Shown one piece after another: positions 1 through 53,902 of a stretch of 53,902 nucleotides of DNA; within the stretch, counting starts at the first letter, position 1, and each line of letters opens with the position of its first letter. Under the pieces are notes generated by a model. That model did no database searches. It worked only from the letters and a program-made list of their open reading frames with translations, and had not been told where the DNA came from. Where the stretch lies: contig CADACD010000015.1 in NCBI GenBank assembly GCA_902786365.1, positions 1 to 53,902 on the forward strand, written 5' to 3'. This DNA comes from an uncultured Lachnospiraceae bacterium. GTDB taxonomy: Bacteria > Bacillota > Clostridia > Lachnospirales > Lachnospiraceae. Both the position numbers and the translations under genes were made by a program.

Positions 1-280
1 CAATTATACCAAATCAGATGGTTTCATGCTATTTTTATGCCAGTTATTATTGAATTTTCAAGGTGCATAGGCACTTATTCAAGTGCGAAGTTTGAGTTAA
101 TAATATTACCTAATAACTCTGAAAATTCTGACAATGTTTTTTTCCTCTCAATTTTAACCTATTCATTCATAACACAATATATATTTTATTATCATTTTTT
201 TGCAGTTGCAAGATGTGACAAGACTGTATTTTTTTACAACAGTGCTGTCACACATCAAAAATCCTCAGAAAATTATGTTA
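1..280. other. AT-rich stretch without a convincing gene
   Basis: I see no supported gene here. The plus-strand reading frames are low in complexity, lack ribosome binding sites and run into the minus-strand gene that ends at 281. An imperfect inverted repeat (GATGTGACA at 212-220 against TGTCACACATC at 246-256) lies just past the end of that gene. It could form a hairpin in its transcript, but no clear U-run follows, so I do not call it a terminator. Confidence 0.5.
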
Positions 281-1735
281 TTATTTTTCATACGATGCAA
301 TCAGATTTTTCAATACCTTCAGCGAATTTTCTTTATCAAGACATATATTGGAATTTTTCATATAATCATTGTACATTCTCATATATCCGGATATAGTAGG
401 CGAATGTGTGAAATTCGTCGCCTCTACAGGAATGTCACCATAATACACATATCCTGTTGCTCCAACGAATATATCGTCCCAGCCAAATATATGAATATCA
501 TCATTTGCAAGATATTTTCCTGTCTTGAGCATATGAATTTCTGGCACACGTTCTTCATAATAGTGATACAATTTCTTTAATAAATCGAGCTTTATTTCGT
601 CTGTAAACTGCAAATTAAAATATTGTCCCTCCTGTTTACTTTCATTACTTTCCATAAAATGCCTTACAGATTCGATTGTAAAATACATCATCAAATTGCC
701 TTTTCTCCACTTACCATAAACCATATCAAGTGTTTCAATCACAAAATCCCTCTTCGGATAATTATCCGGTACAATCTTCTTTAATATATCTCTTGTATAA
801 AGCATCGCAACACATATTCTGTTACCAACATCAAATATTTCTTCAACATTATTCATAATTCCACTTAACAACTTTGACAAATATGTATCAGGATTCACAA
901 CAATTAGAAAGTTTTTCATGCCTGACATTTTACTTTCAATTTTCTCACATATTAATTTTACTTTTTCCTTCTCATCATATTCTATATACAGATTTCCATC
1001 ATCGGATATCATCATCACTTTCCTGCCTGTTACAATATAATATGGAAAAATGGCATTATCATCACCTGTATTGTTTGTGAATTCACTGGTAACCAGCGTA
1101 TTAATACCATATGATGAAAACTCACATGATGTGATAAAATTTTCAACTTGTACCGTGACAGTGTCATCATTACATTTACTATTGATGCTATATTTAAAAT
1201 CAATATTTCCTCTCAGTTTCAACATATGAATGACTATCAGAAACAGATTCTTTATATTACTCCAATCCGTCGGAATATTGACATACAATTTAGGCAATAT
1301 TTTCATATAAGTTGCATATGCAAGCTCTTCTTTTATCATTTCATCAATTTTACTCATTAATCTTTTTTCACTGTCACTCATTTTGAATATTTCTGCATAT
1401 TCTTCTATATCAAAATTACTTCCTGCCCCTTCCAAATAATCCTGCAATCTTTTTGTTTCATATAACCTATCTTTGATATACAAGACTCTTTTATATTCTT
1501 TTTCTCCATAAAAGTCTTCTACAAATTTTTCATATAAATTACTCAATACTTCACTGTCTACTTTGTTGACAAGCTCTTTGTACATCGCACAAAAACTCGT
1601 AAAATTCATTTTTCTTTCACCTATCATTACTTTTTGGAACCATGAGCGGTTACAATCAATCGTTTTTGCCATACTATATACAGAAATATTGTTATTTTTA
1701 ATAATATCATTTAGCATAGTTGAAAATTCTGACAT
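281..1735 (-). CDS. Helix-turn-helix protein of unknown function (484 aa)
   Basis: Uncharacterised protein. The first 55 or so residues look like a divergent XRE/Cro-type helix-turn-helix (a Ser-Met-Ala-Lys turn helix, then a recognition-like helix around Asn-Arg-Ser-Trp). The remaining 430 residues are mixed alpha/beta with no motif I recognise, so it may be a regulator with a large sensor domain. The start is supported by GGAGG about seven bases upstream of the ATG. A good minus-strand promoter lies about 165 bases upstream, so the untranslated leader is long. It is divergent from a small XRE repressor at 2044, and a palindrome overlaps its -35 box, which suggests that regulator controls it. 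The protein has no transmembrane segment or signal peptide. The function is unknown, and the DNA-binding call is an inference. Confidence 0.7.
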   Translation of the reverse strand: MSEFSTMLNDIIKNNNISVYSMAKTIDCNRSWFQKVMIGERKMNFTSFCAMYKELVNKVDSEVLSNLYEKFVEDFYGEKEYKRVLYIKDRLYETKRLQDYLEGAGSNFDIEEYAEIFKMSDSEKRLMSKIDEMIKEELAYATYMKILPKLYVNIPTDWSNIKNLFLIVIHMLKLRGNIDFKYSINSKCNDDTVTVQVENFITSCEFSSYGINTLVTSEFTNNTGDDNAIFPYYIVTGRKVMMISDDGNLYIEYDEKEKVKLICEKIESKMSGMKNFLIVVNPDTYLSKLLSGIMNNVEEIFDVGNRICVAMLYTRDILKKIVPDNYPKRDFVIETLDMVYGKWRKGNLMMYFTIESVRHFMESNESKQEGQYFNLQFTDEIKLDLLKKLYHYYEERVPEIHMLKTGKYLANDDIHIFGWDDIFVGATGYVYYGDIPVEATNFTHSPTISGYMRMYNDYMKNSNICLDKENSLKVLKNLIASYEK

Positions 1736-1901
1736 TTTCTTAATCCTCCATTAATATATCACCTTTTTGATTTCGTTTATTCAACGATAATTCTAAAATA
1801 TCACAATCAATTAATTCATAACAAACGTTATCTATTTGGTTATTCACGGATAATGTCGTGTATAGAAAATCATATTTTAATACATATTTTTTACAAATAA
1901 T

Positions 1902-1929
1902 ATTATCATATTTTATTCTCAAAAGTCAA
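1902..1929 (-). promoter_or_regulatory. Promoter of the 484-aa HTH gene
   Basis: On the minus strand a -35 TTGACT (1924-1929) is followed after 16 bases by a -10 GATAAT (1902-1907). This is close to the housekeeping sigma-A consensus. Transcription would start near 1895, leaving a leader of about 160 bases before the ATG at 1735. The 60-codon frame that spans 1740-1922 begins upstream of this start point and has no Shine-Dalgarno site, so I do not call it a gene. Confidence 0.55.
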
Positions 1930-1934
1930 CTTTT
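1921..1934. promoter_or_regulatory. Candidate XRE operator overlapping a -35 box
   Basis: AAAAGT-CA-ACTTTT is a perfect inverted repeat with 6-bp arms, lying directly over the -35 hexamer of the divergent gene. A related but imperfect element (AAAGTTCACCTTTTT) sits at 2003-2017, just upstream of the XRE gene's ribosome binding site. Two like sites in one divergent intergenic region are typical of an autoregulating Cro/C1-type repressor. Binding by the adjacent XRE protein is inferred. Confidence 0.4.
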
Positions 1935-2043
1935 AGTTTATTTTTTCCACTTTATGTGTATGTACAATTGATAAAACTGTATTAAAATATTTTGTAAATG
2001 CTAAAGTTCACCTTTTTACAATATAATAATTTTGGGAGATATT

Positions 2044-2328
2044 ATGTTTGATTTATCTGAAAAATTGAAGGCACTAAGAAAGAGAGATAATCTTACCCAG
2101 GAGGAGCTTGCTTTTGAATTAGGTGTGACAAAATCAGTAATAAGCGCCTATGAGCGTGGAACGCGAATGCCATCCTATGACATTCTGATTCACCTCGCAA
2201 GCATGTATGATGTGAGTATTGACTACTTACTTGGATTTGAACATAAAAATCTGTTAGATTTGTCGGGTTTAACGCCAAATGAAATCGAGGCAGTCAAGAA
2301 CTTAGTGGATACTATGCGTGAACATTAG
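2044..2328 (+). CDS. XRE-family transcriptional regulator (94 aa)
   Basis: Small DNA-binding repressor-type protein. Residues 5-60 form a textbook Cro/C1 helix-turn-helix (LKALRKRDNLTQEELA, then a turn and the recognition helix with TKSVISAYERG), followed by the common YDVSIDYLLG extension. The C-terminal 30 residues are a short helical tail, probably for dimerisation. I place the start at the ATG at 2044 because GGGAG lies six to ten bases upstream; the frame also opens with a TTG at 2032, which overlaps that ribosome binding site and is unlikely to be used. It is divergent from the 484-residue HTH gene, with two candidate operators between them. A terminator follows. It likely acts as a local repressor; its targets are inferred. 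Confidence 0.88.
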   Translation: MFDLSEKLKALRKRDNLTQEELAFELGVTKSVISAYERGTRMPSYDILIHLASMYDVSIDYLLGFEHKNLLDLSGLTPNEIEAVKNLVDTMREH

Positions 2329-2385
2329 TACGGAATACCAATGTTGTCATTTGAACATTTAGATAAGGATGTTACATTATACACT

Positions 2386-2420
2386 CAGCCAGACTTTTTG
2401 GAGCCTGGCTGTTGGTTTTT
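2386..2420 (+). terminator. Intrinsic terminator after the XRE gene
   Basis: A 7-bp GC-rich stem (CAGCCAG at 2386-2392 pairing with CTGGCTG at 2405-2411) is followed by TTGGTTTTT. It lies between the convergent XRE gene and addA, and the T-run orientation fits the plus-strand gene. Confidence 0.7.
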
Positions 2421-2531
2421 ACAAAAGAAGCTGCACACTAATTTCTTAGTGCGACAGACCCTTACGTTTATAGTCTTTCTAACCTTTCCCCGAAGTTTCT
2501 CTCAATACATATTCATCACCTTTCCTATAAT

Positions 2532-5500
2532 TCACGCCATGACAATATCTTTCCCTAATTTCGTTGAATATAATATTTTCTGTGAAACTGTCATTCCTGT
2601 AATCTGTTCAACCGCCTTTTTATATAGTTCAAGCTGTATATAATAATACTGTATCAATTCAGACTCATTTTTTACATTATCCGTTTTATAATCTACAAGA
2701 ATAATCTTTCCATCTTCAATAAAAAATGCATCAATAATACCCTGTATCAAAATGGTATCGCCTGTTTTTTTGACTTTTTCTGGTTTCACAATTTTTCCCG
2801 TTTCACCTATTATTTTTGCCACCCTTTTAAATTCATCTATCTCAGACTCCGAAAATCCGACAACAAACTGCTGCTCTCTTTTAAGTTCTCCTCGCAGATA
2901 TGCAGCCTTCATTCTTCTGTATAATTCTGATTTTGTAAATTCAAAATAGTGCTTTATCCATATACATTCCTTTTCTTCCGTACTGATTACACCTTCTTTT
3001 TCAAACCGTTCAATCATGCCGGCAATATTATTCCATGACGGTTCCATATCATAATCAAATTTTTCAAATATCATATGATAAATTGTACCTCTGCCTGCCC
3101 CACTTATAGTTGACTTTGGATTTTCAACACGCTCCTGTTCTTTTTGTATATATTCTGTATATTCTGCCATAAAATCAAATCTGATGACATCCTCTGCAAG
3201 TCGTTCATCCTGCTCACTTTCATAGCTGATTTTCTTAATCTCTGAAACACTCATCTTTGCATGAGACTGAATCTGCTTTCGATATAAATATTCAAAAGAC
3301 ATAATCTCCCCAAACATTTTCTTCACATTTTCAGAATATACCATTTCCGTATCAAGATTTTTTAACACTTCTGTACTAACCGCCTCCAGATACTTTTCCT
3401 TCACCAGACTGCCTGCAACATCACTGATTTTAACATACCTTACCTTCAAATTACTCTCTTCACCATAAATCGGGTTGTCAACCGGAGACTCTATCCCAAT
3501 TACATTTTGATAAATATCACAAAACGCTTTATTTCTTGCAAGTGGAATCGTGATGAAATCCATATAACTGTTAAACTGGCTTACCACTCCATATCCAAGG
3601 TAGGAGGAATGGTTATTTCGCTGTGCAGTCATTTTCAAAATTCTTTTTTCATCTGCTGCCCCGCCTGTAAATATGAGTTTGTCTTTCGCCCTTGTACATG
3701 CCACATAAAATAATCTGAGTTCTTCTTCGATTGCCTCCAATTCAATCTTTTTATTGATAGCAAATTTCATCAGATTTTTCTTTGATACTCTTGTATCTTC
3801 ATCCATATAATCCATTCCTATGCCAAGTTTTGAGTGAACTACTGCTTTCTTTTTTGCGTCCATCAGATTAAATTGTTTATTAATATTTGACAAAAATACT
3901 ACCGGAAACTCAAGTCCTTTACTTTTATGGATTGTCATAATTCTGACCGTATTATCACTGTCACTTGCAATGGACGCTTCACCCAAGTCAATATTATATT
4001 TATTCATTTTTTCGATATATCTTATAAAATTGAACAAACCTTTATAACTACCATTCTCATACGCTGCTGCCTTGGCTTTTAGCATCTCTATATTTGCCAC
4101 CCTTTGTGAACCTGATGGCATCGCACAGACAAAATCATAATAACCTGTCTTTTCTATCACTTCACTCACCAAATCATAAATCGACATATACATCACTTTG
4201 TCTCTGAAGAATGTGAGTTGTTCTAAAAATGACTTTAATTTTTGGGCAAGTTTTCTATCATACTCTATTCCTACCGGCAAATATACTTCTGCTGTATTCG
4301 TTTCATCTTTTTTATAATCTATGCTGCCAATTTCGTTACTCTTTTCAAGTTTGATGCCAATTGTTGGATTTGTGATATTTCCATCCCTATCTTCACTCTC
4401 TCCTAGTTCAATATACAATTTCATATCTTCAAAAAGGCTTACATCCTTGCCGCCTACCGCCCTGATTACTGCTATTTCTTCATCACTGATTTCGGCAAAT
4501 GGAGATTTTAAAACTGCCGCCATGGGAATATCGAGTGTCGGATTATCAATAATCTTTAAGTAGCTTATTACATTTCTTATCTCAATTGTTTTAAAATAGC
4601 CTTCCTTCGATTCCATATAGACCGGAATCCCTTCCTTCATAAGCTCACTGCTTATGCCATCTGCATTTTTCCCGATACTTCTAAGTAGAATCACTATATC
4701 CGAATATTGAAGAGGACGGTACTTCTGTAGCTCTTTATCAAAAACAACCATCCCTTTTTCTTTGTCAGTAAGTTCCTTTATCCTTCCTGCTATCACTTTT
4801 CCCTCAACTTCAAAAGCGGTCGCTTCCATATTCTCATCATCTGCTTCATCTTCTGTTATATCATATTCTTTCGAATTTTCTTTAAAATCACTCTCAATAT
4901 CTTTTGTTTTTTCCTTGGTATTGATAAGAATAAGTTCCGCCCTATCGTCAATTCTTCCGGCAAAATTATCATCAGGCTCCGGCAAAACCGCTCCAAAATA
5001 AAGTTTGTTTTCATCATCATAATCAATGTTTCCAAGCTCACTGTTCATTATCTGATAAAACAGAAAATTCGTTGTATCAATAACACCTCTTCTGCTTCTG
5101 AAATTTCTATCAAGTATGATTTTATAATCCGGCTCACTATCGGAAGTCTTGTATGTATTATATTTTTCAACAAATATGTCAGGATTTGCACCTCGAAATC
5201 CATAAATACTCTGCTTGACATCTCCCACCATAAAACGATTATTTATGCCAAACCGCTCCTTTGACAGAGCATTTAACAATGTCTCCTGAACCATGTTGCT
5301 GTCCTGGTACTCATCCACCATAATCTCTTCAAAATCTTTCGCAATCTCATCTGCTGTTTTTGTCGGAACAAACTTTCCATTCTCCTCTGACACAAGAATC
5401 TCTATGGCATAATGTTCAAAGTCATCAAAATCAATCAGATTTTTGGTTTTCTTCTTCTCCTGAAATTTATCCATAAATGTTTTTGTGATATCTACATATG

Positions 5501-6500
5501 TCTCTATAATATCACGACATTTATGAAGCTCTGTAAATGCCTCTCCAATACTCTGGCTGTAAATTCTTTTTTTCAATTTGGCAATGCCATCTTTCACATT
5601 GTTTCTGCTTTCTGTCACCATATCTTTTAAGTCAGAGTCACATGAATCTTTTTTGCATGCCGGCAGACGTGAAAATTCCATATTTAGTTTTACTTTTCTT
5701 TTGTCATAATCCTTCTGCGCATATATCTGTTCTATCTGTTCTTTTTCTTTCGTAAGTATGTCAAGATATACAAACGGACCTCCATTATTACACAAATCGA
5801 GCATGATGTCATATTGCTTTAACATTTCCAAAAGCACGCCATCTGCATATTGGTTCAAAATCTCTACATATTCACTGTTTTTCAAGTCATTTTCATCTGT
5901 ATATTCGTACTTTTTTACACAGTCTTCAAGCCATTTTTTCGGCCACGGATAACCCATTGCTTTTCCGTATAATGAGAGTATCATCTCCTCAATATAATCA
6001 TCACTTGTCCTGTTTTCAAACTGTTCCACAAATTGATGAAATTCTTTACTTTCCGAAGAATAGTATTCCTCGATTACTTCTTTCACAACATCTGATTTTA
6101 ACAGTTCCATTTCTCCAGGATCTCCAACACGCACTCCAGGATCTAAATCGATATCATTAAAATGCTCTTTCACAAGATTCAGACAAAAACTGTGAATTGT
6201 GGTGATATAGGCGTTATGAATATATGCCTGCTGTTTTCTCAAATGAAGATTGTCCGGGTCTTTCTCAAGCTCCTGTTCTATCGCCTTTAATATTCGCTCT
6301 CTCATCTCACCTGCTGCCGCATTGGTAAATGTCACCACCATGATTTTATCTACATCAATCGGATTATCCTTATCCATAATTCTTTTGATAATTCGTTCCA
6401 CAAGAACTGCTGTCTTTCCGGAACCTGCCGCCGCAGATACTAAGATGTTCTTATTTCTTGTATCGATAACTCTTTGTTGTGCCTCAGTCCATGTTGCCAT
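2532..6500 (-). CDS. addA: ATP-dependent helicase/nuclease subunit A
   Basis: AddA is the UvrD-type 3'-5' helicase and 3'-strand nuclease subunit of AddAB, the Gram-positive counterpart of RecBCD. It resects double-strand ends to load RecA. Visible motifs are Walker A AAAGSGKT (residues 23-30), DEYQDSN (motif II), the GDVKQSIYGFRGA motif, the helicase motif VRIMTIHKSKGLEFPVVF, the LFYVACTRAKD motif and a C-terminal PD-(D/E)XK nuclease core with ILVDYKTD. The length (about 1322 aa) is slightly longer than the usual 1200-1280. Two ATGs lie in tandem; I prefer the second (6500) because AGGAG lies six bases upstream of it and only three from the first. The start overlaps the end of addB, so the two are translationally coupled and form one operon. 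Confidence 0.96.
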   Translation of the reverse strand: MATWTEAQQRVIDTRNKNILVSAAAGSGKTAVLVERIIKRIMDKDNPIDVDKIMVVTFTNAAAGEMRERILKAIEQELEKDPDNLHLRKQQAYIHNAYITTIHSFCLNLVKEHFNDIDLDPGVRVGDPGEMELLKSDVVKEVIEEYYSSESKEFHQFVEQFENRTSDDYIEEMILSLYGKAMGYPWPKKWLEDCVKKYEYTDENDLKNSEYVEILNQYADGVLLEMLKQYDIMLDLCNNGGPFVYLDILTKEKEQIEQIYAQKDYDKRKVKLNMEFSRLPACKKDSCDSDLKDMVTESRNNVKDGIAKLKKRIYSQSIGEAFTELHKCRDIIETYVDITKTFMDKFQEKKKTKNLIDFDDFEHYAIEILVSEENGKFVPTKTADEIAKDFEEIMVDEYQDSNMVQETLLNALSKERFGINNRFMVGDVKQSIYGFRGANPDIFVEKYNTYKTSDSEPDYKIILDRNFRSRRGVIDTTNFLFYQIMNSELGNIDYDDENKLYFGAVLPEPDDNFAGRIDDRAELILINTKEKTKDIESDFKENSKEYDITEDEADDENMEATAFEVEGKVIAGRIKELTDKEKGMVVFDKELQKYRPLQYSDIVILLRSIGKNADGISSELMKEGIPVYMESKEGYFKTIEIRNVISYLKIIDNPTLDIPMAAVLKSPFAEISDEEIAVIRAVGGKDVSLFEDMKLYIELGESEDRDGNITNPTIGIKLEKSNEIGSIDYKKDETNTAEVYLPVGIEYDRKLAQKLKSFLEQLTFFRDKVMYMSIYDLVSEVIEKTGYYDFVCAMPSGSQRVANIEMLKAKAAAYENGSYKGLFNFIRYIEKMNKYNIDLGEASIASDSDNTVRIMTIHKSKGLEFPVVFLSNINKQFNLMDAKKKAVVHSKLGIGMDYMDEDTRVSKKNLMKFAINKKIELEAIEEELRLFYVACTRAKDKLIFTGGAADEKRILKMTAQRNNHSSYLGYGVVSQFNSYMDFITIPLARNKAFCDIYQNVIGIESPVDNPIYGEESNLKVRYVKISDVAGSLVKEKYLEAVSTEVLKNLDTEMVYSENVKKMFGEIMSFEYLYRKQIQSHAKMSVSEIKKISYESEQDERLAEDVIRFDFMAEYTEYIQKEQERVENPKSTISGAGRGTIYHMIFEKFDYDMEPSWNNIAGMIERFEKEGVISTEEKECIWIKHYFEFTKSELYRRMKAAYLRGELKREQQFVVGFSESEIDEFKRVAKIIGETGKIVKPEKVKKTGDTILIQGIIDAFFIEDGKIILVDYKTDNVKNESELIQYYYIQLELYKKAVEQITGMTVSQKILYSTKLGKDIVMA

Positions 6501-9500
6501 CATATTCTCCTTTCGTTATTGTCTCTTCATCCACCACAAGGCTTTCTTTTCGAATTTTTTTCCACACTTCTTCCGGTTTATCCTTATATAAAAGTCTATA
6601 CTTTGCTCCACTTAAATTTTTATCAAATCCACATACAGATTTGTACTCACAATATTCACACGCAGTTTTTTCGTTAGAGCCGGCTTTCATATATGGATTA
6701 ATATCAATATCCCCGTCAAGTATTTCCTTTCCGAACTCGCCTGTCTTTTCGTGAACAAAATCAATCATACATTTTATTGAGAGACTATCAGCCTTGGTTG
6801 AACTACTCTTAAATGCTCCTTTTTTTGTATATCCAATTGGTATATACATTGAGTCGCCGCCATTTGCTTTGACACTCTCAATGGTACTATCAAATGCTCT
6901 TATCACATTTTCATCATCATTTACAATTCCATTTACTTTCTGACTTTTTAGAACTGCTTCATCGACAACTTTCTTAAATTCCTCTTCACTTTCCCATTTT
7001 TTTAAATCTTCTTCTTTGATAACAGGGTCATCAATGTTGTAATAAAACATTCCGGCAGGTATAATATTTTTTCCCGGATATTTCTTTTTAGTATGTTCAA
7101 GTGCTGCCTCCATATAAATTATCAGCTGTAGCTGAAGTCCGTTATATACATCATTAATCTCGAATTTTTTTGTTCCCGATTTGTAATCAATAATCTTGAC
7201 ATAAATATCATCTTTATCTTTATAATAGTCAATTCTGTCAATAATTCCACGAAGCCCCATCTGTGCACCATCATCATACACATATTTCATTTCATCAAGC
7301 CCACTGTTTGATGAAAATCTCATCTCAAATTCCGATGGGATAAAATCTCCTGCATTTATCTGCTGCTGCAAAATCCAGACTGTTTTGTCAGAAACCTTTT
7401 TTATCTTTTCAAGCATGTAAGCATTTCTTCCGTTGTCATGAAATACTCCTGCCTCATTGACTGCTGCTTCTGATACACTCTCACTAATCAGCAGCCGCCT
7501 CAGCTCATCATCTATCTTATCAAATGACAGTTTTCTCTCTCTCACCTTTTTAAAGAATAATTCAATTGCACTGTGATAGACATTTCCTATATCATTTTTT
7601 CTGACACCAAATTCCTTTCTCTCCACAAGCTGCAAGCCATACGTCAGGAAATGCCTGTAAGCACATGACGCAAAGGTTTCAAGCCTTGAAACACTGTTGA
7701 AAAGATTTTCCCCATATAAAGCCCTTGCAACTGCCTTGTCAAGTTTCGAACTTTTTACAGAATAAGCGGCGGCATTAATAAGTGGTTTCATATCAATCCC
7801 GTTTTTCGCACACATTGTATATAACTCGCAGAATGTCTTTTTCTCTTCTTCTCTCATTCTTCCCGAAATGAAATCATAGATATTTTTTGAAACATAGGAA
7901 ACTGCTGATTTTATATTTGTAATATTCTTTGGCAGACTTTCCCTTTCTGCCTTTGCCTCATCAATGACTTCTATATTTTCAAACATAGAAGCAACTGTTG
8001 TCACAATATATGACTGTCTTTTTGAGGTACCGTCTGCCCCGCTTCGCTTGAATGAAATATGTAGTTGATCGGACATCTTTGTCAGCATGAGATACAGATA
8101 AAATTTTTGTATGAACGCATTTTCCCTCACTGTAGGTGATAATTCAACACCATTTTCATATAAAAAATTTCTCTCTTCTCTTGTAAGAACTCCTCCTCCT
8201 GCATCCGATTTTGGAATAATTCCATCATTCGCACCAATCAGAAACAATACTTTTACATGATTAAGTCTTGTTCTCTCTGTATCTCCAACCACAACCCTGT
8301 CAAGTGTCGGTGGTACAAGACCTACCTTGATATCTTCAAATCCTGAATCAAGCATTGCAAGCAGTTCATTTGCATTGACCTTTTCATCCCCTGTCAGAAA
8401 AACAGTCTTATCAAACAGCTCCATCACAAGACCATATGTCTGTTTAAATTCATTTCCTCTTGATATATCCCCCTCATCGTAAAAATGCTTTGTAATGATT
8501 TCCAATTTATTTTCTATATCAAGTCTGATGACAAGATTGCAAAGTGCGGTAATGGCATCCTTTACAGGTATTCTCCTTTGTACCTTAAACGCCTCATACG
8601 TCTCAAAAATATCCTCTACTACTTTCTGTCTTGCAATCTCATATTCTTCTCTTTCCTCTTCAATCGGTGTAGTCCATTTTTTCTTTCCCTTTATCCCATG
8701 TGAAATCACATAATTTTCAAGTAAATCTATCTGCGTTCTTGAAAGTCCTGACATGCCACACCTTAAATATCTGAAAACACTTTCATAAGAAAAATTATCT
8801 GAAATAATCTCAAGGACTGCTCTTATGGTCTCTACCATCGGATTGGCAATCACGCTTCTCTTAAAATCCACAAAACACGGAATATCATGCTTTTCAAATA
8901 TTTCTGTGATATATCTGTTATATCCTTCCATATCAGCAGTCACAACTGCAATATCTTTATATCTGTAATTTTCACATCTTACAAGGCGGCTGATGGTATA
9001 AGCGACATATTCTGCTTCCGAAATGGGATTGTCACATATATGTATACTGATATGTTGATTCTGGTGTTTATCTGTTTTAATGTTATCCGGATTGTTATCT
9101 GCTTCTGCCCGATATGGCTTTACCCCATACTTAAATAAATTTCTTTCAAGATATGATATCATGCCATTGTCTTTAAACCTGTGTGGCTTCGTCAATATGA
9201 TGTCACTGTAAACTGATACATTTTCTTCTCTTGCAATCGTCTTCAATCTGTTAATCGTCTTGATACTTAAGCTAAAAATATCCGCATCATTTTCCTTTGT
9301 ATAATCAACTACATCTGCATCTCTAAGCGTAATTGTCACATAGACATCTTTCGCATATTTTAACAACTGTCTTATCACTTCATATTGAACAGGTGAAAAT
9401 CCGGTATACTCATCAAAAGTAATATAGCTGTCTTTCATAATCTTTGAATTTCCTATCAGCGTACACACCTTCTGCAAAAGCTCCTCATTAATGATAAACT

Positions 9501-10047
9501 TGTCATTTAAATATTCCTTTAACTTTTCTGATATCAGCTTAATATCTTTCAGCTTTGCATATAAAAGCGGACGCTTTTTTGCATTTTCCATCATCTTATC
9601 AAACTTGTCATTTGTGATTCCGTACTGATATAATTCACTAATCATTGATTTCATTTCTTCTATAAATCCAGCCATTCCTGCCTTTGAGCCAAACACTGTG
9701 AATTTTTCCTTATTCTCTTCTATGATTTTTCTAAGTATCAGACATTTTCCCGTATCATCTAATACTTTTAATGTGCTAAGGCCTGCTTCATTGAAAATAC
9801 GTTTTGCAAGTCTGTCAAAACTGACGATATCAATGTTCATTGTTCCTTGGGTTTCAGACAAATCTACGATTGTTTTTTGTGTCTCCATCGTAAACTGCTC
9901 TGGCACTATAGCATAGCATTTTGTTGTTTGTGATGTTTTTTCTTTCAGTTTTCCTGATGACTCATCAAGACTGTGCTGCAATAATTTCGTGTACATAAGG
10001 TGCGATTTTCCGGTTCCGCTTCCGCCTATGATTAATTGTAATCCCAT
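6484..10047 (-). CDS. addB: ATP-dependent helicase/nuclease subunit B
   Basis: AddB is the partner of AddA. It has an N-terminal inactivated-helicase fold that scans for Chi, and a C-terminal nuclease stabilised by a 4Fe-4S cluster. Visible features are Walker A GGSGTGKS about ten residues in, the late nuclease sequence VKIIDYKSGTKKF, and the iron-sulphur cysteines: one in FASCAYRHF and three in CEYCEYKSVC near the C-terminus. I choose the ATG at 10047 (1187 aa, normal length). The frame stays open to 10158, but that upstream part contains a strong promoter (10102-10131), and homologous proteins begin with the Walker A strand. The spacing to the nearest purine-rich AAAGG is rather long (13 bases). 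It overlaps addA by about 17 bases. Confidence 0.95.
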   Translation of the reverse strand: MGLQLIIGGSGTGKSHLMYTKLLQHSLDESSGKLKEKTSQTTKCYAIVPEQFTMETQKTIVDLSETQGTMNIDIVSFDRLAKRIFNEAGLSTLKVLDDTGKCLILRKIIEENKEKFTVFGSKAGMAGFIEEMKSMISELYQYGITNDKFDKMMENAKKRPLLYAKLKDIKLISEKLKEYLNDKFIINEELLQKVCTLIGNSKIMKDSYITFDEYTGFSPVQYEVIRQLLKYAKDVYVTITLRDADVVDYTKENDADIFSLSIKTINRLKTIAREENVSVYSDIILTKPHRFKDNGMISYLERNLFKYGVKPYRAEADNNPDNIKTDKHQNQHISIHICDNPISEAEYVAYTISRLVRCENYRYKDIAVVTADMEGYNRYITEIFEKHDIPCFVDFKRSVIANPMVETIRAVLEIISDNFSYESVFRYLRCGMSGLSRTQIDLLENYVISHGIKGKKKWTTPIEEEREEYEIARQKVVEDIFETYEAFKVQRRIPVKDAITALCNLVIRLDIENKLEIITKHFYDEGDISRGNEFKQTYGLVMELFDKTVFLTGDEKVNANELLAMLDSGFEDIKVGLVPPTLDRVVVGDTERTRLNHVKVLFLIGANDGIIPKSDAGGGVLTREERNFLYENGVELSPTVRENAFIQKFYLYLMLTKMSDQLHISFKRSGADGTSKRQSYIVTTVASMFENIEVIDEAKAERESLPKNITNIKSAVSYVSKNIYDFISGRMREEEKKTFCELYTMCAKNGIDMKPLINAAAYSVKSSKLDKAVARALYGENLFNSVSRLETFASCAYRHFLTYGLQLVERKEFGVRKNDIGNVYHSAIELFFKKVRERKLSFDKIDDELRRLLISESVSEAAVNEAGVFHDNGRNAYMLEKIKKVSDKTVWILQQQINAGDFIPSEFEMRFSSNSGLDEMKYVYDDGAQMGLRGIIDRIDYYKDKDDIYVKIIDYKSGTKKFEINDVYNGLQLQLIIYMEAALEHTKKKYPGKNIIPAGMFYYNIDDPVIKEEDLKKWESEEEFKKVVDEAVLKSQKVNGIVNDDENVIRAFDSTIESVKANGGDSMYIPIGYTKKGAFKSSSTKADSLSIKCMIDFVHEKTGEFGKEILDGDIDINPYMKAGSNEKTACEYCEYKSVCGFDKNLSGAKYRLLYKDKPEEVWKKIRKESLVVDEETITKGEYDGNMD

Positions 10048-10101
10048 TTTATTTCTTATACCTTTCCATGCATCATATTTGCCGTTTTTACCTAAGTATA
10101 T

Positions 10102-10131
10102 ATTATAACGATTATCCGTTATAATAGTCAA
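10102..10131 (-). promoter_or_regulatory. addBA promoter with internal palindrome
   Basis: On the minus strand -35 TTGACT (10126-10131) and -10 TATAAT (10102-10107) are 18 bases apart. The spacer plus -10 contain a perfect inverted repeat with 9-bp arms: ATTATAACG at 10102-10110 and CGTTATAAT at 10117-10125, with a 6-bp centre. A protein bound here would block RNA polymerase. It does not match the LexA consensus I know for Firmicutes (GAACN4GTTC type). Confidence 0.6.
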
Positions 10132-10229
10132 CATTATTTCTCTCATATAACATTCCAAAAATTTTAGTCATATTCCTGCTCACCCCCGAATATATATAAT
10201 TATAATTAATAAAGGTGAGGCAAGGCAAA

Positions 10230-10970
10230 ATGAGTAAAAATCCAAAAATTGTGGTATTTAAACTGAAAGAATTAATATATACCGGCATATTTATCCTTCT
10301 TGGTATATTACTAATAATCTTACTGGTGTGGATGTTTAAGTCTGGCAAAACCAAAGACACTCCTGCATCAAACACCCCTGTCAATACAAATACAGCAGAC
10401 AATAACAGCTTTAGCGCTGCTTCTGACAATTCAGATATCAGTGCAGCCAACAAAACGACAAACAACGAATCCACCGGAAATTCTTCTGCTAACGAAGGTA
10501 CGACAGGTTCTTCTACAGGCGAAGGAACGACCGGCAATTCTACCACAAATGAAGGTGAAGGAACGACCAGCAATTCTACCACAAATGAAGGTGAAGAAAC
10601 TACCGGCAATAGTGAATCCACTACCAGTTATTCATCAGGCTCTGACACCGAAAAACAGACACATAAAAATACATCTGGAAAAAAATATTCACCGGGTGTA
10701 TATACAACAGCGCTGATGTTAAATAACAGTGCTCTTGAAATAGAAGTCTGTGTTGACTCCACTAAAATCACTTCTATTTCTATTAAAAATATGGATACAG
10801 GAATTAAAACCATGTATCCACTTATTGAAAATTCTATGAAAGACTTGGAGTACCAGATTGTAACATCCCAGTCACTTGAAAATATTACATATACTGATGA
10901 CTGCAAATACACATATCTGATACTGATTGACGGCGTATCCCAGGCATTATCAAAGGCAGAATTAAAATAA
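10230..10970 (+). CDS. Membrane-anchored protein with Ser/Thr-rich linker and FMN-binding-like domain
   Basis: 246-aa surface protein of unknown role. Residues 1-16 are basic, 17-35 form a single strongly hydrophobic segment (signal anchor), and about 40-150 are a low-complexity Ser/Thr/Asn/Glu/Gly linker with near-exact repeats built on TTNEGE. The C-terminal 90 residues form a compact alpha/beta domain that begins with SPGVYTT. It resembles the FMN-binding/RnfG-like domain as I remember it from clostridial proteins, but the flavinylation motif (S/TGAT) is absent. I place the start at the ATG at 10230 because AAGGTGAGG precedes it by about ten bases; an upstream GTG at 10215 falls inside that site. 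The stop codon overlaps the tail of the convergent kinase gene by 9 bp. The domain call is tentative. Confidence 0.72.
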   Translation: MSKNPKIVVFKLKELIYTGIFILLGILLIILLVWMFKSGKTKDTPASNTPVNTNTADNNSFSAASDNSDISAANKTTNNESTGNSSANEGTTGSSTGEGTTGNSTTNEGEGTTSNSTTNEGEETTGNSESTTSYSSGSDTEKQTHKNTSGKKYSPGVYTTALMLNNSALEIEVCVDSTKITSISIKNMDTGIKTMYPLIENSMKDLEYQIVTSQSLENITYTDDCKYTYLILIDGVSQALSKAELK

Positions 10971-11978
10971 TTCAACCTTAATCACAAAGAAATCATCCTC
11001 TATTTCTGCCTTGATATTTCCTTTCATTTTGATGACCATGTCGCGTGCTATAGCCAGCCCCAGACCTGTGGAGTTCTGGCTGCGCGACTTGTCAGCTTTG
11101 TAAAATCGTTCAAACACCCTGTCAATATCTACCTCATCATTTTTAATATAATTTTCTCCTAAATCATTTTTGATAATAATAACAATTCCGTTTTTATTTA
11201 AATTTTTATCTAAATTTATGTTTGAACTTTCTATCAAATTTTCCCCTACAGTTTCATCATGATTTCCTGCCGGACAATGAACCATCTTCAACTCAAATTT
11301 CTCATTTCCATGCTCAATTGAATTTTTAATGATATTCTCAAACACTCTCCTAAAAGCAAGTTTATTAAGCTTCATAGATACAGCCTCATCGGGCACTTCT
11401 ACTTTCGGTTCAATCCCTCTTTTATGAAACACTTCATAAAATTCGATAAGTGTACTGCATAATTCCTTGCACACATCAAACTCTTCATAATCAAATTGAT
11501 ACTCGTCATTCTGTAATTTTACATAGGTAAATAACTGCTCGAGCATTTCCTTTAAGCAGTCAATCCTTTCTTTGATAATCTGTACATATCTTTCGTATTC
11601 TTTCTCATCCTCTGCCTGACCAAGCAGTTCAAAATATCCATTCAAAGAAGTCAGTGGCGTTCTGATATCGTGCGAAATATTGGTAACTATCTCCCTAAGC
11701 TTTAAATCTTTCTCATTAATTTTGATTTTCTCATTCTTAAAATTTTCAAGAAAGTCATTTAAAGTATCCACCAATTCATCAATTTCTTTTGAACCGATAT
11801 CCTTTGTAATCTCAAGATTGGAATTATTTTCATTTAGAAAACGGATTTGGCGACAGATTGATTTCACCTGCCGCTTGTATAAAATTAATGCGATTGTATT
11901 GAAAAATGCAACTGTCATGCTTATCACACAAATTAACTTCAAAAACATATATCTATCCTTCCTGTCGATTAACATCAT
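10962..11978 (-). CDS. Sensor histidine kinase of an ABC-transporter-linked two-component system
   Basis: 338-aa membrane kinase. One clear transmembrane helix lies at residues 11-32, followed by a HAMP-like linker, the dimerisation/phosphoacceptor domain with NISHDIRTPLTSLNGY (phosphorylated His) around residue 105, and an ATPase domain with N-box NIIKNSIEHG and G2 box TGLGLAIA. There is almost no extracellular part, like the intramembrane-sensing kinases that detect antibiotics or peptides through a partner ABC transporter. The ATG overlaps the end of the upstream permease gene by 4 bp (coupling), with AGAAGG just upstream. The likely partner is the response regulator at 14912-15625, separated from it by the three transporter genes. 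Confidence 0.9.
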   Translation of the reverse strand: MMLIDRKDRYMFLKLICVISMTVAFFNTIALILYKRQVKSICRQIRFLNENNSNLEITKDIGSKEIDELVDTLNDFLENFKNEKIKINEKDLKLREIVTNISHDIRTPLTSLNGYFELLGQAEDEKEYERYVQIIKERIDCLKEMLEQLFTYVKLQNDEYQFDYEEFDVCKELCSTLIEFYEVFHKRGIEPKVEVPDEAVSMKLNKLAFRRVFENIIKNSIEHGNEKFELKMVHCPAGNHDETVGENLIESSNINLDKNLNKNGIVIIIKNDLGENYIKNDEVDIDRVFERFYKADKSRSQNSTGLGLAIARDMVIKMKGNIKAEIEDDFFVIKVELF

Positions 11979-12838
11979 ACATCCTTCTTACTAATGACAA
12001 TATTGGCAAGAACCATAAAAATCACCAGCCAGACAATCCCTAATCCAATCGTTTTTAAATGCACATTCATACTGTCACTTGCAGTAATAGAAAGACTTCT
12101 GTGAATAATTAAATATTTCATCATCACATTTGCATTTGCTCCTAATGCACCTTTTGCAAAGACATAAAGAAATACTTCAAACACCCCAAATATCATAAAC
12201 ATACTGATAAGAATTGTGATGACTTTACTCCTTGTCAGATTGGCAAGAAAAATCATCACTGAAGTAATTCCCATAACCAGAACTGCCTGTACTGCAATAT
12301 ATATCAATATATTTTCTACATTTCCAATTTTAGCATCTCCAAAGAAATCTGTAAATTTTATTGTAATAATAAACATCAAAATTCCAATCAGATTTTCAAT
12401 CAAAAATATGATGAAAGTATTGGCAATTTTTGAGACATTCGCATACCATCTGTGTTTTGGTATTGTGATAGTATTTTTGATAAAGCCTGTCGAAAAATCA
12501 TTACATATCAGAACAATCGCCACAAGTGTAACGATAAACACTAAAAATCCTCCATTATACAAAGTCTCTACACATGATAAAAGACTTCCCTTGTTTCGCA
12601 CAGCATCTGCAGTATCTACATGCATCCCCAGATTCATTTTCATATCCTCTTCTTTGTCCTCCATTGATACCATAATTCCTGCAGAACCGGTACGACTGCT
12701 GTTTTCACTGCTGTATTTCAACTGATCCTTAATCTCATAAATCGTCAATCCATTGAGCAATACAAAAAATATTGTAGCAAAAATGAGCATATTACTCTTA
12801 ACACTTTTCAAAAAATCCATCTTAATATAATTCAACAT
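11975..12838 (-). CDS. ABC-2 type permease (second of pair)
   Basis: 287-aa integral membrane protein with about six transmembrane helices: one at 17-36, a long extracellular loop to about 95, then five more. It ends in NIVISKKDV. It is a clear paralogue of the neighbouring permease: both share the N-terminal pattern ML-YIKMDxxK, the FICNDFS-GxIKNTITIP segment before the third helix, and the C-terminal ANI(I/V)-KxD tail. Paired permeases of this kind with one BcrA-type ATPase form exporters that protect against lantibiotics and other cell-envelope peptides. The substrate here is not shown by the sequence. It is translationally coupled to the downstream kinase. Confidence 0.88.
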   Translation of the reverse strand: MLNYIKMDFLKSVKSNMLIFATIFFVLLNGLTIYEIKDQLKYSSENSSRTGSAGIMVSMEDKEEDMKMNLGMHVDTADAVRNKGSLLSCVETLYNGGFLVFIVTLVAIVLICNDFSTGFIKNTITIPKHRWYANVSKIANTFIIFLIENLIGILMFIITIKFTDFFGDAKIGNVENILIYIAVQAVLVMGITSVMIFLANLTRSKVITILISMFMIFGVFEVFLYVFAKGALGANANVMMKYLIIHRSLSITASDSMNVHLKTIGLGIVWLVIFMVLANIVISKKDV

Positions 12839-12936
12839 CTATTATTACCCTTTCCATCACTTTCCATTGTACAGAATCTATCATTGTATCCATAACATGA
12901 TTTCTCCATAAAAATCATATTATGCTTTCGTATTCA

Positions 12937-13788
12937 TTAGTAATCCCTCTTACAGACGATAATATTAGCAAGCGTCATATACACAAACATTGATGCAATT
13001 CCCAAAACCAGCGATTCTTTTAATACTGTATTTGACATTCCCACCATCAGATTTCCCTGTGTAACAGAAATAACCATTTTCATTGCCTTTTCTGTTTTTA
13101 AATCAAATACCTTGTACAATATAAAAACTGCCATTGTTCCGATAAGCTGGCATGCGTAAAATACACTGACAGAAATTCCCAATGCTTTGCTCTGTGTCCA
13201 ATCGCATATCAACAGAAAAAATGCCGTGATTCCAAGATATAATACCATCTCTACTGCAAGATATGGTATCAGACCTTTGAAAGAACCTACTACTCCACTC
13301 CTAAAACAATACTTTATCGCCCACAGATAGGCGATAATCGCAATCAGATTTTGAACCATTAAAATCACCGCTGCTGTCACAAGTTTTGAAATATTTGTAT
13401 ACCATTTATATCTCGGAATGGTAATGGTATTCTTTATGTAACCACAGGAAAAATCGTTACATATAAATATAACAATCGTAATAAGTAACATCAGAACCAT
13501 AATGTTGCTGCCATATGATGCATTTACGAGATTTTTTAGATTGATTCCAAGTTCTACAATCGCAAACCCATCACTTCCAATTCCTGATGTATAAAATGTA
13601 TCATCTGCGTAATGCGTTTCTTCTGCTTCAGCTATGCTTATCTGGGATTTATCAGACAAAACTTCTCTCTCTGCCCATTTTGTATCAACTATCACAAATA
13701 TAATCAAAACTAAAAACACCAGCATACAAACATAGAAAAATTTGCTTTTGAATAATTTATATAAATCCATTTTAATATATTTCAACAT
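12937..13788 (-). CDS. ABC-2 type permease (first of pair)
   Basis: 283-aa membrane protein with about six predicted helices, paralogous to the next gene downstream. The two probably form a heterodimeric channel with the ATPase encoded nine bases upstream. The extracellular loop after helix 1 (about residues 35-80) is acidic and unlike that of its paralogue, so the two subunits may have diverged in ligand contact. AGGAATGAG precedes the ATG. A gap of 98 bases separates it from the second permease and holds no obvious terminator. By context it is assigned to the lantibiotic/bacitracin-protection class; the true substrate is unknown. Confidence 0.88.
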   Translation of the reverse strand: MLKYIKMDLYKLFKSKFFYVCMLVFLVLIIFVIVDTKWAEREVLSDKSQISIAEAEETHYADDTFYTSGIGSDGFAIVELGINLKNLVNASYGSNIMVLMLLITIVIFICNDFSCGYIKNTITIPRYKWYTNISKLVTAAVILMVQNLIAIIAYLWAIKYCFRSGVVGSFKGLIPYLAVEMVLYLGITAFFLLICDWTQSKALGISVSVFYACQLIGTMAVFILYKVFDLKTEKAMKMVISVTQGNLMVGMSNTVLKESLVLGIASMFVYMTLANIIVCKRDY

Positions 13789-13797
13789 ATCTCATTC

Positions 13798-14742
13798 CTA
13801 CCTTCCTGTAATATCAATGAAGTAATCCTCAAGTCCTTCACTGTTGAGTGATATCGAATCTACATCTATATCATTTTTGATAAGAATTTTATTAATTTCT
13901 TTTAATTCATTCAATTTTTCATAGATATGAATTGTATTTTTATCAACAACTTTATAATTACTGATTCCCATCTTTTCTATCACAGTTGAAGCTTTGTCAG
14001 GATTATCTGTCTTTACTTCTATTCTTTCAAGGCATTTTTCTCTTAACTTTTCGCTTGAAATTTCCTCAATCAGTTCCCCATCTTTGACAATTCCATAATG
14101 TGTCACAAGTTTTGACAACTCCTCCAAGATATGACTGGAGATAAGGATTGTGATATTCTTCTCCCGATTCAGTTTGATGAGCAGTTCTCTAATCTCCAAA
14201 ATTCCCTGAGGGTCAAGTCCGTTAATCGGCTCATCAAGAATCAATACATCAGGAGAACCTAAGAGTGCAAGACCAATGCCGAGTCTCTGTTTCATACCGA
14301 GTGAAAACTTTTTGGCGTGTTTTTTTCCGACACTTTCAAGTCCCACCAGTTTTAATATCTCATTGATTTTCTCCTTGTAACCACTGATTCCAAGACAGAT
14401 TGCTTTGCATTTCATATTGTCGTATGCACTCATTCCCGGAAAAACACCCGGATTTTCAATCAACGTTCCAAGCCTTCTGTACGTCATATTTTCTCCTGCA
14501 TTTTCTCCAAAAATCTGTATTTCTCCCTCTGTCGGCCTTGCAAGCCCGCATATCATTCTCATGATAGTTGTTTTACCTGCACCATTTTTCCCAATCAGTC
14601 CGTAGATGGCACCCTTCTTTATATGCATATTCACTCCCTTGACTGCATAACTGCTTTTAAAATTCTTTCCAAATTTCTTTGTGAGATTATTCGTCTCTAT
14701 CACATATTCGATATTTTTATTACTGATAATATCTGACTTCAT
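13798..14742 (-). CDS. ABC transporter ATP-binding protein, BcrA/lantibiotic-protection type
   Basis: 314-aa ATPase. It shows Walker A GKNGAGKTT, the Q-loop region LIENPGVFPGMSAYDN, signature SLGMKQRLG, Walker B VLILDEPINGLDP and the H-loop SSHILEEL. The C-terminal 90 residues form the accessory domain seen in the BcrA/drug-efflux subfamily. I place the start at 14742 because GAGGT lies seven bases upstream; an ATG at 14766 in the same frame has no such site. It powers the two permeases encoded immediately downstream. A strong terminator separates it from the response regulator gene upstream, so the transporter genes probably have their own promoter or depend on readthrough. Confidence 0.93.
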   Translation of the reverse strand: MKSDIISNKNIEYVIETNNLTKKFGKNFKSSYAVKGVNMHIKKGAIYGLIGKNGAGKTTIMRMICGLARPTEGEIQIFGENAGENMTYRRLGTLIENPGVFPGMSAYDNMKCKAICLGISGYKEKINEILKLVGLESVGKKHAKKFSLGMKQRLGIGLALLGSPDVLILDEPINGLDPQGILEIRELLIKLNREKNITILISSHILEELSKLVTHYGIVKDGELIEEISSEKLREKCLERIEVKTDNPDKASTVIEKMGISNYKVVDKNTIHIYEKLNELKEINKILIKNDIDVDSISLNSEGLEDYFIDITGR

Positions 14743-14839
14743 ATTTTTACCTCTTTTCTCTTTCATGACTAAAGATAATACTAAACTTTCCGGTTAAATT
14801 AAACGCAAATAAAAGTTTAAGAAATGGTAAAGAAATGTA

Positions 14840-14879
14840 AAAAGACCACCTCTCACCCAATCGTAAGATGTGGTCTTTT
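14840..14879 (-). terminator. Terminator between response regulator and transporter genes
   Basis: Perfect 10-bp stem AAAAGACCAC (14840-14849) / GTGGTCTTTT (14870-14879) with a 20-base loop. Read on the minus strand it ends in TTTTT. It follows the response regulator gene and precedes the ABC genes. It is symmetric enough to work in either direction. Confidence 0.8.
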
Positions 14880-14911
14880 AATCGATGTTTGTTATATTTG
14901 TGCAATCAAAA

Positions 14912-15625
14912 TCAGCACATTTTAAAACCAATCCCCCATACTGTTTCGATATAATCACGCTTCGTATACTTCTTTATCTTTCCTCTGATATTGCTTATAT
15001 GTACATTGATTGTTTTATCTGCTCCTATGTAATATTCATCCCATGCATAGTCATATATGTCCTGCTTGGTAAATACCTTATTCGGATATGACATTAATAA
15101 CTCCAGTATCTTAAACTCCTGCCTTGTAAGTGAAATCACATTACCGCTCACTTTTACTTCATAATTTTTTTTATTGATTGTAAGCTCTTTATAAGAAATC
15201 AGTGCATCCCCTTCTTTACTGTCAGCTATATTTTCACTATTATCAGTGACATGATCATTTTTTAACCTGCTTCTTCTAAGACACACTGCCACTCGTGCTT
15301 CCAACTCCTTTATCTCAAAAGGCTTTGTAATATAATCATCCGCCCCCATAGCCAGCACATCAACTTTCGTATCAAGTTCATCCTTTGCTGAAACAACAAT
15401 GACGGGTATATCTTCTTTCTCTCTTATCTTACTAAGTACTTCTTCACCGTTTAGTCCCGGAAGCATCAGATCTAATATTAAAAGGTGAAAATTTTCTATA
15501 CGCAGTGCAAGTAATGCCTCTGAACCGGAAAATGCCTGTGTACAGTCATAATTTTTCTTTCTAAGTGCTTCTTTGATAAGATGATTGATATTGACATCAT
15601 CTTCAACAATTAATATTTTTTCCAT
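14912..15625 (-). CDS. OmpR/PhoB-family response regulator
   Basis: 237-aa DNA-binding regulator. The receiver domain (1-120) has acidic residues in VEDDVN, the phosphorylated Asp in LILDLMLPGLNGEE, and the KPFEIKELEARV segment. The C-terminal winged helix (about 140-237) contains SLTRQEFKILELLMSYPNKVFTK-type helices (quoted in part) and VHISNIRGKI. It heads the locus that ends in the sensor kinase at 10962-11978 and most likely activates the ABC genes between them. AAGGAG precedes the ATG. A -10-like TATAAT lies at 15660-15665 without a good -35, which is compatible with an activated promoter. Confidence 0.93.
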   Translation of the reverse strand: MEKILIVEDDVNINHLIKEALRKKNYDCTQAFSGSEALLALRIENFHLLILDLMLPGLNGEEVLSKIREKEDIPVIVVSAKDELDTKVDVLAMGADDYITKPFEIKELEARVAVCLRRSRLKNDHVTDNSENIADSKEGDALISYKELTINKKNYEVKVSGNVISLTRQEFKILELLMSYPNKVFTKQDIYDYAWDEYYIGADKTINVHISNIRGKIKKYTKRDYIETVWGIGFKMC

Positions 15626-15700
15626 TTATTTTCTCCTTAGCTAAATAAGCATGTATATTATTATATCATTCGATTCACCATTTTAAAAGAAAAATATAAA

Positions 15701-15756
15701 TTCTCGCAGGAATCAGCGAAATAAATTATCTTATTCATTCCACTGACCTGCGAGAA
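15701..15756 (-). terminator. Terminator at the end of the spoVA operon
   Basis: Perfect 10-bp stem TTCTCGCAGG (15701-15710) / CCTGCGAGAA (15747-15756), extended inward by CAG/CTG pairing and followed on the minus strand by a T-rich run. It lies 16 bases past the last gene of the spoVA cluster. Confidence 0.7.
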
Positions 15757-15771
15757 GTAACTTTTAAAAAT

Positions 15772-16116
15772 CTAATTATTGTTCACAAACAAAATCAATC
15801 CATGCATTTTTAACATTTTAAAAAACATCGCTGCCCTTTGTTTTGCAAACTCTCTTTCCTCACCAAGTTCCCTCATGATTTCCTCAGCAATATCTCTTAT
15901 GGTTTTATGACCATCGATTTTTTTCCATACAATACTTCCGTACCCGTCTAATTCAAGTTGCCTCTCTTTTGGTTCACTAAAATTTTTTAATCCCATCTTT
16001 TGTACAAATCCTTTTCTTTTTGTATTTATTACAATTCTGTCATTTGCTCCTGTAATCCATAAATTATCATTATTTATCATCGGTATTAAGTCCAAATAGC
16101 TTTTTTTTAACATCAT
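15772..16116 (-). CDS. PqqD-like small protein at the end of the spoVA operon
   Basis: 114-aa protein. Residues 55-105 match the PqqD winged-helix fold as I know it: LDGYGSIVWKKIDGHKTIRD followed by a helix and a hydrophobic final strand (HGLILFV). PqqD-like domains usually bind a leader peptide for a radical-SAM or other maturation enzyme, but no such enzyme or precursor peptide is visible nearby. The ATG at 16116 is chosen because GGAGG lies six bases upstream; the frame also opens at a TTG (16146) without a site. Its position 36 bases after spoVAE and before the operon terminator suggests co-expression in the forespore. Its role in sporulation is an inference. Confidence 0.75.
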   Translation of the reverse strand: MMLKKSYLDLIPMINNDNLWITGANDRIVINTKRKGFVQKMGLKNFSEPKERQLELDGYGSIVWKKIDGHKTIRDIAEEIMRELGEEREFAKQRAAMFFKMLKMHGLILFVNNN

Positions 16117-16152
16117 CCATTTCCTCCATACCTTTGATTTTGACAAAAATGA

Positions 16153-16509
16153 TTACCCTTGCATTTTTGATTTAAAAAACAATGAACCAATAAATCCGAA
16201 AATAAGTGCACCTGATATACCAACTGCACTTGCCTTTAATCCACCCATAAAGATTCCTAAGAGTCCATCACTGTCGACTGCCTCTTTGACACCTTTCATA
16301 AGTGTGTTTCCAAAACCAACTAATGGTACACTGGCTCCTGCTCCCGCAAAATCTATGAACGGCTGGTATATTCCAAAAAATCCCAGAATTGTTCCAATCA
16401 CAACAAGACCTACCATGATTCTTCCCGGCATCAGTTTCGTCTTATCAATAAAAATCTGAACGAATGCACATATCACTCCACCTATCAAAAAAGCCTTTAA
16501 AAGTGCCAT
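16153..16509 (-). CDS. spoVAE: Stage V sporulation protein AE
   Basis: 118-aa membrane protein of the SpoVAEb type with three or four helices. The sequence has the family's glycine-rich segments, including GAGASVPLVGFGNTLMKGV and the GISGALIFGFIGSLFF tail. SpoVA proteins form the inner-membrane channel that imports dipicolinic acid into the forespore and releases it at germination. It is paralogous to SpoVAC, encoded two genes upstream (both carry GGA-SxVP-xGF). The gene lies 38 bases after spoVAD. Only one AE-type gene is present; there is no separate spoVAEa or spoVAF in this operon. The start codon is preceded by AGGAGGATAAG-like sequence. Confidence 0.93.
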   Translation of the reverse strand: MALLKAFLIGGVICAFVQIFIDKTKLMPGRIMVGLVVIGTILGFFGIYQPFIDFAGAGASVPLVGFGNTLMKGVKEAVDSDGLLGIFMGGLKASAVGISGALIFGFIGSLFFKSKMQG

Positions 16510-16547
16510 TTCTTATCCTCCTATTCTTCTACCTGAATTTGCGTTTT

Positions 16548-17594
16548 TTATCTTTCATTAACACCCTCGATTACTACTGCATGAGCAATTCCCGGAACAG
16601 ATTGTCCCTCATTGAAACTAACCGGAGAAAGCATTGCTCCCGTTGGAACAAATAAAACTTTCTTCCACTCATGATTCTTAATCTTATTGAGAATATGACC
16701 GCATAATACAGATGCAGAACAGCCACATCCACTTCCTCCTGCATGTGTATCCTGTTTTTCAGAGTCGAAGATTTCAATTCCACAATCCATATGATTTTTG
16801 CTGATATCAATATCAACTGCATTTAATAAATCAATCAGTATCTTCTGTCCGATATATCCTAAATCGCCTGTGATAATTTTGTCATATTCATTCACAGAAT
16901 ATCCAAAATCAGACAGATTTTTTTGAATTACATCTGCTGCTGCCGGTGCCATACAAGCTCCCATATTCATAGAATCTTTAACACCAAAATCAACAATTTT
17001 TCCGGTCGTTATACCTGTAATTTTGGCTTTGGCATTTTTTTCATTATTTTCATTTCCCTCTCCCAGCACTACTGCACCACAGCCTGTCACAGTCCATGTA
17101 GCGGAATAAGGGCGTTGGTTACCGTATTCAAGCGGAAATCTGAACGTCTTCTCTGCGCTTGCAAAATGACTTGACGCGAGAGAAATGACTTTATCCGCAT
17201 ATCCTCCTGCGATTGTCATTGCACCGAGAGAAAGTGATTCTCCCATAGTAGAACATGCTCCGTACAAACCAAAAAATGGGATTTCAAAATTAAGAAGTCC
17301 AAATGTTGAAGCAATGAGCTGTCCGAGTAAATCTCCTGCAAACATATATCTTATATCTGAACTTAAAAAGCCTGATTTTCTAAGAAGAAGTCTCACTGTC
17401 TTTTCCTGTAATGCACTTTCTGCCTTTTCCCATGTATCACATCCGAATAAATCATCCGCAGAACATTCGTCAAATTCATCTTTTAACGGTCCTTCACTTT
17501 CTTTTGTTCCGCATACACTTGCATATTCAAGAATATAAGGTGCTCTGCCAAACTGAATGCTCTGCTCTCCTAAAGGTTTATTTTTTACGCCCAT
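16548..17594 (-). CDS. spoVAD: Stage V sporulation protein AD
   Basis: 348-aa thiolase-fold protein that binds dipicolinic acid on the outer face of the spore inner membrane and works with the SpoVA channel. It has the family pattern: a glycine-rich YGACSTMGESLSLGAM segment, HAGGSGCGCSA around residue 285, and the C-terminal GAMLSPVSFNEGQSVPGIAHAV. Its length matches the usual 335-350. Its ATG lies inside the last codons of spoVAC (10-bp overlap), and the ribosome binding site GGAGGG is inside spoVAC, so translation is coupled. No signal peptide is present, as is normal for the family. Confidence 0.97.
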   Translation of the reverse strand: MGVKNKPLGEQSIQFGRAPYILEYASVCGTKESEGPLKDEFDECSADDLFGCDTWEKAESALQEKTVRLLLRKSGFLSSDIRYMFAGDLLGQLIASTFGLLNFEIPFFGLYGACSTMGESLSLGAMTIAGGYADKVISLASSHFASAEKTFRFPLEYGNQRPYSATWTVTGCGAVVLGEGNENNEKNAKAKITGITTGKIVDFGVKDSMNMGACMAPAAADVIQKNLSDFGYSVNEYDKIITGDLGYIGQKILIDLLNAVDIDISKNHMDCGIEIFDSEKQDTHAGGSGCGCSASVLCGHILNKIKNHEWKKVLFVPTGAMLSPVSFNEGQSVPGIAHAVVIEGVNER

Positions 17595-18064
17595 GGTCCA
17601 ATCCCTCCAAACAGATAATAAATCAATCCTAATAACGAACTGCTAAGCAGCCCATATAAAATAACCGGTCCGGCAATTGTGAAAATCTTGCATCCAAGCC
17701 CCATTACCATACCTTCCGCTTTAAATTCGGTTGCAGAAGCAGCAATGGAATTAGCAAAACCCGTAATCGGAACAAGTGAGCCCGCTCCACCATATTTTCC
17801 TATCTTAGGATAAATATTTAGTCCTGTAAGAAATGCTGACAATGCTATTAAAACAAGAAGTGTAATAGAATTTGCATGTTCCTGATTCACTCCGTTATTT
17901 TTTAATGCATCTATTATAATCTGTCCCAAAGTACATATTGCACCTCCCACTAAAAAAGCAAAAAACATATTCTTTGCCAGACTTGTCGTTTTAGTGACAT
18001 TTTTCACATAATCATTGTACTGTTTTGAAAGTTCTTCATCATCTTTAACCTGCATTAAAATCAT
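17585..18064 (-). CDS. spoVAC: Stage V sporulation protein AC
   Basis: 159-aa integral membrane protein with about four helices after a cytoplasmic N-terminal stretch of 30 residues. It carries the SpoVAC/AE family core FLVGGAICTLGQ, the GGAGSLVPITGFANS segment and a C-terminal LYGLLSSSLLGLIYYL helix. In Bacillus, SpoVAC acts as a mechanosensitive channel in dipicolinate release. The frame starts with MILMQVKDDEE; the internal Met at position 4 is an alternative start. It is coupled to spoVAD by a 10-bp overlap and follows spoVAB after 19 bases. Confidence 0.96.
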   Translation of the reverse strand: MILMQVKDDEELSKQYNDYVKNVTKTTSLAKNMFFAFLVGGAICTLGQIIIDALKNNGVNQEHANSITLLVLIALSAFLTGLNIYPKIGKYGGAGSLVPITGFANSIAASATEFKAEGMVMGLGCKIFTIAGPVILYGLLSSSLLGLIYYLFGGIGPWA

Positions 18065-18083
18065 ATCTCCCTTCTAAATCATG

Positions 18084-18509
18084 TCATGTTCTGAATTTCA
18101 GAAAATAAATAAAATTTCCTACAAATTTTCCTAAGGCTGCTGCCAGTATTATATACTTTGTATTTCCTTTCAATTTTATTCTTCTAAATAATATAACAGA
18201 TGCATCCAGCGATTCTGCTAATGACATTGCAACACATCCGACATAGATACCTATAAACAATCCCATTGCCGCAAGAAGTAGCACAGATATAACCCTGTTT
18301 AAATGAAAATCGGGCTGCATAAGGTATATAAAAGCCGCTGCAACAGCACTTACAATCATGCAATTTTCATATATTCTTATTTTATCTGTTGTCCTTGTCT
18401 TCCATGATATTCTGGTAATTACTCCAAGCATTGTGATAAAGGCACATAGACCACATGCTACCAGAACACCTGCACTGCCACCAATCAACCCCAAAAACAA
18501 ATACTTCAA
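18084..18509 (-). CDS. spoVAB: Stage V sporulation protein AB
   Basis: 141-aa membrane protein, the same length as its Bacillus subtilis counterpart. It has four or five predicted helices: an N-terminal LGLIGGSAGVLVACGLCAF segment, a middle helix around AAMGLFIGIYVGCVAMSLAE, and a final helix before the FLKFRT end. SpoVAB belongs to the forespore channel complex for dipicolinic acid. It is identified from its operon position and from the GGxAGxxVAxG and IGxYVGCxAMxLAE patterns. It lies 75 bases after spoVAA. It is probably transcribed by sigma-G in the forespore, as in Bacillus, although I could not find a clear sigma-G promoter. Confidence 0.9.
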   Translation of the reverse strand: MKYLFLGLIGGSAGVLVACGLCAFITMLGVITRISWKTRTTDKIRIYENCMIVSAVAAAFIYLMQPDFHLNRVISVLLLAAMGLFIGIYVGCVAMSLAESLDASVILFRRIKLKGNTKYIILAAALGKFVGNFIYFLKFRT

Positions 18510-18584
18510 CCTAAAATCACCTGCCTAAAATTTGAATGTCTAATATTCTAAAAACCTTCTCTTATACCATCTTGATTGACAAAC

Positions 18585-19007
18585 TCATTGCTTTTGTCCG
18601 CTGATATGGTTCATGTTCTGACTTTGATATTCAATATAATCATTGATATCATCTTCATATTGCTTCATTTTAATCTCAATTGGCGTTGGTTCATTCTGTC
18701 TGTTTTTCTTATTAGTAAGTCTGTTATAAAACATTGTTATCCCAAGTGCCATTCCGATACCGTATGCCATCTCAAGAACGCCGAGTCCTTTATGCTCTGT
18801 TCCGGTAATAATCAGATATATTTTTTCAAATAAATCTCCCACTCCTACATCTTCATTAAAGGACATAATTGCAAATGCCGTGCCAAAAAATACTATCATT
18901 GCAACGAAAATCATTTTAATTGTTTCTTTTAATCCATTTTCTTGTAATTTATTCTCATTCATTTTTCCCTGTGTTCCATACATTCCATCTTCTTTCATTT
19001 CTTTCAA
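18585..19007 (-). CDS. spoVAA: Stage V sporulation protein AA, short form lacking the N-terminal domain
   Basis: 140-aa protein that corresponds to the C-terminal half of SpoVAA. It shows AIMSFNEDVGVGDLFEKIY, ITGTEHKGLGVLEMAYGIGM and a C-terminal PTPIEIKMKQYEDDI segment, with two transmembrane helices at about 30-50 and 75-95. Bacillus SpoVAA is about 206 residues and has a soluble N-terminal domain of about 90 residues that is missing here; a 25-residue polar leader replaces it. GGAGGGG lies about nine bases before the ATG, so the start is genuine and this is not a frameshifted fragment. The 220 bases upstream are AT-rich and contain no frame encoding the missing part. It is the first gene of the spoVA operon. 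Confidence 0.82.
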   Translation of the reverse strand: MKEMKEDGMYGTQGKMNENKLQENGLKETIKMIFVAMIVFFGTAFAIMSFNEDVGVGDLFEKIYLIITGTEHKGLGVLEMAYGIGMALGITMFYNRLTNKKNRQNEPTPIEIKMKQYEDDINDYIEYQSQNMNHISGQKQ

Positions 19008-19230
19008 TCCCCTCCGTTTTTCTTTATAATAAATATCTTTGCTTTCTTTTCACATTACTATCTCTTCTCAGTTTTTTATTCTTTCAATCCTTTTATATTA
19101 ATTTCAAAATTATACATAGCCTCTCTTTTATTATTTTGCAAAAAAAATAAAAATTTAATCTTAAAAGTATTAAATAAATTTTTCCAAATTGAAAATTTTA
19201 TTTTCACATTTTAAGAATTTTCCAATAAAT
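19008..19230. other. AT-rich spoVA promoter region
   Basis: No gene is visible. This stretch should carry the forespore promoter of spoVA. I looked for a sigma-G pattern (GCATA-like -35, CANNNTA -10) and found nothing convincing. Confidence 0.4.
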
Positions 19231-19275
19231 AAAAAGAGTTTTATTTTTAATATTATCAAAAATAAAACTCTTTTT
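19231..19275 (-). terminator. Strong symmetric terminator after the chemoreceptor gene
   Basis: Perfect 18-bp inverted repeat (19231-19248 against 19258-19275) with a 9-base loop. The outer arms are AAAAAGAG and CTCTTTTT. It is A-rich on the 5' side and T-rich on the 3' side on both strands, so it can stop transcription from either direction. Confidence 0.88.
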
Positions 19276-19282
19276 ATATTTT

Positions 19283-21349
19283 CTAATTATCTTCTTTTTC
19301 TTTTTCGACTTTGAAAATGCTTACAGATTGTTCAAGGTCAGCAGAATTTTTCTTCAAAAGTTTCACCTCATTATAGAGTACCTCCACTGCTTTCTTCTGT
19401 CTCTCAGCATTTCGGCTCAGTTCTGAAGATGCTGCTTCTGTTTCATTCGATGTAGCTGATATACTTGCAATGGCTTCTAATGTATCATCTTTGGCAACTG
19501 CGATAAGCTGAATATTGTCAGAGATTGTGTCAAGATCATTCGCCAAAGTATTAACATGCCCTTTGATATCTTCAAATACATTTACTGTATCTCCAAGCGC
19601 ATCTGACTGGTATGACACAATATCCTCTGCTTTCTTCGCTGTCTCAATTGTCTTTACCATTCTTGCCTGTATACGTGCAATAATCTCACCAATCTGTGTA
19701 CCGGCTTCACTCGACTGCTCTGCCAGTTTTCTAATTTCTTCTGATACGACAGCAAATCCTTTTCCTGCCTCTCCGGCTCTCGCTGCCTCAATCGAAGCAT
19801 TCAGTGATAAGAGATTCGTCTCATCTGCAATATCATTAATCGTAAGAATAATACTGTTAATTGCTCTTGATTCCTTCTCAAGTTCACTGATATCCCTGAT
19901 AATATCTTTTGTAATCATTGTGGTATCTTTAACCCTGTCTTCAAGTTCTGTCACAATGACCATTCCACTGTCGACTGTAGCCTGCGTTTTGCCTGCTATT
20001 TTCTCAATCTGATTTGTACTGTTATAAACAACACTAATCTTGTCTGCAAGTCCAGACATCTGCATCAGACAGCTTTCAGTATCAGATGACTGCTGAATCA
20101 GTCCCAGCTCTATATCTTCAATAGACTCTGTAATATCCTTCGTTGCTTTATATAATACTTCTGAATTATCATTTACCTTATTTGCTGAACTTTGAACCTC
20201 TTCGCTTACATTTCTCATCTTGACTATCAGCTTCTTAATGCTTGATATCATATTAGCAATATTCTTAGAAAGAATTTCAAATTCATCATTTCGCTTCATC
20301 TCTATGGTTCCTGTCAGATCACCATGGGCTGTCTGTCTCATTATACCATTGATTCTGTTAATCGCTTTTGATATGCCTGTCGCCAGAATTGAACCAGCAA
20401 TGATTGCAATCATACAGCAGATAAGGATTGCCACTATTGTATATAATCTTATATCATATGCCTTTTCAATAATTACATTACGAGGCACCATTGCACATAC
20501 AATTCCATCACCAGTCTCAACCTTATCATATAAAAACAGATATGATTCGCCTTTATACTTTACATATTTATATCCACTTTCATTATCACCTATATTGTCA
20601 AAGAATTTCTTTCCGGTAAATTTAAAATTATCACTGCCACTTACAATCTCATACCCGTCACTTGTCACAAAACCTATAATGCTGTTTTTACCTACATCGG
20701 CACTGTCAAGAATATTTCTCACAAAAGATGTCTTAACATCTATCAGCATATATCCGACAGGCTTGTTGGAATTATCAAGAATCTCTCTGACATATGATAA
20801 AATATACGCATCCGTATTATAGTTCATAAGACTGTCCATCTCCGGATGCTTACTAATCCAGCATGTACGATTTTCCATATTCTCTATCACATATTTTCCA
20901 CTTTCAGAATTGACAAATGTATCATAAAAGCTGTCATCCCTTACTAACCCTGTATTGGAAATTGCAGTTTCCTGATTCTTACTGAATGCAACTATCTCCT
21001 GAATATATGTATCTGCAACGGATTCATTGACAATCGCTCTTTTTGCCTCCAACTCATAATTTTCATTTGAATCAAAATTTCCTCCAAAATGTGTATTGAC
21101 ACTATTGTTAACTGCAATCCTTGTCGCTGTCAGCTCAATACTTTCAAATCCTAATTCACAATATTTTTTTATCATATCAACACTTGTAAATGTCAGTATC
21201 TCTGAATTTTCCTTAAGCCCCTGTTCCGATATTCCATATATCATCATGCCAAAAACAATAAATAATACCACTGGCAGTAAAAACGCTCCTATCAGCTTAA
21301 TTTTTATACCTTTAATTCCTAAACCTGATACCCTTCCATCGCCCTCCAT
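19283..21349 (-). CDS. Methyl-accepting chemotaxis protein with Cache sensor domain
   Basis: 688-aa transmembrane chemoreceptor. Helix 1 is at about 17-37. The extracellular region at about 38-300 has the long N-terminal helix and two PAS-like halves typical of double-Cache sensors (with YILSYVREI and GYMLIDV strands). Helix 2 is at about 300-322, HAMP at about 325-380, and the signalling domain at about 400-680 carries the hairpin tip with [20 protein letters not shown] and [16 protein letters not shown]. It would couple an extracellular ligand to CheA/CheW and flagellar rotation, which implies a motile organism. No ligand motif is evident. It is a single-gene unit with a terminator close behind. 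The ribosome binding site is weak (AGTAGGTGCGAG upstream). Confidence 0.95.
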
Positions 21350-21465
21350 ACTGCTCGCACCTACTTTCTCACTGATATGGAATTACTGTCCTAAACAAAG
21401 TCGCACCGTGAACAATAACTATATGATATCATTATACAATACTATCATTAAAATCTCTAGTCTTT

Positions 21466-22191
21466 TTATACAATCTTCTTTCTAAGATTAATAAGAATTT
21501 TTTTCTCCATTCTTGAAACCTGAACCTGACTTATCCCAAGTTTATCTGCTATTTCTACCTGTGTCTTTTCCTGAAAATACCGCATGATGATGATATTTTT
21601 CTCCATTTCATCAAGTTCTTCTATCACCTGCTCAAGAACCATATTATTCAGGATTCTCTCAACTTGGTCTGTATTTGTACTCATATCCTTTATCTGGTCT
21701 ATCAAATAGGTCTCACTTCCATCTTTTTGCCAGACCGGTTTATAAATGCTTTCTACTTCTCCTGCCGCCTCTAATGCCAATGCGATGTCCTCTTTTTCAA
21801 GCATTGTTTCTCCTGCTATTTCTTCTACAGTCGGATCACGTCCAAGTCTTTGGTTAAGTACTTGCACTGCTTTTTTGATTTTCCAGCCATTTTCTTTGAC
21901 TGTTCTTGACACCTTTACCATACCGTCATCTCTCATAAATCTCTTGATTTCTCCCATAATCAGTGGTACAGCATATGTTGAAAATTGAACATCAAATGTA
22001 TTATCAAACTTGTCCACTGCTTTTATCAGTCCAATGCAGCCTATCTGAAATAAATCTTCACTCTCAAATCCTCTGTTTGAAAATCGTCTGACGATACTCC
22101 ACACAAGTCCTGTGTTGTCCTGAACAAGTCTGTTTCTGGCATCTTTATCTCCACTTTTTGCCAATAATAATAACTCCTTATTATTCATCAT
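21466..22191 (-). CDS. sigF: RNA polymerase sporulation sigma factor F
   Basis: 241-aa sigma-70-family factor, the first forespore-specific sigma of sporulation. Region 2 has the core-binding and -10 recognition helices (SEDLFQIGCIGLIKAVDKFD and FSTYAVPLIMGEIKRFMRDD). Region 3 follows, and region 4 ends in ISQVQVSRMEKKIL. It is assigned to sigma-F rather than sigma-G because it is the third gene of a spoIIAA-spoIIAB-sigF operon, where SpoIIAB holds it inactive until SpoIIAA is dephosphorylated. The length is typical (about 240-255). The tandem Met-Met start is 18 bases after the spoIIAB stop. Confidence 0.97.
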   Translation of the reverse strand: MMNNKELLLLAKSGDKDARNRLVQDNTGLVWSIVRRFSNRGFESEDLFQIGCIGLIKAVDKFDNTFDVQFSTYAVPLIMGEIKRFMRDDGMVKVSRTVKENGWKIKKAVQVLNQRLGRDPTVEEIAGETMLEKEDIALALEAAGEVESIYKPVWQKDGSETYLIDQIKDMSTNTDQVERILNNMVLEQVIEELDEMEKNIIIMRYFQEKTQVEIADKLGISQVQVSRMEKKILINLRKKIV

Positions 22192-22209
22192 ATATTCACT
22201 CCCTAAAGT

Positions 22210-22632
22210 CTATCTCCCCCCTATTTTCTTTTTCATGGTAATCTTTGTTCCCTTTGAAACTTCCGACTCTACCAAAAGACTATCCATAAATATTTCCATA
22301 AATGAAAATCCCATTCCTGATCTGTCCTCTTCTGCTTTGGTTGTATATAATGGCTCTTTTGCCTTTTTTATGTCTTCGATTCCTACCCCTTCATCTCTTA
22401 TTGTCACTGTAAATTCATCATTATGTATATCACATTCCATGAAAATCGTTCCCCCGGCATTTTCATATCCGTGAATAATCGCATTTGTAACTGCCTCCGA
22501 TACAGCTGTCTTTACCTCCTCTATCTCATCTAACGTCGGATCAAGCCTTGTTAAAAATGCGGCTACTATCACCCTTGCTAATGCTTCATTACTTGATATA
22601 CTGTCAAACTCTACATAAATTCTGTTATCCAA
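22210..22632 (-). CDS. spoIIAB: Anti-sigma F factor, serine kinase
   Basis: 140-aa GHKL-fold protein that binds and inhibits sigma-F and phosphorylates SpoIIAA. The ATP-site motifs are visible: N-box EAVTNAIIHGYEN, G1 box RDEGVGIED and the GMGFSFMEIFMD lid region. It matches the normal length of about 140-146. It starts at a TTG (22630-22632) inside the last codons of spoIIAA, with GGGAGG eight bases upstream. The 8-bp overlap and the weak start codon would keep its synthesis coupled to that of its antagonist. This stoichiometric reading is an inference. Confidence 0.97.
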   Translation of the reverse strand: MDNRIYVEFDSISSNEALARVIVAAFLTRLDPTLDEIEEVKTAVSEAVTNAIIHGYENAGGTIFMECDIHNDEFTVTIRDEGVGIEDIKKAKEPLYTTKAEEDRSGMGFSFMEIFMDSLLVESEVSKGTKITMKKKIGGR

Positions 22633-23026
22633 TCTGATTTCCTCCCTTCATCTCCCCAACCGCAGATTCTATACTGTCATAATGTCTTACAATTTTATTT
22701 AAACCTGAAAAGAACAATATCTTTTCAACATTTTTTCTTGTATTAACTGAGCCTATAATCCCACCAAAATTCTTTACTTTTTTATATCTTCCCATAATCA
22801 CTCCTATGCCTGAACTATCCATAAATTCTGTCCCCTCAAAATCAAACAAAATATTTACTATTCCCTTGTTGCAAATGATTTCATCTGCTTTTTGCCTTAT
22901 ATCGACAGAATTGTGATGGTCTAATTCACCACTGATATGTATGATAAGTACATTTTCTATCACCTCCATCGTTGTGTCTGATTTCATGTTTCTCTCATCA
23001 TTTGCAATAGCCTCTGTCATATCCAT
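22625..23026 (-). CDS. spoIIAA: Anti-sigma F factor antagonist
   Basis: 133-aa STAS-domain protein that frees sigma-F from SpoIIAB when dephosphorylated by SpoIIE. The conserved phospho-serine lies in the segment FMDSSGIGVIMGRYK, and the N-terminal strand ISGELDHHNS is characteristic. It is about 15 residues longer at the N-terminus than the Bacillus protein; an internal Met before EVIENVL could be an alternative start, but GGGGAG six bases before the ATG at 23026 supports the long form. It is the first gene of the operon. I found no clear Spo0A box or sigma-H promoter upstream. Confidence 0.96.
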   Translation of the reverse strand: MDMTEAIANDERNMKSDTTMEVIENVLIIHISGELDHHNSVDIRQKADEIICNKGIVNILFDFEGTEFMDSSGIGVIMGRYKKVKNFGGIIGSVNTRKNVEKILFFSGLNKIVRHYDSIESAVGEMKGGNQIG

Positions 23027-23136
23027 TACATACTCCCCTTTCCTACTATGTCTCTTATCAAAATCATGTCTTAAACCTTATAATACTCCAACCTTTCTGC
23101 TTTGAGCTGACTTTTAATATTTATCAATATAAGCAA

Positions 23137-23168
23137 AAAAGATAACCACATTTTTGTGATTATCTTTT
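23137..23168 (-). terminator. Terminator after the zinc-ribbon/TPR gene
   Basis: A 14-bp stem (AAAAGATAATCACA with TGTGGTTATCTTTT on the minus strand, one G-T wobble) and a short A-rich loop, ending in TTTT. It isolates the upstream folC-side genes from the spoIIA operon. Confidence 0.75.
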
Positions 23169-23194
23169 CTTTCGTAAACTACAATTATTTTCAT

Positions 23195-24694
23195 TTAGCT
23201 TTCTCTGATATTATTGATGTGGACCTGAAGATTCTGTGCCGCCTTATTATCGGCAACCGCTTCACTTGTCAGCTTATTAATCAGTTCTGTCATTTCATTG
23301 AGCGCTTTCTCTTTATATTTTCCTGCCTCTTCAATGTTTGTCTCCAATGCAAGCTTATACTGTTTCTCATATGCTTCGCCAAGTTTTTCTGCTGCGTCAA
23401 TATAATCTGTCTGCATATAATCATACGAAAAACAGTTTTTCAAATCATTAATAACCTCATCATAACTTTCAAGTGAGGATGCTTTGCTTAACTCATCCTT
23501 TCCTTTTTTGTAACATGCATTGGATGCTTCTTTAAATGCTTCCGGCTGTATGGCTCCATACAATGCACTAAAAACTTCTGATCGTGCTGTATTTTGGATA
23601 CTCTTTAATTTATCCGAACACCCCACAAAATCCTTTGCATTAAATGAATTTACAGCCGATATCAGATTGTCATAATCTGATATAACTACATTGTTTTCAT
23701 TTCCTTTAGAATCAAGCCGAACTGACAAATCACTTTTTTCACTTTCAAGTGTTTCTTTCTGACTCTCTAACTCTTTCTTTTCATTATTGAGTGTATCTAT
23801 CTGAGAATTCAACTTCAAAATTTCCTTATTATGTGTCTCATTTAAAGATTTTTCTTTTGCAGGTATCAATAGAAAAAAAGTCATGGCAACACCAATCACA
23901 ATACCGATAATGACATTCAGCACAGTCATAAATCCGGAATTCGATTCCCTGTAAACCATCCTTCTTTTTGGAAGTGCTATATCATATCCGGCAGCAAGCT
24001 CTTTTTCTATCTGTTCCTGCTCATAATCACGTATGCCCTTTCTATTCTCCTGACTTCTCTTTTGTTCAATTTTCTTCCCCTCAGTCTGATTGTTCACCTC
24101 CTCAAGATACTTCTTTGCAAGAGGATTATTTGCATCAATTTTAAGAGTTTTCATAATTGGCTTTTTAGCCCTTTCATAATCACCCTTTTTCATATACAAA
24201 AGTGCAAGCAACAAATGTCCCTTTATCAAGTTAGGGTTCGTATTCAAAACTTTTTTTAACTGTATGACAGCAAGGTCATCACTTCCCTGTTTTGCATAGT
24301 TTAACGCCACATTATACTTCTTGATTGTCTGACTGATTGTATCAAGTCTCACAGCATTCGCCTGAAGTCTTTTTATATATTCATTCGCAAGATTTTTCTT
24401 TGGCTCCAGATTTTTACTTATTACCCATTCACTCAAAGCCTGTACTGCTTCACCCATCTCAAAATAAACAAGTCCTAAAAGGTTTCTTGCCTGTGTATTT
24501 TTTTTGTCAAGTTTGACACTTCTCCTAAGGAGCTCACATGCTCCTGTTAAATCTCTAATCTTCGCCTTAGCCAGTCCCATATTATAATAGGAGTTTGAAA
24601 GCCTGACAATTTTTTTATATACAGTAACGTCCGCTCCACAACTATTACAGAAATCATTGTCAGAGAGGACACTATCACACTTATAGCATCTCAT
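23195..24694 (-). CDS. Zinc-ribbon, TPR, single-pass membrane protein with coiled coil (unknown function)
   Basis: 499-aa protein with a clear domain order. A zinc ribbon lies at residues 1-20 (CYKCD and CNSCG, four cysteines), then three or four tetratricopeptide-type repeats at about 30-200 (including ARNLLGLVYFEMGE and GHLLLALLYMKKGDYERAK). A Lys/Glu-rich linker leads to one transmembrane helix at about 258-280, and a heptad coiled coil follows at about 285-330. A second helical-repeat region fills the C-terminus outside the membrane. It may scaffold a complex across the membrane, but no specific function can be read. GGAGAAAACAT precedes the ATG. It follows the 57-residue gene by 38 bases and folC beyond it, so the three are likely one transcript. 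Confidence 0.8.
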   Translation of the reverse strand: MRCYKCDSVLSDNDFCNSCGADVTVYKKIVRLSNSYYNMGLAKAKIRDLTGACELLRRSVKLDKKNTQARNLLGLVYFEMGEAVQALSEWVISKNLEPKKNLANEYIKRLQANAVRLDTISQTIKKYNVALNYAKQGSDDLAVIQLKKVLNTNPNLIKGHLLLALLYMKKGDYERAKKPIMKTLKIDANNPLAKKYLEEVNNQTEGKKIEQKRSQENRKGIRDYEQEQIEKELAAGYDIALPKRRMVYRESNSGFMTVLNVIIGIVIGVAMTFFLLIPAKEKSLNETHNKEILKLNSQIDTLNNEKKELESQKETLESEKSDLSVRLDSKGNENNVVISDYDNLISAVNSFNAKDFVGCSDKLKSIQNTARSEVFSALYGAIQPEAFKEASNACYKKGKDELSKASSLESYDEVINDLKNCFSYDYMQTDYIDAAEKLGEAYEKQYKLALETNIEEAGKYKEKALNEMTELINKLTSEAVADNKAAQNLQVHINNIRES

Positions 24695-24732
24695 ATGTTT
24701 TCTCCAATCATCTATTCTATAATAATCATGAA

Positions 24733-24906
24733 CTATTCGTTTCCTTTTACTTCTTTAAACATCTCTAAAACAACATCAGTGATATCCTTTATATTGCTGT
24801 TGTATATGGCATCTTCCGTTTCATCAACCTCAAGACTTGGGCTGAATTTCTTAATCTCTTCATCATAATTTATCATAAATCTATATCCATGGAATGTCAC
24901 TTTCAT
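24733..24906 (-). CDS. Small conserved-looking hypothetical protein (57 aa)
   Basis: A 57-codon frame beginning MKVTFHGYRFMINYD and ending EMFKEVKGNE. The composition is that of a real acidic soluble protein: beta-hairpin-like start, Asp/Glu-rich middle, amphipathic C-terminal helix. It fills the gap between folC (72 bases upstream) and the TPR gene (38 bases downstream) on the same strand. No strong Shine-Dalgarno site is seen before the ATG, so translation may be weak or coupled. I do not recognise the family. Confidence 0.55.
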   Translation of the reverse strand: MKVTFHGYRFMINYDEEIKKFSPSLEVDETEDAIYNSNIKDITDVVLEMFKEVKGNE

Positions 24907-24977
24907 TTAATTTCACACACATTAATTTCAGCTTAATTGAATATCACTTAAATGACTTTAACATTTCCTTATCCTTT

Positions 24978-26345
24978 CTATCTTTCAATCTGACCTCTTG
25001 ACTCTGGTATCATAATATTACCTGACGCAATATTTTTTTTCAGTTCACCAATAAGATATAATGAACCCACGCAGAATATCACATCATGCTCTCTTTTCTC
25101 TCTTATGGCACGAACAAATGCCGTAACAACATTCTCCTCTGCCACAATCTGTGCATCACAGCTCTTATCCCTAAAATCTTTTTCTATCTTATCAATGCTT
25201 AACGCTCTGTCAGAATCTAGCTGTGTGATGTAAATTCTGTCCACATCTGTTTTTGCTATCATACTGACCATGTAATCATCATCCTTGTCTTTTACAACAG
25301 AAAATAATATATTCTTCATGCCATCGCATTTGTATTCCTGAAATGTCTTTACAAACTCATCAATGCCTGGTCCGTTGTGTGCTCCGTCAAAAAACACTCC
25401 CGGGCATATCATCTCCATTCTGCCTTCCCATCTGACACTTTTCAGTGCCTCAAAAACCAACTCTTTCTCTTTTGCAATCTCTCTATCAATATATTCAAGT
25501 GAAGCAAGTACAAGCATTGCATTCTGTACCTGATATTCACTGATAAAAGGCAGTTTGAATGTATCATTAAAATAATAACCATTCCCAACTGAAAAATCAA
25601 TACTTTTATCATTTTTTATGATTATTTTATAATCTTTCTTACAGACAGGCACATTTTCTGCATTTTTCTCATTTGCATTTCTTAATATAACGGTTCTGAC
25701 AATCTCATCTTCTGCCCAATAGATAACAGGCACATTTTTCTTGATAATACCTGCCTTTTCATTTGCAATCTGACTGACAGTATCTCCCAAATATTCCATA
25801 TGGTCGAGTCCTACCTGCGTTATGATAGTCACAATCGGATTTTCAATGGAATTAGTTGCATCAAGTCTTCCTCCAAGCCCTGTCTCCAAAATGACATATT
25901 CCACATTATTTACCTTAAACTTATACATTGCCATGAGAAACAAAAACTCGAAATAGGATGGATGTGAATATCCGCTTTTTTCCATCTCATCTACTATCTC
26001 TTTAACTTTGATAAAAATTGCAAGAAACTCATCATCATTAATCTGTTCATTGTTAATTCGTATTCTTTCATTATGTGTAACCAAATGTGGGGATGTAAAA
26101 AGTCCTGTATCTCTTCCTGCTTTCACTAAAATATTAGACAACATCGCACACACAGAACCTTTGCCATTTGTTCCTGCCACATGTATGATTTTCATCTTAT
26201 TTTCATCACCCGTAATTTTTTTTAAAAATGCCTTTGTATGTGAAAGTGGATGTTTTTCAGTAAACTTTGGTATCTCTTCTATGTATTTTATTGCTTCATG
26301 ATAAGACCAATTTGGATTTCCTGATAAATCAAAAATGCTTTTCAT
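24978..26345 (-). CDS. folC: Bifunctional folylpolyglutamate synthase/dihydrofolate synthase
   Basis: 455-aa Mur-ligase-like enzyme that adds glutamate to dihydropteroate and to folates with ATP. The P-loop HVAGTNGKGSVCAML is at about residue 56, followed by the FTSPHLVTHNERIRIN signature, the ETGLGGRLDATN motif, GLDHMEYLG and the C-terminal domain with FDGAHNGPG and FSVVKDKD. The length is slightly above the usual 420-440. It retains folates in the cell and feeds one-carbon metabolism. The site AAGGAG lies rather far (about 14 bases) from the ATG. It follows valS with a gap of about 180 bases that holds no obvious terminator or gene. Confidence 0.96.
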   Translation of the reverse strand: MKSIFDLSGNPNWSYHEAIKYIEEIPKFTEKHPLSHTKAFLKKITGDENKMKIIHVAGTNGKGSVCAMLSNILVKAGRDTGLFTSPHLVTHNERIRINNEQINDDEFLAIFIKVKEIVDEMEKSGYSHPSYFEFLFLMAMYKFKVNNVEYVILETGLGGRLDATNSIENPIVTIITQVGLDHMEYLGDTVSQIANEKAGIIKKNVPVIYWAEDEIVRTVILRNANEKNAENVPVCKKDYKIIIKNDKSIDFSVGNGYYFNDTFKLPFISEYQVQNAMLVLASLEYIDREIAKEKELVFEALKSVRWEGRMEMICPGVFFDGAHNGPGIDEFVKTFQEYKCDGMKNILFSVVKDKDDDYMVSMIAKTDVDRIYITQLDSDRALSIDKIEKDFRDKSCDAQIVAEENVVTAFVRAIREKREHDVIFCVGSLYLIGELKKNIASGNIMIPESRGQIER

Positions 26346-26521
26346 AATCTTTTGTACATCTCCTTTTCGCTGCTGTTTGCAGATATTTTTTCTGCATTTT
26401 TTTCATAAAAATGTGTACTCTCTGATTATAAAAAGCATTTGTGTATATTTCAAGTATTAATTATCGCAAATTTCGTGAGGATTCGTTACAGAGATAATTT
26501 GTTTCTGAATGGAACATTTTA

Positions 26522-29164
26522 CTATTTCATCAAATGTGCAAGCTGTTCTTTTACCTGCTTCATCATCTGTGTATATTTCGCCTGTTTTTCTTTCTCTTCC
26601 TCAATCTTCGCTGCCGGTGCCTTGCTTACAAATTTCTCATTTGAAAGCATGCCGTTCACTCTTGCCAATTCTTTGTTTAACTTCTCTTCTTCTTTTTTCA
26701 GTCTCTCAATTTCTTTTTCGATATCAACAAGCTCTGCAAATGGCATATAAATATTCGCATTTTCAATCACTGCCGAAACGGCATCTTCATCAATTCCTGT
26801 CTTGTCCTTCTGTATGATTACTTCACTCGCATATGACAATGTAGCAAAGAATACCTTACTGTCTTCAAAGATTTTTGTCACCTTTTCACTTTCAGTCACT
26901 ACATATACTAATGCTTTCTTTGAAGGAGGCACATTCATTCCTGCTCTTACATTTCTGATATTTCTGACAGCCTCTTTGATGACTTCAACAGCTTCTTCCT
27001 CTGCTGTGAAATTTAATTCTTCCGCATATTCAGGCCATTTTTCTGTCATGATAGTTTCTGCTGTCTCATTTAATGTACAGTAAATTTCTTCTGTTACAAA
27101 CGGCATATACGGATGTAAGAGTTTAAGCGATGTTTCGAGGACAGTCTTTAATGTGTAAAGTGCTGCCTCCTTTGTTGTATTATCATCACTGTATAATCTA
27201 GGTTTTACCATCTCAATATACCAGTCACAGAATTCTTCCCAGATAAAGTTATAGAGCTTGTCTGCTGCAACACCGAGTTCAAATTTCTCCATGTTGTCTG
27301 TGACATCTTTCACAAGTGTGTTTACCTTGGATAATATCCACTTATCTGCTGCTGTCAGTGCTTTATTATCCACTTCCTTTATTCCATCCTCCGGCATATT
27401 CATAAGGATAAATCTTGATGCATTCCATACTTTATTGGCAAAGTTACGACTTGCTTCCACTCTCTCATAATAGAAACGCATATCATTTCCCGGAGCATTT
27501 CCTGTAATCAATGTAAATCTGAGTGCATCAGCGCCATATTTTTCAATTACCTCAAGCGGATCAATTCCGTTTCCAAGTGACTTACTCATCTTTCTTCCCT
27601 GTGAATCACGAACAAGTCCATGAATCAATACATTCTTAAATGGTACATCACCTGCATGTTCAATTCCAGAGAACATCATTCTGATAACCCAGAAGAAAAT
27701 GATGTCATAACCTGTGACAAGTACATTTGTAGGATAGAAGTAGTCAAGTTCTTCTGTCTTCTCCGGCCAGCCAAGTGTTGAGAACGGCCAAAGTGCTGAT
27801 GAAAACCATGTATCAAGTGTATCAGGATCCTGTCTCATCTCCTTGCCACATTTAGGACAATTGCATTTTTCTTCCTTTGTCACTACCATCTCGCCACAGT
27901 CATCACAGTAAAATGCCGGTATTCTGTGTCCCCACCAAAGCTGTCTTGAAATACACCAGTCACGAATATTCTCAAGCCAGTGATAGTATGTCTTATCAAA
28001 ATGAGGCGGAATAAATTTTGTGTCTCCATGTTTCACTGCCTCGATTGCCGGTTTTGCAAGGTCTTCCATCTTTACAAACCACTGCTTTGACACTCTAGGC
28101 TCTACAGTTGTCTTACATCTGTAGCATGTACCTACATTGTGGCTGTAGTCCTCGATTTTAACCAAAGCTCCCTCTGCTTCAAGGTCTTTGACAATCGCTT
28201 TTCTTGCCTCATATCTATCCATTCCTGCATACTGTGGATAATCCTCTGTAATCTTTGCATCATCTGTCATCACATTAATAATTTCAAGATGATGTCTGAG
28301 TCCTACCTCGAAATCGTTAGGATCATGTGCCGGAGTAATCTTTACAACACCGGTTCCAAAATCCATCTCTACATAATCATCTGCCACAATAGGAATCTCT
28401 CTGTGAACAATCGGAAGTATCACTGTCTTTCCTACCAAATCTTTATATCTCTCATCATTCGGATTGACTGCTACTGCTGTATCACCGAGCAACGTCTCCG
28501 GTCTTGTTGTTGCAAGATTGATATAACCGCTTCCATCTGAAAGTTTGTATCTTAAATGCCAGAAATGACCTGCCTGGTCCTCATAATTTACCTCTGCATC
28601 TGAAATAGAAGTAAGGCAATGCGGACACCAGTTGATAATTCTCTCTCCTCTGTAGATTAACCCCTTGTTGTAGAGATTGACAAACACTTCTTTGACTGCC
28701 TTATTACAGCCCTCATCCATTGTAAATCTCTCTCTGTCCCAGTCACATGATGAACCAATTTTTTTCAGCTGTGCAACAATTCTTCCACCGTACTGTTTCT
28801 TCCATTCCCATGCTCTCTCTAAGAATTTCTCTCTTCCTATCTCTTCCTTTGTGATACCCTCTTCACGCATTTTCTCTACAATCTTTGCCTCTGTTGCGAT
28901 GGATGCATGGTCTGTTCCCGGAAGCCACAAAGCCTCGTATCCCTGCATTCTCTTTGTACGTGTCAGGATATCCTGAATAGTATTATCAAGTGCATGTCCC
29001 ATGTGAAGCTGTCCTGTAATATTTGGCGGCGGCATAACGATTGTAAACGGCTTCTTATCTCTGTTTACCTCTGCGTGAAAATATTTGTTTGTTTCCCACT
29101 TTTCATAAAGACGTTTTTCTATGTCTGTGGGGTTGTAATTTTTTTCCAATTCTTTTGCCATCAT
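26522..29164 (-). CDS. valS: Valyl-tRNA synthetase
   Basis: About 880-aa class I aminoacyl-tRNA synthetase that charges tRNA-Val and edits mis-acylated threonine. It shows the HIGH-type motif [18 protein letters not shown], the editing domain with [13 protein letters not shown], a zinc-binding CDDCGEM/CPKCGKE pair, the KMSKS loop [11 protein letters not shown], the anticodon-binding domain and a C-terminal coiled coil (long Lys/Glu heptads in the last 65 residues). I start it at the first of two tandem ATGs (29164), with AGGAAGAG directly upstream; the frame is open further upstream but inside the leader. Expression is controlled by the T-box described separately. Confidence 0.97.
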
Positions 29165-29235
29165 TCTCTTCCTTTCATCTATCACTTTATATTTAAATAT
29201 GTCAAAAACCAATTTAAAATTAGAATTTTGAAAAA

Positions 29236-29604
29236 TTCAAAAAACGCCCTCTATCCCGAATCTCAGAATAAAGGGCGTGTAAATCTCAATCTTTACCTCG
29301 CGGTACCACCTTTTTAACACAATTTTTATATGACCTTTGTCTTAACTGTCAATGTAAAATTGTATCTCGTCTTATCCTATAACGTGGATGACTCCGTTGC
29401 TGTCTAATTATGAAATCATTAAACGATGAAATCTTCTTCGATACTCTTTAGTATATCATAAACTGTATGATTATTTCATGTTCAACAGCACTGCTCGAAA
29501 GCTACCTTCAAAGTCAATTGCCTTAAGTAATCTCTCAGCCGATGAATTACTTTCTCTGAAAAGGTTTGAACTTTTACTCCTCTTTGTCGCTGCATTTTCA
29601 TATC
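29236..29604 (-). promoter_or_regulatory. T-box riboswitch leader of valS
   Basis: The minus-strand leader contains the T-box core GGTGGTACCGCG (plus coordinates 29299-29310), which pairs with the CCA end of uncharged tRNA. Upstream are a stem I region with the AGAGA and GGCTGAGAG elements (about 29540-29590) and a stem III-like pairing (ACAATTTT with AAAATTGT). Downstream is a terminator whose 5' arm overlaps the antiterminator. When uncharged tRNA-Val builds up, the antiterminator forms and valS is transcribed. I could not place the specifier codon with confidence; valine is inferred from the gene. Confidence 0.9.
29238..29279 (-). terminator. T-box-controlled terminator
   Basis: Stem ACGCCCT / AGGGCGT (plus 29272-29278 and 29244-29250) followed by TTTTTT on the minus strand, placed 20 bases after the T-box core. 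It is mutually exclusive with the antiterminator. Confidence 0.85.
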
Positions 29605-29610
29605 ATAAAA

Positions 29611-29639
29611 ATAATAAATGTTTTAAAGGAGTTTGTCAA
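29611..29639 (-). promoter_or_regulatory. valS promoter
   Basis: On the minus strand, -35 TTGACA (29634-29639), a 17-base spacer and -10 TATTAT (29611-29616). This is an almost ideal sigma-A promoter, right after the preceding gene ends and a few bases before the T-box leader. Confidence 0.8.
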
Positions 29640-29654
29640 GGTCTGTTTTTCACT

Positions 29655-30524
29655 CTATGATATTTCACTCCTGTATTCTTCTTTCCATCCTCCAATTACT
29701 GCCTGCATATTATCATAATATTCATCAAGATTACGCCTTCCGTCATATGTGAATATTCTTTCAATACTTTCATACTCGCCACTGAGTTTGATATCTCTTA
29801 CCAAATCTCTAAAATCCAACTCACACTCATCGACAAGATTACTGTCTATCTCACGTTCTTTTGAAAAGTCAACTTCTGCAGACTCTGTTTTTTTCATCAT
29901 CAGTTTCGTATTGACAATTGCCTTTAATATATCATCAGAATCATCAAGACTGTATGCAAGTTCAAACTCTTCAAGTGCCTCTTTAAAATAAAACATTCTA
30001 CAAAGTATTTTTGCCATTCCGAAATGGACATCTGCATAAAAGCCTTTCTCGGGTTTTTCCTGCTTAGTCTGGCTTGTTCCAGCTAATATATTTTCATAAA
30101 CAATCTTAGCACCGAGAAGTTTATTATTTTCATACAACATTTTTGCCCTTGCATTCATTCTCTCTAACATACTCTTTGAACTGATTGATTTGAGTTCTTT
30201 TTCGAATGACTTCATCTCACTCTCTGTATAATACATAGAACCGGTAATCACTATCATTACCTTCTCTGTAAAATCCATCTTCTGCTTAATTGCAAATTTT
30301 AGTTTTTCAGAAACTTTTTTCAGTTTCAATTTCGTTTCAATATAGTTTACCAGTTCTTCAGTGAAGAAGCTGTCATCAACAAAATAGGCATTGTTATAAA
30401 GATAATATGCCAGTTCTTCGATAGAATATATATTAGTGTTTGAATCAGTAATCTTATATGGAATATCTGACTTTTTTGTACATAGTATTAATCCGCTCAT
30501 TCTACTCCTTTCTTTCGATTTCAA
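29655..30524 (-). CDS. Helical-repeat protein of unknown function (289 aa), third gene of conserved trio
   Basis: A soluble, mostly alpha-helical protein. The middle (about 130-215) looks like two or three tetratricopeptide-type repeats (ARAKMLYENNKLLGAKIVYE and AKILCRMFYFKEALEEFELA). The N-terminal 100 residues start with SGLILCTKKSDIPYKI and contain a helix-rich domain I do not recognise. The C-terminal tail carries YEYDN-like aromatic and acidic residues and ends in GGWKEEYRSEIS. It is probably the adaptor of the complex suggested by its two upstream neighbours (Hsp70/actin-like and giant repeat protein), with which it forms one operon. The ATG shown follows AAAGGAG-type sequence; an internal Met at residue 9 is an alternative start. 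Confidence 0.8.
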   Translation of the reverse strand: MKSKERSRMSGLILCTKKSDIPYKITDSNTNIYSIEELAYYLYNNAYFVDDSFFTEELVNYIETKLKLKKVSEKLKFAIKQKMDFTEKVMIVITGSMYYTESEMKSFEKELKSISSKSMLERMNARAKMLYENNKLLGAKIVYENILAGTSQTKQEKPEKGFYADVHFGMAKILCRMFYFKEALEEFELAYSLDDSDDILKAIVNTKLMMKKTESAEVDFSKEREIDSNLVDECELDFRDLVRDIKLSGEYESIERIFTYDGRRNLDEYYDNMQAVIGGWKEEYRSEIS

Positions 30525-30549
30525 GGATTATATATAATCTTATTGATCT

Positions 30550-31830
30550 TTACAGATAATCCTCAATATCGATGATTTCTTTTACCTGTTCGCCACTTGA
30601 CTTGAAAAATTCTCCAAATCCAATGTCTCTTATATAAATCACGCACTGCCTGTCCGATTTGTAAGAAAGAATGATTTCAACTCTTGTTGTCTTGTTTGGT
30701 CTTGGAGGAAATCCCATCAGACTTACTGTCAATATCTTTGATTTCTTACTAATGGAAGAGTTAATCCTGAATTTTACTTCTCTGCAGCCGTCAAGAATTC
30801 CTTCAGCCCTTGCTCCTGCCTCATACCAGTTTGTTCCCGCTTTGGACAAAATAACAGGTACTGTCTTTTCTCCTTTGAATACCTCAAGTTCTATATTAAT
30901 CAGTGTTCTTCCCGAGCATACAAACTGATATTTATCGGCATCTCCCTCTCCATGTGCACTGAGAGCCGCATAGCATGCTCCTTTGACAAACAGATTATAT
31001 CCCTGAAATACACGTCTTTTTGCACAGAGAAATCTTATAGAATCCTTCATCCATTTCTCATAAAATCCTATTCCTGTCAGATAGACTGTCGACACAATAT
31101 GTTTAGAACAAAGCTCTTTGACAACACTTAGGAACTTTTCATCAAGTCTTTTTTTACCGTCTGCTGTGTCAAGCATGTCAATTGTAAATTTGGATGACAA
31201 ATCCATCTCTTCCACAATAATTGGCTGTGGAATTCTCGCTCTTACCGTATTGAGTCTTCGCACAAAAAACTGACTTTTGGTAAAATCAAAGATAAGAACA
31301 TCATTTACCCATAGTTCTCTTTTTTGGAATACTGTATAATAGATAAGACTCTCAGAATGACCTAGTACCTTTACGTTTTCTCTTGAAAATCCTATTTCTT
31401 CTAATATGCCTCTTATCAGATTGACTAATGTTTTATCAGGATATTCAACTGTCACAACTAGGTAATCAATTACCGTAATATGATAATTATCCTCTACCAG
31501 TTTAAACAGGCATCTAAAATACTCTTTTAAAACCTGTTCTCCCGAATATTCCATTCCACACAAATGCAGCTTTGTATCATTCAGCACCGCAGGAATAATA
31601 TCTGATACAGTCTCTGCCTCACTCCGGCTGTCCTTAAAGATTGCATCATCACCTATGCACCACTCATCCCTGTCATTTAATTTTCCTGCCACCGTAGGTA
31701 TTAAATATTTCTGTTCTCCTACAATCGTACTTGCTGACTCCGGCTCACTCATACTATCAGTAAAATAGTATGCTATCTGACTGTAATCACGACATAAGTC
31801 AATTGAAACAAATGTTTTTCTTTCTTCCAT
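30550..31830 (-). CDS. Hsp70/actin-like ATPase-fold protein of unknown function (426 aa)
   Basis: This protein has the outline of the actin/Hsp70 superfamily. An N-terminal strand pair (FVSIDLCRDYSQIAYYF) stands where phosphate loop 1 would be, there is a mid-protein LIFDFTKSQFFVRRL strand pair, and a late VYLTGIGFYEKWM segment resembles the adenosine motif followed by a KGACYAAL helix. The catalytic signatures are degenerate, so ATP hydrolysis is uncertain. From memory it matches a Lachnospiraceae family catalogued as DUF5716, not verified here. The C-terminal 120 residues form a beta-rich domain resembling an Hsp70 substrate-binding sandwich. It lies 17 bases after the 1183-residue gene, with GGGGTGA before the ATG. 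Confidence 0.8.
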   Translation of the reverse strand: MEERKTFVSIDLCRDYSQIAYYFTDSMSEPESASTIVGEQKYLIPTVAGKLNDRDEWCIGDDAIFKDSRSEAETVSDIIPAVLNDTKLHLCGMEYSGEQVLKEYFRCLFKLVEDNYHITVIDYLVVTVEYPDKTLVNLIRGILEEIGFSRENVKVLGHSESLIYYTVFQKRELWVNDVLIFDFTKSQFFVRRLNTVRARIPQPIIVEEMDLSSKFTIDMLDTADGKKRLDEKFLSVVKELCSKHIVSTVYLTGIGFYEKWMKDSIRFLCAKRRVFQGYNLFVKGACYAALSAHGEGDADKYQFVCSGRTLINIELEVFKGEKTVPVILSKAGTNWYEAGARAEGILDGCREVKFRINSSISKKSKILTVSLMGFPPRPNKTTRVEIILSYKSDRQCVIYIRDIGFGEFFKSSGEQVKEIIDIEDYL

Positions 31831-31847
31831 AAATTCACCCCTTCCCC

Positions 31848-34800
31848 TTACGCGTTACCAAATAATTTTTTTACCAGTTCATTGTCAACATAATAATCCA
31901 ATGACAAATTGCTCACAATAGATTCTTCCTTCAAATCTCTGCATACTAAAATATCGTTCAGTCTTCCATATCGTGAAGTATTTGTCTCAACGCCTCTGTC
32001 ATCAAGAATATGTTCCGCACTCTCATCAATAAGGGTGTCATCACCTGATACTTTTGTAATGGAATAGTTAATCTTTTCGCCATAAAAAACTGTAAAAGAT
32101 TTGATATACATTCCCTGAAATACTTGCTTCATTTCATCTGACACATATTCCTTGTGTTCAAAATTTCCTTTGTCAATGTAATAATTGATAATGATCTTAC
32201 TTCCCGGCTCTGTTCGGTATTCTATTGTAGTTTTATCCAGAATGTTATATGATATATTGAACCATTTTTCATAGCTTTTAAAGAAGTCAAATATAATACC
32301 TTTCTTTTCCAGATAAGAAATATTTTCTTTGCACATCTGTTTTGTTGTTGATTTAAGATTGACTCTTTCAGAATTTTTAAGAAGATATGCACACCTGCAC
32401 ACATCATGAACCGTATCACTTGATAAAATCTCATCTTCAAGATGTCTGAAATACATCTCATCTACCTTCTTTTTCAGTACAAAATAGTTGTAGCCTTCAT
32501 AGAATAAATATGCGTTTTTAATCATTCTGAGTGCACCTTTTCTGTAATAAGAATCATATACACTGCATATGTTTGAAAGTCCTGTCCTTGTAAACAGCAT
32601 CTGCGCTATAATTTTCTCTTCCAAATCACGATTCTCAATAGAAAACTCTTTGGATATTCTCCAAAGCTCTAACATTTCTTTGGTTGTACCATTAAATACT
32701 CTTCCTAAAAAATTTAAGGAATTCTCATTATATTTTCCTTTTTTAAACGCAATATTACAATACAATTCTATCTCATCATTTTCAAGTTCTTCATCTCTTG
32801 CCAGTGCATAGGTACTCAGCTTGAGAAGTTTCTTCTCATCAATTCCATAAGTGCCGTATTTTACAAGAACTTCAAATGCCTCTGCATATAATCCTCTCAT
32901 AATCATCAGTTCAACAACCGGAATTCTTGACTTTCTTGTCAATTTGTTTACATCAAGATTTCTCATATAATAGTCAAGCTCATCGCCCTCATAATTATTG
33001 AGAAAATAGGTAATAACATCCTGTAAAATATAATCTTTATATTCTTTTTTGAAATGCTTGTCATCCATAATAGTAGAATATAACTTCGCCCCATTGACAA
33101 GCAGTTTATGGTATTTTAATGACTGTTCGCATTCCTTTGCCATAATATAAATATTGTCTTTATTTCTTGACATCGCAACCTCATGCAATTCATGGCTATT
33201 CATAAACCTTCTGATTTTATAGTCAATTGTACCCATATAAAGATTGCCCTTATAATCTTTGAAAATTATCACAGCATCTTCCGTATAAATATGAACATAG
33301 GCACTTCCCTTAGAAATACTGTAAATATCTTCTCCTGCTATTTCTTTATGAAGAACGATTACCTCTTTGATTTTTTTATTATCAATCGTAATCTTCCATG
33401 TGTTTAAAATCTTTGGCAGCATTTTTTCATTTTCTTTTGTTATCAGCCTTTCATTTAAAGCATCAGCATATATAATATCAAGATATTCTTCTGTCTTGCC
33501 AAGTCTCAGCATCTCAAGTGCAAACTGCTCAATACTTTCCTTATAGCTTTTATAAACACCTGGATTTATCTCCTTGTCTCTGATAATCAGTGCATAATAA
33601 AATGCTTTTCTGTCATGCAAAAGTTCTGCATTATAATTAAAATACCTGAAAATCTGTTCCGGTATCTCAACATACTCATCTCTTGGCATTGCAAATACAT
33701 AGTACTCATACAGTCTTGTCAACTGTAATTCAAATCTGACGCCAAGCTCATACCATTTAAAGTATTTCTCATCCATCATGTTTCCTCTGATTAAAATACT
33801 GATAATGGCATTTAAGATAACCTTATTCTCAAATTTTTCATATAACTTTACCAAAATTCTAAACAGAAGTGGCCTGAACTTCTTTTCGTGAAGTGCGATT
33901 TCTGAAATCTGTACTGCAAGTCTTAAGTCAATAATTCCATATTTACTTCCAAAATTTAACACCTGAAGTTCAAAACTATTTAACATTCTTAGTAATTGTG
34001 GCTGTTTATTCAAAACATATAATGCTTCATAGTACATAAGTGTACTGTAGCATCCAAGTTTATACTGTTCTTTTATCCTTGCCAGTTTTAAACTCTTATT
34101 GTTTTCATAAGAATGGTCAATGTACAGTAAAATCCATAACAGCTCCCAGTTATCATATCCGTTTTCGTAATATTTCCGGACTGTCTCTGTTACCATTACC
34201 GTATATTCCAGTTCACGTTTCTGTAATGCCTTGATATATAAATAATAACAGTACAGTGCAATATTCTCATCCTTTTTTCTGACAACTTCTTCTGTCACAC
34301 TGTCGATCAGCCATTCTGCCTCTTTGTCATTTTTCTTTGAAATATTGACCTGTGCCTGAAACAGTTTCAGATACGGATCACTGTCATCAAATCCTCTCGC
34401 TCTCTCAATCATTTTTAATGACTCATCAGCCCATTGATCAATCGAACATTTCCTTGTTCTAAAATCAATGTATAGCCGATTGATTTCTATCATACATTTT
34501 TTCACTTCAAGTCTTGTAAGATCACGTTCTTTCACATTGTTAACTGATATCACACATTCCTGTGTTTTGTTCATCGTCTTAAATGTGATTTTCCCATAAT
34601 TCATTCCAGCATGTAGTCTGTTTATATCTATCAGATATTTAAACTCATGCCTGTTTCCTGCAAAATCTTCATCTGTAATCATTGTTTTGTAATCTGTGAT
34701 AAATTCACAATCCACACTCACAGAAATGTCAAGTAGTCCCCACGTATTTCTGGTAAGAACCAGGATATCCCCATATGAAGCTGTCAGCGAATCATATTCT

Positions 34801-35399
34801 CTCAATGTATCAGATATTTCAAAATCGACTCTCTGCTTTTTATGAATGGCTATAATAAATTCTTCTAACGCTCTCTTTCTGTTTGCTCCTTTTATCAACC
34901 CCTGATACATGGATTTTTCTTTCATGTTATCTTTTAATAGGATTCTCTCAAAATCCTCTGTATAAAACATTTTCAGTGCCTCATCATAGTCCTGCTTTAC
35001 AAGATTAATAAAATGAAACATATTTGACACGGAACCTATGCCCGACGATATCCCCTCGGGCATAATGTCAAATTTAAACGGAACATAGATTTCCCCTCCA
35101 TTACTTACAATATTAAACCTTCCATCGATACTGTCCCCCTGTTCCAAAACTTTTGTATCTAACTCATATTTTATTGTATTTCTTTTTCCTATAAAATTAT
35201 TGTTTATAATTTTTACATACTCATTTGTTGAATATACGATACCTTTAATCTCTCCATCATTTTGATTGTATACATCAAATGACGAACTAAAAACAGTCCC
35301 TGCCTCAATCGACTGCTCAATCGATGTGACAGAAACATCTGTCTTTGGTAAAAAATATTCAATTTGACCTCTTGATAATTTCCCTATAAGTTCCTTCAA
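31848..35399 (-). CDS. Giant repeat protein of unknown function (1183 aa)
   Basis: A very large, soluble-looking protein. The first 320 residues are beta-rich, with two or three Ig-like sandwich domains (EAGTVFSSSFDVYNQNDGEI and later GDSIDGRFNIVSNGGEIYV). From about 320 to 1000 it is a long solenoid of helical pairs of the TPR/HEAT kind, interrupted by a beta-rich insert around 690-760 (IYSISKGSAYVHIYTEDAVI). A final 150 residues return to beta structure. No signal peptide, membrane helix or catalytic motif is visible. From memory it matches families catalogued as DUF5717, not verified. It is the first gene of a three-gene operon with its own promoter at 35477-35505. Confidence 0.82.
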   Translation of the reverse strand: MKELIGKLSRGQIEYFLPKTDVSVTSIEQSIEAGTVFSSSFDVYNQNDGEIKGIVYSTNEYVKIINNNFIGKRNTIKYELDTKVLEQGDSIDGRFNIVSNGGEIYVPFKFDIMPEGISSGIGSVSNMFHFINLVKQDYDEALKMFYTEDFERILLKDNMKEKSMYQGLIKGANRKRALEEFIIAIHKKQRVDFEISDTLREYDSLTASYGDILVLTRNTWGLLDISVSVDCEFITDYKTMITDEDFAGNRHEFKYLIDINRLHAGMNYGKITFKTMNKTQECVISVNNVKERDLTRLEVKKCMIEINRLYIDFRTRKCSIDQWADESLKMIERARGFDDSDPYLKLFQAQVNISKKNDKEAEWLIDSVTEEVVRKKDENIALYCYYLYIKALQKRELEYTVMVTETVRKYYENGYDNWELLWILLYIDHSYENNKSLKLARIKEQYKLGCYSTLMYYEALYVLNKQPQLLRMLNSFELQVLNFGSKYGIIDLRLAVQISEIALHEKKFRPLLFRILVKLYEKFENKVILNAIISILIRGNMMDEKYFKWYELGVRFELQLTRLYEYYVFAMPRDEYVEIPEQIFRYFNYNAELLHDRKAFYYALIIRDKEINPGVYKSYKESIEQFALEMLRLGKTEEYLDIIYADALNERLITKENEKMLPKILNTWKITIDNKKIKEVIVLHKEIAGEDIYSISKGSAYVHIYTEDAVIIFKDYKGNLYMGTIDYKIRRFMNSHELHEVAMSRNKDNIYIMAKECEQSLKYHKLLVNGAKLYSTIMDDKHFKKEYKDYILQDVITYFLNNYEGDELDYYMRNLDVNKLTRKSRIPVVELMIMRGLYAEAFEVLVKYGTYGIDEKKLLKLSTYALARDEELENDEIELYCNIAFKKGKYNENSLNFLGRVFNGTTKEMLELWRISKEFSIENRDLEEKIIAQMLFTRTGLSNICSVYDSYYRKGALRMIKNAYLFYEGYNYFVLKKKVDEMYFRHLEDEILSSDTVHDVCRCAYLLKNSERVNLKSTTKQMCKENISYLEKKGIIFDFFKSYEKWFNISYNILDKTTIEYRTEPGSKIIINYYIDKGNFEHKEYVSDEMKQVFQGMYIKSFTVFYGEKINYSITKVSGDDTLIDESAEHILDDRGVETNTSRYGRLNDILVCRDLKEESIVSNLSLDYYVDNELVKKLFGNA

Positions 35400-35476
35400 T
35401 GAAAATACCTCTTTTCAATTTTTGCCGTTCCTGATTTTAAGTTAATATTTTATTCTCAAACATAAATGATATTACT

Positions 35477-35505
35477 ACTATACCATATTTATCAGCTCTC
35501 GTCAA
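35477..35505 (-). promoter_or_regulatory. Promoter of the three-gene unknown operon
   Basis: On the minus strand, -35 TTGACG (35500-35505), a 17-base spacer and -10 TATAGT (35477-35482). It overlaps the last codons of rarA, so the operon is transcribed on its own as well as by possible readthrough. Confidence 0.7.
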
Positions 35506-36757
35506 AAAAATGTACATTTTTTATTTCATCCGGCAGATATTGTTGTTCCACATAATGATTTTCATAATCATGGGGGTATCGATAACCAATTCCATGTCCG
35601 AGTTCTTTCGCACCACTGTACGATCCAACTCTGAGATATGCCGGAATTTCATACTGTGGATGGTTTTTGACAAACTCCATAGCACTGTTAATCGCCTTAT
35701 ATGCCGAATTGTCCTTTGGTGCTTTTGCCACATAAATCGCCGCCTCGGCAAGCGGGATTCTCGCCTCCGGCATACCAATCTGCTCTACTGCCCTTGCCGC
35801 CTCCACAGCAACTGTCAGTGCATTCGGGTCTGCAAGCCCTACATCCTCTGCTGCACAAATCATAATTCTTCGTGCGATAAATGTTACACTCTCCCCTGCT
35901 GCCAGCATTCTTGCAAGATAGTAAGCGACTGCATCTGGATCAGAACCTCTCATGCTTTTGATAAATGCGGAAATCGTATCGTAATGGTTGTCACCTTTTT
36001 TATCATATCTTAAATTTCTTTTTTGAATACATTCCTCAATCACTGCTGTATCAATATGGATGATACCATCAGCCTCTCTGTCTGTCGTGAGCACCGCAAG
36101 TTCTACTGCATTGAGTGCCGTCCTTGCATCACCATTGGAGCAGTCAGATAAAAATTCTATTGCTTCCTCTGTCATCTCCACTCCATATCCTGCCACACCA
36201 TCTTTCTCATCTTTTAATGCTCTGCCAATGAGAAGTCTGATATCCTCTTTGCCAAGCTCTTTTAGTTCAAATACAGTGGAACGCGATATCAATGCACTGT
36301 TTACTTCAAAATATGGATTCTCGGTAGTCGCACCAACTAAAATAATTGTTCCATCCTCTACAAAAGGCAGGAGATAATCCTGTTGCCCCTTATTGAATCT
36401 GTGTATCTCATCAACAAACATGATGGTTCTTTTGCCGTACATTCCAAGATTATCCTTTGCTTTTGCAACTTCTGCCTCCATATCCTTCTTACCTGCCACT
36501 GTCGCATTAATCTGGCAGAACTCAGCATTAGAACTGTTTGCAATCACCTGTGCCAGTGTGGTCTTGCCCGTTCCAGGCGGTCCGAAAAAAATAACAGAAC
36601 TTAACTTGTCTGCCTTGATTGCTCTGTATAACAATTTATTTTTGGCAAGAATATGCTGCTGGCCTACCACGTCTTCCAACTTTTTAGGTCTCATCCTTGA
36701 CGCTAATGGTTCTCTTGTACTTTTTGTATTTTCTCTCATATAATCAAATAAATCCAT
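35492..36757 (-). CDS. rarA: Replication-associated recombination protein A
   Basis: 421-aa AAA+ ATPase (RarA/MgsA), related to the clamp-loader and RuvB families, which acts at stalled replication forks. It shows Walker A FFGPPGTGKTTLA, Walker B with FVDEIHRFNKGQQDYLL, sensor 1 GATTENPYFEVN, the sensor 2 region NGDARTALN, and the C-terminal tetramerisation domain with SMRGSDPDAVAYYLARMLAAG and the YRYPHDYENHYVEQQYLP end. The length is typical. GAGGT precedes the ATG, and a good promoter lies 40 bases upstream. It is next to repair-unrelated genes, so context adds little. Confidence 0.97.
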   Translation of the reverse strand: MDLFDYMRENTKSTREPLASRMRPKKLEDVVGQQHILAKNKLLYRAIKADKLSSVIFFGPPGTGKTTLAQVIANSSNAEFCQINATVAGKKDMEAEVAKAKDNLGMYGKRTIMFVDEIHRFNKGQQDYLLPFVEDGTIILVGATTENPYFEVNSALISRSTVFELKELGKEDIRLLIGRALKDEKDGVAGYGVEMTEEAIEFLSDCSNGDARTALNAVELAVLTTDREADGIIHIDTAVIEECIQKRNLRYDKKGDNHYDTISAFIKSMRGSDPDAVAYYLARMLAAGESVTFIARRIMICAAEDVGLADPNALTVAVEAARAVEQIGMPEARIPLAEAAIYVAKAPKDNSAYKAINSAMEFVKNHPQYEIPAYLRVGSYSGAKELGHGIGYRYPHDYENHYVEQQYLPDEIKNVHFFDES

Positions 36758-36795
36758 TTTTTACCTCTAAAATTCACTATGCTTAATATTAGTTT

Positions 36796-36824
36796 ATTAT
36801 ACAACTTATATTGGTAATCATCAA
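36796..36824 (-). promoter_or_regulatory. rarA promoter
   Basis: On the minus strand, -35 TTGATG (36819-36824), a 17-base spacer and -10 TATAAT (36796-36801). The expected start is near 36789, about 30 bases before the rarA ATG. Confidence 0.75.
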
Positions 36825-36911
36825 TTTTAATTCGCTAATTTTACTCACCTTTTTTACTCAACAACTTTTGTCGCAATCTTTTCCCTAAAGTATACATCTC
36901 ATCCCAACAAA

Positions 36912-36958
36912 AATAAAACTATCCGGTACATAACTGCTGCCAAATAGTTTTATTACAT
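36912..36958 (-). terminator. Terminator after the AAA/nuclease gene
   Basis: An 11-bp perfect stem AATAAAACTAT (36912-36922) / ATAGTTTTATT (36944-36954) with a 21-base loop. On the minus strand it continues into TTTTTG. Apart from this and the rarA promoter, the 272 bases between rarA and the next gene show nothing. Confidence 0.65.
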
Positions 36959-37029
36959 TCGAAACCTCTTTACCTGTTTTTGTTGTTCCATTTTAATATT
37001 TCTAATAATGAATTTTTTTACTATTTTAT

Positions 37030-38742
37030 TTACTTACTATTCTGACCTATTAACACTTTCTTCCCCTCAAATGCAAATCCATATTTTCTGATATTTTCTT
37101 CCTTAAATCCAAGTGCTATAAGCTCCGTGGCGTAATTCCTATCTTCAATCTGTTTTAATGCCGCTTGTACTGTTTCATTCAAATCTTTTTCATCATCTGC
37201 GCGCACTTTAAATTCTATAATAATTCCATCCCCTTTATTTAACTCTTTTGGATATATCATAATATCATATCGTCCAAATCCACTTTCACGATTAGAACGA
37301 ACCTGATAATCCTTGGACATGTCAACCATCAGTCCAAGAACAAATCCATGGTAAAATTTCTCTGGCTCAGCACCTAGCGGACCTTTACCAGTATCAAAAT
37401 AACTGAATATACTTTGAGAAACACGATTCATATATACATTCATTGCCTTTAAATCGTTTATAACAAGTGCCTTGATAAAATCATTATAATAATCATCCAC
37501 TCTTTCAAACCAATCGCTTACCATCTGATAAAACATCATTTTAACTTCTTCATTCGTAAGTGCCAGTTCATACATCGGTTTCCTGTTGCCAATATACTCT
37601 TCTCCTGTCTGATAGTTTAAAACTTTTAGATAGCCGGTTGCTAACATAAGACTCCATATAGCACCTTCACTGTTGTCAAGATGTTTATATACAATCTGTT
37701 CGTCAACAGGAACCTCAATTGTCTTATCTTCAATCAGACATTCAAATAATTTCTTTGTCTTTGCTCCACTTTCACGTATGAGTTTTCCTACCAAACTGTT
37801 AGAACTTGTATTTGCCCAGTATGTTCCTAAAGTTTTATGTTTAAAATAATTGATAATAGACCATGGATTGTAAATGTCAGAAACATCGCCAAATACAAAT
37901 CCATCATACCACTTTTTAACACCGACTTTATCTGTTAATCCCAATTCATCCATTGCAGTATATACTTCTGTTTCAGTAAATCCAAATGATGTGGCATATG
38001 GCTTACTTGTAGTTGTAACAACGGCAAGATTGTTTAAATCCGAAAATATTGATTCCTTGCTTACCCTTGTAATTCCTGTCATGACAGCTCTTTCTAAATA
38101 TGGATTTGTCTTAAAAGTAGAATTAAACATATTTCTGATAAACACTGTAAAATCATCCCAATATCCACTGATATATGCCTCCTGCATCGGTGTGTCGTAC
38201 TCATCAAGCAAAATCAGAACCCTTTTTCCAAAATGCTTATACATATATCCTGACAAATGATATATCGCTTTCTTTGCCTCATCCTCTGTTATATCAGACA
38301 TCATTTTCTTATAGAAAACCTTTTCCTCATCAACCAATTTATCAGATTGAAGGAGATAACAATTATTAATATACAGCTCTTTTAAAATATCACAGATAGA
38401 CAGAATCGCTTTGTCACATGACACATCTTTCACACTTGCAAACGAAAAGAAGATAACCGGATATTCACCTGCCAGTTTTTTCATCTCCTCGTCTTTCCAT
38501 ATTTCAAGATTTTGAAATAATTCTTCCTGTTTCTTGTATTGATTTGAAAAAAACATCTCAAGCATATTCATATTGAGTGTTTTCCCAAAACGGCGTGGAC
38601 GAGCTATCAGTGTCACACTGTCACCATTCTCCCACCATTCTTTGATAAATCCTGTCTTATCCACATAAAAATAATCATTTCGAATAATGGTTTCAAAATT
38701 CTGTACACCTATTGCTACTGTTCTTCCTGATTTTTTCGCCAT
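37030..38742 (-). CDS. AAA-ATPase-like protein with C-terminal PD-(D/E)XK nuclease domain
   Basis: 570-aa member of a family abundant in gut Clostridia and Bacteroidetes, usually annotated as ATP-binding protein plus DUF1703-type nuclease. The N-terminal part carries the hallmark AIGVQNFETIIRNDYFYVDKT and a divergent P-loop ARPRRFGKTLNMNML; Walker B is LILLDEYDTP around residue 180. The C-terminal domain has the nuclease core: Asp in YDIMIYP and Glu-x-Lys in GIIIEFKVR. The physiological role is unknown; these genes are often scattered in multiple copies like selfish or defence-linked elements. The start is set at 38742, where GGAGGGAG lies six bases upstream (a frame-internal Met nine codons earlier lacks such a site). 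It has its own terminator. Confidence 0.9.
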   Translation of the reverse strand: MAKKSGRTVAIGVQNFETIIRNDYFYVDKTGFIKEWWENGDSVTLIARPRRFGKTLNMNMLEMFFSNQYKKQEELFQNLEIWKDEEMKKLAGEYPVIFFSFASVKDVSCDKAILSICDILKELYINNCYLLQSDKLVDEEKVFYKKMMSDITEDEAKKAIYHLSGYMYKHFGKRVLILLDEYDTPMQEAYISGYWDDFTVFIRNMFNSTFKTNPYLERAVMTGITRVSKESIFSDLNNLAVVTTTSKPYATSFGFTETEVYTAMDELGLTDKVGVKKWYDGFVFGDVSDIYNPWSIINYFKHKTLGTYWANTSSNSLVGKLIRESGAKTKKLFECLIEDKTIEVPVDEQIVYKHLDNSEGAIWSLMLATGYLKVLNYQTGEEYIGNRKPMYELALTNEEVKMMFYQMVSDWFERVDDYYNDFIKALVINDLKAMNVYMNRVSQSIFSYFDTGKGPLGAEPEKFYHGFVLGLMVDMSKDYQVRSNRESGFGRYDIMIYPKELNKGDGIIIEFKVRADDEKDLNETVQAALKQIEDRNYATELIALGFKEENIRKYGFAFEGKKVLIGQNSK

Positions 38743-38825
38743 ACAACTCCCTCCATCCACGTTGCTCAATTCATTATATCACACTAAACACAACTACTCT
38801 TTCTATTCTGCTGTTTTCAAAAATT

Positions 38826-39545
38826 TTATTTCCCTGCCTTTTTAATAATCAAATGATGGAAAAACGCAATGTATTTATATTCTTCAATATCCTGAACTCT
38901 CATCTCCATCTTCAGCATATTATTCTGCCAATTGACATCTCTCTGCACATCCTGATTCTGTTGCAAATCCCAAAATGTTCTCATTCCCATTGTCTTTGCA
39001 ACTTTTAAATTCTCACCCCATTTTTCTACATCAGCATCATCATAGTAATGAATATCCCCATATTTTGCTGATGTACAGTCATTGCCATCAAGCAAGCTGT
39101 TTGCCCTGTCAAAATCATTTAGAAGCACAATCATCTGCATGATTCTTCCCGGCTTGTTATGTTTTATGATAGAAATATATCCATCTTTTTTGAGAAGTCT
39201 TGAAAATTCTTTGATAATTGTTTTTCTCTCCTTTGCATACTCTAATACATTATGACATATGATAACATCAAATGATTCATCCTCAAAGATCTCAAGTATT
39301 TCTGTACTTCCACAAATCTGTCTGTAATCGTTTTTCAGCCATCTTTTTGATACACTTTCCTCTGACGGCTCAATTGCAACTACTTCATTTTCTGCTGCAT
39401 AATGGCTTGCTGTCACACCAATGCCACTTCCAAAATCAAGGATTCTTTTATTCTTGATTTCACCCAGCTGATTCCATGCCATCATTTTCATCATAGCATC
39501 CCATGGTTCTAAATTAACTATGTCACTATAAATATTATTATCCAT
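38826..39545 (-). CDS. SAM-dependent class I methyltransferase
   Basis: About 239-aa Rossmann-fold methyltransferase. Motif I is ILDFGSGIGVTA, the acidic ribose contact is in VVAIEPSEES, motif II/III is DVIICHNVLEYA and the following strand is YISIIKHNKPG. The C-terminal part (DDADVEKWGENLKVAK) is typical of the SmtA/CmoM-like group, but the substrate cannot be read. I prefer the ATG at 39545 because AAGGG lies seven bases upstream. The frame is open to an ATG at 39611 without a site; that longer form would add a short Cys-x2-Cys segment. The 263 bases upstream, up to the end of the phoR-like gene, show no gene and no clear terminator. Confidence 0.85.
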   Translation of the reverse strand: MDNNIYSDIVNLEPWDAMMKMMAWNQLGEIKNKRILDFGSGIGVTASHYAAENEVVAIEPSEESVSKRWLKNDYRQICGSTEILEIFEDESFDVIICHNVLEYAKERKTIIKEFSRLLKKDGYISIIKHNKPGRIMQMIVLLNDFDRANSLLDGNDCTSAKYGDIHYYDDADVEKWGENLKVAKTMGMRTFWDLQQNQDVQRDVNWQNNMLKMEMRVQDIEEYKYIAFFHHLIIKKAGK

Positions 39546-39874
39546 CTTTACACCCTTGTATACCGCGTGACCTGCGATATTGCAAAACCTACAATCTCTT
39601 ACTGTTTTCATTTTTCATTCGTATTTCTTTCACAGAATTTATCAAAACAATAACAGGAATTACAGTATTTTGCTTCTATCCTTTCTTAATAATTCTCTTT
39701 TGCTTAACTAGAATAACTTTGATTCTTAACTAATGAATGTGCTGAATTATTTTTTTCAAAATGCAATAATCAACCTATTCTAATATAATAATGCAAAATA
39801 CCTCACTGTACAAGTAAAAATTTTATCTTATGGTCATTTTTCCGGTTACTTTGTCTTTGCCGCTTACTTTCCCT

Positions 39875-41206
39875 CTAAAACGTTTCCGCAGATTGAAATT
39901 CTACTGTAATGGTTGTTCCTACATCCGGCTCGCTTTCTATGTATAATTTTGCCCCATGAATTTCTACAATATGCTTTACAATCGCAAGACCCAGTCCTGT
40001 TCCTCCTGTTTTTTTTGACCGGCTCTTATCCACTCTGTAAAATCTTTCGAATACCCTTGACTGGTTTTCTTTTGAAATTCCTATTCCAGTATCTTTTACT
40101 GTTAGCACATTATCTTCTACATGAATTGAAACATATCCTCCGGGATTATTGTAATGTATTGCATTATCACACAGATTATAGACCAGCTCTTCTATCATAT
40201 CTTTATTTGCATTGATAATTGTACTTTTACCTGTTGCTTTCAATATAACATTATGTTTCTCTGCTGAAGGTTCCAGCATCGCTATACAATTGAGTACAGA
40301 TTCATACAAATCCACTTCCTCTGTCACAAATTCTCCGTATTCCGTTGTATCAAGCTCTGACAATCTCAAAATATCATTGATGAGTGTCAGAAGCCGGTTC
40401 GCATTTTTATGAATTTCCCCTGCAAATTTGCGTGTATCTTTTTCATCTGCCATTCCATTTTCAATCAATTCCGCATAGCCCGATACAGATGTGAGTGGCG
40501 TTTTTAATTCATGTGAGATATTTGCTGTAAATTCCTGCCTCATATTCGCATTTCTTAAGATGTTCTGATGCTGTTCTTTAATATGTGAAATCACCGGTTC
40601 CAGTTCTTTATATGTTTTGATATTTTCCGGTTGCTCCATATTGTAGGCCATATTTTTAATTGGAGCCAATATGCTTCTGGTAAGAAAATTGCTAATAATA
40701 AAGCATATAACAAGAAGTATAAATGCAATTGCCCCCACTATTGGAATGGCACTCGCAAAAATATTATATATACTGCTTGTCTCTCTTGCCGTTCTTACCA
40801 CACCTCCATTTGAAAGTCTAATCGCATAATAAAAATTTGTCTTATTGATGGTATTTGACTTTCTCACAGAACTTCCACTGCCATGTTCAATTGCCTTTTC
40901 TATTTCGATACGATCTTTATGATTATCAAGTACCTCTACTTCAGCAATATTATCAAATACTACTCTTCCATTCTCATCAATCAATGTCATGCGAATATGT
41001 TCTTTCGACAATTCCTTCGCATATACTTTTATTGCCTCTTCATCTCCCATAAAACTTGCATCTGCCAGCAGTTCTGTGTACACTTTAAGATCTGTCATCA
41101 CTTCTTGCTTAAATACTCTGTAATACGCATAAGTACAAAGCGTTGTTGTGAGAAGAATTGCCAAAGCTGCAATAATCATGATATATACATTAATATTTCT
41201 TTTCAT
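39875..41206 (-). CDS. phoR: PhoR-like sensor histidine kinase
   Basis: 443-aa membrane kinase. Transmembrane helix 1 is at about 9-30, an extracellular domain at about 31-155 (Cache/PAS-like), helix 2 at about 157-178, a short linker, then the phosphoacceptor domain with ANISHELKTPLTSVSGYAEL (His near residue 235) and the ATPase domain with N-box NLCDNAIHYN, DTGIGISKEN, F-box FERFYRVDKSRSKKTGGTG and GLAIVKHIVEIHGA. It lies 40 bases after the PhoB-like gene and is the third gene of an operon headed by a phosphate transporter behind Pho-box repeats, so it most likely senses phosphate limitation. It lacks the cytoplasmic PAS domain common in PhoR. The gene symbol rests on context. Confidence 0.88.
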   Translation of the reverse strand: MKRNINVYIMIIAALAILLTTTLCTYAYYRVFKQEVMTDLKVYTELLADASFMGDEEAIKVYAKELSKEHIRMTLIDENGRVVFDNIAEVEVLDNHKDRIEIEKAIEHGSGSSVRKSNTINKTNFYYAIRLSNGGVVRTARETSSIYNIFASAIPIVGAIAFILLVICFIISNFLTRSILAPIKNMAYNMEQPENIKTYKELEPVISHIKEQHQNILRNANMRQEFTANISHELKTPLTSVSGYAELIENGMADEKDTRKFAGEIHKNANRLLTLINDILRLSELDTTEYGEFVTEEVDLYESVLNCIAMLEPSAEKHNVILKATGKSTIINANKDMIEELVYNLCDNAIHYNNPGGYVSIHVEDNVLTVKDTGIGISKENQSRVFERFYRVDKSRSKKTGGTGLGLAIVKHIVEIHGAKLYIESEPDVGTTITVEFQSAETF

Positions 41207-41246
41207 TATTGTTTACCTGTTTAGTTATATTTTTCGCAAAATAAAA

Positions 41247-41918
41247 TCACTTTGCAATATACCCGACATTCCTGACTGTCTGTATATGATTTCCTGCATT
41301 TCCAAGTTTTTTTCTGAGCGTCTTGATATGCATGTCAAGTGTCCTCGATTCACCCTCAAAATCAATTCCCCATATTCTGTCCATTAAAACATCTCTCTTC
41401 ATCACAATACCGGCATTGTGAAGTAAGAATACGAGAAGTTCATACTCTTTAAATGTAAGCTCTATCTGTTTCCCTTCCACCATACATAACCGTTTATCAG
41501 GTTCCAAAATAATTTCTGCAAGCTCCAGCTTTTGTTTTTCTTTGCTGCCACCGGTTCTTCTCAAAAGCGCCTTGACTCTTGAAATTAGTTCCATAATGCC
41601 AAATGGTTTTGTAATATAATCATCCGCTCCCATATCAAGTCCTTTTACAGTATCTATCTCTGATGATTTTGCTGTCACCATTATCACCGGCAGACTAGCT
41701 ATACGGCTATCTTCTCTTATTTTTTTTAATACATGCAGTCCGTCTTCATCAGGAAGCATAATATCTAAAAGTATAAGATTTGGTGTATCCAATTTTATTT
41801 TTTCATAAAACTCACTTGCCCTTTCAAAACCATTCACTTCATATCCTGCACTTCGAAGTGCATACATTTCTATTTCAAGAATATTTTTATCATCTTCTAC
41901 AATATAAATCTGTTCCAT
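41247..41918 (-). CDS. phoB: PhoB/PhoP-like response regulator
   Basis: 223-aa OmpR-family regulator. The receiver domain has VEDDKN, phosphorylated Asp in LILLDIMLPDEDG, the switch Thr in MVTAKSSEID and Lys in DYITKPFGIMELISRV. The winged helix at about 130-223 ends with the family sequence SRTLDMHIKTLRKKLG. It lies 15 bases after the Na/Pi cotransporter gene with GGGTGG before the ATG, and precedes its kinase. The Pho-box-like repeats in front of the operon would be its own target, giving positive autoregulation under phosphate starvation. Confidence 0.92.
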   Translation of the reverse strand: MEQIYIVEDDKNILEIEMYALRSAGYEVNGFERASEFYEKIKLDTPNLILLDIMLPDEDGLHVLKKIREDSRIASLPVIMVTAKSSEIDTVKGLDMGADDYITKPFGIMELISRVKALLRRTGGSKEKQKLELAEIILEPDKRLCMVEGKQIELTFKEYELLVFLLHNAGIVMKRDVLMDRIWGIDFEGESRTLDMHIKTLRKKLGNAGNHIQTVRNVGYIAK

Positions 41919-41933
41919 TTTCCACCCATTTTA

Positions 41934-43751
41934 TCATAAATTTTCATAGTTCAATTCCCCTATATCCAATCCTTCCACCGGTTCAATATATTTCTTTGCA
42001 TAATAGTCATACATTGCCTTATATTCTTCACTGTTAACATCTCCCAAATGACCATGCATCTCGTCAAAATCACTATCCCCTGATGTTCGCTTTATCACAT
42101 GCAGAGCAATATTTTGAGAGTGAGCCGCAATACGTTCGTATGCAGAGATAATATCAAATAAAATTACTCCACCCTGAATTCCACATATCCCCATTTGAAG
42201 CCTTTCAATATGATGTGCCTTTATCAATTCTTTCAGATTTCCTACAATCCTACAAAGTGGTTCAATTCTGTATGCCTTTGCAGTGTCATCCTGTGTAAAA
42301 GATGTAATCGCATTTTCCATCGTATCAACCACAGCTTTTGAAATGCTCTCCAGCTCTTTCATCCCCAAATCTGAAAAATTCAGATTTTCTTCATTCTTAT
42401 CTCTTGATGCGTAAGCAATATCTACCATATGGTCGCCTATTCTCTCGATATCTCCTATAGAATTGAGAATTTCAGAAACTACCCTTTTTTCATCAGAACT
42501 TAATTTTTTTCTGTCAATTCTTATGATATATGCCGATAATGAAGTTTCACATTTATCTATGAATGTTTCATTTTCTTCAACTTTTTCGAATATACTTCCA
42601 TCATAATGATGAATCAGTCCATTTGCAAGCTCATAATTTTCTGTTACCTTTTCAGCCATCTTAATAATGAGCTGCTTACACTGTTCAAGTGCAACAGAAG
42701 GTGTCAAAAGAAGTCTTTCATCAAGTCTATTAAACTCGGAGTTTTTGTCCTCACTCTCAGTATCATGTGCAATAATTCCCGTGAACTCTGAAAGTTTATC
42801 AGAAAATAGCAAAAGCAGAATACTTGTAACAAGATTAAATGCCAGATGAAAATTGGCTATATTTCCCCTATTTACCGTATGTGAAAAAGCAGGTATTCCA
42901 ACTGAATAATAAACACCATAGATAACCACCGAAAAAACAAGTGCACCAATAATATTAAATATCAGATAACTGTATGCAACACGCTTTGCTTTTTTATTTG
43001 CACCAATACTTCCAAGAATAATCGTCATGCATTTTCCAAGATTTTGTCCTATAATAATCGGGATTGCTGTTGCATATGTAATGCTGCCTGTTGCTGATAA
43101 TGCCTGCAGTATACCAACAGATGCACTGGAGCTTTGAATGATTGCAGTGATAACAAGACCTGTCAATATTCCTACTAAAGGATTTTCAAATGACGTAAAA
43201 AATGACTTGAATTTATCACTGCTACTTAATGGTTCAAAAACCTTTTCCATTGTTGTCATTCCATAAAATAATATTCCAAGTCCAATTAATATCCCTGATA
43301 TATTTTTTAATTTCTTGTCCTTTGCAAATATATGTATAAAGGCACCAAGCCCAACCAGTATCGGTGCAAAAGCTGATGGTTTCAAAAGCTGTAATAAGAT
43401 ATTTCCCGACCCTAAATCTCCAAGTCTTAATATCTGTGCTGTGACTGTACTTCCGACATTAGAACCAAGAACAACCGGCACAGCCTGATTCAGCTGCATA
43501 ATCCCTGCATTAACAAAGCCTAGCAGCATCATTGTTGTGCCCGCTGAGCTTTGTATAATCGCAGTCACTCCGGTTCCAAGGCTCCATCCCTTTATGAGCC
43601 CTATGCCTTTCTTTTTACTTGTTGTTAATTTTTCAAGTGTCCTTTCAAGTCCTGAGCCTGCCAGTTTTTTAAGATAAGAACCCATCAGATTCATTCCAAA
43701 TAAAAACAAGCCAACTCCTCCAAATAACTGTATAATACTGATAATATCCAT
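41934..43751 (-). CDS. Na+/phosphate cotransporter with C-terminal PhoU domain
   Basis: 605-aa protein of the NptA/YjbB type. The N-terminal 320 residues have eight or nine helices in two inverted repeats, each with the QSS signature (AIIQSSAGTTMMLLG and AIIQSSSASVGILQ). The C-terminal 220 residues form a PhoU-like helical bundle (IGDIERIGDHMVDIA and a second ISAYERIAAHSQNIALH). It imports inorganic phosphate with sodium, or balances phosphate flux with the PhoU part. I start it at 43751, where AAAGGG precedes the ATG; the frame runs another 36 codons upstream through the Pho-box region. It heads the phosphate operon with the regulator and kinase. Confidence 0.93.
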   Translation of the reverse strand: MDIISIIQLFGGVGLFLFGMNLMGSYLKKLAGSGLERTLEKLTTSKKKGIGLIKGWSLGTGVTAIIQSSAGTTMMLLGFVNAGIMQLNQAVPVVLGSNVGSTVTAQILRLGDLGSGNILLQLLKPSAFAPILVGLGAFIHIFAKDKKLKNISGILIGLGILFYGMTTMEKVFEPLSSSDKFKSFFTSFENPLVGILTGLVITAIIQSSSASVGILQALSATGSITYATAIPIIIGQNLGKCMTIILGSIGANKKAKRVAYSYLIFNIIGALVFSVVIYGVYYSVGIPAFSHTVNRGNIANFHLAFNLVTSILLLLFSDKLSEFTGIIAHDTESEDKNSEFNRLDERLLLTPSVALEQCKQLIIKMAEKVTENYELANGLIHHYDGSIFEKVEENETFIDKCETSLSAYIIRIDRKKLSSDEKRVVSEILNSIGDIERIGDHMVDIAYASRDKNEENLNFSDLGMKELESISKAVVDTMENAITSFTQDDTAKAYRIEPLCRIVGNLKELIKAHHIERLQMGICGIQGGVILFDIISAYERIAAHSQNIALHVIKRTSGDSDFDEMHGHLGDVNSEEYKAMYDYYAKKYIEPVEGLDIGELNYENL

Positions 43752-43801
43752 AAAATTCCCTTTCGTGTCATATGATAAAATTTTTTTTACAAGCAAAACC
43801 A

Positions 43802-43851
43802 TATCGGCCAAAAGTAAAATTTGTATCGGATATATGTAAAAAGTATGTAAA
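43802..43851 (-). promoter_or_regulatory. Pho-box-like repeats upstream of the phosphate operon
   Basis: On the minus strand, TTTACA occurs at plus positions 43846-43851 and 43835-43840. The related hexamers CCGATA (43824-43829), TTTACT (43813-43818) and CCGATA (43802-43807) follow, every one exactly 11 bases after the previous. Direct repeats with 11-bp period are the hallmark of PhoP/PhoB binding sites (TTAACA-type in Bacillus). The block lies 50-100 bases upstream of the cotransporter ATG. Confidence 0.65.
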
Positions 43852-43860
43852 ATTTTCAAT

Positions 43861-43888
43861 GCATCCTGACATGAGTTCGTCAGGATGC
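43861..43888 (-). terminator. Terminator after nadE
   Basis: A 10-bp perfect stem GCATCCTGAC (43861-43870) / GTCAGGATGC (43879-43888) with an 8-base loop, 20 bases after the nadE stop. The following minus-strand bases are only moderately T-rich, because the Pho-box repeats start there. Confidence 0.65.
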
Positions 43889-43907
43889 CACTCTTCCTAT
43901 TTTCATT

Positions 43908-46013
43908 CTACCATTCCCATTCAGTAAATTCTTCAAATTCTACCTCTGAAGGAAGTCTCAAGTCTCCTCTCGGACTCACCGAAACAGTTCCGACTTTCAC
44001 CCCATCCGGCATGCAATTTCTCTTAAACTGCTGTCTGAAAAATCTTGTATAGAATACCTTCAGCCACTTTTCAATCTCTTCATCGCTAAACTTATATTCT
44101 CCATTCTGCTTTACTGCATTTTTGCATAAAACATAGATTTCCTTTGGAGACATTCCATAACGAAGTGTGTAATACAAAAAGAAATCGTGTAATATATAGG
44201 AACCGACTGTATCTTCTGTCTTCTGTGCGATTGTTCCATCCGGATTCGGTGGCAGAAGCTCCGGACTGACAGGTGTATCTACGATATCTTCAATCACTCT
44301 TTCTATTCTGTCAAATCCATTTTTTCCTAGATAATGACCTATCTCATCAACAAGAGTTCTGACTAATGTCTTTGGAATACTTGTATTCACTGCATACATG
44401 CTCATATGGTCACCATTATAGGTACACCATCCAAGCGCCAATTCTGACAAATCCCCTGTACCTATAACAAATCCACCCTCTTTATTAGCAACATCCATGA
44501 GTATCTGGGTACGTTCTCTTGCCTGACAGTTCTCATAAGTAATGTCATGGACATCTTCTCTCTGTCCGATATCCTTAAAATGCTGTCTTACAGAATCAAC
44601 AATATTGATTTCTCTTGCATCACACCCAAGGATTTCCATCAGCTTTGTTGAATTGCTTTTTGTGCGGTTTGTTGTTCCAAAGCCCGGCATTGTGATTCCA
44701 AGCACTGTCTTAGAAGGCAGACCAATATTTTTGACTGCCTGTGCTGCCACAAGAAGTGCAAGCGTAGAATCAAGTCCACCTGACACGCCTACCACAACAC
44801 ATTTGCTCTTTGTTGTCTCAATTCTTCTTTGAAGTCCTGCCACCTGCATATGGAAAATAGAAAGGCATCTCTCCAGTTTATTCCTTGATGGCACAAATGG
44901 CGTGATTGGTATTCTTGCAAGTATCTCCTTCTTTTGCAGAAACTCTTTTTCACATACAACTCTTACATATTCCCTCTCTGAAAAATCTCTTTTGCAGTCT
45001 GCAAATGATTTGTTTGCAATCCTGTCATGTCTGATTTTTGTGAGGTTGAAATCTCTGATGAGAACCCCGTTCTCAAATGGTTTTATCTCTCCAAGAAGTT
45101 TTCCGTTTTCATACATTAAATTATGTCCGCCAAATACAAGGTCTGAGGTAGACTCGTATCGTCCGGCTGATACATAGGCATATCCACATATACAGGTTGA
45201 TGACGTATTTCCTATCAGATTTCTTCTATACTGTTCCTTTCCTATGACCTCATTGGATGCCGACAGATTAAGAATAATCTCCGCTCCATTCAATGCAAGA
45301 AGTCTTCCCGGTGAAACTGTTGTCCACGCATCTTCACAAATCTCTATTCCTACACTAACACTTCTATTGTTTCCGGTATTGCTATTAATTCCAATATTTT
45401 CATTTATCTTGTCATTTCCATCGATTTTGGTATTCCCATTTTTACATTGCATCTCTATAATAATGTTATTTCCAAAATCAGTTTTTTCTCCATTCGGAAG
45501 TTCAATTTTAGTTCTGTCATACTTTTTGGCAGTAAACCACCTCTTTTCATAAAATTCCCCATAATTTGGAAGGTATGTTTTTGGTATGACTGCAATAATT
45601 TTTCCATTCTGTATCACTGCTGCACAGTTAAATAATTCTCCGTCTTTTTCTAGCGGAAGTCCAACAACGAGTGCTGCATTCTTCACTCCATTTATATCTG
45701 CATTAATATCTTGACTTGCATCATTAACTGTATCTTCATTTTTCACTATATTGGAATTTACATTTTTCTTCGAATCTTCTCTTGTATATTCTGCCAGTCT
45801 CATTAGTTCATTGATTGTATTATCTAACAGATGTCTGTTACTGAAAAGGTCTGCACATGTGTATCCTGTCAGTGACAGTTCCGGTGTAATGATCACATCT
45901 GATTTATCCTTATACTCATCATATATTTTTTTAATTTCCTCACAATTTTTACTTACATTTCCAATATGAACTCTCGGTGTAGCTGCCGCCACCCTGAATA
46001 AATTTTCTAACAT
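43908..46013 (-). CDS. nadE: Glutamine-dependent NAD+ synthetase
   Basis: 701-aa two-domain enzyme that makes NAD+ from nicotinate adenine dinucleotide, ATP and glutamine. The N-terminal nitrilase domain frees ammonia with a Glu-Lys-Cys triad: Glu45 in TPELSLTG, Lys145 in IPKTYLPNYGEF and Cys226 in IEICEDAW. The C-terminal synthetase has the PP-loop VVGVSGGLDSTLAL, GTGDLSELALGW and the SPELLPPNPDG segment. It is 30-60 residues longer than usual because of two Asn-rich insertions in the nitrilase domain (about 80-110 and 190-218). The start is at 46013, with AGGAGG seven bases upstream; an in-frame Met nine codons earlier is not used. It lies next to a nadV remnant. Confidence 0.96.
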   Translation of the reverse strand: MLENLFRVAAATPRVHIGNVSKNCEEIKKIYDEYKDKSDVIITPELSLTGYTCADLFSNRHLLDNTINELMRLAEYTREDSKKNVNSNIVKNEDTVNDASQDINADINGVKNAALVVGLPLEKDGELFNCAAVIQNGKIIAVIPKTYLPNYGEFYEKRWFTAKKYDRTKIELPNGEKTDFGNNIIIEMQCKNGNTKIDGNDKINENIGINSNTGNNRSVSVGIEICEDAWTTVSPGRLLALNGAEIILNLSASNEVIGKEQYRRNLIGNTSSTCICGYAYVSAGRYESTSDLVFGGHNLMYENGKLLGEIKPFENGVLIRDFNLTKIRHDRIANKSFADCKRDFSEREYVRVVCEKEFLQKKEILARIPITPFVPSRNKLERCLSIFHMQVAGLQRRIETTKSKCVVVGVSGGLDSTLALLVAAQAVKNIGLPSKTVLGITMPGFGTTNRTKSNSTKLMEILGCDAREINIVDSVRQHFKDIGQREDVHDITYENCQARERTQILMDVANKEGGFVIGTGDLSELALGWCTYNGDHMSMYAVNTSIPKTLVRTLVDEIGHYLGKNGFDRIERVIEDIVDTPVSPELLPPNPDGTIAQKTEDTVGSYILHDFFLYYTLRYGMSPKEIYVLCKNAVKQNGEYKFSDEEIEKWLKVFYTRFFRQQFKRNCMPDGVKVGTVSVSPRGDLRLPSEVEFEEFTEWEW

Positions 46014-46143
46014 GTCAAACCTCCTGAGATTAATTTTCATTTATTTCGTATTTTTTTTTGAAAACCAGCATTTTCAAAACTGCTCCGGACGAAAGAGCAT
46101 AAACCTGCTTTTACATCACTTTTCTCAATAAGTCCATTTTATC

Positions 46144-46425
46144 CTAGAATTTCCCATTATTCAACAAGTTTCTCATCTCTGCAAGCGACTGTTCTTTTAC
46201 CAGTTTTCCATCCCTGAAAACCGTTACAAGCAGATTGCCTTCCTGTGGCAGCTCATCTTTTGTATAACCATCTTTGTATGTTATTTTTCCATTTTCATCT
46301 CTGTAAACATAGCATAGGCCTTTCTGACTCTTTTTAAACCCACCATCTTTTGGATTTTTAAAAATAGGAATCGGTTTTCCATCTACTTCACAGTATGTCG
46401 CCTTGATACATAAGCTGAATGGTAC
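46144..46425 (-). pseudogene. nadV: 3' remnant of a nicotinamide phosphoribosyltransferase gene
   Basis: An open stretch of 93 codons with no start codon, bounded upstream by an in-frame stop (46426-46428) and ending in TAG at 46144. It translates to a clear C-terminal piece of NAMPT/NadV: KATYCEVDGKPIPIFKNP, then a KKSQKG turn, VYRDENGKITYKDG and the final LLVTVFRDGKLVKEQSLAEM. This follows the pattern of the NAMPT C-terminus (FKDP...KSKKG...LLHTVFKNGK). Full-length proteins have about 470-490 residues, so some 80 percent of the gene is missing. Between the remnant and the next gene (46466) only 40 bases remain. It indicates loss of nicotinamide salvage at this locus. A functional copy elsewhere cannot be excluded. 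Confidence 0.82.
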
Positions 46426-46465
46426 TTAACAAAAGCACCAATCAAAACAATATCATATCACTCAA

Positions 46466-47074
46466 TCAATAGAATAATTTCACTTCTTCTATGATATGAT
46501 ATCCATTATCTGTAAGGTTGACGATACTCACACTACAATTCTTTTGAAGTCCTCCTGACCAATATTCGCTTATCTCATTTTTTCTTATGTGTCTCATAAT
46601 CGCCTTATTCAAAGCCCCATGTCCTACAATCATAATTCTTTCAAATTCATTCTTTTGTGGTTCAACTATCTCTTCCATAAATTCTTTCGCACGAATGCTA
46701 ATCTGCTCAAATGACTCTCCACCTTTTGGTGCTTTATACAGCTGTGGTCTGTCAAAAAAATAATGAAAATCATTCGATGTATCTTTAAGAAGTTCTTTAA
46801 AATTCTTTCCCTCATTCTCACCAAAGCATAACTCACAAAGTCTTTCATCCCGTATAATTTCTATGTTCCTGTGTCCTCTTATCAGGCATGCTGTTTCATA
46901 CGCACGAATTAATGGCGAACTGTAGATTTTATCAAAATGCACGTCTTCTAATTCCATTCCTGTTTTTCCTGCAAGTTCTCTTCCCCATTCATTAAGTTCA
47001 ATATCCGCACTCCCCTGTAGCAGACCACTTGCATTCCATATCGTCTGTCCATGCCTTACAATATAAATTTCCAT
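46466..47074 (-). CDS. Histidine phosphatase family protein
   Basis: 202-aa enzyme of the phosphoglycerate-mutase-like superfamily. The catalytic RHG motif is in IYIVRHGQTIWNASGLLQG, the second Arg in YSSPLIRAYETA, the acid/base Glu in LCELCFGENEGKNF and the second His in IMIVGHGALNKAIMRHI. The length and sequence style match the cofactor-dependent phosphatases (CobC, GpmB, PhoE-like), not the glycolytic mutase. The substrate is not readable. It stands alone on the minus strand; a -10-like TATAAT lies at plus 47128-47133 with a poor -35. Confidence 0.92.
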   Translation of the reverse strand: MEIYIVRHGQTIWNASGLLQGSADIELNEWGRELAGKTGMELEDVHFDKIYSSPLIRAYETACLIRGHRNIEIIRDERLCELCFGENEGKNFKELLKDTSNDFHYFFDRPQLYKAPKGGESFEQISIRAKEFMEEIVEPQKNEFERIMIVGHGALNKAIMRHIRKNEISEYWSGGLQKNCSVSIVNLTDNGYHIIEEVKLFY

Positions 47075-47127
47075 TTTATGTATATCCTTTCCATTTTCAC
47101 TCTAAACAAATACTAAATTACATACAG

Positions 47128-47156
47128 ATTATACCATATATTTGTTTAAACTTACA
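47128..47156 (-). promoter_or_regulatory. Possible promoter of the histidine phosphatase gene
   Basis: On the minus strand there is a perfect -10 TATAAT (47128-47133) 17 bases after a poor -35 TGTAAG (47151-47156). It lies about 50 bases before the ATG and just past the upstream gene's terminator region. Confidence 0.35.
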
Positions 47157-47181
47157 CTAAATGTATTTAATACAAAAATAT

Positions 47182-47233
47182 AAAAGTGGACTTTGCAAAA
47201 CATACAATCATCTGTTTTGCAAAATCCACTTTT
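47182..47233 (-). terminator. Strong terminator after the SCP2-domain gene
   Basis: A long hairpin: AAAAGTGGA (47182-47190) pairs with TCCACTTTT (47225-47233), and after one mismatch TTTGCAAAACA (47192-47202) pairs with TGTTTTGCAAA (47213-47223), with a 10-base loop. It is T-rich at the end on either strand. Confidence 0.85.
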
Positions 47234-47264
47234 ACTACTATCAATGCTAATAATTACTATATAA

Positions 47265-47810
47265 TTATTTTGTTGCCTTTATAGTTGTTGTCTTTGTTGT
47301 AGTTTTTTTTGTTGCTGTTACTTTCTTTTCAGCTGCCTTTGTATCTGCCGCTTCAACTTTTGTCTCTACTTTTTTTGCTGTAGTTGCTATCTTTTTTGCT
47401 GCCGGCTTCTTTTCTTCATTCACTGTTGTCTTCTTTGATGTTGTTTCTTTCTTTGCTGTTGTCTTTGTAGCAGCTTTCTTTGATGCCTTTTTAATCTCTA
47501 TCTGTTTTAACAATGCAGCTTTACCAAGATTACCTTCTACTCTGATTGCTGCCGAAGCATATGCCTCTTCAACGCTAAGCTTTCCATCTGCAATATCACT
47601 GATAACTTCTGTTGAAGCGATTACTAAAACATCATGGTCATGATAATCATATGGCTCAACATTTACAGCTCCGTTTGCAACTTCGATATAAAATATACCT
47701 GATGCTTCTCCTTCAACATTAACCTGAACAGCAATGTGCTCTGTTATCTCCACTGCTTTTGCTTTATTATAAGCTACTTTTACTTTTTCTACTAATTCCT
47801 GGTAAGTCAT
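47265..47810 (-). CDS. SCP2-domain protein with lysine-rich, histone-like tail
   Basis: 181-aa protein. Residues 1-105 look like an SCP2 sterol-carrier-type lipid-binding domain (a helix MTYQELVEKVKVAYN, strands HIAVQVNVEGEASGIFYIEV, and the C-terminal VEGNLGKAALLKQI). The last 75 residues are almost only Lys, Ala, Thr and Glu, like histone H1 tails or bacterial Hc1/AlgP-type DNA-compacting tails. The tail could bind nucleic acid or an acidic cell surface; there is no signal peptide, so a cytoplasmic location is likely. AGGAGG precedes the ATG and a good promoter lies upstream. A single-gene unit with a strong terminator; probably highly expressed. The role is unknown. Confidence 0.82.
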   Translation of the reverse strand: MTYQELVEKVKVAYNKAKAVEITEHIAVQVNVEGEASGIFYIEVANGAVNVEPYDYHDHDVLVIASTEVISDIADGKLSVEEAYASAAIRVEGNLGKAALLKQIEIKKASKKAATKTTAKKETTSKKTTVNEEKKPAAKKIATTAKKVETKVEAADTKAAEKKVTATKKTTTKTTTIKATK

Positions 47811-47837
47811 ATTTTCCTCCTTTTCAATACCTAATAC

Positions 47838-47865
47838 AGTATAACATTTAAGTAAATTATGTCAA
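47838..47865 (-). promoter_or_regulatory. Promoter of the SCP2-domain gene
   Basis: On the minus strand, -35 TTGACA (47860-47865), a 16-base spacer and -10 TATACT (47838-47843), with a predicted start about 25 bases before the ribosome binding site. This is a near-consensus sigma-A promoter. Confidence 0.75.
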
Positions 47866-48032
47866 GCCTAATATTTTTCAAATCTGTCTGCTATATTAAA
47901 TACCATAAGTAGATTACAAAACGCAAGTAGAAAATATTTATTAATTTTGGTGTTTTTCAGTCAAATTAAACAAATATTTTGTAATATTTTAGATTTCAGT
48001 CTTTCAATACCTTCTACTATTTTGCTTTTGTT

Positions 48033-48572
48033 CTATTTTTCACTTAGCCTTCTAATATTTGCCGCTTTTTCATCTCCATACACATCTTTATATACAGAGA
48101 CATATTCTTCAAATGTCATGTTACAATGATATCCCAATAATTCCATCTCTGTTCCAAATACATCTGCCAATATTCCCATTTCTCTCATTCCATGATTAAG
48201 ATAGAATTTTTTTCTTCTCTCTCTTTGCTGCTGATTTTGTGACGGAATAGCAGGGCTTTCAATTTCAAGAAAAAACTTTTTATCTGAATAGTAATTTTGC
48301 AGCATACAAAGTGCCATGCCTCCCATACCACTGTTTCTCTTATTCTGCGAAACAGCAAAATAATCTAGAAGTACCATTTCTGATGTATTCATCGTTATTG
48401 CAAGACCTGTAAATTCCCCATCCTGCTCAATGTACCACATATCCGCCATCCCCTGCTTTTGTTTATATTTTATCAGTCTGAATGGTTTCTTCTCACATTT
48501 AGGAAATGAACTCTGATATAATTCTCTTATTTTATGATAATGTTCGATTGTCTCTGCTTTTATTAATTCCAT
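48033..48572 (-). CDS. GNAT-family N-acetyltransferase
   Basis: 179-aa acetyltransferase-fold protein. A central strand pair (EFTGLAITMNTSEMVLLDYFAVSQNKRNSG quoted here only as EFTGLAITM and LLDYFAVSQNKRNSG) leads into the acetyl-CoA loop QNKRNSGMGG, a shortened form of the R/Q-x2-G-x-G/A motif. Then comes the helix ALCMLQNYY, and the strand FFLEIESPAIPS is typical of the family. The C-terminal region RRKKFYLNHGMREMG is the usual late segment. The substrate is unknown. GGAG lies six bases before the ATG. It is divergent from lrgAB with a 199-base intergenic region. Confidence 0.88.
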   Translation of the reverse strand: MELIKAETIEHYHKIRELYQSSFPKCEKKPFRLIKYKQKQGMADMWYIEQDGEFTGLAITMNTSEMVLLDYFAVSQNKRNSGMGGMALCMLQNYYSDKKFFLEIESPAIPSQNQQQRERRKKFYLNHGMREMGILADVFGTEMELLGYHCNMTFEEYVSVYKDVYGDEKAANIRRLSEK

Positions 48573-48711
48573 CTTTTACTCCATTTCTGCTACTAACGAC
48601 ACAACTCTATCGCTCATATATTTTTTACTTTTATCTCTTGCAAATGTAAAATTTAAGTGGTAACATCTGTATGATTTATTTTACATTCTTATTCACAATC
48701 TGTCTGCCTAT

Positions 48712-48729
48712 ATTCACAGTTTTTGTGAA
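48712..48729 (+). promoter_or_regulatory. Candidate operator in front of lrgAB
   Basis: Perfect inverted repeat TTCACA (48713-48718) / TGTGAA (48724-48729) with a 5-base centre. A second copy of its left half, ATTCACA at 48691-48697, lies exactly 21 bases upstream of ATTCACA at 48712-48718, which is two helical turns. It may bind a regulator of lrgAB or of the divergent GNAT gene. The usual LytS/LytT regulator genes are not in the window. Confidence 0.4.
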
Positions 48730-48771
48730 CCAGTAACTATTTTACCACAACTAACGTACGAAAGGAACACT

Positions 48772-49200
48772 ATGAAATACTTAAAACAATTTGGAATTAT
48801 ATTATTCATTTCTTTTATAGGAGAAATTTTAAATCATCTTATTCCACTTCCGGTTCCGGCAAGTATCTATGGAATTGTCATTTTATTTTTATGCCTTGAG
48901 TTGAAGGTAATTAAACTTGATGATGTAAAAGATACAGGTAAATTTCTGATAGAAATCATGCCTGTCATGTTTATTCCTGCTGCTGCCGGTGTCATTGATG
49001 TATGGAGCATCATAAAGCCATCATGTTTCGAATATGTTGCCATTCTTATTATTTCTACAATCGCAGTGATGGCGGTATCAGGTCTTATGACACAATTTGT
49101 TGTCAGACTTACCGGTAAATCTTCTCTAACATCTGACAATAAACATAAACAGACAAACAATACGCAGACATCAAATAACGGAGGAAAAAAACATGGGTAA
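48772..49200 (+). CDS. lrgA: CidA/LrgA-family membrane protein
   Basis: 142-aa holin-like membrane protein with four helices (about 5-25, 30-47, 60-82, 87-110). It carries the family sequence LPLPVPASIYGIVILFLCL and FIPAAAGVIDVW. After the last helix comes a polar tail rich in Asn, Thr and Lys. LrgA/CidA proteins pair with LrgB/CidB; in Bacillus and Streptococcus mutans the pair works in pyruvate uptake, and in Staphylococcus it has been linked to control of autolysis. AAAGGA precedes the ATG. Its stop overlaps the lrgB start by 8 bases. Confidence 0.93.
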   Translation: MKYLKQFGIILFISFIGEILNHLIPLPVPASIYGIVILFLCLELKVIKLDDVKDTGKFLIEIMPVMFIPAAAGVIDVWSIIKPSCFEYVAILIISTIAVMAVSGLMTQFVVRLTGKSSLTSDNKHKQTNNTQTSNNGGKKHG

Positions 49201-49885
49201 TTTTTTGGAAAATTCAGTTTTCTTTGGAGTGACTATAAGTTTTATTTCATATGGATTGGGTGTATTTTTAAAGAATAAGTTTAAGCTTTCCATTTTTAAT
49301 CCACTGCTCATATCGATTATTACCACTATCGTCTTTCTTATAGCTACGGGTACCAGCTATGAAACGTATTATAATTCGGCAAAATATGTAAGCTATCTTC
49401 TTACCCCGGCCACTGTATGCCTGGCTATACCATTATATGAGCAAATTGAAATACTCAAAAAAAATCTTGCCGCAATTCTTGCCGGCATTGTATCAGGTGT
49501 TCTTACTTCGCTGTGCTGCATTTTAGCTATGGTCCTGCTATTTGATATGGACCACAAACAATATGTTTCTCTTCTTCCAAAATCTATTACTACTGCAATT
49601 GGAATGGGAGTATCAGAAGAACTCGGCGGCTATGTTGTCATCACAACTGCAATCATCATTATCACAGGTGTATTTGGAAATGTAATCGGAGAGCTTGTAT
49701 TGTATGTTTTTAGAATAAAAGAACCTGTTGCAAAAGGTATTGCACTCGGCACTGCTTCTCATGCAATCGGTACTGCAAAAGCAATGGAATTAGGTGAAAT
49801 AGAAGGAGCCCTAAGTAGCCTTTCTATTGTTGTTGCCGGTATAATCACTGTAGCCGGTGCTTCTTTATTTGCCAATATCATTTAA
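49193..49885 (+). CDS. lrgB: LrgB-family membrane protein
   Basis: 230-aa integral membrane protein with six or seven helices, the partner of LrgA. It has the family's central segments LLTPATVCLAIPLYEQ, LPKSITTAIGMGVSEELGG and GTASHAIGTAKAMELGEIEGALSSL (given here in parts GTASHAIGTA and AMELGEIEGALSS). Translation is coupled to lrgA: its ATG lies within the last codons, and GGAGG sits inside lrgA about seven bases upstream. A strong terminator follows. It probably forms the transport core with LrgA. Substrate assignment to pyruvate or a related acid is by analogy only. Confidence 0.95.
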   Translation: MGNFLENSVFFGVTISFISYGLGVFLKNKFKLSIFNPLLISIITTIVFLIATGTSYETYYNSAKYVSYLLTPATVCLAIPLYEQIEILKKNLAAILAGIVSGVLTSLCCILAMVLLFDMDHKQYVSLLPKSITTAIGMGVSEELGGYVVITTAIIIITGVFGNVIGELVLYVFRIKEPVAKGIALGTASHAIGTAKAMELGEIEGALSSLSIVVAGIITVAGASLFANII

Positions 49886-49911
49886 CAAAGTATCATTTTT
49901 TTAGTTAGCAT

Positions 49912-49967
49912 ATAGAATGATTAAATTTTATCAATCAAATAGATTAAATTTAATCATTCTATTTTTT
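49912..49967 (+). terminator. Terminator after lrgAB
   Basis: A 17-bp perfect stem (49912-49928 with 49946-49962, arms starting ATAGAATGA and ending TCATTCTAT) and a 17-base loop, followed by TTTTT. The stem is AT-rich but long. Confidence 0.82.
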
Positions 49968-50016
49968 ACTATATAGTGTTAAAATATCATCATTAAAATT
50001 GATAAAATTTAATATC
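49919..50016. repeat. Three copies of a GATTAAATTTWATCA-type element before leuA
   Basis: GATTAAATTTTATCAAT at 49919-49935, GATTAAATTTAATCATT at 49942-49958 and, inverted, ATTGATAAAATTTAAT at 49998-50013. The first and third are exact reverse complements over 16 bases, and the first two also form the lrgAB terminator. They end just before the leuA -35 box. The spacing suggests operator sites, possibly for the AraC-type domain fused to LeuA; binding is an inference. Confidence 0.5.
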
Positions 50017-50018
50017 TA

Positions 50019-50047
50019 TTGATTTTTTTTGTATGAAATGACATTAT
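50019..50047 (+). promoter_or_regulatory. Candidate leuA promoter
   Basis: -35 TTGATT (50019-50024), a 17-base spacer and -10 CATTAT (50042-50047), with a predicted start near 50054 and a leader of only about 28 bases. No attenuator or T-box fits in such a leader, so control must act at initiation or on the enzyme. Confidence 0.55.
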
Positions 50048-50081
50048 CATTGATTTTCAAAATAAAGATTGGAGGATTTTT

Positions 50082-52076
50082 ATGAAAAATGTTGATAAAT
50101 ATATAAGACAATATTTCATGCCACCTGTGTGTGAATATGACTGGGTAAAAAAAGACCATATTGAGAAAGCACCTATCTGGTGTTCTGTTGACTTAAGAGA
50201 TGGTAATCAGGCATTAATCGAGCCGATGGGACTTGATGAAAAACTTGAATTTTTTAAGATGCTTGTCGATATCGGTTTTAAAGAAATTGAAGTCGGATTT
50301 CCTGCCGCTTCTGAAACAGAATTTACTTTTATGAGAACACTGATTGAAAGAAACATGATTCCTGATGATGTCACTGTTCAGGTACTGACGCAGGCAAGAG
50401 AACATATCATCAAAAAAACTTTTGAAGCTGTGAAAGGTGCTCCGCGCGCAGTCATCCATCTGTACAATTCAACATCTGTTGCACAGAGAGAGCAGGTATT
50501 TAAAAAGAATAAAGAAGAAATTAAGAAACTGGCTGTGGAGGGTGCAAAGTTATTAAAAGAACTTGCTGATGAAACTGATGGCAACTTTTCATTTGAATAC
50601 AGTCCTGAAAGTTTTCATGGCACAGAGGTCGAATATGCACTTGAAGTCTGCAACGCTGTTCTTGATGTATGGCAGCCTGAAAAAGAGCGAAAATCCATCA
50701 TCAATATTCCTGCCACTGTTGAGACAGCCATGCCACATGTTTTTGCAACCCAGATTGAATATATCAGCAAAAATCTGAAATACAGGGATAATGTAATCCT
50801 CAGCCTTCATCCACACAATGACAGAGGATGTGGTGTCAGTGATGCGGAGCTTGGATTACTTGCCGGTGCGGACAGAATTGAGGGAACATTATTTGGAAAT
50901 GGAGAGCGAACAGGTAATGTTGATATCATCACAATAGCAATGAATCTTTTTTCCTACGGAACGGATCCCGAACTTAATTTTTCTAATATGCCGGAAATTC
51001 GTGAAAAGTATGAACGTTTAACACAGATGCATGTCCATGAAAGACAGCCATATGCCGGAGACCTTGTATTTACTGCATTTTCTGGTTCACATCAAGATGC
51101 GATAGCAAAAGGCATGAATTTACGTGAGGAAAATCAGTCTGAAAAATGGACTGTTCCTTATCTTCCTATCGATCCGGTTGATGTTGGAAGAACATACGAT
51201 GCAGATGTCATCAGAATCAACAGCCAGTCCGGCAAAGGCGGAATCGCGTACATCCTGAAACAGAATTTTTCCATTTCTGTACCAAATGGAATGAAGGAAG
51301 AAATCGGCTATACTGTAAAGCAGGTATCTGATGAGGAGCATAAAGAATTATCACCACAGTGGGTTTATGAAATATTTGAAGAAAATTATATCCATCATAT
51401 GCCAAATTTCCATATCAGCGAATGTCATTTCAGCCAGACAAACGGTATTATGGCAGAGTCAACAATTGTATGTGGTGAGAAAAAAACAATAGTAGATGCA
51501 AATGGAAACGGAAGACTTGACGCTGTCAGCAATACGATAAAACAGTATTTTGGCATCAGTTATGAATTGTCTGTTTATGAAGAACATGCATTATCGAGAG
51601 GTTCTTCTTCAAAGGCAATGGCATATGTCGGCATACACTGTGACGGAAAAGCCTACTGGGGAGCTGGAATTGATGAAGATATCATCAAGGCTTCTATCGA
51701 TGCTTTGGTTGTAGCAGTCAATAAGCTTCCACAGGTACAAAATGACAAAAAAATCAAAGATGACCGTCTGATAGAAATGATTAATTATATTCAGGCAAAT
51801 TTCAAAACCATCACACTTGATGATATGGCAGAACATTTTCATTTATCTACACCTTATATTTCAAAATATATTAAAGATAAGTCAGGTAAGACATTCGGTG
51901 AGCATGTGACACAGATAAAAATGAAAAAAGCAAAGACATTACTGAAAAACGGAAATATGACTGTTGAAAATATTTCCGAGGCAGTCGGCTATCCAAATGT
52001 TGAACATTTTATCAGAACATTCAAGAAAATATTTGATATGACACCGATACAGTACAGAAACCAGAGTCAGGCATAA
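50082..52076 (+). CDS. leuA: 2-isopropylmalate synthase fused to a C-terminal AraC-type DNA-binding domain
   Basis: 664-aa fusion. Residues 1-555 are a complete type 2 2-isopropylmalate synthase, the first committed step of leucine synthesis (acetyl-CoA plus 2-oxoisovalerate). The catalytic barrel has metal Asp in [25 protein letters not shown] and [14 protein letters not shown], and the LeuA dimer/allosteric domain lies at about 430-555. Residues 560-664 are a full AraC/XylS double helix-turn-helix: [20 protein letters not shown], then the signature with [20 protein letters not shown] and the closing DMTPIQYRN. The frame is uninterrupted and GGAGG lies seven bases before the ATG. Such a fusion of a biosynthetic enzyme to a transcription factor is unusual and suggests a leucine-sensing regulator; regulation itself is inferred. 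Confidence 0.95.
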
Positions 52077-52119
52077 ATAAAAGTCAGATAATATTCATTT
52101 ATTTTTTATTTTCAAAAAG

Positions 52120-52156
52120 AAACAGTATCCTTTTATAAAAAAGATACTGTTTTTTT
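52120..52156. terminator. Bidirectional terminator between leuA and metY
   Basis: A 10-bp stem AAACAGTATC (52120-52129) / GATACTGTTT (52143-52152) with a run of T on both sides when read on either strand. It serves the two convergent genes. Confidence 0.85.
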
Positions 52157-52219
52157 CTTATTATTTATCTGGTACTTATCCTTCCAGATTTGTTCCAATC
52201 ATGTGCCATTTTTCCATGA

Positions 52220-53509
52220 TTAGTTTATCGCAGCCAATGCCTGTTCTAAATCTGCAATCAAATCGTTCTTGTCTTCAAGACCACATGAAATTCTTACAAG
52301 CCCTGCCGGTACTCCTGCCTCAATAAGCTGTTCATCTGTCATCTGTCTGTGCGTTGATGTAGCAGGATTTAAGCAACATGTTCTTGCATCTGCCACATGT
52401 GTCTCAATGGCTGCCAGTTTCAGATGTTTCATAAATGTTTCTGCTGCACTCCTTCCCCCTTTTAATTCAAATGATACTACTCCACAACCGCCATTCGGCA
52501 TATATTTCTTCGCTGTCTCATAATATTTGTTGCTCTTAAGTCCCGGATAATTTACATAAGAAACCTGGGGATGGCTCTCTAGAAATTCGGCAACTGCCTG
52601 TCCGTTTTCCACATGTCTCGGCATTCTTACATGAAGTGATTCCAGTCCAAGATTTAAAATAAATGCATGCTGTGGTGACTGTATACAGCCAAAATCACGC
52701 ATGAGCTGTGCTGTACACTTTGTGATAAATGCTCCCTCTTTACCAAACTTTTCAGCATATGTAATGCCATGATAAGACTCATCCGGTGTACAGAGTCCCG
52801 GGAATTTATCAGCATGTGCCATCCAGTCAAACTTTCCGCTATCTACAATTGCACCGCCTACCGCTGCACCATGTCCATCCATATATTTTGTTGTGGAATG
52901 TGTGACAATATCTGCTCCCCATTCTATCGGTCTGCAATTGACAGGTGTAGGAAATGTATTGTCAACCACAAGTGGTACACCATGTGCATGTGCTACTTTA
53001 GCAAACTTTTCAATATCAAGCACAGTGAGTGCCGGATTGGCGATTGTCTCTCCAAACATCACCTTTGTATTTTCTTTAAATGATGCATTTAATTCTTCCT
53101 CTGTCGCATCCGGTGATACAAATGTGACTTCTATTCCCATCTTTGCCATTGTGACAGAAATGAGGTTGAATGTTCCGCCATAGATGGATGAGGACGCCAC
53201 AATATGACCTCCACACTCACAGATATTAAATAATGCAAAGAAATTGGCCGCCTGTCCTGAGGATGTCAGCATAGCTGCCGTACCACCCTCTAATTCGGCA
53301 ATCTTTGCTGCCACATAATCATTGGTCGGATTCTGAAGTCTTGTATAAAAATATCCTGATGCTTCCAAATCAAATAATTTGCCCATATCCTCGCTTGTAT
53401 CATACTTAAATGTTGTGGACTGGATAATCGGAATCTGTCTTGGTTCTCCATTGCCCGGTGTATAACCTGCCTGCACGCATTTTGTGTTAATTGTATAATT
53501 GTTCATCAT
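52220..53509 (-). CDS. metY: O-acetylhomoserine sulfhydrylase (PLP-dependent, Cys/Met metabolism family)
   Basis: About 429-aa PLP enzyme that makes homocysteine from O-acetylhomoserine and sulfide. The N-terminal INTKCVQAGYTPGNGEPRQIPI pattern is diagnostic of the MetY branch (quoted in part: CVQAGYTPGNGEPR). The ASSSIYGGTFNL loop, the PLP-binding Lys in HSTTKYMDGHG and the C-terminal ETHVADARTCCLNPATSTHRQ region (in part: VADARTCCLNPATSTH) are present. The start is set at 53509 or the next Met at 53506; GAGG lies five to eight bases upstream. The frame is open another 22 codons upstream without a site. No SAM riboswitch is visible in the leader. Confidence 0.95.
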   Translation of the reverse strand: MMNNYTINTKCVQAGYTPGNGEPRQIPIIQSTTFKYDTSEDMGKLFDLEASGYFYTRLQNPTNDYVAAKIAELEGGTAAMLTSSGQAANFFALFNICECGGHIVASSSIYGGTFNLISVTMAKMGIEVTFVSPDATEEELNASFKENTKVMFGETIANPALTVLDIEKFAKVAHAHGVPLVVDNTFPTPVNCRPIEWGADIVTHSTTKYMDGHGAAVGGAIVDSGKFDWMAHADKFPGLCTPDESYHGITYAEKFGKEGAFITKCTAQLMRDFGCIQSPQHAFILNLGLESLHVRMPRHVENGQAVAEFLESHPQVSYVNYPGLKSNKYYETAKKYMPNGGCGVVSFELKGGRSAAETFMKHLKLAAIETHVADARTCCLNPATSTHRQMTDEQLIEAGVPAGLVRISCGLEDKNDLIADLEQALAAIN

Positions 53510-53653
53510 ATTTACCTCTATAATATCCTTTCTTTTTATTTTCTTTGTTATGTAACTGTGGCTTCTCAAATCCAAATTTGCATGTGAGGCATCATCGTCC
53601 TCACATATTCTACTATACTATAAACTTTTCTTTTACGCTACCAAAATCTTTCT
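53510..53653 (-). promoter_or_regulatory. metY leader region
   Basis: A perfect 8-bp hairpin ATGTGAGG (53582-53589) / CCTCACAT (53599-53606) stands about 75 bases before the metY ATG, downstream of a TATAGTATAGT sequence that could serve as -10. I found no S-box (SAM-I) core or T-box core. The role of the hairpin is unknown. Confidence 0.35.
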
Positions 53654-53794
53654 CTACATCGCATGTGTCAAGTCAAAGAACAGCTGGTGCCTGGAGCATG
53701 ATATGTCCTGACCGGCACAGCCTGTCTCAGCTGCCATTGTAATTATTCCAACCATTACAACTGTCACGATACGTGTTATCATTCTCTTTTTCAT
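53654..53794 (-). CDS. Possible small membrane peptide (46 aa)
   Basis: Frame beginning MKKRMITRIVTVVMVGIIT and ending FDLTHAM: two or three basic residues, a hydrophobic stretch of 15-17 residues, then a short tail with two cysteines (TGCAGQDISCS). It looks like a signal-peptide or single-helix small protein, but there is no Shine-Dalgarno site before the ATG, and the second half coincides with self-complementary sequence (CAGCTG repeated, GTGCC/GGCAC). It could equally be a structured RNA. Low confidence. Confidence 0.3.
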   Translation of the reverse strand: MKKRMITRIVTVVMVGIITMAAETGCAGQDISCSRHQLFFDLTHAM

Positions 53795-53807
53795 TATTAA
53801 AAATGGG

Positions 53808-53846
53808 GCTGTCGCTTTAACGAATGAAAATTCGTGAAGCGACAGC
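53808..53846 (-). terminator. Hairpin near the right edge, likely terminator of a gene outside the window
   Basis: Stem GCTGTCGCTT (53808-53817) / AAGCGACAGC (53837-53846) with an inner ACGAAT/ATTCGT helix and a GAAA loop. On the minus strand it is followed by CCCCATTTTTAAT. The last 56 bases of the window show no gene. Confidence 0.6.
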
Positions 53847-53902
53847 TTCATTTATGCAGTTTTTGTGATTATTTCTAGTTTAAAATTTCATTTTCTTCTG
53901 TC

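Follow-up and report, generated by a model that had tools for sequence, protein, structure and literature searches.

A 2-isopropylmalate synthase fused to an AraC-type DNA-binding domain in Lachnospiraceae, with a predicted AraC-like operator upstream of its gene

The window analysed here, a stretch of 53,902 nucleotides from an uncultured Lachnospiraceae bacterium (GenBank assembly GCA_902786365.1, contig CADACD010000015.1), harbors a gene in which a complete 2-isopropylmalate synthase (LeuA) and a complete AraC-type double helix-turn-helix (HTH) are joined in one frame, preceded by a predicted operator of AraC-like layout. Based on comparison with related genes and genomes, we propose, with a probability of roughly 0.6, that this feedback-inhibited LeuA also activates its own promoter and, in some species, those of leuCD, leuB-ilvD-ilvB or ilvBN-ilvE, and that leucine ends this activation, so that one protein probably makes leucine and sets the level of the pathway. 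Binding of the HTH to the site, activation as opposed to repression, and leucine as the signal are all points that we infer from sequence comparison. A sequence-only reading of the window had suggested that leucine binding to such a protein could also switch transcription; the regulatory part of this idea has gained strong comparative support, as the AraC-like site tracks the HTH and recurs before leuC, leuB-ilvD-ilvB and ilvBN-ilvE in some fusion genomes, and the leucine switch itself stays a proposal.

The coding sequence starts with an ATG at 50082 and runs as a single open frame of 664 aa without internal stop up to the stop codon ending at 52076. Annotation using Pfam and NCBIfam together with a residue alignment to LeuA of Mycobacterium tuberculosis led to the following features:

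50082..52076, + strand: leuA-HTH, 2-isopropylmalate synthase with AraC-type DNA-binding domain (open frame, Pfam, NCBIfam)
50172..51005, + strand: catalytic TIM-barrel, HMGL-like, residues 31-308 (Pfam; residue alignment to M. tuberculosis LeuA)
51060..51260, + strand: IPMS_D2 linker subdomain, residues 327-393, with the equivalents of H379 and Y410 (Pfam, alignment)
51348..51728, + strand: LeuA_dimer, leucine-binding regulatory domain, residues 423-549 (Pfam, alignment; leucine-site residues as given in the accessible text of PMC2704214)
51768..52064, + strand: AraC-type double HTH, residues 563-661, with HTH_18 at 582-661 (Pfam; conservation in 88 homologues; dN/dS)

The three domains of a LeuA, namely HMGL-like (E 5.4e-69), IPMS_D2 (E 2.6e-34), and LeuA_dimer (E 2.5e-23), were all detected by Pfam in the expected order, and the best NCBIfam model was PRK03739.1 for 2-isopropylmalate synthase (residues 6-548, 808.6 bits against a cut-off of 455). 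In the tail, HTH_18 was matched over model positions 1-80 of 80 (E 2.8e-19; 69.6 bits, cut-off 33.6), and HTH_AraC was found above its cut-off at residues 622-660 (model positions 2-42 of 42). The cupin-like ligand domain, which is usual but not defining for the AraC/XylS family, gave no Pfam match in this protein, and LeuA stands in its place. These family matches and the 664 uninterrupted codons bear out the initial description of a complete LeuA with its allosteric domain followed by a complete AraC-type double HTH. Among solved structures, the best relatives were M. tuberculosis LeuA (enzyme part) and AraC-type proteins (tail). An AlphaFold2 model built from 40 aligned fusions (mean pLDDT 80.4, pTM 0.62), which informs on the domain folds and not on the placement of the HTH, revealed a tail made of helices, and M. 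tuberculosis LeuA was top-ranked when this model was used in Foldseek.

At the residue level, the equivalents of R80, D81, E218, H285, H287, E309, G320, N321, H379, and Y410 of M. tuberculosis LeuA are all identical in the protein of the window and do not vary among the 88 fusions or the 22 HTH-less relatives compared; R80 and E218 we take to be among the catalytic or substrate positions. The accessible text of PMC2704214 gives D81, H285, H287, N321, E309, and G320 as substrate residues, describes the roles of H379 and Y410, places L535, A536, V551, Y554, A558, A565, and A567 around the leucine site, and reports that mutation at the positions of G531, G533, and A536 abolishes feedback in yeast. 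In this pocket, the window protein agrees with M. tuberculosis LeuA at G531, G533, L535, Y554, A558, and A567, and differs at A536 (D), V551 (L), and A565 (S), while the equivalents of G531, G533, Y554, and A567 are invariant in all 88 fusions. Since the HTH-less relatives, too, mostly have D, L, and S at these three positions (16/22, 17/22, and 19/22, respectively), they are not marks of the fusion. Judged by these alignments, the leucine pocket is largely kept in the fusions, and the enzyme looks functional, i.e., like a working, leucine-inhibitable 2-isopropylmalate synthase. In one genome estimated to be 95 % complete (G216), the fusion was the only match at E<=0.001 and is therefore probably its only LeuA. 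The genome of the window harbors a second LeuA, which is HTH-less and 52 % identical; its gene (in L038, G000 C6, region around 8288-16756) lies beside genes that resemble, by eye and from their translations, surface-polysaccharide genes, and perhaps encodes a specialised 2-isopropylmalate synthase.

In regard to its distribution, a search for LeuA proteins with a C-terminal HTH, as proposed with the first description, revealed that the fusion is widespread in the Lachnospiraceae, where at least 89 of 397 sampled genomes of the family carry it at full length, counted as a single match extending past residue 656 of the query. We extracted 88 fusions as open frames of 661-676 aa; this set is without those of G214, which was not taken, and G163, which runs off its contig. 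Within the genus of the window, the fusion occurs in four of nine genomes, and full-length copies were also found in the named isolates Roseburia porci, Lachnobacterium bovis DSM 14045, and Eubacterium uniforme ATCC 35992, the first two belonging to the Lachnospiraceae according to the NCBI taxonomy. At the level of the order (392 genomes), all full-length fusions among the matches listed belong to the same family, and at the level of the phylum (398 genomes) the sole full-length fusion outside it was found in G990 (family f145; L363), where fusion and site may be due to transfer or contamination. A search of named genomes resulted in at least 585 relatives among at least 595 stretches; 80 named stretches were kept, of which 65 bear the name of Lachnospiraceae or of genera placed there, 4 that of Eubacterium, and 11 other names, and Ruminobacter, Muribaculaceae, and Mailhella among these 11 were taken for misnamed bins. 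The number of full-length fusions in the family, together with the named isolates, rules out an artefact of chance, misassembly, or frameshift. A stop or frameshift between LeuA and HTH, which had been put forward as speaking against a true fusion, was encountered in two genomes, which are exceptions: in G061 (L110) and G078 (L124), a stop separates the two parts and the HTH follows in another frame, the sequence examined from G078 ending inside the HTH. These are either real splits or assembly errors.

Typical binding sites of AraC-type proteins are direct repeats that lie beside the promoter with a spacing of about two helical turns, and in class II activation the edge of the site lies at -35. 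Upstream of the fusion, expectation maximisation over up to 300 bp before 87 of the 88 fusion genes revealed a motif of 36 bp, estimated to be borne by 80 % of the sequences. A matrix of this motif and R1, a sequence-only site model built from 57 sites, were then available for scanning, and the following elements were predicted in the window:

49921..49956, + strand: predicted upstream operator, 36-bp direct repeat with a period of 22-23 bp (matrix 32.6 bits; R1 29.4 bits, E 2.3e-6)
49977..49985, + strand: predicted extended -10, TG then TAAAAT (read from the sequence; 56 bp from the operator start)
49980..50015, + strand: second, weaker copy of the site over the -10 and the expected transcription start (matrix 20.6 bits; 59 bp from the first site)

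Self-similarity of the motif peaked when it was shifted by 22 bp (18.6) or 23 bp (18.5; next 13.8), which makes it a direct repeat with units about two turns apart. Among 72 aligned promoters, 49 displayed an extended -10 (TGnTAnnnT) exactly 56 bp from the start of the motif, and this fixed spacing puts the -35 position at the downstream edge of the motif. A second, weaker copy was detected further downstream in 24 of the 72 promoters, in 17 of those 24 at a distance of 73-75 bp, corresponding to seven helical turns. Though detected in only a third of the promoters, this copy suggests an AraC-like change in occupancy. The region 49900-50060, which had been named beforehand as the place to look for DNA binding, indeed contains both the conserved AraC-like predicted site and its weaker copy. 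Directly upstream of the operator, the window carries an lrgA-lrgB pair (48772-49885; LrgA and LrgB families). The neighbours of the fusion differ, by eye, among 17 other genomes or loci, by which an explanation through a shared operon or neighbour was ruled out.

As to how such a protein might work, we propose that an AraC-type domain was acquired as a C-terminal extension of the regulatory domain of LeuA, and that the LeuA dimer would put its AraC-type domains on the 36-bp direct repeat, the promoter-proximal half of which abuts the -35. Like AraC in class II activation, the fusion would activate its own promoter, with leuCD, leuB-ilvD-ilvB, or ilvBN-ilvE as further targets in some species; activation is assumed because the site is placed as for AraC at araBAD, where this placement goes along with activation. 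When leucine is scarce, the unliganded enzyme would activate, and with leucine in the LeuA_dimer pocket, the same change by which catalysis is inhibited would be expected to stop activation too, perhaps because the protein then moves to the second site, at the transcription start. A more specific version, in which a single leucine-binding event both inhibits catalysis and moves the dimer from the -35 site to the start-site copy, so that the enzyme of the committed step would also be the sensor and the transcription switch of its own gene (and of leuCD and ilv genes in some species), in place of the T-box logic of HTH-less relatives or in addition to it, is more tentative, and we give it somewhat less than even odds.

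Sites away from the fusion bear on the reach of this proposed regulation. In the first 25 genomes, R1 gave four matches above 25 bits outside the fusion locus, three of them before leuB-ilvD-ilvB (G341), ilvBN-ilvE (G191), and leuC-leuD (G207), with LeuB, IlvD, IlvB, IlvN, IlvE, LeuC, and LeuD at those loci all identified by NCBIfam above cut-off. In the genus of the last one (g207), a site of the same layout lies just before leuC in 13 of 17 fusion genomes (18.7 to 36.4 bits), i.e., in G207 and in 12 of 16 others, leuC being recognised by its family model in G207 and elsewhere by its conserved start. The site on the leuC side in this genus often overlaps the end of the preceding gene, and alignment of the 13 leuC promoters showed that the site, the extended -10, and a downstream TTGA element are kept and much else is variable. 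The trans regulon, as predicted from these sites, is thus clear in one genus and otherwise consists of single cases. In the genome of the window, the R1 scan revealed no strong site beyond its own leuA promoter, and the 403 bp upstream of its leuB-ilvD-ilvB operon contained none, so that only autoregulation is predicted there.

Some further matches were recorded in these scans. In G191 (L200 4584-5612), a site of 26.0 bits lies 432 bp before a gene similar to bile acid:sodium symporters, though below the cut-off of that family (235.5 against 326.3 bits), which possibly encodes a keto acid transporter of the same regulon. Matches of 18-24 bits away from leucine genes were mostly found at unrelated genes and not counted as targets. 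Weak ones occurred at the S10 ribosomal operon in G691, G535, and G623 and at a TrpE-like gene in G665 (by eye); in three genomes of one genus (L354, L356, L362), matches scoring 18-19 bits lie some 260-300 bp ahead of the S10 operon and may be due to chance.

The T-box string GGTACCGC was present upstream of 14 of 19 HTH-less genes versus 15 of 90 genes with an HTH, 14 of the latter 15 possessing the AraC-like site as well. While no T-box or other known RNA leader was found in the window at Rfam thresholds, Rfam T-boxes were detected in eight of nine sources tested, comprising six of seven distinct fusion loci plus one HTH-less locus. In the simplest reading, the fused HTH took over, or was layered onto, the leucine signal given by the T-box in relatives. 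The alternative that survives best accepts the same enzyme-regulator and assigns it a signal other than leucine, be it 2-ketoisovalerate, acetyl-CoA, 2-isopropylmalate, turnover, or ligand-free autoregulation. There is a precedent in yeast Leu3, which is switched by 2-isopropylmalate, and conservation of the entire enzyme, not of the leucine pocket alone, as well as the three pocket positions unlike those of M. tuberculosis LeuA, would fit such a signal. However, the HTH follows immediately on the domain that binds leucine, the pocket of which is mostly kept, and the T-box string, a sign of control by leucine status, stands at most HTH-less leuA genes, so that we regard another signal as unlikely, if deserving of attention.

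The proposed control by the fused protein itself draws on the association of site and HTH. Of 90 leuA genes with an HTH (88 fused, 2 split), 82 had a site above 14 bits within 1 kb upstream, as opposed to none of 19 HTH-less relatives, for which 509-613 bp upstream were covered; within about 510 bp, the count for HTH-bearing genes is 78 of 90. One of the eight HTH-bearing genes lacking such a site had only 47 bp upstream. The HTH-less set consists of high-scoring LeuA rows below the fusions, 20 of which were taken and G078 then removed as a split fusion; scanning the whole genomes of the remaining 19 with R1 revealed no site at E<=0.01, and among three further HTH-less genomes G284 had a match of 19.8 bits, located on another contig than its leuA. 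At E<=0.003, R1 sites were detected in 57 of 72 fusion genomes (71 full ones and G163, cut by its contig end; 56 on the contig of the fusion, that of G156 elsewhere) versus one of 72 family controls, which we chose from lower best LeuA scores, together with G157 (known to be HTH-less), and took as fusion-free by those scores. The first R1 scan at the same threshold had given 16 of 18 fusion genomes versus none of five without fusion. Another 30 fusion genomes, 29 of them outside the training of the model, yielded 26 with a site on the fusion's contig at E<=0.01, and a site above 14 bits was present in 60 of 66 named loci labelled as new and with at least 200 bp upstream, one of which (L236) lies on a contig that also supplied a training locus. 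Conversely, 15/72, 2/18, and 4/30 fusion genomes in these scans had no R1 match, and 6/66 named loci had none above 14 bits. As the site model was trained on fusion promoters, counts on those promoters lean towards the site; moreover, site and HTH share ancestry, and the shuffle control for the site counts preserves single-base content only. The site of G078 reached 25.5 bits by matrix and only 15.9 by R1, and the fusion of G990 from another family is accompanied by a site of 41.5 bits. That the motif is generic AT-rich promoter sequence was ruled out by the control genomes and the HTH-less relatives. A degenerate 19-mer with three mismatches was dropped as too loose (329 matches versus 149 for its control).

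A quick tree of 114 LeuA cores, with 42 open forks among its 111 inner branches, placed the HTH-less L119, L120, L121, L123, L125, and L131 among the fusions. Its supported branches require at least seven label changes for the fusion group and at least five for the HTH-less group. Five independent pairs differing in the HTH could be formed on supported branches; the site changed in the same direction in 4.6 of them on average and in the opposite direction in none, giving a median p of 0.0625, the least possible with five pairs. The common ancestry of site and HTH and the small number of independent pairs, as well as the fusion genomes with no detectable site, leave some room for an alternative in which the site belongs to another regulator of the leucine pathway, the fused HTH has another role, and the two travel together by descent only. 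Against this stand the site counts in HTH-less relatives (0/19) and controls (1/72), even though six HTH-less rows sit among the fusions, both split genes (G061 and G078), which retain the upstream site, the occurrence of fusion plus site in another family, and the 22-23 bp direct repeat at -35, which suits an AraC-type protein; furthermore, as gene neighbourhoods vary by eye in the 17 loci, no neighbouring regulator follows the site. We consider a separate regulator quite improbable.

Across the 88 fusions, the mean frequency of the commonest residue is 0.742 in the HTH, 0.733 in LeuA_dimer, and 0.865 in the catalytic domain. Residues of both HTH motifs are conserved across homologues, and among 136 close pairs examined, those with usable dS (29 for the HTH, 48 for the catalytic, and 55 for the dimer domain) had median dN/dS values of 0.021, 0.024, and 0.048, respectively, the pairs being non-independent and dS near saturation (median about 1.8). 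Of a loss of key recognition-helix residues among homologues, named at the outset as speaking against the idea, the conserved motif residues and the low HTH dN/dS give no sign. A vestigial or structural tail without such a role, as might be suspected since the splits in two genomes and the five or more changes of the HTH-less label on supported branches make the HTH look dispensable in some lineages, is very hard to reconcile with low dN/dS, constant length, conserved residues in both motifs, and a co-occurring predicted operator, and we deem it the least probable explanation.

To our knowledge, transcription regulators that are enzymes at the same time make up a small and scattered group. In the fusion, this dual role would extend through a whole family of bacteria common in gut and rumen and would fall to a textbook example of a feedback enzyme. 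With an operator and a small regulon predicted, and with the DNA-binding part naturally lost or split off in places, the question of how a feedback-inhibited enzyme turns into a regulator becomes directly testable. The fusion also yields a prediction for the control of leucine synthesis in bacteria whose HTH-less relatives bear T-box signatures at leuA in most cases (14/19). If the more specific version of the proposal is true, a single leucine event would set both levels of feedback.

Compared to known systems, M. tuberculosis LeuA (1sr9/3fig, PRK03739 subfamily) shares the enzyme domains, the catalytic positions, and most positions of the leucine site, whereas the fusion adds a C-terminal AraC-type domain of about 100 residues and a predicted operator before the gene. 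With the AraC/XylS family it has in common the complete double HTH and, measured against the operator layout of AraC itself, a predicted direct repeat of 22-23 bp at -35 with a second site in some promoters; its sensor, however, would be a whole N-terminal biosynthetic enzyme instead of a cupin-like ligand domain. An unfused counterpart, or a possible precursor of the fusion, was found in G692 (L300), where an HTH-less leuA is followed 4 bp on by a separate AraC gene:

leuA ending at 4628 and AraC gene at 3574-4623 of L300, - strand: the latter with HTH_18 and AraC_binding (Pfam)

Its HTH resembles the fused one, but here there are two proteins, the AraC protein having its own AraC_binding domain plus HTH_18, and an R1 scan of this genome at E<=0.01 revealed no site. 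Ada, a DNA repair methyltransferase, likewise contains an AraC-type HTH within the same polypeptide and regulates its own gene, but is a repair enzyme switched by covalent self-methylation. BirA, PutA, and NadR are trigger enzymes, in which a metabolic enzyme and a DNA-binding domain in one chain control their own pathway, though enzymes, DNA-binding folds, and pathways all differ from those of the fusion. Of the likeness to PutA and BirA drawn by the sequence-only reading, the architecture stands, as enzyme and DNA-binding domain were found in one chain by Pfam, while the regulon of its own pathway is a prediction from sites. The same reading knew of no described case for LeuA, and we likewise found no earlier description of an AraC-fused LeuA in the open-access literature, as covered by titles and the starts of abstracts. 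Enzyme-regulators as a kind are thus already known, and what is new here is LeuA as the putative sensor together with its probable operator.
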